35,128 nucleotides of DNA from a virus: the IMG/VR virus record IMGVR_UViG_3300048997_000093, positions 1 to 35,128 of that record; one strand, given 5' to 3'. Position numbers and translations under genes: made by a program. This document shows positions 1 through 35,128 of this stretch, piece by piece; position 1 is the stretch's first letter; each line of letters begins with the position of its first letter. The notes below the pieces were generated by a model. It saw only the letters and a program-made list of their open reading frames with translations, was not told the DNA's origin and did not search any database.

Positions 1-977
1 CCGACCGCGAGGCGCAGCACGCAGGCGTCGCGCAGCGGCTGGATCATCTGGTCCAGGTCGCGGCCGAACTCCATGTGGGTGATCTTGGAGATCAGGTCGC
101 CCTTGACGGTGGACACCAGCGGCACCACGGCGCTCGCGCTATCCGGGTCGCGGATCGGGGTGATCATCGCCTCGGTGATCAGATCGAGCCAGCCCTGCGC
201 ACCGGCGGACTCGGACTTGACCTGCGTGTCGTCGGCGGCCGGCCCGGCGGTCGGCTTCGGTAGCTGGATCTCCTCCGGGATCCACAAGATCCCGGCCGAT
301 GCCAGCCGCGATTTGACGGTGGCGCTGACCATGTTGGTGAGCGCGGCCAGCTCACGCAGCACCGGCAGCAGCGAGCGGGTCGCCGCGTCGGCTTCCCAGC
401 GGCGCTTCGGATGGGGCTCCCAGATCCGGACCAGCAGCTCGTTGTCGGTGTCGATCTCGCGGGGCAGCCCGTTCATCTGCTCCACCACGATCCGCTCCGC
501 GCTGGTCGCCGACACCTCCGTGGTGCCCAGCACCTCCCAGGTGGCCTGGTCCAGGTCGGGGTTGTCGGTGGCCAGCACCCACAGGTCGCCAGCGACGGTG
601 AGGTGCTTGCCGATCATCTTGAGGGCCTGCGACTGCCCGGCGGGGCCGCCGAACAGGTCGCCCATGATGTCGGCGACGTCGGAGTCCTTCGTGGGCTGTG
701 AGCCCGGGTCGCCGGTGATCGGGTCGATGTCCACGGCGATCAGCCGAGCCCGGGACAGCGCCCAGGCCATCAGCCGCACCCCGGCACCGAACTCGGGGCA
801 GTTGTCGTAGTGCAGCCAGCCTTCCTGCTGCCAGTCGGTGGCGCCCCAGCGGATGTTGGAGAACCCGGCGGTGACGCGGACGTTCACCGCGCTGGCCACC
901 AGCGACGTCGTCGACGGTGCCGGGTCGGTGGCGAGGGCCAAGCCCTTACCGGCCCGGCGGGAGTACTTCTTACGCAT
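1..977 (-). CDS. Phage portal protein, N-terminal part
   Basis: The frame starts at an ATG at 977 (product begins MRKKYSRRAGKGLALATD) and stays open to the left edge, so about 325 N-terminal residues are visible. Portal proteins form the ring at the capsid vertex through which DNA is packaged. Support comes from the position just downstream of terminase and from the content: an N-terminal basic stretch, a segment ending in DIMGDLFGGPAGQSQAL, then GKHLTVAGDLWVL and WEVLGTTEV, typical of actinophage portals. It overlaps the DUF1360 gene by 8 bases. The C-terminus is outside the window. The family call is from recall of sequence style, not a search. Confidence 0.8.
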   Translation of the reverse strand, partial: MRKKYSRRAGKGLALATDPAPSTTSLVASAVNVRVTAGFSNIRWGATDWQQEGWLHYDNCPEFGAGVRLMAWALSRARLIAVDIDPITGDPGSQPTKDSDVADIMGDLFGGPAGQSQALKMIGKHLTVAGDLWVLATDNPDLDQATWEVLGTTEVSATSAERIVVEQMNGLPREIDTDNELLVRIWEPHPKRRWEADAATRSLLPVLRELAALTNMVSATVKSRLASAGILWIPEEIQLPKPTAGPAADDTQVKSESAGAQGWLDLITEAMITPIRDPDSASAVVPLVSTVKGDLISKITHMEFGRDLDQMIQPLRDACVLRLAV

Positions 978-1275
978 CGCTGTCCTCCAGCCGTGCCGTG
1001 AGCAGTGCCAGCGCACCCGTGACGTATGAGGCGGTCAACGCGACCAGGGGGATCACGACCCACCAGCGCGCCGGCCAGTTGTAGGTGGCGGCGGCCACGC
1101 CAGCCCCCAACCAGATCGACACGCACCAGGGGCAGTGCACCAGGTAGGTCAGCCACTGCGGGCCGCGTTCGTGCAGCCACGCCCGGGCCGGGTCGGTGAT
1201 CGCGTCGCGCGCGACGAGGCGCGTCAGCCTCGCCGTGGCGAGCACGGCGAGTGCGACGAGCAGCCAGGCGGGCAC
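970..1275 (-). CDS. DUF1360-like small membrane protein
   Basis: About 101 residues from a GTG at 1275, with GGGAG eight bases upstream; a TTG at 1296 is possible but has no ribosome binding site. There are three hydrophobic segments: WLLVALAVLATARL near the N-terminus, one around CPWCVSIWLGAGVA, and VVIPLVALTASYVTGALALL near the C-terminus. The CPWC-x-S-x-W core in a short three-helix protein matches the DUF1360 family, common in phages and Gram-positive bacteria. Function is unknown. It lies between terminase and portal in the packaging operon. Confidence 0.7.
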   Translation of the reverse strand: MPAWLLVALAVLATARLTRLVARDAITDPARAWLHERGPQWLTYLVHCPWCVSIWLGAGVAAATYNWPARWWVVIPLVALTASYVTGALALLTARLEDSDA

Positions 1276-1310
1276 GGCGGCCAGTCTCCCGCGCAACGTC
1301 CAGACGTGAC

Positions 1311-1344
1311 GAGGCCCCGAGTGCTCGTGAACACTCGGGGCCTC
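1311..1344 (-). terminator. Perfect 13-bp stem-loop, probable terminator
   Basis: The arm at 1311-1323 (gaggccccgagtg) pairs perfectly with 1332-1344 around an 8-base loop. It lies between the 77-residue gene ending at 1393 and the DUF1360 gene. There is no T-run on either side, so termination may be partial, and the portal operon could depend on read-through. A TATCGT box overlaps the stop of the 1393-1626 gene and could be a promoter for the portal operon, but no convincing -35 is seen. Confidence 0.55.
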
Positions 1345-1392
1345 GAACCCGCGTCCTTCACTGACGATGAGCGACGCGGCCCGAACGATAGC

Positions 1393-1626
1393 TCAGCCGG
1401 CGTCGGCGGGCGCGGCCGGCGGCGTGGCCGGGTCGTCGCGGTCGATCGCTGCCTGGATGTCGCTGACGGCGCCGGTGACCTTGCCCTGGAGCAGGTCTAG
1501 GTCGGCCTGGGTGATCGGGTCGCCGTTGTCGAGCTTGGACTTGAGATCGTCCAGCGCGGCCACGACGCCCGTGTCGACGGCGACGAGCGAGTCGATCGCC
1601 TGGGAGAGTGCGGTCAGATCGGCCAT
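1393..1626 (-). CDS. Small helical hypothetical protein
   Basis: 77 residues from ATG at 1626 with AAAGGAA upstream. The sequence is acidic and helical (LSQAIDSLVAVDTGVVAALD, then DLKSKLDNGDPITQADLDLL), with an alternating hydrophobic pattern suggesting a short coiled coil, and an Ala/Pro-rich tail. Small proteins of this form are often found near phage structural or packaging genes. I do not recognise a family. The 97 bases between this gene and terminase hold no clear promoter. Confidence 0.65.
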   Translation of the reverse strand: MADLTALSQAIDSLVAVDTGVVAALDDLKSKLDNGDPITQADLDLLQGKVTGAVSDIQAAIDRDDPATPPAAPADAG

Positions 1627-1723
1627 GATGCGATCCAGCTTCCTTTCGATTCGGATGGGCCACGGCAGCTCCGGCCGCCGAGTCCAGAGTGGGTCCACAG
1701 TCCAGGACGCTAGCACCGGGCAC

Positions 1724-3250
1724 TCAGCGCTGCGCGCGGGCGCCGAACGACACGGGCAGCCGCGAGGAGGGCTGGCCCGGGCGCCTACCGCGTCGCTCGC
1801 GGGCCGCAGCCGACGCGACCGAGGCGACCCCCGGCCCCTGCTCCCACAGGTAGGTAGCGGCCCACACGAGCGCGTCGAGACGGTCCGGGCTGTCTGGGGT
1901 CTCATCGGGCACCCAGGTGGTGAGCTGCGCCTCCAGCACCGGGAACGGGCCGACCATGTGCAGCCGCTTCTGCATCGACAGCGCGGCGACCGGCTCGGCG
2001 CGGATCTTCTTGCCCTTCGAGGCGACGACTGGGGCGAGGTTCGGCATCGGCTCGTCGATCTCGCCCTCGGCGCGCATGTTCTGCCAGGTCGACTCGATGA
2101 CGGTCGGGATCCACTCACCGCCTTGGTTCTTCTCGTAGACCAGCGCCGTGGCGCCGATCTCGTAGTAGAGGCTGATCGCCGCGCGGGCAGCCTGGGTCGG
2201 AGTGCCGTTCAGCGACCGGTCATGGGTGACGTAGAACTGCGGGTCGCGGCGATGCCCGGCGTAGCCCATGCCGATGATGCCGTGCTCGTCGTGGCCGATT
2301 CCGGCCCCGCCCGAGGGGTCCATCGCCACCACGGAGCGGTGCAGCTCGACGGCATCCAGCGTCACGACGCGGTCGCGGTCGATGACCGACTGCTGCCACA
2401 GGGCGCCCTCGACGTCCTCCAACAGCTCCCCGCCCAGCTCCTGCCGGCCCAGAGTGGTGCCGATCATCGGGGTGACCACGGCAGCCTTGTAGTCGGCGTC
2501 GAGGTTATGCAGGTTGTCCATCGTGGAGCCCCGCGTCATCACCACGTCGGGCCGCTGCGTCAGCCCGGCGAGGTGCGGCTGCTCGGCGACCATGTCGTCG
2601 GGCATCTTGAGCAGCGGCACCCGGCGCGGGGTACAGGTCAGCACCGCCCGTGGGCGGAACGCGCTGTCCCAGTCGCGGCGCGGCGGCAGGCGCATCGCGA
2701 AGTTCAGGTTGGAGAACGTCGAGTCCTTCGCGGTGCCCCGCCCGACGTCGGCCCAGTAGGACGGCTCATCCCCCCACGCGAAGTGGAACTGCGGGCCACG
2801 GAGCTGCCTGGGCTTCTCCGAGCTGTAGATCTTGAAGTGGGTGCCGTTGGCCATGAACAGCTCACCCAGCGAGCGGTTCCACGCCGACTCGACGCGGCCC
2901 CCGCGCAGCTCAGACTGGCGCAGCACCGACAGCAGCCCGGCCTCACCCTCGACCATCGTGTCGCGGCCATCGCCGAACGTGATCGCCACTAGCGCGATCC
3001 GCGCGCCCGGGTAGCGCCGCGCCCACTTGACGATCGACTCGGCGCCGGTGCGGGTCTTACCGAACCCACGCCCGGCCATGATCAGCCAGAACCGCCAGCC
3101 CCCGGCCGGCTCCTGCTGCTCGGGCCGGCTCATCAGCCACCACGGCATCGTCGGCAGCTCGGCTTGCATCTCCACCGGCAGCCGGCGAAGGAACGCGGCC
3201 TGCTGCTCCGGCGACTCCTCAGCGAGCCGCTGGAACAGCGACAGGCTCAT
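1724..3250 (-). CDS. terL: Terminase large subunit
   Basis: 508 residues, the usual size for TerL, which powers DNA packaging and cuts the concatemer. The N-terminal ATPase shows a Walker A GRGFGKT at 60-66 and a Walker B FAWGDE at 157-162 with the catalytic Glu. An SEKPRQLRGPQFHF segment precedes Walker B. The C-terminal RNase H-like nuclease shows VVAMDPSGG with its metal-binding Asp, and a late DRLDALVWA motif providing another acidic residue. The start overlaps the previous stop as ATGA, indicating translational coupling with the small subunit gene. Confidence 0.95.
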   Translation of the reverse strand: MSLSLFQRLAEESPEQQAAFLRRLPVEMQAELPTMPWWLMSRPEQQEPAGGWRFWLIMAGRGFGKTRTGAESIVKWARRYPGARIALVAITFGDGRDTMVEGEAGLLSVLRQSELRGGRVESAWNRSLGELFMANGTHFKIYSSEKPRQLRGPQFHFAWGDEPSYWADVGRGTAKDSTFSNLNFAMRLPPRRDWDSAFRPRAVLTCTPRRVPLLKMPDDMVAEQPHLAGLTQRPDVVMTRGSTMDNLHNLDADYKAAVVTPMIGTTLGRQELGGELLEDVEGALWQQSVIDRDRVVTLDAVELHRSVVAMDPSGGAGIGHDEHGIIGMGYAGHRRDPQFYVTHDRSLNGTPTQAARAAISLYYEIGATALVYEKNQGGEWIPTVIESTWQNMRAEGEIDEPMPNLAPVVASKGKKIRAEPVAALSMQKRLHMVGPFPVLEAQLTTWVPDETPDSPDRLDALVWAATYLWEQGPGVASVASAAARERRGRRPGQPSSRLPVSFGARAQR

Positions 3251-3798
3251 GCCGGCGCTTCGAGGGAACGCGGCTCCTGCCGCTCACGGAAGTCGGCGAC
3301 TGCCTGATGCAGGGCAGCCGTGGCGATCTTGAACACCTCGTCCGGGTCGGTCACGTTGGCGACCTGCACGGGGCCGCCGTCGGGGCCGGTGAACTGATGC
3401 TGCACCGGCGAGTACAGCCCGAGGTACTTGGCGCGCTGGTCCATGATCTTGATCATGCGGTCGATCGCCAGCAGGTCACCCCGTCGGACCTGCACCCAGA
3501 TCGCGGTCAGCGCCGCGTCCAGCCGAGACAGCTCACCGGCGATGACCTCCCGGCCCGGCTCCTCGATCAGCGCCCGCAGCACGAACATCACGTCGCGGTA
3601 GGCGCTCGCACGGTCGTAGCCGGCCGGGGTGCCCGGGTAGCGGGTCTTGACCTGCTCGGCGACCCGGTCGAAGGACAGGCCCGAGCGGCGCAGCTCCACG
3701 GCCAGCGACCGGCGCTCCAGCAGCTTCACGTCGGTCGCGGTCGTCTTGATCCGGGTGCGGCGGTTGCCCGGGTTGACCGGCGTCTTGCGGGGCGGCAT
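3247..3798 (-). CDS. Probable terminase small subunit
   Basis: 183 residues. A basic N-terminus is followed by a helix-turn-helix-like segment (LRRSGLSFDRVAEQVKTRYP, roughly 45-64) and a helical central region. Position directly before terL, with a 4-base overlap, supports a DNA-recognition small terminase subunit. The long middle helix (LSRLDAALTAIWVQVRRGD) could be the oligomerisation core. The family is not certain from sequence alone; it could be another DNA-binding protein. The start at 3798 shares one base with the previous stop (TGATG). Confidence 0.65.
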   Translation of the reverse strand: MPPRKTPVNPGNRRTRIKTTATDVKLLERRSLAVELRRSGLSFDRVAEQVKTRYPGTPAGYDRASAYRDVMFVLRALIEEPGREVIAGELSRLDAALTAIWVQVRRGDLLAIDRMIKIMDQRAKYLGLYSPVQHQFTGPDGGPVQVANVTDPDEVFKIATAALHQAVADFRERQEPRSLEAPA

Positions 3799-4103
3799 CA
3801 GCGTGCCGCCCGAGCGGCCTCGCGTTCGGCCTTGGCCCGGGCCTGCTGCTCCAGGTAGGGCACGCAGGTCGCGAAGTGGGTGATGTACAGCCGCTCGTAC
3901 GGCTTGGGCTCGTCCTCTTTGCCGAGCACCCGCCCGACTAGCCCACCGGACGCGTTGCGGTACACGGCGACCGTGCCGTCCGGATTCTCGATCACATCCA
4001 CCGGCATCGTCTTGCCCCGCGAGGTCGCCACCAGCAGGATCTGCCGGCCACACCCGGGCCGGTTGCAGCGGCGGGCGAACCGCGCGTACTGCCCGGCGCT
4101 CAC
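3798..4103 (-). CDS. Small Cys/His-containing hypothetical protein
   Basis: 101 residues from GTG at 4103, which overlaps the previous stop as GTGA. Early residues contain C-NRPG-CGRQ and a later THFATC, giving a possible zinc site of Cys and His ligands. The end is a charged Ala-rich helix (QQARAKAEREAARAAR). No family is recognised. It is co-transcribed with the putative small terminase, so it could be a nucleic-acid-binding accessory protein, but this is inference. Confidence 0.65.
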   Translation of the reverse strand: MSAGQYARFARRCNRPGCGRQILLVATSRGKTMPVDVIENPDGTVAVYRNASGGLVGRVLGKEDEPKPYERLYITHFATCVPYLEQQARAKAEREAARAAR

Positions 4104-4408
4104 GACTCGTCCCGCTTCCACGCGCCAGCCGAACGCCGCGCCGCAGACCGGACGTCCTTGACCTGCAACATCGGCTGCTCCGGCTCACCGGTCATCGCCG
4201 CGACCCGGGCGGCGTGCTGCGCGGCCTGGGCGATGATCGTGGTCTCCAGGAGCTGCGCGTACAGGGTGATGCCTTCCAGCAGCGTCGGGTCGAGGTCGGC
4301 CAGCTCAGCAGCCGTTGCCTCCCCTGTGCTGTACATCGTGATGGCGTCGATCGCGTCCTTGCACAGGCGCTCGGCCTGCTCGGGCGTCAGGCGTGATGCG
4401 GCGGTCAC
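4100..4408 (-). CDS. Hypothetical helical protein
   Basis: 102 residues from GTG at 4408, preceded by GAGAGGAG at good spacing. It is mostly helical (LTPEQAERLCKDAIDAITM and a middle GITLYAQLLETTIIAQAAQH), acidic at the start and basic at the end (RSAARRSAGAWKRD). No domain is recognised. It begins the short run that leads into both terminase genes. Confidence 0.65.
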   Translation of the reverse strand: MTAASRLTPEQAERLCKDAIDAITMYSTGEATAAELADLDPTLLEGITLYAQLLETTIIAQAAQHAARVAAMTGEPEQPMLQVKDVRSAARRSAGAWKRDES

Positions 4409-4420
4409 GGCTGGCTCCTC

Positions 4421-4651
4421 TCATCGGTGGTTGCGGGCCTGGGCCAGTACCGAGGCCACGAGCGAGCGGCTGTAGCCGAAGTGGCGGGCGATCTCATCGA
4501 GCCCGACGTTGCGTTGCAGGCTCATCCGCCACATCGCTAGCCGGGCCTCGGTGGGGGACAGTTCGGCGGCGTGCCCGGCGGCGGCCCGCTCGACGGCGAC
4601 CCGGTCGACGTGGCCATCCTCGCGGCGACGTGTGCAACACCCTTGTGCCAT
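4421..4651 (-). CDS. Small helix-turn-helix protein
   Basis: 76 residues. The C-terminal third reads GLDEIARHFGYSRSLVASVL, a clear helix-turn-helix of the kind seen in resolvase or sigma region 4 domains. The ATG at 4651 has an excellent ribosome binding site (AAGGGGG, six bases upstream), so the start is secure although it lies inside the 3' end of the WhiB gene, overlapping by 115 bases in another frame. It is probably a DNA-binding regulator or packaging-related protein. Confidence 0.7.
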   Translation of the reverse strand: MAQGCCTRRREDGHVDRVAVERAAAGHAAELSPTEARLAMWRMSLQRNVGLDEIARHFGYSRSLVASVLAQARNHR

Positions 4652-5004
4652 GCGTTCCCCCTTCGTGTTGACGGGAGCGTAACCCCGGCTTGATCAGCCC
4701 ACACTTGGACGATGAGGTCGGTCTCGGCTGGCATCGGGCGCCGGCCGTAGGTCCGGCCGGCCCAGACACCCGTGGCCAGCGCGCCGAGCTGCCTGCGGAG
4801 CACGGCGCATTCGGCGAGCGCGGCGCACTCGAACAGGCAGATCGCGCGGGCAGCGGCACGGCGGTGCAGCCCGGCATCGTGGGACTCATGCTCGACGTCC
4901 AGATCCCAGCGGGCCGGGTCCGGGGTGCACGGCAGCGAATCGAACGGGCGGCCGGCGCGGTCCAGCAGCGGCGGGCTGATGAAGCTCGGGGAGCGCGGAG
5001 TCAT
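4537..5004 (-). CDS. WhiB-family iron-sulfur transcription regulator
   Basis: 155 residues. WhiB proteins bind a [4Fe-4S] cluster and, with sigma factor, regulate transcription; they occur only in actinobacteria and their phages. Seen here: C26 in PCTPDPARW, then C56-LFE-C60-AALAE-C66, and the GVWAGR turn around 79-84. The usual spacing is C-x2-C-x5-C; here the first pair is C-x3-C, one residue longer. The C-terminal 40 residues overlap the next gene and are Pro-rich. The ATG at 5004 overlaps the rusA-like stop (ATGA). Confidence 0.85.
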   Translation of the reverse strand: MTPRSPSFISPPLLDRAGRPFDSLPCTPDPARWDLDVEHESHDAGLHRRAAARAICLFECAALAECAVLRRQLGALATGVWAGRTYGRRPMPAETDLIVQVWADQAGVTLPSTRRGNAWHKGVAHVAARMATSTGSPSSGPPPGTPPNCPPPRPG

Positions 5005-5843
5005 CGCGTCTCCAGTGAGGTGCGCACCACCAGCCACGTCGCAGGCCCCTTGGCCTTGTCCGGCTCGTGCAGCACCGGCGGTGACCATGACACGTAGCGT
5101 GCGTCATCCCCGGCGAGCAGCCCCACCCAGCCCGAGCGGGCGTCGGGCTGATGGAACGCGTCGATCATCGGCTTGAGCGTCGCCACCAGGTTGTCGACGT
5201 CGCGGAGCTGGCGGGTCTTGGGCCGGTAGTGCATCTCGATGTGCGCCTGCTCCAGCGGCGGGATCTCGGCGTCGATCAGTGCCCGGCGGGTGAGCGCCTT
5301 GATCCGCTCGACCTTGGAGGCATGCGCCGGCCAGGACAGGCGGTCATTCAGCGAGAGCGGGGGCTTGCCGTCCTTGAATGGCACCTCGACGCGCCACTCG
5401 GCGATCCGCTCGCGGGGGTCGGGCTGCCCGGTCAGATGCGCTAGGGCGATCCAGTACGGGCAGGGCTCGCCGTTGTGCCGACGGGCGTGGGCCGCGCTGT
5501 GGCCGAGCGCGGCGTGCGGGCACAGCGCCAGCAGCGCATCGGCATGCTCGGCCTGCCTGGTCAGCGCCTGCTGGACGATCTGCTGCGTCACGGCCGGGTA
5601 GGCGCCGTCGAACTTCGTGCCGAACAGGTCGGCGTCGAACGTGGGCGCCGGAATCGGCGTGATGCCCAGCTTGGCCTGGCGTTGATCCTCAGTGGCGTGC
5701 GCGAGCACGTCGGCGACGGACTGCTGCGCCTGCTCGGCACTTTGGAGATACGCGCCCGGCGGCCAGCTCTCGGCCGCGCGCATCTCCTGCTCGTCCAGGA
5801 TGTGCTGCACGTGCTCTGGCGGTATCCAGCCGGGGGCGCTCAC
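5001..5843 (-). CDS. RusA-like Holliday junction resolvase with N-terminal extension
   Basis: 280 residues from GTG at 5843 (GTGA overlap). The C-terminal part from about 160 matches RusA endonucleases: LSLNDRLSWPAHASK, then HYRPKTRQLRDVDNLVATLK with D215, D217 and N218 followed by K224 and D228, and a later AGDDARYV with D246/D247. RusA resolves four-way junctions as an acidic-residue dimer. RusA alone is about 120 residues; the N-terminal 150 residues are an extra helical region with CPHAAL and CPYW cysteines and no recognised domain. It probably resolves branched DNA before packaging. Confidence 0.85.
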   Translation of the reverse strand: MSAPGWIPPEHVQHILDEQEMRAAESWPPGAYLQSAEQAQQSVADVLAHATEDQRQAKLGITPIPAPTFDADLFGTKFDGAYPAVTQQIVQQALTRQAEHADALLALCPHAALGHSAAHARRHNGEPCPYWIALAHLTGQPDPRERIAEWRVEVPFKDGKPPLSLNDRLSWPAHASKVERIKALTRRALIDAEIPPLEQAHIEMHYRPKTRQLRDVDNLVATLKPMIDAFHQPDARSGWVGLLAGDDARYVSWSPPVLHEPDKAKGPATWLVVRTSLETR

Positions 5844-6178
5844 TGCGGCACCGCCGTCAGCATGTTCAGCGGGTTCGGGCCTTCGTAGCCCCAGCGGCAT
5901 GCCTTGCACCGCACCCCGATCAGCTCGACGGGCTTCGCCTCGTCCAGGTCGCGGTCAGTCCACTCTTCGGTCATTGGATCGACCTCGGGCACGGTCGCGG
6001 TGTCGACCTTGAACACGGCGGCCACCAGGCGCTCGGTGATGCACCGCTCAATGAGGATCAGGTCATCGCCGGAGTGGCAGTTCGGGCAGCCCAGCGGATG
6101 CTCATCCCCGGCGTGGAGGACGGTGTGCTCGATGGGCTTCGGGCCGCTCTGCCCGGCGTGTGCGGCTGGCACGGTCAT
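5840..6178 (-). CDS. Zinc-ribbon hypothetical protein
   Basis: 112 residues from ATG at 6178 with AAGGAGG upstream. The cysteine pairs CPNC (about residue 31) and CKAC (about 94) look like two halves of a zinc ribbon separated by a hydrophobic and acidic insert (LVAAVFKVDTATVPEVDP). No family is recognised. It is the first gene after the promoter region at 6186-6247 and leads an operon that includes RusA, WhiB and the terminase genes. Confidence 0.65.
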   Translation of the reverse strand: MTVPAAHAGQSGPKPIEHTVLHAGDEHPLGCPNCHSGDDLILIERCITERLVAAVFKVDTATVPEVDPMTEEWTDRDLDEAKPVELIGVRCKACRWGYEGPNPLNMLTAVPQ

Positions 6179-6185
6179 GGGGCGC

Positions 6186-6247
6186 CTCCTTGGGTGAGGG
6201 TTACCTGGCAGTATGCGCAGGGTTGATCTTGTCTGGCAATCCCAGAC
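6186..6247 (-). promoter_or_regulatory. Promoter with 17-bp operator and start-associated leader
   Basis: In minus-strand terms: -35 TTGCCA (6234-6239), 18-base spacer, -10 CATACT (6210-6215), then CTCACCCAAGGAG (6186-6198) supplying the ribosome binding site for the 6178 start. The operator GTCTGGCAATCCCAGAC lies at 6231-6247 as written on the plus strand and here covers the -35. It should drive the operon from 6178 through terminase. Confidence 0.65.
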
Positions 6248-6249
6248 GG

Positions 6250-6537
6250 TCAGTGCGGCGGGCCGAACGGGCTCGCTGGGCCGAGACGCGACCCGTTGCC
6301 AGCGGCCGGCGGCATCGGCGGGACGTCGCCCGGCTTGGCCAGCGTGATACCCGAGCGGGCCTGCCGCGACAGGTCGGCCAGCTTCTCGGCGACCTGCTGC
6401 GCGGCCAACGGGTCGAGGAATGCGACGAAGATGCCCGTAGGTGAGTCGAACCGCACGCACACCATCTTCGAGCCGTCTTGCATGTCGACCATGTCGGCGG
6501 CGTAGGTCATCGGCACGGGGCCGGGCGGCACGGGCAT
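6250..6537 (-). CDS. Hypothetical protein
   Basis: 95 residues from ATG at 6537, sharing one base with the previous stop. The middle (VCVRFDSPTGIFVAFLDPLAAQQVAEKLADLSR) looks like a beta hairpin followed by a helix, and the end is Pro/Gly-rich. Similar short proteins with an FLD-x-A/L-xx-VAE-x-L pattern are frequent in actinophages, but I do not know a function. It is the last gene of the operon from 8764 and ends beside the promoter region. Confidence 0.6.
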   Translation of the reverse strand: MPVPPGPVPMTYAADMVDMQDGSKMVCVRFDSPTGIFVAFLDPLAAQQVAEKLADLSRQARSGITLAKPGDVPPMPPAAGNGSRLGPASPFGPPH

Positions 6538-6842
6538 CAGCGGTCTCCATCGTTGTCGGGGTCAAACAGTTCGTCGGTCAGTGTGGCGGCATGGCGCCCG
6601 GGCGGGTGCGGCGACAGCCAGATCTCATCGGTGGACCAGCGGAGCTGCTGCGCCCGGCGCGGCAGTGCGTGCAGTCCGTCGTGGCCGCGTCGCAGCTCGC
6701 AGCGGCCCCAGCGGGGGTCTTCGGTGCGGGGCTCGCGGATCGCGATGCAGCGGTTGTGTTCGATCAGCCAGCCGGCCAGCTCCCAGATGAGGATGCCGGC
6801 GCAGATCCCGGCCAGCAGCAGCGCGGCGTCGGCTGCGGTCAC
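6537..6842 (-). CDS. Small protein with N-terminal membrane helix
   Basis: 101 residues from GTG at 6842 (GTGA overlap). Residues about 4-25 (ADAALLLAGICAGILIWELAG) form one hydrophobic helix, probably a membrane anchor. The rest is soluble, with RCIAIRE and RCELRRGHDGLHALPRR containing Cys and His residues that could bind metal. The C-x-L-x2-GH-x2-LH pattern resembles short actinophage proteins of unknown role. Confidence 0.6.
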   Translation of the reverse strand: MTAADAALLLAGICAGILIWELAGWLIEHNRCIAIREPRTEDPRWGRCELRRGHDGLHALPRRAQQLRWSTDEIWLSPHPPGRHAATLTDELFDPDNDGDR

Positions 6843-7021
6843 AGGTCACGCCGCGTCTTGAGGAACGCGGCCACCTTCGGCAGCAGCGCCGCGCCGTCCA
6901 CCGGGTGCTCGTCCAGCCAATCGAGCAGCGCGTCCAGCGCGGCGCCGGTCCCGACTGGGTTCACCCAGGTGACGTCGCGGTACACGTCGAGCAGCCCCGG
7001 GGGCAGCGGCGGGCGGGCCAT
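6839..7021 (-). CDS. Small hypothetical protein
   Basis: 60 residues from ATG at 7021. It contains LLDVYRDVTWVNPVG and a helical LDALLDWLDEHPVDGAALLP ending in KTRRDL. No domain is recognised. It is tightly packed between two small membrane-protein genes and shares four bases with the next start. Confidence 0.55.
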   Translation of the reverse strand: MARPPLPPGLLDVYRDVTWVNPVGTGAALDALLDWLDEHPVDGAALLPKVAAFLKTRRDL

Positions 7022-7024
7022 CGG

Positions 7025-7153
7025 TCATCTCCTCCTCTTGGGCTTGGCCGGCTTCTTGCCGGGCTGGGGTTTCTTCGGGCCGAACATGACCCGCCACAGC
7101 ACGCCAGGAGCGGCCAAGGCGATGCCGAGCGCTTCGATGATGACGCCGAACAT
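7025..7153 (-). CDS. Tiny membrane protein with basic tail
   Basis: 42 residues from ATG at 7153. One hydrophobic helix (MFGVIIEALGIALAAPGVLW) is followed by a strongly basic tail (KKPQPGKKPAKPKRRR), predicting a membrane protein with its C-terminus in the cytoplasm. The ribosome binding site is weak (AAAGG, 11 bases upstream). It may instead be the second half of a two-helix protein begun at 7247 in another frame. Confidence 0.45.
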   Translation of the reverse strand: MFGVIIEALGIALAAPGVLWRVMFGPKKPQPGKKPAKPKRRR

Positions 7154-7247
7154 GGCGGGTGGGGCCTTTCCGAGGAAGGGTGACGGCGGCCACGAGCAGC
7201 CCGAGGGCAGCACAGACCGTGCCGGCCCACATCAGCTCCCACATCAC
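7154..7247 (-). CDS. Possible membrane-protein start in a second frame
   Basis: A GTG at 7247 (ATG at 7244) overlaps the previous stop in the GTGA manner standard for this phage, and reads MMWELMWAGTVCAALGLLVAAV, a clear hydrophobic helix. The frame then stays open to 6846 but loses protein-like character after about 30 residues, where it only shadows the next two genes. Either a +1 shift joins it to the 42-residue membrane protein, or the gene is decayed. The end given here is where real-looking sequence stops, not a stop codon. Confidence 0.3.
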
Positions 7248-7516
7248 GGCGGGCTGCTGTCTCGGGATCGCTCGGCGTCACGGAGCGCCCGTTTGATCAG
7301 CTCGGCGAGCAGCGTCTGCTCCACCCAGCCGTTCACGGTCAGCCCGTCATCAGACGCGGCCCGCTCGACGCCTTCCACGGTGCGGCTGGACAGGCGCACA
7401 TTGAGCTGCCTCGTGCGCCGCATCAGCCGGCGGCCGGCCCGGTGGCGCCAGTTCAGGCCCACCTTCGCCAGGGCGTTGTCGTTGCCGTTCGCGGCGGTCG
7501 GTGCTGTCGGGCTCAT
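7244..7516 (-). CDS. Ribbon-helix-helix DNA-binding protein
   Basis: 90 residues from ATG at 7516 (ATGA overlap). The core QLNVRLSSRTVEGVERAASD followed by DGLTVNGWVEQTLLAELIKRAL is a CopG/Arc-type ribbon-helix-helix: a short beta strand that enters the DNA groove, then two helices. A basic N-terminal arm (RHRAGRRLMRRTR) precedes it. It may be a transcriptional regulator, and it is one candidate to bind the 17-bp repeats reported here. Confidence 0.7.
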   Translation of the reverse strand: MSPTAPTAANGNDNALAKVGLNWRHRAGRRLMRRTRQLNVRLSSRTVEGVERAASDDGLTVNGWVEQTLLAELIKRALRDAERSRDSSPP

Positions 7517-7764
7517 GTGATCTCCACTCGGTCGGCGGGCAGCGTGACCTCGACCATCACGCGGAAGCTGTAGCACACCCGCTCGGGGTTGCCGTCGAGC
7601 CCGTCCGGGTCGACCAGGGTGGCTTCCCCGGCGTCGAAGTACAGGACGCCGAAGCGCCACACCCGGCGCGTGACGCGGCCGGTGAGCCAATCGGCCCACC
7701 GGCCCTGCATGTGCGGGTAGCCGGCGTGCTGGGCTTCCGCTCGGGCCGCCAGCTCGCCGGGCAT
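7513..7764 (-). CDS. Hypothetical protein
   Basis: 83 residues from ATG at 7764, sharing one base with the previous stop. The C-terminal half is beta-rich (RFGVLYFDAGEATLVDPDG, then CYSFRVMVEVTLPADRVEI). No domain is recognised. It lies in an operon with a ribbon-helix-helix protein. Confidence 0.55.
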   Translation of the reverse strand: MPGELAARAEAQHAGYPHMQGRWADWLTGRVTRRVWRFGVLYFDAGEATLVDPDGLDGNPERVCYSFRVMVEVTLPADRVEIT

Positions 7765-8570
7765 CAGATGACGACGAGCTTGCGCGGCGCGGTCACGACC
7801 ACGCCGACGCTCTGGCCCCAGCGCACCGACACGCCATCGGGCAGCAGCGCCACGACGGTACCGGGCAGCGAGCCCTCAACACCCATGTCGGACAGCCGAT
7901 GCACGCGCCGGCCGGGGTAGAGCTGGTTGCCCCGTGCGTCGCGGACGTCCGGCTCGGCCGCCGTCGTGGTCTGGAGCGCGTCGAGCTGCATCGTGTTCAG
8001 CCCCCGCAGGAACGCCACAGCCACGCGCAGCTCCCGGTCGGCGATGGAGGCCAGCTCCTGCCCGAGCGTGAAGTAGTCGTCCTCCTCGGTCACCTCGGGC
8101 ATCGGCAGCAGCTCCGGCTTGGTCATGCCCAGCAGTTCGCCGAGCTGGGCGTGGATGCGATGGGCCTGTTCGGCGGTGAACCCGAGCGAGGTGAAGCCGG
8201 TGCCGATGGTACGGCCGATGCTGATGCCGCCGTCGGCGTCCCAGTCGGCGTCGACCATCGCGGTCTGCACCGGCGGGCTGTGCCGGTCCGGGCTCGGCGT
8301 CGCCCCCACCGGCCAGCCCGTGGTGACGAGCGCGTCGGGCCGGTGGAACGAGCGGGCGCCTGAGGGCCACTCGATCAGCAGCGGGCTATCCGGGCGTTCC
8401 TCGCGCACGGCGACGACGGTGCCGGGGCCTTCTCCGGCGTCCTCCATCGCGGCCGGATCGTGGTCGTAACGCTCGACGTCTTGCGCCAGCACCACGCGCA
8501 TGCCGGGCACAGCCGGCTCGACGTTGCCTTCATGGGGTGGGGTGCCGAACACGGGCACGGTGATAGTCAC
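7764..8570 (-). CDS. Protein with two SH3-like (KOW-type) modules
   Basis: 268 residues from GTG at 8570 (GTGA overlap). Near the N-terminus GMRVVLAQDVERY and GPGTVVAVREE, and near the C-terminus GRRVHRLSDMGVEG and LPGTVVALLPDGVSVRWG, look like two copies of the same small beta-barrel fold, with the shared motif PGTVVA. The middle (roughly 95-205) is helical, including FTAEQAHRIHAQLGELLGM. Such modules often bind nucleic acid or peptides. No overall family is recognised. Confidence 0.6.
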   Translation of the reverse strand: MTITVPVFGTPPHEGNVEPAVPGMRVVLAQDVERYDHDPAAMEDAGEGPGTVVAVREERPDSPLLIEWPSGARSFHRPDALVTTGWPVGATPSPDRHSPPVQTAMVDADWDADGGISIGRTIGTGFTSLGFTAEQAHRIHAQLGELLGMTKPELLPMPEVTEEDDYFTLGQELASIADRELRVAVAFLRGLNTMQLDALQTTTAAEPDVRDARGNQLYPGRRVHRLSDMGVEGSLPGTVVALLPDGVSVRWGQSVGVVVTAPRKLVVI

Positions 8571-8764
8571 TTGCGTCCTCCTCGGTTCTTGGGGTTGCTG
8601 CTCCCGCCACCGGCGAGGAACACGAGCACGCCGATGCCGAGCATCAGCACGCCGACGATGATCCCGAACGCGAGATCGAAGATGAGCAGCCCGGTCTCGC
8701 CGAGCGCCCCGAGCAGCCCGAGGCCGCCAGCGGCGGCCTTCTTGGGGGGTGGCTTCTTGGCCAC
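8567..8764 (-). CDS. Small membrane protein
   Basis: 65 residues from GTG at 8764 with AAGGGAG upstream. A Lys/Pro-rich N-terminus (AKKPPPKKAAAGG) precedes hydrophobic stretches GLLGALGETGLLIFDLAFG and IIVGVLMLGIGVLVFLAGGG, then a basic tail (NPKNRGGRK). This suggests one or two membrane helices. It is first in the operon after the promoter at 8772-8835. Role unknown. Confidence 0.65.
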   Translation of the reverse strand: MAKKPPPKKAAAGGLGLLGALGETGLLIFDLAFGIIVGVLMLGIGVLVFLAGGGSSNPKNRGGRK

Positions 8765-8771
8765 GGTACGT

Positions 8772-8835
8772 CTCCCTTGGGTGGGGGTTGTGTCTGGTCA
8801 GCCCAGACGATAGCGCAGTGCGGCGGGCAGGTCAG
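8772..8835 (-). promoter_or_regulatory. Promoter with 17-bp operator and leader
   Basis: Minus strand: -35 CTGACC (8830-8835), 17-base spacer, -10 TATCGT (8807-8812). The operator GTCTGGTCAGCCCAGAC at 8792-8808 has perfect 6-bp arms and begins within the -10. CCCACCCAAGGGAG (about 8772-8785) follows and holds the ribosome binding site for the GTG at 8764. The promoter overlaps the end of the gene at 8832. Confidence 0.75.
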
Positions 8836-9068
8836 GGCGGGCTCGTGGCCAGGTAGCAGCCCTGGCAGATCCAGCCCGAGGACTGTCGCCCCGAGGAGAG
8901 ATCGAAGTCGCTGTTCGGGCCGCCGTTGTGCAGGTCGTGCAGCCCGAACGGGTCGACGCCCCAGCAGCGGTCCTCATCGACGTGGCCGTACAGCACCTCG
9001 CCCGGGTCGACCTCGCGGTGACAGCTCTCGCAGGTCTGCCCGGGCGCGGCGTCCATCGTGTCGAGCAC
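8832..9068 (-). CDS. Zinc-finger-like hypothetical protein
   Basis: 78 residues from GTG at 9068, overlapping the previous stop as TAGTG. CESCH at about 13-17 and ICQGC at about 68-72 are the two Cys pairs of a probable zinc site; RCWGVDPFGLHDLHNGG lies between. No specific family is recognised. It is the last gene before the promoter at 8772-8835. Confidence 0.6.
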   Translation of the reverse strand: MLDTMDAAPGQTCESCHREVDPGEVLYGHVDEDRCWGVDPFGLHDLHNGGPNSDFDLSSGRQSSGWICQGCYLATSPP

Positions 9069-9187
9069 TACGTGCCCGGCGTCTTACGCGGCGGCGACGA
9101 GGTCGTCGGGGCGACCTTCGTCTGCGGCTTGTTCGTCGGCTTCGGTGCCGGCTTGGGCTTGGGCTTCGGTGCCGGCTGCTTGGGCAC
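9068..9187 (-). CDS. Tiny Pro/Lys-rich protein
   Basis: 39 residues from GTG at 9187. The sequence is a run of PKP-type repeats (PAPKPKPKPAPKPTNKPQ) and then TTSSPPRKTPGT. It has no fold signals; it could be a disordered nucleic-acid-binding tail or a cell-envelope-spanning peptide. The ribosome binding site is weak, and only packing between neighbouring stop and start codons supports it. Confidence 0.45.
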   Translation of the reverse strand: MPKQPAPKPKPKPAPKPTNKPQTKVAPTTSSPPRKTPGT

Positions 9188-9194
9188 GGCGCGG

Positions 9195-9641
9195 CTAGCT
9201 CTTGCCCTTGCCGGAGGCCCGCTTGAACGGCACCGTGTTGTCCGGCTCGGACGCGGCCACCGTCGACTGCACCGGGTCGCCCTCGTCCACGATGTCAGCG
9301 TCGACGACCTCATCGATCGAGGACTGCCCGGTCTGCTCGGCGCGTAGCCGCTCGGTCTCCTGCGCGGCAGCGTCGATCGACTTGCGGGCCAGCTCCGGGT
9401 CGATCGAGGTGATGCCCTGCGTCTCGATCACGTGGATGCGGGTCACCACCCCGTCGACGTCCTTGTGCGCGACCTGTGTCACCCGGCCGTGCAGGACGAA
9501 GTACTGGTCCGACCCGAGGAACAGGGCCTCCGGGGCGACCTTGAGCGCGGCCGACAGGCCGTCCCCGGCCTTGGTGATCTTCACGGTGCTGTTCGCTACC
9601 GCGTTCTCCTCGAACAACGGCAGTTGGTTGGCGTTCTTCAC
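9195..9641 (-). CDS. Hypothetical protein
   Basis: 148 residues from GTG at 9641 (GTGA overlap). Residues 20-80 are beta-rich (STVKITKAGDGLSAALKVAP, then DQYFVLHGRVTQVAHKD). The second half is acidic and helical (ELARKSIDAAAQETERLRAE, then DEVVDADIVDEGDP), and the C-terminus is basic. The form resembles short actinophage early proteins with a beta domain; no function is known. Confidence 0.6.
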   Translation of the reverse strand: MKNANQLPLFEENAVANSTVKITKAGDGLSAALKVAPEALFLGSDQYFVLHGRVTQVAHKDVDGVVTRIHVIETQGITSIDPELARKSIDAAAQETERLRAEQTGQSSIDEVVDADIVDEGDPVQSTVAASEPDNTVPFKRASGKGKS

Positions 9642-9982
9642 TCGGGCTCCTTGGGCTCGGGCTGGCTGGGACACGGGCGGTCGCTCGCTTCCTGTTTCGC
9701 CACCTCCGGTGAGGCGGTCGCGGTCTGGTTGGCCAGGCGGTGCAGCGCGGCGTGGAGCACGCTCATCGTCTCGGCCGGGCCGGCGTTCAGCAGCAGCCCG
9801 AACGAGTGAGCGACCTCCGTGGACACGCACGGCGGCCCCGACTGGCACGTCACGTAGTGGTCCCGGAGCTGCATGATCAGCATGTCCAAGCCCTCGTTGG
9901 CCCGTGCCCAACGCTGGTCCATCGTGGCCCGCTCGCCGGGTGTCAGCTCGTTCGGGTTGACGTGGTCCAGGAACTCCGACAT
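9638..9982 (-). CDS. Hypothetical protein
   Basis: 114 residues from ATG at 9982. Mainly helical: LTPGERATMDQRWARANEGL, then a middle HSFGLLLNAGPAETMSVLHA, with a Pro/Glu-rich tail. Cysteines at TCQSGPPC could pair or bind metal. Not recognised. It shares one base with the upstream stop and four with the downstream start. Confidence 0.55.
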   Translation of the reverse strand: MSEFLDHVNPNELTPGERATMDQRWARANEGLDMLIMQLRDHYVTCQSGPPCVSTEVAHSFGLLLNAGPAETMSVLHAALHRLANQTATASPEVAKQEASDRPCPSQPEPKEPE

Positions 9983-10410
9983 CAGCCCTGGCCACCTTCC
10001 TGCTGCGCCGCGCGGTACAGCTCCAGGACGTGCTCCGCTTGGGCGATCTGCTCGCTGATCTCGCCGCGCAGGCGGGGCTCGGCGTGGTCACGGACCAGGT
10101 GATCCGCCAGGCCCCGCCATGTGTTGTCGGCTAGGGAGCGGACCGTGTCCACGTGCAGGTCGCGCTCGCCATCGGACTGGAGCGTCACGCCATGCACGAC
10201 GGGCTTGCCGTGGGCGAACCACTCGCACGGTAGCTCAGCGCGGACCCGGATGACGGCCGGGACGGTAACGTTCGCCTGCACAGCGTCGTCCCACTCGGGA
10301 TGCGCCGGCACGAACTCCGCAGTGACCTCAGCCCAATCCTCGGGCCAGCTCATGCTGTTGATCACCTCGACAGCGGCCTGCGGGCTCACCCACTCTGGGA
10401 CCGGACGCAT
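9982..10410 (-). CDS. Hypothetical protein
   Basis: 142 residues from ATG at 10410. The central part is beta-rich (QANVTVPAVIRVRAELPCEW, then HGVTLQSDGERDLHVDTVRS); the C-terminal part is a long helix (EISEQIAQAEHVLELYRAAQ). No family is recognised. Confidence 0.55.
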   Translation of the reverse strand: MRPVPEWVSPQAAVEVINSMSWPEDWAEVTAEFVPAHPEWDDAVQANVTVPAVIRVRAELPCEWFAHGKPVVHGVTLQSDGERDLHVDTVRSLADNTWRGLADHLVRDHAEPRLRGEISEQIAQAEHVLELYRAAQQEGGQG

Positions 10411-10661
10411 CAGCCCCGGCCTCGCTCACGTCGGGCCTTGGCGGCGGGCGTATCGAAGTCCACGGGCGCCGGCAGGTCGATCAGGTCGGCCGCGTTCGGG
10501 CAGTCGGTGAGCGCCACGCCGTAGCGGGCTAGCACAGCCTCGAACCGAGCGACCAGGTCCACATAGTTGCCTCGCTCGGCTCCGTCCCAGAGTGGGGTCA
10601 CGGCGGCCATGCCGTCGAGCACGCCCAGCGAGCGGCGGACATCGAAGCTGGTCTCGGCCAT
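10410..10661 (-). CDS. Hypothetical protein
   Basis: 83 residues from ATG at 10661, sharing one base with the HNH gene stop. It reads SFDVRRSLGVLDGMAAVTPL, then a helical NYVDLVARFEAVLARYG, then a Pro-rich acidic end. No recognised domain or membrane segment. Confidence 0.55.
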   Translation of the reverse strand: MAETSFDVRRSLGVLDGMAAVTPLWDGAERGNYVDLVARFEAVLARYGVALTDCPNAADLIDLPAPVDFDTPAAKARRERGRG

Positions 10662-11164
10662 CAGGTCTCCTCGATCTTGGTCACGCGCTGGCGGCGGACA
10701 GGCTGCTCCAGCGCCCACGCGAGCGCCCGGTTGATCCACTCGTTGCGGGACAGCTTCACATGGCCGGCGCGCTCGTCGACAGCGGCCAGCCGCGCCTCGG
10801 GGAGCCGGACCTGGATCTGCTTGCTGGCCTCATCGGGCGGGGTGTCAGGCATATCGCGGACGATAGCGCCGGTGCTATCAGCTATCAACCGGCGGTAGGT
10901 CGCGCCGGTCATGTGCAGGCCCTCAGCGGCGGCCTCGGCCGGATGCTCACCCACCCAGTCGTGGCAGCCCCGGCACAGCCAGACCTGCAGGTCCACGCGG
11001 GCCGCCGAATCGGCCTGAGAGCGCCGCACGATCTCGTGCAGGTCATCGGCCGCGTTCCCGCAGATCGCCTGCCTCGCGCACGGTGGGCGCCCGTGTTCAC
11101 GGTCCTGGACGTTCTTGCGGCGCCGCGACAGGGTCCGGGCGCGCTTGGCCGAGACGGGCCGCAT
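10661..11164 (-). CDS. HNH-type nuclease domain fused to ribbon-helix-helix
   Basis: 167 residues from ATG at 11164. The N-terminal half shows an HNH-like metal finger: C at PPCARQ and AICG, DDLHEIVRR with the catalytic His, and WLCRGCHDWVGEHP with the second Cys pair and His. The C-terminal half (about 118-160), KQIQVRLPEARLAAVDERAG then LSRNEWINRALAWAL, is a ribbon-helix-helix DNA-binding domain. An internal ATG before MPDTPPDE could also produce the DNA-binding part alone. An imperfect palindrome lies just upstream of that ATG. Confidence 0.7.
   Translation of the reverse strand: MRPVSAKRARTLSRRRKNVQDREHGRPPCARQAICGNAADDLHEIVRRSQADSAARVDLQVWLCRGCHDWVGEHPAEAAAEGLHMTGATYRRLIADSTGAIVRDMPDTPPDEASKQIQVRLPEARLAAVDERAGHVKLSRNEWINRALAWALEQPVRRQRVTKIEET
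10862..10879. repeat. Near-perfect 18-bp palindrome inside the HNH-RHH gene
   Basis: gatagcgcc and ggtgctatc face each other with 8 of 9 pairs matching. It lies just upstream of a possible internal ATG of the ribbon-helix-helix part, so it could be a binding site for that domain. It may equally be chance in coding sequence. Confidence 0.3.
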
Positions 11165-11349
11165 CACGTTGGGTCGCTCTCCAGTGTTGGGCTGTCGAGC
11201 ACGCAGACCGAGCCGTCGTGGTGGCTGGTCAGGGTGCGGTCGTAGTCGGGTGGGTCGGCGTGGATGCCGTGGTGGATCTCGCTGCATTGTGGGCAGCACA
11301 GCTCGGCCGGTGGTTCGCAGGTTCGGGTGTGGTGGGCGCAGCAGGTCAC
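11164..11349 (-). CDS. Cys-rich zinc-binding small protein
   Basis: 61 residues from GTG at 11349 (GTGA overlap). It begins TCCAHHTRTC then ELCCPQCSEIHHGIH, giving seven Cys and several His in the first 30 residues, a likely one- or two-zinc fold. The tail is acidic. Not assigned to a family. Confidence 0.6.
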   Translation of the reverse strand: MTCCAHHTRTCEPPAELCCPQCSEIHHGIHADPPDYDRTLTSHHDGSVCVLDSPTLESDPT

Positions 11350-11816
11350 GGCGCGGCCAGTAGCTCTGCGATGTCCGGGGGTGGGGTCCACAGCCCGAGT
11401 GCGCCGGTGCAGTCGATCGATGGGGTGACGGGGCGGGGGTCGCGGAGCACGAGGTGGACGACGTCGGTGCGGTCGCGGTGGTCGGCGCTGCGGTAGCGGG
11501 CTTCGCCCCAGGGCTCGCAGCAGGTTCGGGAGGATTGGTAGTCGGCGGCGGGGTGGATGTCGACCAGGTCGACGACGGCGATGATGGCGCCGGTGACGAA
11601 CTCGGGTTGCCCGGCGGCGACCGGGATGGACGCGGCGATGCGGGCGCGCCACGCGGTCTGGATGAGGGTGGAGCCCTCGCCGCGTCGTGACCAGTGGCGG
11701 CCGGCGTGGATCGCGAGGGGGCCACGGTAGGACCAGTTGGTGGTGCGGTTCTCGACGTCCTTGTGCCCGGCGGCGATGGCCCAGGCCCAGGGTTGCTTGA
11801 CCGTGATCGCTCTCAT
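11346..11816 (-). CDS. ASCH-domain protein
   Basis: 156 residues from ATG at 11816 (ATGA overlap). It opens ITVKQPWAWAIAAGHKDVEN then WSYRGPLAIHAG, the hallmark start of ASCH (ASC-1 homology) domains, beta-barrel modules of the PUA-like fold that bind RNA or nucleosides. Later GAIIAVVDLVDI continues the barrel strands. Phages carry such genes often; proposed roles include RNA binding and modified-nucleoside hydrolysis. The specific substrate cannot be read from sequence. Confidence 0.8.
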   Translation of the reverse strand: MRAITVKQPWAWAIAAGHKDVENRTTNWSYRGPLAIHAGRHWSRRGEGSTLIQTAWRARIAASIPVAAGQPEFVTGAIIAVVDLVDIHPAADYQSSRTCCEPWGEARYRSADHRDRTDVVHLVLRDPRPVTPSIDCTGALGLWTPPPDIAELLAAP

Positions 11817-12262
11817 GTGCGGTAGCTCGCGGTGTCGCCGACGATGCCCAGGTCGGGCTCGGTGAGGGCCGGATCGAGTCCGGTGGCAGCAGACTGTTCG
11901 GTGTTGAGGGTGTCGGCGGTGTCCCACGACGGCGGGTCCAGGGCTTCGGCGAGCTGCTGGGCGCACTGGCGTGTCGTGTAGCGCGCGGCGGCGACCGCAT
12001 TGTTCTTGCCGTTGTCGTTCGGCACGGCGACGTCCCAGGTTTGCAGCAGCTCGCGGCACCGGGCCAGGGCCTCGCGATCTTCGGCTGCGCTCTGCGTGAG
12101 CTGCGTGGCGGTGCGCTCGAACTCGCGCAGTCGGGCCAGCTCAGCCAGCACGAGGCCGCCATCGTTGACCAGCCTGGTCAGGCAGACCTCGGCAATCACG
12201 CGGGCGGACTCGGCCACGGCGACCAGGTCGGACTTAGCGGGACGAGCTGGACGGTTGACCAT
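11813..12262 (-). CDS. Hypothetical coiled-coil protein
   Basis: 149 residues from ATG at 12262 with GAGGAG seven bases upstream. Long helices fill the middle (ESARVIAEVCLTRL, then RLREFERTATQLTQSAAEDR) with heptad-like spacing. The C-terminal 40 residues are polar and probably flexible. No family is recognised. Confidence 0.6.
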   Translation of the reverse strand: MVNRPARPAKSDLVAVAESARVIAEVCLTRLVNDGGLVLAELARLREFERTATQLTQSAAEDREALARCRELLQTWDVAVPNDNGKNNAVAAARYTTRQCAQQLAEALDPPSWDTADTLNTEQSAATGLDPALTEPDLGIVGDTASYRT

Positions 12263-12542
12263 GAGCGTTCTCCTCGGGGGGTGTGGTGTTGGTGGCGACC
12301 TGTGCGGCGTAGTGCTCGCGCGCGAGGGCGCGGCATTCCTTGATGGTGCCGGCGCGGTTCCAGTCGCGTGAGTACTGCTCGCGGCTGTCGCCCAGGTTGA
12401 TCGGCAAAGCGCCCGGGGTCGGGTACCACAGGAGCTGGTAGTACGGGCGCTCGTGGCGGACCGATTCTCTGATCAGCGCGTAGACGCCGTGGTCAGGGGT
12501 GCGGATCAGTGAGCCCTCCGTCCAGCGCAGGGTGCGGGTCAC
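12234..12542 (-). CDS. Hypothetical protein
   Basis: 102 residues from GTG at 12542 (GTGA overlap). The first half is beta-rich with aromatic residues (LRWTEGSLIRTPDHGVYALI, PYYQLLWYPTPGALP); the end is helical (TIKECRALAREHYAAQ). It overlaps the next start by 29 bases. Not recognised. Confidence 0.55.
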   Translation of the reverse strand: MTRTLRWTEGSLIRTPDHGVYALIRESVRHERPYYQLLWYPTPGALPINLGDSREQYSRDWNRAGTIKECRALAREHYAAQVATNTTPPEENAHGQPSSSSR

Positions 12543-12904
12543 GGGCTGTCTCCTCGGGCGGGGCCGGAGCGGGCAGCGTCGGGCGAGAGCTTCGGGTCGC
12601 CGTACTCGTGGTCGGTGCAGCCGGGCCACCAGGCCCGGACATCCGACTGCGCCGAGTGGGCGATCCGGGCGCCGTCGCGGGCGGCGCACTTCGGGTAGGT
12701 GCGGTCGTGCCAGCGCTCCAACACCCGGAACCGGCAGTTGCCGCACCGGGCGGCCGAGTCGGCGCTCAGCCGGCCGTGGGTCAGGGGGTGGCGTCCGACG
12801 GCGACGTCAGCGCGCTGGCGCAGGGTGAGGCGCTGCCCCGCCGACAGGCCCGGCTCAGGTGCCGGCGGGTCTGGCAGGTCGGGGAACAGGGCCGGCTGGC
12901 TCAT
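12539..12904 (-). CDS. Zinc-binding hypothetical protein
   Basis: 121 residues from ATG at 12904 (ATGA overlap). The core CGNCRFRV, then TYPKC, then WWPGCTDHEYGD supplies four Cys for a zinc knuckle. A similar pattern (CG-x-C-x-F, then KC and a DhEpGD-like end) recurs in small actinophage proteins of unknown function. The N-terminus is Pro-rich. Confidence 0.6.
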   Translation of the reverse strand: MSQPALFPDLPDPPAPEPGLSAGQRLTLRQRADVAVGRHPLTHGRLSADSAARCGNCRFRVLERWHDRTYPKCAARDGARIAHSAQSDVRAWWPGCTDHEYGDPKLSPDAARSGPARGDSP

Positions 12905-13137
12905 AGGTCACCGGCGGACCTGTCCGGCTTGGGCGGGGGTGCGGTCAGGTGCTCGGCGATCGTGACCAGCGCCTCGGCCACGGCCCGAGTCGCGTGGATC
13001 TGGGCAGCGGCCATGCCCAGCGAGGCGGCCGGGGTTATGTTGGCCGTCTTCGCGCCCGGCGTGGCCATCATGGTGGCAGCCTGTTGCGTCAGCTCCTCGG
13101 CGGCGGCCAGGTTCTGCCGGGCTCGCTCCAGGCTCAT
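12901..13137 (-). CDS. Small helical hypothetical protein
   Basis: 78 residues from ATG at 13137. Almost wholly Ala-rich helix (LERARQNLAAAEELTQQAAT, then QIHATRAVAEALVTIAEHL) with a short Pro-rich tail. Probably a coiled-coil or oligomerising peptide. Overlaps both neighbours by four bases. Confidence 0.55.
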   Translation of the reverse strand: MSLERARQNLAAAEELTQQAATMMATPGAKTANITPAASLGMAAAQIHATRAVAEALVTIAEHLTAPPPKPDRSAGDL

Positions 13138-13475
13138 CGGTCCTCCAAGTCCGGGACGCGTTCGACGAACAGCCGGTACGGCGAGCGCAGCATGCCCAGC
13201 TCGATCTCCAGCCCGGCGCGGCCGAACGACGCGGTGTCGAGGGTGACGACGCGTCCCAGCGAGGGGTACAGCTCGCGCAGGCGGGGGTCGCCCAGCATGA
13301 TGAACAGCGCGCCGGTGGCAAGCGAGCAGTTCATCAGCTCGTCGGCGTTGGGCTTCTCGCGGACCCGGCGGATCTCGGTGATCAGCCGCAACACATCGCC
13401 GGGATCGGTGGGCACGCCAAGGCCGACCTGTTCCTCGACTGCTTTCAGGTCGGCCTCGTCAGGGATGTGGGTCAC
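13134..13475 (-). CDS. Hypothetical protein
   Basis: 113 residues from GTG at 13475 (GTGA overlap). It reads DEADLKAVEEQVGLGVPTDP, DVLRLITEIRRVREKPNADE, then a beta-rich C-terminal half. No domain is recognised; composition and start position fit a real gene. Confidence 0.55.
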   Translation of the reverse strand: MTHIPDEADLKAVEEQVGLGVPTDPGDVLRLITEIRRVREKPNADELMNCSLATGALFIMLGDPRLRELYPSLGRVVTLDTASFGRAGLEIELGMLRSPYRLFVERVPDLEDR

Positions 13476-13960
13476 GATCGGCGTCCTTCCAGGGGGATCG
13501 GGCCGGCGCCTGGGAGCAGGCCCGGCATCTGCTTGCTGGACAGCGCGTGGTCGAGCTGCGGCGCGGCCCATTGCGACAGGGTCGACCCGTCGGGCAGCAC
13601 GGTGAACGCCATCAGGGCGTCCTCGGCGGTCAGCACGCCGTCGGCGACGCCGACCAGGATGGCCTTGATGACCAGCACCAGCGAGCGCCAGTGCCGCTGC
13701 TCCTCGCGGGCGGCGGCGTTCGTAGCGGCCTGCTCGGAGCGGTACTGGCCGTTGTTCATCCGCACCCGGTACGCAGCCGGGTCGGGGTGCGCGACGTCCA
13801 GGCGGTACACCCGGCCGGCCAGCTTGAACTGCACCCGGGTCTGGCGGGCGTCGTCATCGGAGCCGAACGCGAACCCGCTAGCCCCGTATTTGCGGAGCAG
13901 GGCTTGCAGCTCGCTCATCGAGCGGTCCACCGACACGTTCGTGCCCTCGGCGTAGGGCAT
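13472..13960 (-). CDS. Conserved actinophage hypothetical protein
   Basis: 162 residues from ATG at 13960. The pattern VDRSMSELQALLRKYGASGF, then RVQFKLAGRVYRLDV, then QRHWRSLVLVIKAILVGVAD and EDALMAFTVLPDGSTL resembles a protein widely present in actinobacteriophage early regions, as I recall it. Its role is unknown; it is soluble, with a beta-rich first half and helical second half. Confidence 0.65.
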   Translation of the reverse strand: MPYAEGTNVSVDRSMSELQALLRKYGASGFAFGSDDDARQTRVQFKLAGRVYRLDVAHPDPAAYRVRMNNGQYRSEQAATNAAAREEQRHWRSLVLVIKAILVGVADGVLTAEDALMAFTVLPDGSTLSQWAAPQLDHALSSKQMPGLLPGAGPIPLEGRRS

Positions 13961-14223
13961 CAGCAGCCCCCCGGGCAGGACACGATTGAGGGCCGCTTCG
14001 CGTCGTAGTGGTAGAGCAGGCGCCAGGCGCCGGTGCGGGCGTCCCACAGCTCGGCGGTGACGGTATGCGCGAACGGCTCGCCGTCGGCCAGCCCGGTGCG
14101 GGACAGCCACAGCCGGACCCGGCCGTCGTCCCACTTGAGGTCGCCGAAGTTGTCCTGCGCAGTGGTAGGCATCGCGGTCAGCTCGTCGAGGCGGTAGCGC
14201 GGGATGCCCTGGAACAGCTTCAC
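13960..14223 (-). CDS. Hypothetical protein
   Basis: 87 residues from GTG at 14223 (GTGA overlap). Beta-rich middle: KWDDGRVRLWLSRTG, HTVTAELWDARTGAWRLLYH. The last residues (SIVSCPGGC) carry two Cys. Not recognised. Confidence 0.5.
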   Translation of the reverse strand: MKLFQGIPRYRLDELTAMPTTAQDNFGDLKWDDGRVRLWLSRTGLADGEPFAHTVTAELWDARTGAWRLLYHYDAKRPSIVSCPGGC

Positions 14224-14540
14224 GGCAGCACCACCCCAGCGGCTTCGATCGCGGCGGCAATCTCGGCCGGCAGGCTCTTGTCGACCAGGAGCCGGGTCGG
14301 GTAGTAACCGTTGCCCAGCATGGCGCCGTTCGTGCCGCCAGCCTTCAAGCGACGCTTGCCCCGGGTGTGGATGCTGACCTTCGGCGGGTTGGCCCGGTCG
14401 TCGGTCTCGATGTCGATCAGGATGGTGTCAACGTCGAACTGCTGCTTGCCGTAGTGGCGGGTCTCCACCCAGCGCTCGTCCTCGGCCAGCTCGATGATGT
14501 GGCGGGTCGTGGTGGTGACGTGGGTGGTCAGCTCGGGCAT
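14220..14540 (-). CDS. Hypothetical protein
   Basis: 106 residues from ATG at 14540 with GAGGAG upstream. It shows a long beta segment (HVTTTTRHIIELAEDERWVE, DTILIDIETDD) then KVSIHTRGKRRLKAGGTNGA and a C-terminal helix (PAEIAAAIEAAGVVLP). It starts two bases after the QueD-like stop. No family is recognised. Confidence 0.55.
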   Translation of the reverse strand: MPELTTHVTTTTRHIIELAEDERWVETRHYGKQQFDVDTILIDIETDDRANPPKVSIHTRGKRRLKAGGTNGAMLGNGYYPTRLLVDKSLPAEIAAAIEAAGVVLP

Positions 14541-14541
14541 C

Positions 14542-14910
14542 TCAGGTCTCCTCGGGTGGGACCGACGGCATCGCGTCGTCGGGTCGGTAGGTGAAGCCGG
14601 CGCCCTGATCCACGATCACCTCGACCTCGACCAGGGCCGGCGTGAACTGGTAGAACACGCCGAACAGGTGCTCGGCGATCGCGGCGCCCGAGGCGGGGAA
14701 CGGCAGCGTGTCGGACAGGTTCACCCCGTCCATGTAGGTGGCCAGCCAGTAGTCGATCTCGGCCGTCGGCGAGATGTCGCCGCTACTGGCGTCGAAGCGG
14801 GCCGTGACGTCGAAGGTGTGCCCGTGCAGGCGCCCCTCGGGGTCGGTGCGCGGCCGGTTATCCAGGGCGTGGATCGCGGCGAACCGGGCGTGGTGGGACA
14901 GGATGATCAA
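14542..14910 (-). CDS. Divergent QueD / pyruvoyl-tetrahydropterin synthase-like protein
   Basis: 122 residues from TTG at 14910, chosen because GAGGAGGAG lies six bases upstream. The N-terminus ILSHHARFAAIHALDN then EGRLHGHTFDVTARFD matches the T-fold of QueD/PTPS enzymes, with zinc ligands H14, H29 and H31. QueD makes carboxy-tetrahydropterin for 7-deazaguanine synthesis. The usual Cys just before LHGH is Pro-Glu here, and the LDH catalytic His is not seen, so the standard reaction is doubtful. IAEHLFGVFYQFTPALVEVE follows the family's late helix and strand. No queC, queE or TGT-like gene is in the window. Confidence 0.6.
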   Translation of the reverse strand: MIILSHHARFAAIHALDNRPRTDPEGRLHGHTFDVTARFDASSGDISPTAEIDYWLATYMDGVNLSDTLPFPASGAAIAEHLFGVFYQFTPALVEVEVIVDQGAGFTYRPDDAMPSVPPEET

Positions 14911-14933
14911 GGCGCTCCTCCTCGGAATGATCA

Positions 14934-15019
14934 CCGGCCCGGGCAACGGAGGCTAGTCAGCATCGCCCGGGCCGGCATGGGGTGGCCGGGCCAGCCCCCG
15001 GGGGATTGGGCTGGCCCGG
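14934..15019 (-). terminator. Tandem perfect stem-loops
   Basis: Two hairpins follow the gene ending at 15025. One pairs 14986-14997 (ccgggccagccc) with 15008-15019 perfectly over 12 bp. The other pairs 14934-14944 (ccggcccgggc) with 14965-14975 over 11 bp. They should end transcription from the 15541-15600 promoter, though the QueD-like operon just beyond has no obvious promoter, so some read-through is likely. Confidence 0.7.
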
Positions 15020-15024
15020 TCCGT

Positions 15025-15534
15025 CTACAGCCGCTCGTTCCAGGTCTCGACGGCGAACGGGTCGTACGCGGGCTCGTCCGGGATGACCAGCGTGTCCAGC
15101 TCGCCGCTGTCGCCCTCGACGACGTCCAGCACCTCGTAGCCCAGGCGGGTCGCCTCGGCGACGGCGGCCTCAGCGTCGGTCGCCTCGATCGACGGGCCGT
15201 GGCTACCGCCGACGCTCATCGTGGTGAAGGTCCGGACGGCGGGCTCGTCGGCGAAGTGGCCGGCCGCGCCGCAGTGCTTGCAGACGGTCAGGGCCTCGGC
15301 GTGCGCGGCCTCGATCAGCTCCAGCTCCTCGCTCGTGCGGAACGGGTGCCGGTTGTCGCGGGCCTTCACTCCGGCCTCGACGAGCTGGGTGATGTCGCGT
15401 CCGCAGTCGCGGCACACGCCGTGCCGGTGCCCGTACTGGGCGTCGGGCTGCGAGATGTCCCAGCCGGTGCTGACGCTGCGGAGGTAGGTCAGCTCGTGGC
15501 GGTGGGTGAAGGCGGTGGACGCGAGTGTCGTCAT
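15025..15534 (-). CDS. Zinc-ribbon hypothetical protein
   Basis: 169 residues from ATG at 15534 with AAGGGAG upstream. CRDCGRDI (about residue 41) and CKHCGAAGHF (about 84) form a zinc ribbon; the C-terminal 70 residues are acidic. It is a one-gene unit: own promoter at 15541-15600 and terminator at 14934-15019. Its placement between the modification operon and the QueD-like gene may be functional, but this is not shown. Confidence 0.65.
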   Translation of the reverse strand: MTTLASTAFTHRHELTYLRSVSTGWDISQPDAQYGHRHGVCRDCGRDITQLVEAGVKARDNRHPFRTSEELELIEAAHAEALTVCKHCGAAGHFADEPAVRTFTTMSVGGSHGPSIEATDAEAAVAEATRLGYEVLDVVEGDSGELDTLVIPDEPAYDPFAVETWNERL

Positions 15535-15540
15535 GGCGTG

Positions 15541-15600
15541 CTCCCTTGGGTGGGGTGTCTGTCCAACCCAGACAATAGTCTGGTCTGTCAATCTCGGCAA
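15541..15600 (-). promoter_or_regulatory. Promoter with 17-bp operator and leader
   Basis: Minus strand: -35 TTGCCG (15595-15600), exactly 17 bases, -10 TATTGT (15572-15577). Operator GTCTGTCCAACCCAGAC at 15557-15573; a second palindrome CCAGAC-AATA-GTCTGG (15568-15583) spans the -10. CCCCACCCAAGGGAG (15541-15555) gives the ribosome binding site for 15534. The -35 overlaps the end of the kinase gene. Confidence 0.8.
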
Positions 15601-16148
15601 AGCAGGCTCACCGGCACTCCCCGCCTGCGGAGCAGCGCAAACACGGTCGCGGCCATCGGCTCCGCGCCGTGATGGGACAGGTCGAGCTGCGCGGCCCCGA
15701 ACCGGGCCGCTAGACGCGCTGCCTTGCTGCCCCGGCCCTGCACCCAGGACTCGTTCTGGAGGCGCGTCCCGGCCTCCTCGGCGCGGTGGCGGCGGCGCCA
15801 GGCCACAGTGCCAGGGTTGGCCACGGCGTGGAGCAGGTGCAGCCGGTAGCCGGCGGACTCGGCGACGTCGAAGAACTTCGCGTAGGCCAGCCGGTCGCCC
15901 TCGGCGAGCACCAGCGGCGCCGGGATCGAGCTGATCCAGGCTTCGGCCTCTCGGGCGATCGACATGCCCAGGGTGTCGGTGCCGCCGAACGGCTCCCGCT
16001 TGCGGCCGGGCATGACCAGCTCGCCGCGTCGCAAGTGCGGGATCGGGGTGAAGTGCTCGGCGAAGCCGTCGAGCCCGCTGACCATCGCGGTGACGAGCGT
16101 CGTCTTGCCGACGCCCGGCGGGCCGATCAGGTAGACCAGGTCAGCCAC
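15588..16148 (-). CDS. P-loop kinase, candidate 5-hydroxymethylpyrimidine DNA kinase
   Basis: 186 residues from GTG at 16148 (8-base overlap with HIT). Walker A GPPGVGKT at 9-16; a FGGTDTLGMS motif at 54-63; VLAEGDRL near 80-87 as a Walker B-like strand. Family knowledge: thymidine hypermodification clusters of phages such as ViI and M6 encode a P-loop kinase that phosphorylates 5-hydroxymethyluracil in DNA. Here it is last in an operon with a TET/JBP oxygenase and an aGPT-PPlase-like protein, which supports that role. It could be another small-molecule kinase. Confidence 0.65.
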   Translation of the reverse strand: MADLVYLIGPPGVGKTTLVTAMVSGLDGFAEHFTPIPHLRRGELVMPGRKREPFGGTDTLGMSIAREAEAWISSIPAPLVLAEGDRLAYAKFFDVAESAGYRLHLLHAVANPGTVAWRRRHRAEEAGTRLQNESWVQGRGSKAARLAARFGAAQLDLSHHGAEPMAATVFALLRRRGVPVSLLCRD

Positions 16149-16494
16149 GATGGGCCTCCGTCCAGGGCAGCAGCAGCCCGTCGCCCGGTCGGCGCGGCAG
16201 GTAGTGGACGTGCAGATGCAGCACCGTCTGCGTGGCCGCCGGACCGGCGGACGTGATCAGGTTGAAGTCATCGCGATAGCCCGGGTTGTTCTCCCAGTCC
16301 TTCGCCCATGACGAGGCCAGCGCCGTCGCCGAGTGCAGCCCCCCGAGGTCACGGGCGTCCACGACGTGGCGCACCGGCAGGAACAGGCGGTGTCCTGGCA
16401 CTCTCGGCTTCAACGGCACGAACGACACCGCGCCGTAGCCGGACACGTCGAACTCGTCGCGCTCGATCCGCCCACAGAACACGCACTCAGCCAC
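16141..16494 (-). CDS. HIT-family hydrolase
   Basis: 117 residues from GTG at 16494. It starts CVFCGRI, continues AVSFVPLKPRVPGHRLFLP, and ends with the histidine triad H93-L-H95-V-H97 in QTVLHLHVHYLPR. HIT proteins hydrolyse nucleoside phosphoramidates, dinucleoside polyphosphates or aminoacyl adenylates. It lies inside the modification operon with 8-base overlaps on both sides, so it may clear a nucleotide by-product there; that link is inference. Confidence 0.85.
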   Translation of the reverse strand: MAECVFCGRIERDEFDVSGYGAVSFVPLKPRVPGHRLFLPVRHVVDARDLGGLHSATALASSWAKDWENNPGYRDDFNLITSAGPAATQTVLHLHVHYLPRRPGDGLLLPWTEAHRG

Positions 16495-16873
16495 GGCGGT
16501 CTCCTCTCAGCGCGAGCCGATTGATGAGCAGGTGGACGCTGTTGTCGGCGATGATCCCCAGCCAGACGTGCAGCCACGGCTGGGACTCGATGTAGCCCGA
16601 GCGGCCGGCGTCGGCCAGCTCGTAGCGGTAGGCCCGGGGCGCGGCTTGGTTCTTGGCCCACACCAGGTAGCGGGCCAGACGCCAGCGGTCGATCGCGAAG
16701 TGCGTCCCGGCGATCACCGCCAGCCGGGCCGGCGAGCGTGTCAGCGGCACGAAGCACGCCGCGTAGGTCAGGGCGTGCGCGGCGGCCGGGCCATGGGCGC
16801 GCAACTTGCCCTCGGCCATCCAGGTCGACTGCACGACGTAGTCGCCGAAAAGGTGCGCGATCAGCTCATCCAC
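16487..16873 (-). CDS. DUF3307 membrane protein
   Basis: 128 residues from GTG at 16873. LIAHLFGDYVVQSTWMAEGK opens the protein, then HALTYAACFVPL, AVIAGTHFAIDRWRLARYLV, and a C-terminal WLGIIADNSVHLLINRLAL: the DUF3307 pattern, with several hydrophobic helices and conserved H/D residues. Function is unknown; the family occurs in phages and bacteria. Why a membrane protein lies within a DNA modification operon is unclear. Confidence 0.75.
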   Translation of the reverse strand: MDELIAHLFGDYVVQSTWMAEGKLRAHGPAAAHALTYAACFVPLTRSPARLAVIAGTHFAIDRWRLARYLVWAKNQAAPRAYRYELADAGRSGYIESQPWLHVWLGIIADNSVHLLINRLALRGDRRG

Positions 16874-17729
16874 GGCGGCGCTCCACTTCCACGAGGCGAT
16901 CGACGATCTCCGGCGCCCAGCGGACGCCGGAGTGCCACAGCGGCGGCACCGAGCGCATGTCCAGCGTCCCGGTGTCGCCCTCAACGGGGACCGGACGCCA
17001 GCCCTGCGTCAGCTCGCCGACGCCGGTGACCGGGACGCTAGGCCACAGCTCGCGCCACGCGTCCAGCCAGCGCTCCAGGTGCTTGTGGGCATCCAGCGGC
17101 TTGGCGACCTGCTGCGGGACCAGCGACGAGCCGGCCCACCACCAGCCCGGCTTGGTCGGGATGACGTAGGCGTACACGATCTGGAACCGGCCGCGTCGGG
17201 AGTACAGCGCCGGGCGGTGCGCCAGGCCAGCCAGCTCGGGCGGTAGATCGAGCTGCACCTGGCAGCTCCAGCCCCACCGGAAGCCGGCGCAGCGTTCGGT
17301 GAACCCGTGGGTGCGGATCACCCGTGCGCCACGCGGCGCGGCCTCGCGGCGGCGGCCGGCGAACTGGAGGCGCGCCGAGTCGACGATGAACGGCACGTCC
17401 ACGGCGATCGCGGACAGCTTCGCCACCCGGAACGGTCCAAGGTCGAGCTGGTCGTAGTGGCCCTCGTGCGGCGGGTGCTTGTGCTTGTAGACGTACGCGA
17501 CCGGGGTGACGGTGCGGGGCGGGAATAGCTTGGATTCGTACCAGTTCCACCACAGGTCCAGGTTGCGCCGCGACCGGGCATCCCCGGCGGGATAGACCAT
17601 GCCGGTGCTCGCGCGCCATGCCTGGACTGGGGAGTTGATCTCGTTCCAGGTGAACGGGATGCCGGCGCGTTCCAGGGCAAGCGCGGTCGCCGAGCCGAAC
17701 CACCCCATGCCCTCCAGGTGAAGCGTCAC
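16866..17729 (-). CDS. DAAO/ThiO-like flavin-dependent oxidoreductase or lyase
   Basis: 287 residues from GTG at 17729 (GTGA overlap). Residues 3-30 form a Rossmann dinucleotide-binding unit: GMGWFG (G7, G9, G12) and a Glu at 30 ending the second strand. It is followed by ASTGMVYPAGDARSRRNLDL, in keeping with FAD enzymes acting on amino acids. A late GELTQGWRPVPVEGDTG segment resembles the second FAD contact of this superfamily. In phage thymidine hypermodification, flavin-dependent lyases trim the installed amino acid. That is the likely job here given its neighbours. Confidence 0.65.
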   Translation of the reverse strand: MTLHLEGMGWFGSATALALERAGIPFTWNEINSPVQAWRASTGMVYPAGDARSRRNLDLWWNWYESKLFPPRTVTPVAYVYKHKHPPHEGHYDQLDLGPFRVAKLSAIAVDVPFIVDSARLQFAGRRREAAPRGARVIRTHGFTERCAGFRWGWSCQVQLDLPPELAGLAHRPALYSRRGRFQIVYAYVIPTKPGWWWAGSSLVPQQVAKPLDAHKHLERWLDAWRELWPSVPVTGVGELTQGWRPVPVEGDTGTLDMRSVPPLWHSGVRWAPEIVDRLVEVERRRG

Positions 17730-17926
17730 GGCCGGCTCAGCTCCTTGAGCTTGATCCGCTGGATGATGACCGTGTGGCCGGTCTCGTCGTGGTGGGCGTA
17801 GCCCTGTCGGACCGTCAGCAGGCCACCGACGCCCATCACCGTCGAGCGGCCCTCGGGGCAGTCGCGGCACATGGCGTTCTCCTCGACGGTCTGGGTGCGG
17901 ACGCGCCGGCCCTTGCGGTCGATCAT
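17726..17926 (-). CDS. Small Cys-containing hypothetical protein
   Basis: 66 residues from ATG at 17926 (ATGA overlap with the aGPT-PPlase-like gene). A basic start (DRKGRRVRT), CRDCPEG, then RQGYAHHDETGHTVIIQRIK. The CxxC and clustered His could bind a metal. Not recognised. It is embedded in the modification operon, so it may be an accessory component. Confidence 0.55.
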   Translation of the reverse strand: MIDRKGRRVRTQTVEENAMCRDCPEGRSTVMGVGGLLTVRQGYAHHDETGHTVIIQRIKLKELSRP

Positions 17927-18858
17927 GCTGCGCTCACGCCGTCGAGCCACCACAGCAGCCGGCCCCGGTCGCGGTACAGCCGGTTCAACTCCTTGCGCAC
18001 CCCCGGCCAGCCGGAGACCTCGCCGAGCAGGTGCGGCTCGAAGGCGCGCCCACGGGCGATCAGCGCCACCCCGTCGAGGCGGGTCGGGGACTTGCGGAGC
18101 TGATCCAGCATCTGGTCGACGTCATGGCCGACGTAGTAGCGGCCCTCGGTGACGGCGTGCCAGTCGCAGAGCGTCGTCTCGGCCGTCTCCAGCGTGGCCG
18201 GCAGCCCGGCCTCATGCAGCGCGGCGAGGTGGGCCAGGGACAGCTTGTCCAGCTCGGCCAGGGTGTCCGGGTGGTTGCCAGTCGGCACGTCCGGGTACAG
18301 CACCGCGAGGCCGTGGCGGGGGCCGGTGCTGTTCGCATGGCCCATGTCCGGCGCGGCCAGCGGGAAGCCGTTGACGGCGGCCAGCATCTCGCCGGTCTTG
18401 AAAGCGGCCCACCGGCCGTTGCCGTGGACCCGGGTCACCGCACTCGACACGGCCGACCAGCGGTCCTGGCTGGAGCCCGTGCCATACGCGGCGCCACCCA
18501 GCCAAGGGACGATGCCGCCGTAGGAGTCGATCGTGTCGACCAGCGAGCGCAGATGCGCCCGGAGCTGGCGGTGGTCGCGATGCGCCCGGCGCTCCACCCC
18601 CGTCGGCAGCACCAGCTCAGCCGGGGGCATCGCCACCTTCCCGTCGGTGGCCTCGAACGCGGCCAGCGCGCTCCCCAGGTGGTAGTAGGCGACGTGCAGG
18701 AACGTCAGCCACAGCCGGGCCTCACCGTCGAGATCCAGCAGCTCACCGACCTCACGCAGCACCGGGTAGACCGGGTCGACATCGCCCGTCTTGAGCTGCC
18801 AGTGGTGGAAGGTGCAGTAGTCGGCCCAGCCGGTGCCCTCCGTCCAGGAGCCGGTCAC
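17923..18858 (-). CDS. aGPT-PPlase (amino-acid:DNA transferase)-like protein
   Basis: 311 residues, all-helical. Motifs: WLTFLHVAYYHLGSALAAFE (50-69), WAAFKTGEMLAAV (150-162), APDMGHANSTGPRHGLAVLY (169-188), TLCDWHAVTEGRYYVGHDVD (229-248). These match, from memory, the alpha-glutamyl/putrescinyl thymine pyrophosphorylase superfamily, whose phage members replace the phosphate on a hydroxymethyluracil in DNA with an amino acid or amine. Its co-operonic kinase, flavoenzyme and TET/JBP oxygenase strengthen the call. The exact clade and amino acid cannot be read. Confidence 0.7.
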   Translation of the reverse strand: MTGSWTEGTGWADYCTFHHWQLKTGDVDPVYPVLREVGELLDLDGEARLWLTFLHVAYYHLGSALAAFEATDGKVAMPPAELVLPTGVERRAHRDHRQLRAHLRSLVDTIDSYGGIVPWLGGAAYGTGSSQDRWSAVSSAVTRVHGNGRWAAFKTGEMLAAVNGFPLAAPDMGHANSTGPRHGLAVLYPDVPTGNHPDTLAELDKLSLAHLAALHEAGLPATLETAETTLCDWHAVTEGRYYVGHDVDQMLDQLRKSPTRLDGVALIARGRAFEPHLLGEVSGWPGVRKELNRLYRDRGRLLWWLDGVSAA

Positions 18859-19049
18859 GGCAGCAGCTCCAGGTCATCGGGGCGGGTCGCCTTGGCGCCC
18901 ATGCCGCCGACGTAGATCACGAACACGTAGCGGTCGTTGACCGAGGAGATCCGCCCGTCCTCGGTGCGGGCGGTCGTGTTCGCGCCGGGCGGGTGGTAGC
19001 GGACCTTCGCGCCGATCTTGGCCTTAGCCTGCGCCAGCGTCATCGCCAT
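18855..19049 (-). CDS. Small SH3/KOW-like protein
   Basis: 64 residues. LAQAKAKIGAKVRYHPPG, then EDGRISSVNDRYVFVIYVGG and KATRPDDLELLP give a five-strand SH3-like barrel outline. ATG at 19049 has GGGGAG five bases upstream; an ATG at 19043 is also possible. Such modules bind nucleic acid or partner proteins. In the modification operon, between the oxygenase and the transferase, it may help target DNA. Confidence 0.65.
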   Translation of the reverse strand: MAMTLAQAKAKIGAKVRYHPPGANTTARTEDGRISSVNDRYVFVIYVGGMGAKATRPDDLELLP

Positions 19050-19915
19050 GACTTCTCCCCACTCACGACAGCCCGTTGGTTCTCCTCACGCTCGGTGCGC
19101 TTGGCCTGGCCCTGGGCCAGCTCGGCGGCGAACGTGGCGCAGTCCTTCATCCCCCGCAGGGCGTAGTAGACGATCGAGAACCGGTAGCCGCGCGGGACGC
19201 CTGCTGCTGCTGGGCGGATCCGGGTCAGTGGTGTCACCCCATGCACCAGGCGGAAGCCGTTGAAGAACACCACGTAGCCGTTGCGGCACGACGTGGTCAG
19301 CCCGTACTCGGGCAGATGCAGCCCCCCGCCCGAGACGCCCGAGCGGATCACCGGCATCGCCGACCAGGCGTCGAAGTTCATGCCGTCGCGGTGGTACGGG
19401 AGCTGCGCGGTGTGATTGACCACGCCGGAGGTCCAGTGGCTGTGCGGGGCCATCCGCCAGTCGTCGTCGATCTCGCCGATGGTCAGCACGTCCCGCTCGG
19501 CGATGGCCGGCGCGAAGCTGCGGAGCATGTCCCCGAGGTGCAGCGACAGCATCGCCAGGGTGTTGTGCACCTCGGGCATGTCGCGGGCGAGCGAGGTGAT
19601 CCGGCACGAGTCGTGCAGCATCGTCGGCCGGCGCGGAGCCATCCCGAACGTCCGAGACAGGGAGCGGAGCTTGCCGGCGCGGCCGAGCCCGGTGAACCCG
19701 TCGATCGCCAGCACCGCTTGGGTGAGCGCGCCGACCCAGCCGTCGGGCAGCGGCAGGTAGGCGAACACGGGCTCGCCCAGGTCGGGGTCGGTCACGATGG
19801 TGGGCTCCACGAGCTGCATCGCGGCGCGGTCATCAGCGACCAGCTCCCCGACGAGCCCGTCGGCCTGCTCGCGGGTGAGCAGGCGTCGCCGCTCCAGCCG
19901 GGTGGGCTCAGGCAT
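19040..19915 (-). CDS. TET/JBP-family Fe(II)/2-oxoglutarate oxygenase
   Basis: 291 residues. The double-stranded beta-helix core shows H175-x-D177 in LPYHRDGMNF, GGGLHLPEYG (197-205), the second Fe ligand H225 in LVHGVTPL, and R245 in GYRFSIVYY that binds 2-oxoglutarate. The WTSGVVNHTA segment before HxD and LPEYG after it fit the TET/JBP group of phages. These enzymes hydroxylate the methyl of 5-methylcytosine or thymine in DNA. No DNA methyltransferase is recognised in the window, so thymine is plausible but unproven. The start at 19915 overlaps the ParB-like gene by 8 bases. Confidence 0.85.
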   Translation of the reverse strand: MPEPTRLERRRLLTREQADGLVGELVADDRAAMQLVEPTIVTDPDLGEPVFAYLPLPDGWVGALTQAVLAIDGFTGLGRAGKLRSLSRTFGMAPRRPTMLHDSCRITSLARDMPEVHNTLAMLSLHLGDMLRSFAPAIAERDVLTIGEIDDDWRMAPHSHWTSGVVNHTAQLPYHRDGMNFDAWSAMPVIRSGVSGGGLHLPEYGLTTSCRNGYVVFFNGFRLVHGVTPLTRIRPAAAGVPRGYRFSIVYYALRGMKDCATFAAELAQGQAKRTEREENQRAVVSGEKSWR

Positions 19916-20687
19916 CGGAGGGCTCCTCGGCCTGCTCGGGCTCAGCCTCGGGGTCGGTGAGCTGCCCGTCGCCCTCAGCTTGGCCAGCCGGCGGGGTCCG
20001 CCCCGACACGGCGGCCACCATCGCGATCAGCGCCTCCGCGTTGCTCGGCAGCTCGTGGGCGGTGCGGTAGTCGTTCAGCCGCTCCACCACCCACGCGAAC
20101 AGGTCGGTGGTGTACTCGAAGTACAGCGACCGGGTCGCCTTGCCCTCGTAGCGTTCGCCGAGCGCGGCCATGCCGGCGTGGGGCTGCTGGCCCGGGAATT
20201 GCTGCTCGCCGTACTGGCTGCCCCCGGCCTCGGCCTTGGCGGCGGCGGCCAAGATCTCGTCCAGCTCCACCTGGTCGAAGCCGGCCGCGTCCAGCAGGGA
20301 GGCGTTGAACCCGTCGAGCTGTTCGGCCAGCACCGCCTGCTCCCACTCGGCCAGTTCACCGGAGCGGTTGTCGGCGATGGCGTAGGCGCGGGCCTCCTCG
20401 GTGGTGCCCGGGAACCGGGTCACGTGGACCTGCGCGTACGGGGCCGGCTGGTCCTGTTCGGCCGCTTCGGCGTTCAGCTCGCGCATCACCTCGACGGTGC
20501 CGTTGCCGGCGATCGCCATGTACCGGCCGTTCACCACCAGCGGCTTGCGCTGCCCGAACCGGGACAGGCTGGCCCGGATGACGTCCAGGTTGCGGCGGTT
20601 GTGCTTGCGGGCGTTGTCCGGGTCGGTCTTGATCTTCTCGATGGGCACGGTCTCGACGGGTAACGCGGTGCGGTCAGGCTTCGGCAT
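19908..20687 (-). CDS. ParB-like nuclease-domain protein
   Basis: 259 residues from ATG at 20687. The N-terminal 110 residues match the ParB/sulfiredoxin-like domain: VPIEKIKTDPDNARKHNRRN, IRASLSRFGQRKPLVVNGRY, AIAGNGTVEVM (replacing the classic GERR box) and YAIADNRSGELAEW. The middle holds an extra conserved-looking block (YFEYTTDLFAWVVERLNDYR) and the C-terminus is acidic and disordered. Genes of this type often neighbour TET/JBP oxygenases in phages, perhaps to choose DNA sites. No parA or parS is seen, so a partition role is unlikely. Confidence 0.8.
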   Translation of the reverse strand: MPKPDRTALPVETVPIEKIKTDPDNARKHNRRNLDVIRASLSRFGQRKPLVVNGRYMAIAGNGTVEVMRELNAEAAEQDQPAPYAQVHVTRFPGTTEEARAYAIADNRSGELAEWEQAVLAEQLDGFNASLLDAAGFDQVELDEILAAAAKAEAGGSQYGEQQFPGQQPHAGMAALGERYEGKATRSLYFEYTTDLFAWVVERLNDYRTAHELPSNAEALIAMVAAVSGRTPPAGQAEGDGQLTDPEAEPEQAEEPSDA

Positions 20688-21009
20688 GCGGGGTGTCCTC
20701 CTCGGGCATCGGGGCCAGTATCAGCCCGGCCAGCGCGGCGAGCTGGCGGGCGAGCTGCATCGGCGACGGCATCGGCTCGGCGTCCAGGTTGGCCGCGATG
20801 GCGCGGCACCGGTTGCGGACATCGGGCGAGGCGGTCAGGTGCAGCCCGTAGTTGCACACGCAGCCGTTTGGGTCACGCACCAGGGCCGGGTCGGCGGCGA
20901 CCTGCCAGCGCCCGTCGGTCCAGATCAGACGCAGGCTCACCGTCGTCGTCCAGGCGTGGCCCGGGGGCCACAGGTCCGGCTCAGGCTCGGGCGCCTTGCG
21001 CGGGCTCAC
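20674..21009 (-). CDS. Hypothetical protein
   Basis: 111 residues from GTG at 21009 (GTGA overlap). A Pro/Glu-rich start, then beta strands (TTTVSLRLIWTDGRWQVA), CVCNYGLHL with two Cys, and a helical C-terminus (SPMQLARQLAALAGLIL). It overlaps the ParB-like start by 14 bases. No family is recognised. Confidence 0.55.
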   Translation of the reverse strand: MSPRKAPEPEPDLWPPGHAWTTTVSLRLIWTDGRWQVAADPALVRDPNGCVCNYGLHLTASPDVRNRCRAIAANLDAEPMPSPMQLARQLAALAGLILAPMPEEDTPHAEA

Positions 21010-21203
21010 GCCCGGGCCGCTAACCGATCCAGCACCCGGGCCTGCTCGGCGTCGAGCACCGCGTGCAGCTCGGCGGCCTGCCGGTCGCTGATGCCCAGTC
21101 GGTCGTGCACCGAGACCACGGCCTTGCGGGCGTCGGCGATCGCTGACTGATCGTGCGCGACCTCGGCCGCCCACGCGGCCATGCCCTGCTTGGCTGTCCT
21201 CAT
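21006..21203 (-). CDS. Small helical hypothetical protein
   Basis: 65 residues from ATG at 21203. Almost entirely helical: AAWAAEVAHDQSAIADARKA, then ISDRQAAELHAVLDAEQARV. No family is recognised; possible coiled-coil or regulator. Four-base overlaps on both sides keep it in the same operon. Confidence 0.55.
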   Translation of the reverse strand: MRTAKQGMAAWAAEVAHDQSAIADARKAVVSVHDRLGISDRQAAELHAVLDAEQARVLDRLAARA

Positions 21204-21481
21204 CCGTTCTCCTTGGGTTGGGCCGGCGGGCGGCCAGGGCCGCGCAGCTCGGCGAGGTGTTCATCCAGCGTCGACTCGTACCACCACGGCACGTTGCCGA
21301 CGTAACCGTCCGGCGCAGGGAAGCGCGGCCACGGCTTGCCGGCCCGCTCGTGGCCGGCCGGGTAGGTGCGGGGCTCCTTGCGGTCGCGGTAGCGCAGCCG
21401 CTGGATCGAGCCCGGCGCGATGCCGGCCTTGGCGGCGGCAGCGCGGGTGTCGAGCTGCTTGCCTCGGGTGCGAGTCGCCAT
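21200..21481 (-). CDS. Helix-turn-helix/excisionase-like protein
   Basis: 93 residues from ATG at 21481 with GAGAGG upstream. LDTRAAAAKAGIAPGSIQRL looks like a helix-turn-helix, followed by RYRDRKEPRTYPAGHERAGK, PDGYVGNVPWWYESTLDEHL: a winged, MerR/Xis-like layout in which a plant-homeodomain-like TYPAG loop precedes a wing. First gene of the modification operon; it may control it. Confidence 0.6.
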   Translation of the reverse strand: MATRTRGKQLDTRAAAAKAGIAPGSIQRLRYRDRKEPRTYPAGHERAGKPWPRFPAPDGYVGNVPWWYESTLDEHLAELRGPGRPPAQPKENG

Positions 21482-21504
21482 CGCGGATCCTCTCGGGTGA
21501 GGGC

Positions 21505-21543
21505 CAGCCCCGGGCAGCGTCGGGGGGCGCTGCGCCGGGGCTG
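21505..21543 (-). terminator. Terminator/attenuator after DUF932 gene
   Basis: CAGCCCCGG and GCAGCG at 21505-21519 pair with 21528-21543 across an 8-base loop (one bulged base), a 15-bp stem. It separates the DUF932 gene from the modification operon, which has no separate promoter in the 77-base gap, so it may act as an attenuator that sets the operon's level. Confidence 0.65.
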
Positions 21544-21558
21544 ACGTCGGGGTGAGCG

Positions 21559-22737
21559 TCACGCGCTCGCTGCGACGAACTCCATCGCCTCGATGGCCTT
21601 GGCGTCCATCTCGTGGGCGACGTCGGCGTCGTCGATCGTCTGGCTGTAGGAGGTGAACGCCTGCGCGACGCCACCGGCGGTGACCTGCCCGCCCTTGATG
21701 AAGTGGTCCAGGATGCCGTCGATGTGCGACTGGGCGAACCCGAGCCGCTTCACCACGGCGGTGATGGTGTCCTGGGCCTTGCCGACCGGAGCGCCGGCCT
21801 TGGCCTCCAGGCGGGCCACGGCGCCGTTCAGGTACTCCGGCGACAGGAAGCTGGCGACCGCGTCGCGGGTCTTGGCCACGACCAGCTCGACGTTCTTCGT
21901 CGCGGTGTCCTGGCTCCAGCGGATGACGCCGTCGTCGAGCTTCGAGCCGACGTGCACCGCGCGGACCGCGTCGCGGGTCACGGTCATGCCGTTGGTGCAG
22001 ACCTGCACCACGATCTGCGGGGCCAGGCTCCAGGCGCCGTCGCCGACCTCGGAGTTGCGCAGCACCAGCCCGGCCGAGACCACGGGCAGCTTGTCGCCCG
22101 AGTCGCCGGTGAACGGGGACCGGTAGCCCCTGAGCAGTTCGGGGGCCAGCGCGGTGATCTCCGGCGAGCGGAGCTGCACGTACATGCGGCGGTCGGTCAG
22201 GTCGCAGCGGCCGACCTCGACCTTGACCCCGGCCTGCTGCACGCCGTCGAGCACCGCGACCAGGGCGTCGAGGTTGTCCATGACGCCGTAGCCGTTGGAC
22301 AGCAGCGCCCGGACCACGCCGGTGCCGCCGTCGTCGTCGCGGAACGCGCGGACCAGGAACGAGCGGGCGTCGGGCTCGGCGATGACCTCGGTGCCGGCGT
22401 CGAGGCGGGTGACCGACCGGCCGTGGAGCCAGCCGTTGACGTTGGCGTCGTACAGGTCGGGGCGGGTCTCGCGGAGCTTGCGGACGTAGGCCAGCGGGAT
22501 GCCGAGCTTGTCGGCGATGCCCTCGTCGAACACGACGGTCGGGCGGTACACGCCGTCGGTGGTGGTGACCCCGTCAGGGGTGAGGATCTGCTCGGCGCCC
22601 CGGACGTGGATCAAGGCGTTGCGCGAGCGGAGCGCGGTCGCCGGGGCGACGACGTCGAGCTTGCGGGCGTGCTGGTCGCGGAGCAGGGCGACCATGTCGT
22701 CGAGCGTCGCGTTGCGGGTGGTGGTCTGGATCGTCAT
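21559..22737 (-). CDS. DUF932-domain protein
   Basis: 392 residues from ATG at 22737 with AAGGGAG upstream. Segments GIPLAYVRKLRETRPDLYDA, ALLSNGYGVMDNLDALVAVL, SEVGDGAWSLAPQIVVQVCT and NGMTVTRDAVRAVHVGSKLD match the DUF932 (phage/plasmid-like) family. The function is unknown; members accompany recombination and DNA repair genes on phages and plasmids. Well expressed by its look: strong leader, own promoter (22744-22807) and a hairpin after it. Confidence 0.8.
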   Translation of the reverse strand: MTIQTTTRNATLDDMVALLRDQHARKLDVVAPATALRSRNALIHVRGAEQILTPDGVTTTDGVYRPTVVFDEGIADKLGIPLAYVRKLRETRPDLYDANVNGWLHGRSVTRLDAGTEVIAEPDARSFLVRAFRDDDGGTGVVRALLSNGYGVMDNLDALVAVLDGVQQAGVKVEVGRCDLTDRRMYVQLRSPEITALAPELLRGYRSPFTGDSGDKLPVVSAGLVLRNSEVGDGAWSLAPQIVVQVCTNGMTVTRDAVRAVHVGSKLDDGVIRWSQDTATKNVELVVAKTRDAVASFLSPEYLNGAVARLEAKAGAPVGKAQDTITAVVKRLGFAQSHIDGILDHFIKGGQVTAGGVAQAFTSYSQTIDDADVAHEMDAKAIEAMEFVAASA

Positions 22738-22743
22738 TGCGGT

Positions 22744-22807
22744 CTCCCTTGGGTGGAAACGGTCTGGTCAAGTAAGACTATAGCCCGGACCCCAGACAGT
22801 TCCGCAA
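22744..22807 (-). promoter_or_regulatory. Promoter with 17-bp operator and leader
   Basis: Minus strand: -10 TATAGT (22777-22782), closest to consensus in the window, with -35 TTGCGG (22802-22807) at 19 bases. Operator GTCTGGTCAAGTAAGAC at 22762-22778. CCACCCAAGGGAG (22744-22756) is the start-associated leader for DUF932. Confidence 0.75.
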
Positions 22808-22841
22808 GCCGGCGTTCAAGCTCGTTTCGAGTAGGCCGTGC

Positions 22842-22863
22842 GAGCCCCGGAAACACTGGGCTC
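22842..22863 (-). terminator. Weak stem-loop upstream of the DUF932 promoter
   Basis: GAGCCC (22842-22847) pairs with GGGCTC (22858-22863) around a 10-base loop, 31 bases after the gene ending at 22894. A six-bp stem with no T-run; it could be a minor terminator. Confidence 0.35.
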
Positions 22864-22893
22864 CAGGGCGCGCGCGGTGTTTAGAGTAGGTGC

Positions 22894-23328
22894 TCAGATC
22901 GACCCCAGGATCCGGAAGTCGGGCAGCACGTTGCGCCCATCGACCCGGCCGTACAGGTGCAGCACCTCCTTGAGGTTGACGTGCTGGTCGGCGGGGACGA
23001 AGCACTGCCAGGAGTGGCGGCGGCGGCCGAACACGGCGCGGTGCAGCATCGCCATGTCCTGGTAGGTCGGGGTGGTGTTGTCCCCGAAATAGATCGAGGC
23101 GTGCAGCCAGTCCTGGTCATCGAACACATGCTGGGACACGATGATCGAGCAGCGCAGCGGCTTACCGTTCGTCTCGACGCGGTGGCGGTGCTCACCGTGG
23201 AGCTGGAAGCCGGCCCGGTCCGGGTGCGGGTTGAACACCGTGATGATCCAGCCGGCGTCCTGGAGGGTCCGGGTGAGCAGCCCGTACGAGATCGCCAGCG
23301 GCGGGGCACCGGACAGCAGGGCGCTCAC
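22894..23328 (-). CDS. Conserved phage hypothetical protein
   Basis: 144 residues from GTG at 23328 (GTGA overlap). The C-terminal part HASIYFGDNTTPTYQDMAML, then HSWQCFVPADQHVNLKEVLH and VDGRNVLPDF matches a protein pattern I recall from many phages (DUF7694-like): a PTY-x-D motif, then QHVN and LPDF. Function unknown. The N-terminal half is beta-rich. Confidence 0.6.
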   Translation of the reverse strand: MSALLSGAPPLAISYGLLTRTLQDAGWIITVFNPHPDRAGFQLHGEHRHRVETNGKPLRCSIIVSQHVFDDQDWLHASIYFGDNTTPTYQDMAMLHRAVFGRRRHSWQCFVPADQHVNLKEVLHLYGRVDGRNVLPDFRILGSI

Positions 23329-23843
23329 AGCGGGTCCACGTCGATGACCTTGCCCAGCACGTCGCGGCGGGCGCGCTCGACGTGCGGCACCGACGGCAGC
23401 GGGCCGTGCTCGTCGCTGCCCGCGATGCCGAGCTGCCCGAGGCCAGCGGCGTGCTGGTAGGCGATGATGCGGCGGCGGGCCTCCACCGACAGCTCGGACA
23501 GCTTGATCGGGACGCCGTTGAGGTAGTCGGCGAGCATGGAGCACAGCTCGCATGCCAGCCTGTACTCGAACTCGGCGCGGGCCTCGGTGCTGGCCTTGTC
23601 CCTGGCGGCGGCGTCCAGCAGCTCGATCTGGCGGTTGACCGTGGCCAGCGCCGAGCCGAGCAGATCCTCCTCGGTCTGGGTGCGGGCCGTCTCCACGACG
23701 CGGTCCTGGTCGTGGGTCACCGTCGTGGCGCACGCCGAGCAGCAGGGCCGCTGGTCGCGGCGCAGCTTCATCTCGCACCGCGCCCACGACGCACCGCAGT
23801 TCGAGCAGCGCCCGGGGTTGGGGTTGGCGTTCATGCGCTCCAT
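23325..23843 (-). CDS. Zinc-finger protein with helical body
   Basis: 172 residues from ATG at 23843. CSNCGASWARC and PCCSACATTV near the N-terminus give two Cys pairs of a zinc finger. The rest is helical (LGSALATVNRQIELLDAAAR, then ARAEFEYRLACELCSMLADY). No family is recognised. The start shares a base with the previous small gene (TGATG). Confidence 0.6.
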   Translation of the reverse strand: MERMNANPNPGRCSNCGASWARCEMKLRRDQRPCCSACATTVTHDQDRVVETARTQTEEDLLGSALATVNRQIELLDAAARDKASTEARAEFEYRLACELCSMLADYLNGVPIKLSELSVEARRRIIAYQHAAGLGQLGIAGSDEHGPLPSVPHVERARRDVLGKVIDVDPL

Positions 23844-24019
23844 CAGGTTCCCGGTTTCTTGGTCGACTTGGTCTTGGTGACCTTCCCGGCCCGGATCACC
23901 TTCTGCGGCACGTGCGGCTTGCCCTGTTCAGTGTGCTGGCGTCCGCCCTTCGCGCCTGCGACCCGGGCGAGCCCGGACTTCTGCGACCGGTTGCCGCCGT
24001 GCTGCCCCTTGGGTGTCAC
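23843..24019 (-). CDS. Small basic protein
   Basis: 58 residues from GTG at 24019 (GTGA overlap). Very basic and Gly/Gln-rich: TPKGQHGGNRSQKSGLARVA, then a Lys-rich end (AGKVTKTKSTKKPGT). Probably disordered and nucleic-acid-binding. It fills the gap between two coupled genes exactly, which supports it. Confidence 0.55.
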   Translation of the reverse strand: MTPKGQHGGNRSQKSGLARVAGAKGGRQHTEQGKPHVPQKVIRAGKVTKTKSTKKPGT

Positions 24020-24282
24020 GCCGTGCCGTAGAGCTTGTCGCTGATGGCCTGGAGCGTGACCTTGAGATCGCTGGCCTGCTCCGGGACGACGTCGGCGTGC
24101 TCGGCCCGCTCGTCACGGTCGGTACCGTCATCGGCCCACCCGGACAGGGATTCGTTCAGCGTGTCGATCTCGCCCATCGCCATCTCCAGCAGCTCGTACA
24201 GCTCCCCGAGATCGTTCTCCAGGTCGGCGGCCTGCCTGCGGGTGATGGCCTCCAGCCGTGCGGCCAGCGTCTTGGCGGCCAT
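24016..24282 (-). CDS. Coiled-coil hypothetical protein
   Basis: 88 residues from ATG at 24282. ARLEAITRRQAADLENDLGE then LYELLEMAMGEIDTLNESLS is an amphipathic helix with heptad spacing, followed by an acidic linker and a second helix. Not recognised. Confidence 0.55.
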   Translation of the reverse strand: MAAKTLAARLEAITRRQAADLENDLGELYELLEMAMGEIDTLNESLSGWADDGTDRDERAEHADVVPEQASDLKVTLQAISDKLYGTA

Positions 24283-24581
24283 CAGCGGGCACCGCGCCGC
24301 GACAGGCGCACCACCAGGTAGATCGCGAGCAGGATGAAGTCGATGAACGCCCACAGGGCGATGACCAGCCCCGCGCCGATGGTAGCCCCGGCGTCCTTGG
24401 CGGACTGGCAGGTCTGCGCGTCCAGCCCGGTGCAGGCGGTGTGGTCGGTCGCGGCGGCGTGGGTGCCGGCGATGATCCAGATCAGGAACAGGATCTGCAC
24501 GCCGATGAAGAACCACAAGAACACCCGGCGGCGCTTGCGGGGCTGACGCGCGACGGGCTCGAACGGGGTCTGCTGGTACAT
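24282..24581 (-). CDS. Two-helix membrane protein
   Basis: 99 residues from ATG at 24581. A basic N-terminus (RQPRKRRR) precedes hydrophobic FLWFFIGVQILFLIWIIAGT; an external loop with two Cys follows (TACTGLDAQTCQSA); then TIGAGLVIALWAFIDFILLA ending in VVRLSRRGAR. Typical of small actinophage membrane proteins of unknown role. First gene after the 24589-24667 promoter. Confidence 0.65.
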   Translation of the reverse strand: MYQQTPFEPVARQPRKRRRVFLWFFIGVQILFLIWIIAGTHAAATDHTACTGLDAQTCQSAKDAGATIGAGLVIALWAFIDFILLAIYLVVRLSRRGAR

Positions 24582-24588
24582 GGGGTGT

Positions 24589-24667
24589 CTCCCTGGGTGG
24601 GGTCGCCAGCCCGCTCATTGCGGTCTGGTCAAGCAAGACCATAGCCGGCCCGGCAAGCTCGGGTCAC
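24589..24667 (-). promoter_or_regulatory. Promoter with 17-bp operator and leader
   Basis: Minus strand: -35 GTGACC (24662-24667), 18 bases, -10 TATGGT (24638-24643). Operator GTCTGGTCAAGCAAGAC at 24623-24639, identical to that at 32075. CCACCCAGGGAG (24589-24600) carries the ribosome binding site. The -35 lies in the end of the upstream gene. Confidence 0.7.
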
Positions 24668-25065
24668 TCGGGCACGCGGCCGGCTCCACGCGGTAGCGAG
24701 TGCCAGCGCGCGGCTTCGTTCAGCAACGCCGTGACCGGGCGGGCGCGTTCGCCTCGGGCCGACCGGCGGCGGCCAGCTCGCAGCGCGGCCAAGTAGGCGG
24801 GCACGTCATCCGGGTCGGCGTCCGGGACAGGCTCGGGCTCGCGGGTGATCCGCTCGGCGCGTGCCCGGCGCACCGCTGTGCGGATGTGGGCCGGCATGAT
24901 CCACGCGGTCTGGTCGCGGTAGTGATCGCGGATCGCCTTGGCGCAGTCCTCGGCGTCGAGGTCGGCCAGGACGTCTGACCAGGCGATGGCGTCCTCCTCG
25001 CCGACGGTGCGCCGGTCGAACGCGGCGGCCAGCGCGAGCAGCCGGGCCGCGTCGCCCCGGCTCAC
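24664..25065 (-). CDS. Probable helicase-loader-type replication protein
   Basis: 133 residues from GTG at 25065 (GTGA overlap; a GTG at 25068 is also possible). RGDAARLLALAAAFDRRTVG, AIAWSDVLADLDAEDCAKAI and RDQTAWIMPAHIR follow the pattern of phage helicase loader/inhibitor proteins (G40P-like): a short helical domain ending in a W-I-x-P-x-x-I motif. The tail is basic. Overlap with the next replication-type gene and the adjacent noncoding block support a role in replication start. Confidence 0.6.
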   Translation of the reverse strand: MSRGDAARLLALAAAFDRRTVGEEDAIAWSDVLADLDAEDCAKAIRDHYRDQTAWIMPAHIRTAVRRARAERITREPEPVPDADPDDVPAYLAALRAGRRRSARGERARPVTALLNEAARWHSLPRGAGRVPE

Positions 25066-25430
25066 CACAGCCGGTCCTGCGGGGACGCCGCGTCCTGCTT
25101 ATCCAGCCGCTCGGCGAGCGCCAGCGCGTCGGACACCCGGGTGGTGGTGGTCGCCTGCCCGTGCCAGCCGCGCGGGCCGCGACGCTGATCGCGGGCCGCC
25201 TTGCGCAGCCAGTTCCGCCACGTCGCCTGCCAGTCGAGCTTCGTGGCATTCGCGCCGGCCTTGGCGCACCAGTAGTCGCGGAACTCCTCCAGCACCTCCC
25301 CGGCCTCGGCATCAGTCCAGCCGTGCTCGCGGTGCCAGGACGGGTCGGGCAGCCACTCGCGTTCCAGCCGGGCTCCTCGCGCGCGGGCGCGGGTGAGGTC
25401 TACAGCTAGCTCAGGTGGGGTGCTTTTCAT
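25062..25430 (-). CDS. Probable phage replication accessory protein
   Basis: 122 residues from ATG at 25430 with AGGAGG eight bases upstream. WHREHGWTDAEAGEVLEEFR, then FRDYWCAKAGANATKLDWQA and WRNWLRKAARD, resemble the C-terminal part of phage replication-initiation proteins (F-x-x-YW, then DW-x-x-TWRNW). The N-terminal DNA-binding part of the full-length family is missing, so it could be a short specialised version. It is first after the noncoding block. Confidence 0.6.
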   Translation of the reverse strand: MKSTPPELAVDLTRARARGARLEREWLPDPSWHREHGWTDAEAGEVLEEFRDYWCAKAGANATKLDWQATWRNWLRKAARDQRRGPRGWHGQATTTTRVSDALALAERLDKQDAASPQDRLW

Positions 25431-25462
25431 GGGTGGATCCTCCTCCTTGATGCTCGTTCTCG

Positions 25463-25493
25463 GTCTGCGTTGCCGTTCTTTGGCAATGCAGAC
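25463..25493. repeat. 31-base inverted repeat
   Basis: gtctgcgttgcc (25463-25474) faces ggcaatgcagac (25482-25493) across gttcttt; 11 of 12 pairs match. It lies in the leader of the 25430 gene. The outer GTCTGC/GCAGAC resembles the arms of the 17-bp operators with a wider spacing, so it may be bound by the same protein, or fold as RNA. Confidence 0.55.
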
Positions 25494-25504
25494 ATCCGGC
25501 ATTG

Positions 25505-25518
25505 CTGCGGTACCGCAG
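25505..25518. repeat. Perfect 14-bp palindrome
   Basis: ctgcggtaccgcag reads the same on both strands. Possible protein-binding site upstream of the replication-type gene. Confidence 0.45.
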
Positions 25519-25772
25519 GTTCTCGGAGATCTTTAGGTTGGGCCGTAGGCCCTAAGAGCTCAGTGGAACGGCGCCGGCTCGGGACGTCCGCCGACGGGGC
25601 AGCGGGGTACGGCCAGCGGCCCGAGTGCCGTCAGGGCGAGCGGGCGATCTCGGACGCAGAACAGGTGACTGGGAGCGCGTGGCCACGGCTACCCGTCACG
25701 ACGGACGGGCCGGGCTCAGGGGGCTCGGGTGCGCGTGGTCGGTGCGATCTGGCACACTAGGCGCTACCTCCA

Positions 25773-25789
25773 GTCTGGGCGACGCAGAC
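25773..25789. promoter_or_regulatory. 17-bp operator in the noncoding block
   Basis: GTCTGGGCGACGCAGAC, 5 of 6 arm bases pair. No clear -10 or -35 on either strand. It is just upstream of the plus-strand terminator at 25811. Confidence 0.55.
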
Positions 25790-25810
25790 TTGGTGGGGAG
25801 CTACAGCGAG

Positions 25811-25835
25811 GGCGGTCCGGGCAGGGCCGCCTTTT
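25811..25835 (+). terminator. Rho-independent terminator
   Basis: ggcggtcc (25811-25818), a 5-base loop, gggccgcc (25824-25831), then TTTT: 8-bp stem with one wobble and a T-run on the plus strand. It implies a plus-strand transcript ending here, although no plus-strand gene is visible upstream. Confidence 0.65.
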
Positions 25836-25873
25836 CGCATCCCCGGGTCGATCGAGAGCATAGCCCCCGGTCG

Positions 25874-25932
25874 GCGCCGGCCACGCGAGCTACCGTGTAG
25901 GGCGCCCTCACGGTCGGCAGGGTGGCCGGCGC
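25874..25932. repeat. 59-base nested dyad
   Basis: Outer arms gcgccggccac (25874-25884) and gtggccggcgc (25922-25932) are perfect complements; inner arms accgtg (25892-25897) and cacggt (25909-25914) are centred on the same point; the middle is the palindrome agggcgccct (25899-25908). Gaps of 7 bases on each side are symmetric. It could be a terminator for the gene ending at 25948, or an origin element. Confidence 0.6.
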
Positions 25933-25947
25933 TGGGCAGACGATAGC

Positions 25948-26235
25948 TCAGTGCGAGCGGCGCGGCCGGGCAGCGGGGCACTCGTGCACCGCGTAGCCCC
26001 GGGTGGTGTTCAGCCGGCCAGCGCGGGCATCAGCGGCCTCGGCGACCACGGCGGTGATCGGCCGGCGCACAGCCCGGCCCCGCTCGTCCAGTTCGTACAG
26101 GCCACCGGGCACGCGCAGCTCGTCGAGCACCTTGCGGGAGCCGTGACGGTCCACGGTGATCAGGACTCGGGTGCGCAGGCAGCGGGCGCACAGGGTGGCG
26201 GGCAGGGCGTCGCGGGTGAGCGTGCTGGCGCTCAT
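25948..26235 (-). CDS. Zinc-ribbon-like hypothetical protein
   Basis: 95 residues from ATG at 26235 with GAGGAGG upstream. CARCLRTRVLITVDRHGSRK has one CxxC pair; the middle is beta-rich with LRVPGGLYELDERGRAV; the end HECPAARPRRSH adds Cys and His. Probably a small zinc-binding protein. A lone gene with dyad and operator-like sites on its two sides. Confidence 0.6.
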   Translation of the reverse strand: MSASTLTRDALPATLCARCLRTRVLITVDRHGSRKVLDELRVPGGLYELDERGRAVRRPITAVVAEAADARAGRLNTTRGYAVHECPAARPRRSH

Positions 26236-26280
26236 CGCGGCCTCCTCGGCTCAGGGAGCAGCGCCTCCACATGGGCGCCT

Positions 26281-26299
26281 GTCTGCTCTCACAAGACCA
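26281..26299 (-). promoter_or_regulatory. 17-bp operator-like site with weak promoter
   Basis: GTCTGCTCTCACAAGAC at 26281-26297 has the GTCT...AGAC ends but arms are weaker than elsewhere. On the minus strand ATTGGT (26294-26299) sits where other sites have TATNGT. No good -35 is seen. It precedes the gene starting at 26235 by 46 bases. Confidence 0.45.
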
Positions 26300-26302
26300 A
26301 TG

Positions 26303-26587
26303 CTACGTGCCGGCGCCGACATCATCCACAGACTTGTCACCAGCGTCGTCCACAGGCTCGGTGAATTCCCACACCCGGCAGGAGTGCTCCGGCTCCAGCG
26401 GGTGCCGCTCGAACCGCTCGGTCGGGGCGTAGGCCATGCGCCGGCCCGAGCCCTCGGTGGAGCGTTGCTCCTGGAGCGCGTCGGCCTCGAAGTACACCCA
26501 GCGGTCGCGGTACCCGCCACGGAAGATCACCATCGGCAGACCCTTCGGGTTGATGCCGGTGGGTGTCTTGCGTTTAGCGGGCGGCAT
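26303..26587 (-). CDS. Hypothetical protein
   Basis: 94 residues from ATG at 26587. GLPMVIFRGGYRDRWVYFEA then LQEQRSTEGSGRRMAYAPTE; the first half is beta-rich with aromatics, and the end is acidic (TEPVDDAGDKSVDDVGAGT). It overlaps the previous gene by 14 bases. Not recognised. Confidence 0.55.
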   Translation of the reverse strand: MPPAKRKTPTGINPKGLPMVIFRGGYRDRWVYFEADALQEQRSTEGSGRRMAYAPTERFERHPLEPEHSCRVWEFTEPVDDAGDKSVDDVGAGT

Positions 26588-26744
26588 CGCGGTGGGCCAC
26601 GGCGGCGCGCTCGACGTTGGCTAGGTGCTCACACGCCAGACAGCGCCGGCCCTCGGCCCGCAGGACGGTGTCCTGCGGGCCACGGATCGTGTGGCCGTAG
26701 CCGCAGATCCCGGCGCTGAGCAGTGGGCTAGCTGTTGTCGCCAT
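26574..26744 (-). CDS. Small Cys-containing protein
   Basis: 56 residues from ATG at 26744. GICGYGHTIRGPQDTVLRAE then RCLACEHLANVERAAVAHRD: three Cys and several His form a likely zinc knuckle. It overlaps the recT end by 17 bases and the next gene by 14. Confidence 0.55.
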   Translation of the reverse strand: MATTASPLLSAGICGYGHTIRGPQDTVLRAEGRRCLACEHLANVERAAVAHRDAAR

Positions 26745-28005
26745 CGGGGTCATCGCCCAGGTCGGTCTGCCCGGCGTGCTCGGCCTCGAACCGCTCGGCC
26801 TCATACGCGGCGTCCAGAGCGGCCTCCTGGTCCGCGTCGGACAGCGCCGTGGCCTCCGGGCCGGCGGCAGGCGGTGCGGCCGGCCCGGGCTCGCTCGGGG
26901 CCGCCACCGGCGGGGTCCATGCCAGCGCCGCCTTGAGTTCATCGGTGGTGGCGTACTCGATCGGGATCGTGGCGTCGTGCTGGATGACCTTGAGCACCGA
27001 CGCGAGCTGAGAGCCGTGCTTGTCGGTTGCGGCGTCGCGCAGCCCCTTCCACAGGGCGGTCTGCCGGGCACGGGCGCGGTCGGCGCCCTGGTCGTCGACG
27101 GCGGCCTTGATGTTCTGGGCCGTGGTTCGCTCCTCGGGTGCCTGGCTGGCCTCGGCCGCGTCGGCGGCCTCCTCGGCTTCCATCTGCTCGGCCGTCGGCG
27201 GTTCGGTGCCGCCGGTGCCACCGGGCTCGCCGTTGAACTGGTCCAGCGCGTCGGGGGACAGGTCCACCCGGATCGATTCGTCGGAGGCGATGGCCTGCGC
27301 GAGCAGCGTCGACTTCGGCAGGAACTTGAACATCGCCCTGACGCAGGACTTGCGGGCCATCGCGTCGTAGTCCGTCGCCCACGGCGAGCGGGCGTTGCGC
27401 CCCGACTGGGACCGGAGCCGGATCGCCTCGACGTCATCGCGGCCCATCACGTGGAACACCCGGCCGCCGTTGGTCATCCGCGCGACCGCGTAGTACAGCA
27501 CCGGCTCACCCTTGTCGGCGTCGAACCGGGGCCGGTGGATCAGCTTGTCCTCCAGCCCGTACTCGATCTCGTAGTCCTCACCGGCGAAGATGGTGTGCGC
27601 CTTGATCTCGGCGACGAGCTGGGAGCGGTTGGCCAGCTCGATCATCCCCTGGTAGCCGAGAATCCACTGCGCCTCGTACACGTCGCGCTTGCTGTTGCGG
27701 AACGGCAGCACCCAGCCGTGCCCGAGCGCGGGCACGTTAGGTCGGAGCCCGAGCTGCGCGGCGGTCATCAGCGCCCCGTACAGGGTCGGCTTGGTGCAGC
27801 GGATCAGGTCCGGGACGTTGCGCACGGCGGTGATCGCGTCGCGGACGAGCTGGGTGGCCTCCATGCCGCGTGGCATCGCAAGCTGGAACTGCTCCTGCAT
27901 CAGCGACAGCTCGGCCTGGAGGTTGGCCACCCGGTCGATCTCCTTGCCGGGCTTGGGTAGTCCGGCGGCCTCGCGGGCGGCGTCGGAAGTGGTCGGTTCG
28001 GTCAT
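26728..28005 (-). CDS. recT: RecT-family single-strand annealing protein
   Basis: 425 residues from ATG at 28005 with AAGGGAG upstream. QLVRDAITAVRNVPDLIRCT, YGALMTAAQLGLRPNVPALG, GHGWVLPFRN, WILGYQGMIELANRS, HTIFAGEDYEIEYGLED and WATDYDAMARKSCVRAMFKF are the RecT core. RecT anneals complementary single strands during phage recombination. The core ends near 260; the long C-terminal tail (about 160 residues) is acidic, Ala/Glu-rich and probably disordered. The partner exonuclease is four genes upstream. Confidence 0.9.
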   Translation of the reverse strand: MTEPTTSDAAREAAGLPKPGKEIDRVANLQAELSLMQEQFQLAMPRGMEATQLVRDAITAVRNVPDLIRCTKPTLYGALMTAAQLGLRPNVPALGHGWVLPFRNSKRDVYEAQWILGYQGMIELANRSQLVAEIKAHTIFAGEDYEIEYGLEDKLIHRPRFDADKGEPVLYYAVARMTNGGRVFHVMGRDDVEAIRLRSQSGRNARSPWATDYDAMARKSCVRAMFKFLPKSTLLAQAIASDESIRVDLSPDALDQFNGEPGGTGGTEPPTAEQMEAEEAADAAEASQAPEERTTAQNIKAAVDDQGADRARARQTALWKGLRDAATDKHGSQLASVLKVIQHDATIPIEYATTDELKAALAWTPPVAAPSEPGPAAPPAAGPEATALSDADQEAALDAAYEAERFEAEHAGQTDLGDDPDGDNS

Positions 28006-28301
28006 CGGTGTCTCCCTTGGGTTGGGGCTTTCTTCACGACGAGCTTGCCGGGGATCCGGGTCTCGTCAACGGTCAGCGGCCGGTATGCCGCTGAGCCGTA
28101 GATCACGCGGGGGTGGATGAGGATGTGGTCGCGGATCAGGATCTCGATCAGGTCCGCCCAGTACGGGCCGAGCGGCGGCGCGGCAGTCGCGAGCTGCGCG
28201 GCCGGGCGCACCCCGGCTGACTTGGGCCGCCAGCCCTGCGGTGACCAGACGATCAGTCCCCGGCGGGCGGCCTCGACCAGCATCTGCATGTCAGCGGTCA
28301 C
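28002..28301 (-). CDS. Hypothetical protein
   Basis: 99 residues from GTG at 28301 (GTGA overlap). ADMQMLVEAARRGLIVWSPQ is helical; then APPLGPYWADLIEILIRDHI, LIHPRVIYGSAAYRPLTVDE. Between exonuclease and recT. No family is recognised. Confidence 0.55.
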   Translation of the reverse strand: MTADMQMLVEAARRGLIVWSPQGWRPKSAGVRPAAQLATAAPPLGPYWADLIEILIRDHILIHPRVIYGSAAYRPLTVDETRIPGKLVVKKAPTQGRHR

Positions 28302-28513
28302 GGCTCGACGTAATCCGCGCACTGGGCGCACAGCGGCAGCTCGGCCGCGTGCTCGTGCTCGCGTTGGGTGCCGGTCCCCATCCACATGCGGCCGAGCGGA
28401 CCGCCGAGCCCGCACAGGCTGTTGCCCTGGTTGACCGAGTCGTTGGGGTCGAGCAGATGCGCCTTGCGTGACCGGTTGGAGGCGTACACCCGGGAGCACT
28501 CAGCCAGCTTCAC
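28298..28513 (-). CDS. Small Cys-containing hypothetical protein
   Basis: 71 residues from GTG at 28513. KLAECSRVYASNRSRKAHLL, then CGLGGPLGRMWMGTG and LPLCAQCADYVEP: one CxxC plus two Cys. Possibly a zinc-binding module. Not recognised. It overlaps the previous gene by 14 bases. Confidence 0.55.
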   Translation of the reverse strand: MKLAECSRVYASNRSRKAHLLDPNDSVNQGNSLCGLGGPLGRMWMGTGTQREHEHAAELPLCAQCADYVEP

Positions 28514-28910
28514 TGGGCTCCTCCTCGATCATGATGAACGCGCCCGGCCACGCCGGGCGGTACTCCGAGCCCGGGGCGTAGACGTGCGCACCCTTCAAGC
28601 GGCCCTCGCGGATCACGAGCATGCCGGTCTGGGCGTCGGCATCGGACCGGAGCAGGTCCACGTCGATGCCGATGGCGACTCGATCATCGGGGTAGCGCTC
28701 GGCGCCGGTGTAGGCCCCGGTGCCCCAGAGCTGCCCGCCGTGGCGGTCCACCGACTCGATCGTGCCGACCAGCAGGGCCGGCTCAGGCAGCGTGAACAGC
28801 GGCAGCGGCCACGCCATGCTCCAGGTGATCGAGCCGGGCTCCAGGATCCGCCCGTCCTCGGTCGGCGCAGCCTCGAACGCGATCGGGCCGGCCCAGCGGC
28901 GCCCGGTCAT
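28500..28910 (-). CDS. Hypothetical beta-rich protein
   Basis: 136 residues from ATG at 28910 (ATGA overlap). GPIAFEAAPTEDGRILEPGS, ITWSMAWPLPLFTLPEPALL, VGTIESVDRHGGQLWGTGAY, then a C-terminal REGRLKGAHVYAPG: all-beta with many Gly/Pro, resembling the small prohead-protease-like or caudo-head fold proteins of phages, but no catalytic set is visible. It follows the exonuclease gene. Function unknown. Confidence 0.5.
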   Translation of the reverse strand: MTGRRWAGPIAFEAAPTEDGRILEPGSITWSMAWPLPLFTLPEPALLVGTIESVDRHGGQLWGTGAYTGAERYPDDRVAIGIDVDLLRSDADAQTGMLVIREGRLKGAHVYAPGSEYRPAWPGAFIMIEEEPSEAG

Positions 28911-29962
28911 GCCCAGGTCCAGGTGCGGCGGTAGCGAAGCTCGCCCAGCGCCTCGGGGTGTGCCTCGATCAGCGCGGCCAGCCCCTTGTTGTCGATCTTG
29001 CGCGCCGGGCGGGAGTAGTCCTCGAACCACTCGGGGTGCCGTCGCTGCCACGCCTGGTCCGCGCCGTCGATCTGCTTGCCCGGCTTCCACGTCGCGATCG
29101 GCGTGCCGTCCGGCCACGCCAGCTCGCTCGCGTTGCCGGCCCGGGTCTGGAGCAGCGCGACCAGCCCGTCGTACTCGGCCTTGGCGGCGGCCAGCTCGAC
29201 GTAGAGCTTGCGCGCCCGGCGCACCGCGTCGGCGTCCTCATCGGGCAACAACGCGACCGCGTCGACCGGGTCTCGGTAGAGCTGCTTGGGCAGCTCAGTC
29301 GACTTCTCCGACGGCGCCGGGGGGACGTCGGCCACCACGTGGGTGGACCACCAGTGGTCGGCCCGGGTGAACATCGCCCGGATCAGCTCCTCGTCGCGGT
29401 CCATCCGCCGGTGCAGCGGCCGGAACCGGGGGCCGAGCGCCACGAAGTGGATGTGCCCTCGTCCGGTGACGGCGAGCTGCCACTGGCCCTGGAACTGGAA
29501 CCCGGTCGGGACGGTGTCGTTGCCGTCGTCGTCGAACCACTCGTCGAAGCTGGACTGCACCTTGGCCTCGATCAGGCACTTGCCGGCGGGGCAGATCGAC
29601 AGGGAGTCGACCGTGGCCCCGCCCTGCGGGAACACCCGGGAGCGCATCAGGCCCTGCCGGCGGGTGGCGACCGGGAACGGCGCCTGCCGGTCGGCCCAGA
29701 ACTTGATGATCTCCCGCTCGAACGCCCGGCCCCGGGCCATCGACTCGTTCTCCAGCTCCTCATCGAGCCGGCCTGTCTTGTCGGCCCACAGACCGAATTC
29801 GTCCTTGTAGCCGTGGCCGAACAGCACCGCGACGTCGGAGGCGCCGAGTAGCTTGCGGCGCTCGGCGCGCCACACGTCCAGGTCGACGTCCACGGAGCAG
29901 ACGAGCGTGCCTCCTGGGCAGGACCAGGGCCGGGCGATGCCGGCCAGATCAGGATGCGTCAT
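28907..29962 (-). CDS. YqaJ/lambda-exonuclease-type recombination nuclease
   Basis: 351 residues from ATG at 29962 with AAGGGAG upstream. RRKLLGASDVAVLFGHGYKD (36-55), ARGRAFEREIIKFWA, then TVDSL with D119, LIEAKV with E132 and K134, and FQFQGQWQLAVTGRGHIHFV (155-174) are the YqaJ-type PD-(D/E)xK nuclease motifs. It degrades one strand from double-strand ends to supply the RecT substrate. The C-terminal third is helical and aromatic. Functions with recT in phage recombination. Confidence 0.85.
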   Translation of the reverse strand: MTHPDLAGIARPWSCPGGTLVCSVDVDLDVWRAERRKLLGASDVAVLFGHGYKDEFGLWADKTGRLDEELENESMARGRAFEREIIKFWADRQAPFPVATRRQGLMRSRVFPQGGATVDSLSICPAGKCLIEAKVQSSFDEWFDDDGNDTVPTGFQFQGQWQLAVTGRGHIHFVALGPRFRPLHRRMDRDEELIRAMFTRADHWWSTHVVADVPPAPSEKSTELPKQLYRDPVDAVALLPDEDADAVRRARKLYVELAAAKAEYDGLVALLQTRAGNASELAWPDGTPIATWKPGKQIDGADQAWQRRHPEWFEDYSRPARKIDNKGLAALIEAHPEALGELRYRRTWTWA

Positions 29963-29968
29963 TGCGGT

Positions 29969-30028
29969 CTCCCTTGGGGTGGGGTTGTGCTCCGAGTATG
30001 GAGCGGGGGGCAGACAGTTTTGCTGCCC
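29969..30028 (-). promoter_or_regulatory. Promoter region for exonuclease operon
   Basis: The leader CCCCACCCCAAGGGAG (29969-29984) matches those of other operons. The 17-bp operator is replaced by GGGCAG-N9-CTGCCC (30008-30028, perfect 6-bp arms). CATACT on the minus strand is a possible -10, also inside a GCTCC/GGAGC inverted repeat. No good -35 is seen. Control may differ from the other operons. Confidence 0.5.
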
Positions 30029-30046
30029 AGTCGGCGTCGAGCCCGG

Positions 30047-30328
30047 TCAGCGGCCCCGGGTCGCGGCGTAGATGCACAGCGCACCGAAGGCGATGACGCA
30101 CCAGATGCCGAGCACGCCGAGCATCCAGTGCCAGATCGTCCACCCGCGCGGTGGCGTGGGGTCGGCCTCGGCGGGGTCGTAGCGCCATCGGGTGATCACC
30201 AGCCTCTCGGTGCAGGGCCACTCGCCCTCGGGCGTCCAGCCGCAGTGTGGCGGGCTGGGCGGACCGAACGGGGCAGGTTCGACGCGGCCCGGGTGGACGG
30301 GACAGCCGTACACGGGGTAGTAGCTCAC
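30047..30328 (-). CDS. Small protein with C-terminal membrane helix
   Basis: 93 residues from GTG at 30328 (GTGA overlap). YYPVYGCPVHPGRVEPAPFG and PPSPPHCGWTPEGEWPCTER (four Cys) precede hydrophobic WTIWHWMLGVLGIWCVIAFG, ALCIYAATRGR. Probably tail-anchored, with a soluble domain facing the cytoplasm. Not recognised. Confidence 0.55.
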   Translation of the reverse strand: MSYYPVYGCPVHPGRVEPAPFGPPSPPHCGWTPEGEWPCTERLVITRWRYDPAEADPTPPRGWTIWHWMLGVLGIWCVIAFGALCIYAATRGR

Positions 30329-30633
30329 CAGGCCCGGCCCGGGTGGCGGTAGCCGAGCTGGCGCAGCTCGGCGAGGTTGGGCAGCTCGGTGAGGGTGCGG
30401 GCCAGCCGCTCGTCCAGCTCGGCCTCCACAACCGCCCGGGCGTGCACCAGCCGGGCCAGCAGCGCCTCGGACTCGGCCGTGGCCGGCGACGGCACGGAGG
30501 CGAACGCGGCGATGCGGGCCGGGAGCTGTTCCTTGGCGCGGCACAGCCATTCGGTGGAGTGCTCGCGGAGCTGGTCGGGGTGCGGCCTGGTCAGGTCGGT
30601 CAGGTCGATCACGCCGTACTCGCGGTGGCCCAT
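30325..30633 (-). CDS. Hypothetical helical protein
   Basis: 102 residues from ATG at 30633. EYGVIDLTDLTRPHPDQLRE, HSTEWLCRAKEQLPARIAAF, then ARLVHARAVVEAELDERLAR and LTELPNLAELRQLGYRHPGR. The late helical region has coiled-coil spacing. Not recognised. Confidence 0.55.
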   Translation of the reverse strand: MGHREYGVIDLTDLTRPHPDQLREHSTEWLCRAKEQLPARIAAFASVPSPATAESEALLARLVHARAVVEAELDERLARTLTELPNLAELRQLGYRHPGRAW

Positions 30634-31064
30634 CAGTCCTCCTTGGTCCAGTAGCCGTAGACGCAGCGGGTGCCGTCGCGGCTGGAGTCGTGGGTGTCGT
30701 GCAGCACCCCGTCGATGACGGCGGCGACGTGCTTGGACATCTGCACGATGACCCGCCCGGCGGGCAGCTCGCCGTCGCGAACGTGGACAGTGGTGCCGGT
30801 GCCGATGCCCATCGTCGGCGTCCAGCGCCAGCCGAGATCGGCCAGCGCGGCACGGGTGATGTCCTTGTGGATGCCGGTGCGGGCGCCCTCGTTCTTGCGG
30901 CGCTCCTTGCGGTCACGGGCGCGGGCGTTCAGGTCGTCGTAGACCTCGCGGTAGTCCAGGTCGGCGGCGATGGCGATGGCGCGGGTGACGCAGTCCCCGG
31001 CGGTGCCTCGGAAGCCGGCAGCAGCGCGGCCGCCGTCGTCGTGGACCCACTCGATGCCGCTCAC
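30633..31064 (-). CDS. Papain-like-fold hypothetical protein
   Basis: 143 residues. A conserved-looking Cys (GDCVTRAIAIA, C25), then RTGIHKDITRAALADLGWRW, a His (VQMSKHVAAVIDGVLHD, H112) and D123 in the next segment give a C/H/D order like papain- or C39-type cysteine peptidases. The same pattern is known to me from many phage hypothetical proteins. Whether it is active is unknown; it could process a phage or host protein. Confidence 0.6.
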   Translation of the reverse strand: MSGIEWVHDDGGRAAAGFRGTAGDCVTRAIAIAADLDYREVYDDLNARARDRKERRKNEGARTGIHKDITRAALADLGWRWTPTMGIGTGTTVHVRDGELPAGRVIVQMSKHVAAVIDGVLHDTHDSSRDGTRCVYGYWTKED

Positions 31065-31300
31065 GTCTCGGCCCCGATGTGCACAGCCTTGGCGGCGGCG
31101 ATGGTGGGCGCCGTCATGCGGACGATGTCGACCTGGGCCTCACCCGGGGCGAGCCGGTTCAGTCCGGCCTCGATCTTGTATCGGGCGGTGCTGGCCAGCT
31201 CGACGTCGCGGAAGTGCCCGTGCGCTGAGACGAGCAGCGTGCCGTCCTCCATGTTCGAGGTCACCACGACCGTCCAGTAGGCGCGGGTCGGGGCCGGCAT
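31061..31300 (-). CDS. Hypothetical protein
   Basis: 79 residues from ATG at 31300, overlapping the previous stop by one base. A beta-rich start AYWTVVVTSNMEDGTLLVSA, then HGHFRDVELASTARYKIEAG and a C-terminal helix. Not recognised. Confidence 0.55.
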   Translation of the reverse strand: MPAPTRAYWTVVVTSNMEDGTLLVSAHGHFRDVELASTARYKIEAGLNRLAPGEAQVDIVRMTAPTIAAAKAVHIGAET

Positions 31301-31650
31301 CACGCACCGCCCTTCGCGGTCGCCTCGCGGGCCGGCAGGCACCACAGCTTCCAGGTGGTGCCGCGCACCCCGAGCGGGTCGGTCTCAGGCAGCCGGGTGG
31401 TGTTGGGCATCTTGTCGATCTCGCGCCACTCGCGCAGCGCCGTCTCCCGCATGAGCCCGGAGTAGCGGTGCGCCGCGATGACTCGGCCGCCACGCAGCCA
31501 CACCACCCAGGTGACCGGGCGTGCGGTGAAATCGGTCTTGGCGCCGTCGGAGGCTTGGCCGTCGAACCGGCCGACGAGCACGACGTTGCCGTCGGCGTCG
31601 GTCGCGCGGAACACGTCGGCCAGCCGCGACTTCATGTACGGGGTGTTCAT
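31300..31650 (-). CDS. Hypothetical protein
   Basis: 116 residues from ATG at 31650 (TGATG overlap). RLADVFRATDADGNVVLVGR, then TDFTARPVTWVVWLRGGRVI and a C-terminal WKLWCLPAREATAKGGA. Mainly beta, with several Trp. Not recognised. Confidence 0.55.
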   Translation of the reverse strand: MNTPYMKSRLADVFRATDADGNVVLVGRFDGQASDGAKTDFTARPVTWVVWLRGGRVIAAHRYSGLMRETALREWREIDKMPNTTRLPETDPLGVRGTTWKLWCLPAREATAKGGA

Positions 31651-31814
31651 CACAGCCCCCGGCGGGACAGGCCACGGCCGAGCGCGCGGCGGAACGAGCG
31701 GCGCAGCAGCCGGGGCAGCAGCGTGCCGCGCTGCGCGGCCTGGTAGTCGCCGATGGTGCGCTGGGCGAGGTACAGGTTGCGGCGGAACGACTCCAGCCCG
31801 GAGCGGCGGGCCAT
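31650..31814 (-). CDS. Small very basic protein
   Basis: 54 residues from ATG at 31814. ARRSGLESFRRNLYLAQRTI, then GDYQAAQRGTLLPRLLRRSF, RRALGRGLSRRGL: a highly basic amphipathic helix pair. Similar small Arg-rich proteins occur in actinophage early operons. It fits exactly between two genes with TGATG junctions. Confidence 0.6.
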   Translation of the reverse strand: MARRSGLESFRRNLYLAQRTIGDYQAAQRGTLLPRLLRRSFRRALGRGLSRRGL

Positions 31815-32053
31815 CACAGCTCACCGGCCCGGAGCTGGGCGTGGACGTCGGCGAGCTTGACGCCGGTGAGCAGCGAGATGGCCTGCTCCCAGCCGATCAT
31901 CATCCCGGCGGCGAACATGTCCTGCTCGCGCGGCAGCAGCCCGGCGCGCTTCTCGGCGCGGTGCCAGCGAGCGGCCAGCTCCTCGACGGCGGCGAGGCTC
32001 TGCTGCGCGGCGTCGGCCAGCGGCTGGAGCTGCGCCCATGCCTGTGCGTTCAT
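31814..32053 (-). CDS. Small helical protein, first gene of the operon
   Basis: 79 residues from ATG at 32053 with AAGGGAG upstream. AQAWAQLQPLADAAQQSLAA, then AEKRAGLLPREQDMFAAGMM, IGWEQAISLLTGVKLADVHA. All helical; the second half resembles an actinophage protein seen near early promoters, with function unknown. Confidence 0.55.
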   Translation of the reverse strand: MNAQAWAQLQPLADAAQQSLAAVEELAARWHRAEKRAGLLPREQDMFAAGMMIGWEQAISLLTGVKLADVHAQLRAGEL

Positions 32054-32059
32054 GCGGAT

Positions 32060-32118
32060 CTCCCTTGGGTGGGGGTCTGGTCAAGCAAGACAATAGTCTG
32101 GGCGGGCAAGTCCAGCAA
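32060..32118 (-). promoter_or_regulatory. Promoter with 17-bp operator and leader
   Basis: Minus strand: -35 TTGCTG (32113-32118), exactly 17 bases, -10 TATTGT (32090-32095). Operator GTCTGGTCAAGCAAGAC at 32075-32091. CCCCACCCAAGGGAG (32060-32074) leads to the 32053 start. This is the best example of the whole set and probably a main early leftward promoter. Confidence 0.8.
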
Positions 32119-32148
32119 TGCGGGCGCGTGAGCCCGCTGCGAGCCGAC

Positions 32149-32209
32149 TTGACGAGGCGATCTTGGCACCGCCAGTCTGTGGCTCCCAGACACGTCCCCA
32201 CCCAGGAGA
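32149..32209 (+). promoter_or_regulatory. Plus-strand operator and probable promoter for the HNH gene
   Basis: -35 TTGACG (32149-32154) then 17 bases to a poor -10 (32172-32177, CCAGTC). Operator GTCTGTGGCTCCCAGAC at 32175-32191, exactly 100 bases from the operator at 32075. CCCCACCCAGGAG (32197-32209) is the leader with ribosome binding site for 32214. The weak -10 suggests activation or tight control. Confidence 0.55.
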
Positions 32210-32213
32210 CCCG

Positions 32214-32657
32214 ATGCTCGCGACACTCGACCGGCTGACAGGGCGCGCCGAGCGCTCCCCTGCCCCGGCCCACGTGCCAGCCGTGCTCGGGCCGTGCCTG
32301 ATCTGGACGGGCTGCCTCGACGGCGCCGGCTACGGCCAGATCACCGTCGAGGGCCGCGACCAGCGCACCCACCGGGTGGCCTGGATCGAGCGCCACGGAC
32401 CGATCCCATTCGGGCTGATGGTGCTGCACCGCTGCGACGTCCGGCCCTGCATCGCCGACTGGCACCTTTGGCTGGGCACGCGCGCCGACAATATGGCCGA
32501 CATGGTGGCCAAGAGCCGCGCCGGCAGCGGGCACGGCGCCGAAACCCACTGCCCTGCTGGGCATCTCTACGACGAGGCCAACACTTACCGATATCCCGTC
32601 ACGGGGTATCGGTCTTGCCGGCAATGCCGCCGAGACGCTGCCCGGGCCGGGGGGTGA
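32214..32657 (+). CDS. HNH homing-type endonuclease
   Basis: 147 residues from ATG at 32214. The core CLIWTGCLDGAGYGQITVEG, THRVAWIERHGPIPFGLMVL, HRCDVRPCIADWHLWLGTRA, DNMADMVAKSR is an HNH nuclease with its zinc-type Cys pairs; the tail HCPAGHLYDEANTYRYPVTG and CRQCRRD adds a second zinc finger. A common phage accessory nuclease that may be a mobile homing enzyme. It reads opposite to the surrounding genes. Confidence 0.85.
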   Translation: MLATLDRLTGRAERSPAPAHVPAVLGPCLIWTGCLDGAGYGQITVEGRDQRTHRVAWIERHGPIPFGLMVLHRCDVRPCIADWHLWLGTRADNMADMVAKSRAGSGHGAETHCPAGHLYDEANTYRYPVTGYRSCRQCRRDAARAGG

Positions 32658-32714
32658 TTTCGGACCCCACCCAAGGACTCGCGACATCACCCGCAACCCA
32701 ACCCGGGCAGCGTC
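32634..32714. repeat. Nested inverted repeat between HNH and secreted-protein genes
   Basis: gacgctgcccggg (32634-32646) faces cccgggcagcgtc (32702-32714) perfectly over 13 bp; inside, gggtgat (32652-32658) faces atcaccc (32686-32692). The central loop carries CCCCACCCAAGGA, the start-associated motif, but with no start codon at useful spacing. It overlaps the HNH stop and may form a long RNA hairpin controlling the next gene. Confidence 0.55.
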
Positions 32715-32753
32715 CCAAGCATAGGGGCGCGCCCACCATCGAGAGGAACCACC

Positions 32754-33761
32754 ATGAAGATCCGAGCCCTGCTCGCGGGCATCGCGCTCGCGACGGGGGT
32801 GGCGGCCACAGCCGGTCTCGCACATGCCGGCGCCTGGACTGCCAGCCTCAATGGCGAAGGCTCCTGCGAGCCCGCGCCGCGCACCGCCACCGACACGTGG
32901 GTCGTGACCTGGGGTTACACCAACACCGAGGACAGCCCCGACCACGCGTTCATCACTGCCGAGTCCGACCAGCACTCCGGTGATCAGCAGCTCATCGGCC
33001 ACGAACTGGCCAGCGGCCAGGGCGGATTCCTCGTCGTCTCGTACCCGGCGAGCGCGGCCAGCGACACCCTGTCGGTGACGTTCACCTGGAAGAACGCGAA
33101 GGGCCACGTCGACGACCACAAGACGGTCACCGCGACCGTGCACCAGCCCAAGGGCTGCGACGTGTACGTCCCGCCGACCGTGCCCGAGCCGGGCTGGACG
33201 CAGCAGGTCTGCGACGTCGACCACGGCGGCATCGCCACCCCGGCGAGCTACACCACCACGGCAGTGGCCGGGGTGCACTACGACGTCACCGACGACGCCG
33301 GGGCGCACTCCAACGTGCCGGCCGGTACGCACACGGTGCCGTTCCTGAATCAGCAGGACACCACCGTCTACGTGCAGGCGTGGGATGACACCCAGGGCGG
33401 CCTGATCCACCAGTGGACCCACGTGTTCAGCTACGCCACCTGCCCGAAGCCGGTGACCAGCACGCCGCCACCCCCGCCGTCATCGTCCAGCTCGAACGTG
33501 CCCCCGCCAGTGACCAGCTCCAGCCACACGCCGGTGCACAGCCAGCCGAAGTCCACTGCTGCCAAGCATGTCGCCGTCTCGACGTCGAGCGCCCCCGCGC
33601 CGGCCCCGAGCACGTCGAGCAGCCCCGCAGCAGCGTTGGCCTCCACCGGCACCAGCTACCCGGCCGGCAAGGCGGCCCTGATCGGGCTCGCAGCCGTCCT
33701 GGCCGGTCTCGGCCTGCTCACCGGCGGGTGGTTCATGACCCGCACCCGGCGCAGCCACTAG
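32754..33761 (+). CDS. Secreted, sortase-anchored surface protein
   Basis: 335 residues from ATG with GAGAGGAACC upstream. A signal peptide (KIRALLAGIALATGVAATAG, cleavage expected after AHA at about 25); a beta-rich region to about residue 225 with WTASLNGEGSC and WVVTWGYTNTEDSPDHAFIT; a Pro/Ser/Thr stalk (about 225-290); then LASTG at 295-299 (LPxTG-like), a hydrophobic helix and TRTRRSH. It should be fixed to the host wall by sortase. Such a protein could alter phage adsorption or protect the lysogen. Confidence 0.85.
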   Translation: MKIRALLAGIALATGVAATAGLAHAGAWTASLNGEGSCEPAPRTATDTWVVTWGYTNTEDSPDHAFITAESDQHSGDQQLIGHELASGQGGFLVVSYPASAASDTLSVTFTWKNAKGHVDDHKTVTATVHQPKGCDVYVPPTVPEPGWTQQVCDVDHGGIATPASYTTTAVAGVHYDVTDDAGAHSNVPAGTHTVPFLNQQDTTVYVQAWDDTQGGLIHQWTHVFSYATCPKPVTSTPPPPPSSSSSNVPPPVTSSSHTPVHSQPKSTAAKHVAVSTSSAPAPAPSTSSSPAAALASTGTSYPAGKAALIGLAAVLAGLGLLTGGWFMTRTRRSH

Positions 33762-33786
33762 TCGATCTGGCCTCCCTTGGAAGGGC

Positions 33787-33820
33787 AGCGGCCCCGCACC
33801 GTAATGGGTGCGGGGCCGCT
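33787..33820 (+). terminator. Strong hairpin terminator
   Basis: agcggccccgcacc (33787-33800) pairs perfectly with ggtgcggggccgct (33807-33820) over 14 bp around a 6-base loop, followed by gtcgtttcccc. It ends the plus-strand unit and faces the convergent holin gene. The rest of 33762-33967 shows no gene. Confidence 0.8.
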
Positions 33821-33967
33821 GTCGTTTCCCCAAGGTTGACGCCCGGTCAGGATACCGGCGCCGATCCAGGCGGGCCGCCCCGGCTGCTCGGCCAGCCCAG
33901 GCGACCCCGTGCGCCCCACCATCATGCGGGGCCATCGGGCGCTTGTCCGAGACGCGCCAATCGGTAG

Positions 33968-34312
33968 TCAGGTCGGCGGCGCGGTGGTGATCACCATAGC
34001 TTGCCCGTCGGCCGTCGGCGTAGCGGTAATCGTCGCCGACGGCGCCACGTAGATCGGCTTCTGCGGTGAGCCGATCAGCCACCCGAGCTGGGGCCACTTG
34101 TGCTCCAGCACCCGCGCGAGCAGCCACCACAGATAGGCCAGCACCAGCCCGAACAGTGCCGAGAGGATCTGCTCGGCACGGGTGGTGTCAATGCCCAGCC
34201 CGGACAGCAGAGCCGGCACGACGGGCAGCGACAGCAGCCAGCCGACGATCATCGGGACGCCGGTGCGCAGGGCCGAGGCGATCAGGTTGTTGCGGACGAA
34301 GCCGTCGAGCAC
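33968..34312 (-). CDS. Holin
   Basis: 114 residues from GTG at 34312 with GGGAGG upstream. Two hydrophobic helices: SALRTGVPMIVGWLLSLPVV (about 13-32) and ILSALFGLVLAYLWWLLARV (about 49-68), joined by a short loop; the C-terminal third is soluble and Thr-rich. Size, topology and place beside the endolysin fit a holin, which opens the cell membrane at lysis. The family is not fixed. Confidence 0.7.
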   Translation of the reverse strand: MLDGFVRNNLIASALRTGVPMIVGWLLSLPVVPALLSGLGIDTTRAEQILSALFGLVLAYLWWLLARVLEHKWPQLGWLIGSPQKPIYVAPSATITATPTADGQAMVITTAPPT

Positions 34313-34324
34313 GGTGGGCCTCCC

Positions 34325-35128
34325 TCAGTAGGTGAACAGGTGAGCCCAGTCATCGGACCAGACCTGCCCGTACAGCGACGTCGACGCGGCGTAGTGGGCG
34401 TGCTGCCAGCGGGCGACCGCGTCGTAGGTGGGCTGCTCGAACAGCCCGTCGGCCCAGCCGTCGGCGGGGTTGCGGATGCCGGGGACGTAGCCGAGGGTGA
34501 TCAGCCGCTGCTGGATCGCCTTCACGTCCGGCCGTTCGTTGGCGTAGTACCCGCCGTGGCTGACGGCGGGTCCGCTGATCAGCCCGAAGTAGTTGCCCGG
34601 CTTCATGTAGGAGGGCCACGCCCGGTGCAGCGTCGCGTGCGGCGGTGGCTTCACCGGCGGTGGCTTCACGATCGGCGCGCCTCCAGCGGCCTCCTGATGC
34701 GAGCCCAGCGGCCCGGAGATCAGCACGACGTCCTCGTCGACGCTGCCCAGCTTGGGCCACTGGTTGCCGGTCTGCCAGATGCAGGAGGTCAGCTTGTGCC
34801 CGCCCATCTTGGACAGCAGGAACTTCATCGCCGGGGCGAGCTGGCTGGCCGTGGGCTCCCACAAGTCCCAGGTGGTCACGGCCGGCGGGGCGCTGATGCC
34901 GAGATCGTGCAGGAGCTGCTTGGCGACCGACCACGACGACGCGCCAGGGATCCAACCGTGCTTCGTGCGCCCGGTCTTGGACAGGGCGACCACCAGCGGC
35001 AGCGGCCCGTAGAACCCGTCGGCGTGGTAGTAACCGCCCCAGATGCTGTTGGTCTCGTCGATGTACGCCTCGATGCCGCCGAGCATCGACGACTGGTAGG
35101 CGGTGTCGAGGTTCAGCATGATCGTCGA
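34325..35128 (-). CDS. Endolysin, C-terminal part
   Basis: The frame is open at the right edge, so the true start lies outside; the ATG at 35119 is probably internal. About 267 residues are visible. The first half resembles a TIM-barrel-type wall hydrolase (IMLNLDTAYQSSMLGGIEAY, then IWGGYYHADGFYGPLPLVVA). The end is a peptidoglycan-binding-like domain: ANERPDVKAIQQRLITLGYV, ADGLFEQPTYDAVARWQHAH. A Pro-rich linker (APIVKPPPVKPPP) separates them. Followed by the holin gene 12 bases downstream. Confidence 0.75.
   Translation of the reverse strand, partial: STIMLNLDTAYQSSMLGGIEAYIDETNSIWGGYYHADGFYGPLPLVVALSKTGRTKHGWIPGASSWSVAKQLLHDLGISAPPAVTTWDLWEPTASQLAPAMKFLLSKMGGHKLTSCIWQTGNQWPKLGSVDEDVVLISGPLGSHQEAAGGAPIVKPPPVKPPPHATLHRAWPSYMKPGNYFGLISGPAVSHGGYYANERPDVKAIQQRLITLGYVPGIRNPADGWADGLFEQPTYDAVARWQHAHYAASTSLYGQVWSDDWAHLFTY

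Follow-up and report, generated by a model that had tools for sequence, protein, structure and literature searches.

To our knowledge, phage-encoded proteins anchored by sortases are known, in the open-access literature, mainly from Firmicutes prophages such as the one carrying SasX. SasX of Staphylococcus aureus, which belongs to a phiSPbeta-like prophage, and the protein described here are both phage-encoded surface proteins of the sortase type, a likeness drawn by description. SasX has an LPXTG motif, a temperate phage as its carrier and a role in colonisation (PMC10232760), whereas the present protein has LAXTG, orphan ectodomains and a phage in which no lysogeny genes were seen. In Actinobacteria of soil and freshwater, class E sortases recognise LAXTG as their signal (PMC5148588), and substrates of these enzymes, e.g., the chaplins ChpA-C of Streptomyces coelicolor, share with our protein a signal peptide, the LAXTG motif, a hydrophobic segment, a positively charged tail and a high-GC, probably actinobacterial, setting. 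They differ from it in that our protein is phage-encoded and that its ectodomain, made up of two Ig-like domains, shows no sequence relationship to any of the families found.

Virulent phages are also known to make early surface exclusion proteins, of which Llp of phage T5 is an example (PMC9586334). Such proteins prevent secondary infection, as well as non-productive adsorption to fragments of lysed cells (PMC9586334). The likeness that we propose is that of a phage product made early and carried to the host surface by an export route that belongs to the host. However, Llp, a small lipoprotein of the outer membrane, jams FhuA, while the present protein lacks a lipobox, is Ig-like and is predicted to be bound covalently to peptidoglycan. 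Judged by its sequence features, it would be a sortase-type protein of the class E kind, and it may work like Llp even though it is no lipoprotein. Within the known kind of phage-encoded, wall-anchored surface proteins, this predicted one is set apart by its unusual class of signal, its orphan ectodomain and a carrier that appears to be lytic.

Architecture and predicted structure of the probable surface protein

The gene lies near the right end of the window, by which we mean the whole 35,128-nucleotide stretch of viral DNA analysed. The gene and its parts are as follows:

32754-33761, plus strand: gene of the predicted wall-anchored surface protein, 335 aa, an open reading frame with ATG start and TAG stop
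32754-32831, plus strand: signal peptide, residues 1-26, predicted cleavage between AHA and GA (hydropathy; kept in 4/4 orthologues)
32832-33161, plus strand: domain 1, residues 27-136, all-beta, with C38 and C135 invariant (orthologue alignment; AlphaFold strands, pLDDT about 46-70)
33162-33449, plus strand: domain 2, residues 137-232, predicted Ig-like beta sandwich, with C153 and C230 conserved (AlphaFold)
33450-33632, plus strand: stalk rich in Ser, Pro and Thr, residues about 233-293 (sequence)
33636-33758, plus strand: cell wall sorting signal, with LASTG at residues 295-299, a helix at about 307-326 and the basic tail TRTRRSH

The signal peptide consists of MKIR and a hydrophobic core, with a 19-residue Kyte-Doolittle peak of 1.88 at residue 5. 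No lipobox cysteine follows it, the first cysteine being C38, inside domain 1. About 205 residues form the exported domain between signal peptide and stalk. The C-terminal helix, at about residues 307-326, reaches a hydropathy of 1.99 and is also modelled by AlphaFold as a helix (307-326). When the sequence was shuffled 200,000 times with its composition preserved, an LA/LPxTG motif landed among the 55 C-terminal residues in 1,363 cases, and the full sorting signal (motif, hydrophobic stretch and basic tail) in none (0/200,000). Moreover, the sorting-signal test was applied to open frames of 60 codons or more, from the window and the related records searched, and picked out only the surface gene and its orthologues. 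The preliminary description, which had claimed for this gene a signal peptide, a stalk and the LASTG motif, followed by a membrane helix and basic residues at the end, is confirmed. Its prediction of covalent attachment to the wall is likewise well supported by inference, and the complete LAXTG signal points to the class E sortases of Actinobacteria.

AlphaFold, run on the whole protein with the 4-sequence alignment, returned an all-beta model that was poor overall (pLDDT 55.8) and good in the second domain; domain 2 alone reached a pLDDT of 85.8 and a pTM of 0.75. The ectodomain, which had earlier been singled out for structure prediction, is thereby modelled as two beta domains, the second of them Ig-like. 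In the PDB fold comparison, the nearest folds to domain 2 were the Ig-like repeats of the adhesin GhpA (TM about 0.6, E about 0.01), to which it has no sequence similarity, and none of the matches reached E <= 0.001. Domain 2 is predicted to have an Ig-like fold, which does not reveal its ligand. Among the viral fold matches, many were tail and minor structural proteins.

Searches by sequence gave nothing above chance in Pfam, NCBIfam, PHROGs or PDB sequences. No meaningful match was returned by tblastn of the whole protein against 50,697 phage records and 72,556 plasmids, nor by tblastn of each domain separately against the phage records up to E=10. GTDB genomes were scanned both with the protein alone and with the alignment; these scans, which start from exact peptide patterns and hence suit close relatives only, retrieved no relative. 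The protein also resembles no other protein of the window or of the related genome G002. Overall, the databases searched yielded no homologue of known function.

Orthologues and selection

Three related phages in IMG/VR carry the surface gene, with identities of 99% (L001), 89% (L002) and 59% (L003), and the gene is present in 4/4 related records when the window is included. Three of these four records are fragments, while G002, with 56.4 kb and 77-bp direct terminal repeats, looks complete. The signal peptide, C38, C135, C153, C230 and the block LASTGTSYPAGKA are kept in all orthologues; this block, the core of the sorting signal, is identical in 4/4, with LASTG invariant, while the stalk diverges and is the most variable part of the protein (36% identity to L003).

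Pairwise comparisons of the gene with its three relatives gave dN/dS values of 0.06, 0.29 and 0.52, and because of this range, sequence comparison indicates that the surface protein is maintained by purifying selection. Against L003, dN/dS was highest in domain 2 (0.85) and, among the mature parts, lowest in domain 1 (0.33). The faster divergence of domain 2 fits an interaction surface, a reading that is not specific to phage receptors. We also asked whether the protein as a whole evolves unusually fast, as in an arms race, and rejected this, since small genes elsewhere in these phages change equally fast.

A search of the wider viral neighbourhood, with the endolysin, the holin-like protein, RecT and the C-terminal segment as queries, led only to the same three records, one phage of 49% GC that has no more than part of the endolysin in common, and one more fragment; the open frames searched in the latter two had no comparable sorting signal.

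Genome setting and expression signals

Only two of the 89 called genes of G002 lie on the plus strand, namely the surface gene and an HNH gene. The surface gene is flanked by a leftward recombination and early block, which includes RecT (PF03837) and a YqaJ exonuclease (PF09588), and by a leftward pair of holin-like and endolysin genes. The features around it in the window are:

32140-32180, plus strand: promoter-like block, TTGACG (32149-32154), 18 nt, CAGTCT (32173-32178) (conservation)
32214-32657, plus strand: HNH endonuclease gene (PF13392, E=2e-9; phrog_826, E=4e-35)
32705-32734, plus strand: leader hairpin with AGCATA in its loop, upstream of the ribosome-binding site (few sequences)
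33787-33820, no strand: 14-bp perfect hairpin between the convergent surface and lysis genes (fold and conservation)
33968-34312, minus strand: small membrane protein, holin-like, with two hydrophobic stretches (hydropathy peaks 1.95 and 1.88; phrog_10742)
34325-35119, minus strand: endolysin with peptidoglycan-binding domain, a neighbour (PF01471, E=5e-7; phrog_14048)

The promoter-like block, with the pattern CGAGCCGACTTGACGA..CGATC......CCGCCA..CTGT, is conserved in 4/4 genomes; TTGACG and its flanks are identical in all of them, and positions of the spacer vary. The block occurs once in the window, where none would be expected, and an IMG/VR search for its core led to the three relatives alone. 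It is plausible that the block is a putative rightward promoter, diverging from a leftward early promoter on the minus strand (TTGCTG-17-TATTGT, 32089-32118). In 2/4 genomes, the HNH gene stands between this block and the surface gene. Its open frame is listed from 32118, and its likely start is the ATG at 32214, after CCCAGGAGA. The window and G002 have this gene, whereas G003 and G001, the latter near-identical to the window, lack it and have a short GC-rich inverted repeat at the site; because of that absence, the HNH gene is most readily seen as an independent insertion that lies between the putative promoter and the surface gene, outside the surface system. Leader hairpins, with stems that differ in sequence, were found in the window, L001 and L003, and in weaker form in L002, the loop AGCATA being invariant.

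The hairpin at 33787-33820 has a 79-nt fold of -53.5 kcal/mol (z -6.5) and is conserved in all relatives. A consensus scan found no intrinsic terminator at this place, and the hairpin lacks a clear U-run; from its position between convergent genes, it probably acts as a terminator for both sides. The surface gene had been placed earlier between early and lysis genes, on the opposite strand and with a terminator of its own: strand and place are as claimed, and the hairpin is conserved, though without a clear U-run. An Rfam match of the hairpin to Pxr was far below the gathering score, and was discarded as chance from a GC-rich hairpin. The corresponding hairpin of L002 (11039-11084) also matches window positions 33779-33825 when reverse-complemented (94%), as would be seen after an inversion of the loop.

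The holin-like gene sits downstream of the endolysin gene and is a neighbour of the surface unit, outside it. The 49%-GC phage (L011, 765-1589) shares the C-terminal part of the endolysin, at 57% identity, with the 71%-GC phage of the window, which suggests that distant phages have exchanged domains.

On the minus strand, a repeated element precedes gene starts, made up of a promoter-like TTGCNG-17-TATTGTC (32089-32118 and 15571-15600) and then CCCACCCAAGGGAGA just before the start codon; example sites are 15525-15607, 22721-22785, 27996-28027, 29953-29984 and 32044-32125. In addition, a probable DNA base hypermodification cluster was noticed at 14542-20687 of the window, also on the minus strand:

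19908-20687, minus strand: ParB-like protein
19040-19915, minus strand: Tet/JBP-type oxygenase (PF12851, below cut-off)
17923-18858, minus strand: amino acid:DNA transferase (PF18724, E=1e-21)
16866-17729, minus strand: protein without assignment
16141-16482, minus strand: HIT protein
15588-16148, minus strand: P-loop nucleotide kinase (PF18751, E=1e-26)
14542-14910, minus strand: PTPS-like protein

Host, proposed role and alternatives

The phage has a GC content of 71%, and many of its closest phages by terminase and RecT infect Gordonia, Microbacterium, Arthrobacter or Mycobacterium. Based on this content, this kinship and the LAXTG signal, the host is most likely actinobacterial. WhiB gave no host marker, as the candidate at 4537-5088 of the window (minus strand) scored 17.2 bits against PF02467, under the cut-off of 23.6, and was undetected by genome search. 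A sortase was detected in none of six phage records, and therefore a host enzyme would have to do the anchoring. Regarding lifestyle, no match to a tyrosine or serine integrase, phrog_1 or an HTH_3 repressor was obtained in any related record, the 56.4-kb G002 included. As the complete-looking relative is without integrase and HTH_3 repressor, the phage is probably virulent, with the surface protein acting within one infection, although these phages may have a plasmid-like or divergent lysogeny system.

We propose that the surface gene would be transcribed during infection from the phage's own rightward promoter, and that its product would be exported by means of its signal peptide. The two Ig-like domains would reach their fold outside the cell, each with a cysteine pair that presumably forms a disulfide. 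Given the complete LAXTG signal and the lack of a phage sortase, we infer that a host class E sortase would then cut between LAST and G and join the threonine to a wall precursor, leaving the two domains on a flexible stalk outside the peptidoglycan. Export and wall anchoring, as deduced from the sequence, appear very probable. The wall-bound protein would further mask or change a surface structure to which this or related phages adsorb; the outcome would be superinfection exclusion in infected cells, and progeny spared from binding to wall debris after lysis. This receptor-masking role is put forward tentatively. Superinfection exclusion or an altered host surface, which the preliminary description had named as possible, would still be the leading guess at function. 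The explanation as a whole, from expression at the time of infection through export and class E sortase anchoring to receptor masking, is a serious possibility that falls somewhat short of an even chance. Sortase anchoring must be fast to matter within a single lytic cycle.

The chief alternative to receptor masking is an adhesin-like role, in which the wall-anchored protein would make infected cells stick to neighbours or surfaces and progeny would reach new hosts. The GhpA adhesin repeats are the folds nearest to domain 2, and SasX, itself phage-encoded and wall-anchored, promotes intercellular aggregation (PMC10232760). However, the Ig-like likeness is generic at the values given above, the protein has only two domains on a short stalk, and no lysogeny genes were seen that would keep an adhesin on living cells, so that we regard this role as improbable. 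Another reading is that of the preliminary description, which had seen a moron expressed in the lysogen, i.e., a lysogenic-conversion gene altering the lysogen's surface. A separate opposite-strand unit with its own promoter-like block and hairpin would suit a moron, and prophage-encoded SasX is a precedent, but the gene occurs in all four related records and is thus no sporadic insertion, contrary to what is usually expected of morons. Expression in a lysogen likewise finds no support, as no integrase, phrog_1 or HTH_3 match was obtained in the four records, three of them fragments, and the moron reading is rather unlikely.

It would also be conceivable that the C-terminal helix merely holds the protein in the cell membrane, surface-exposed and non-covalent, since a membrane protein could be anchored by such a helix and basic tail, and the host sortase is a predicted one. 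Yet LASTG is correctly placed, its surroundings are invariant in four orthologues and the full signal has a very low chance of arising at random, which makes this quite unlikely. That the gene is a passenger captured from a host and without function for the phage would agree with its architecture, which is that of host surface proteins; we consider it very unlikely in view of purifying selection across 59-99% identity, the conserved promoter-like block, leader and hairpin, and the finding of no plasmid homologue and of no GTDB relative in scans seeded by exact peptide patterns. A structural part of the virion, as an Ig-like decoration or fibre, was rejected on export and sorting signals and on gene position, and is scarcely credible: Ig-like domains are common among phage structural proteins, in line with the many viral fold matches to such proteins, but a signal peptide and a sorting signal would be useless in a virion, and the gene stands apart from the structural module of G002, is read from the opposite strand, and has a product without similarity to other G002 or window proteins.

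Returning to receptor masking, its most far-reaching form would be that a virulent actinophage covers the infected cell, in the course of one lytic infection, with a covalent two-domain shield through the host class E sortase, blocking adsorption of competitors as well as of its own progeny. Such a shield, which we consider doubtful in this complete form, would belong to a family without a described member and would be the peptidoglycan-anchored counterpart of the lipoprotein exclusion factors known from phages of Gram-negative bacteria. Overall, the presence of a LAXTG protein in a phage that appears to be lytic, and in 4/4 related records, suggests that lytic phages are likewise able to commandeer the host sortase pathway, remodelling the cell surface during infection. 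If true, this would represent a simple route to superinfection exclusion in Gram-positive hosts, where few mechanisms are known.
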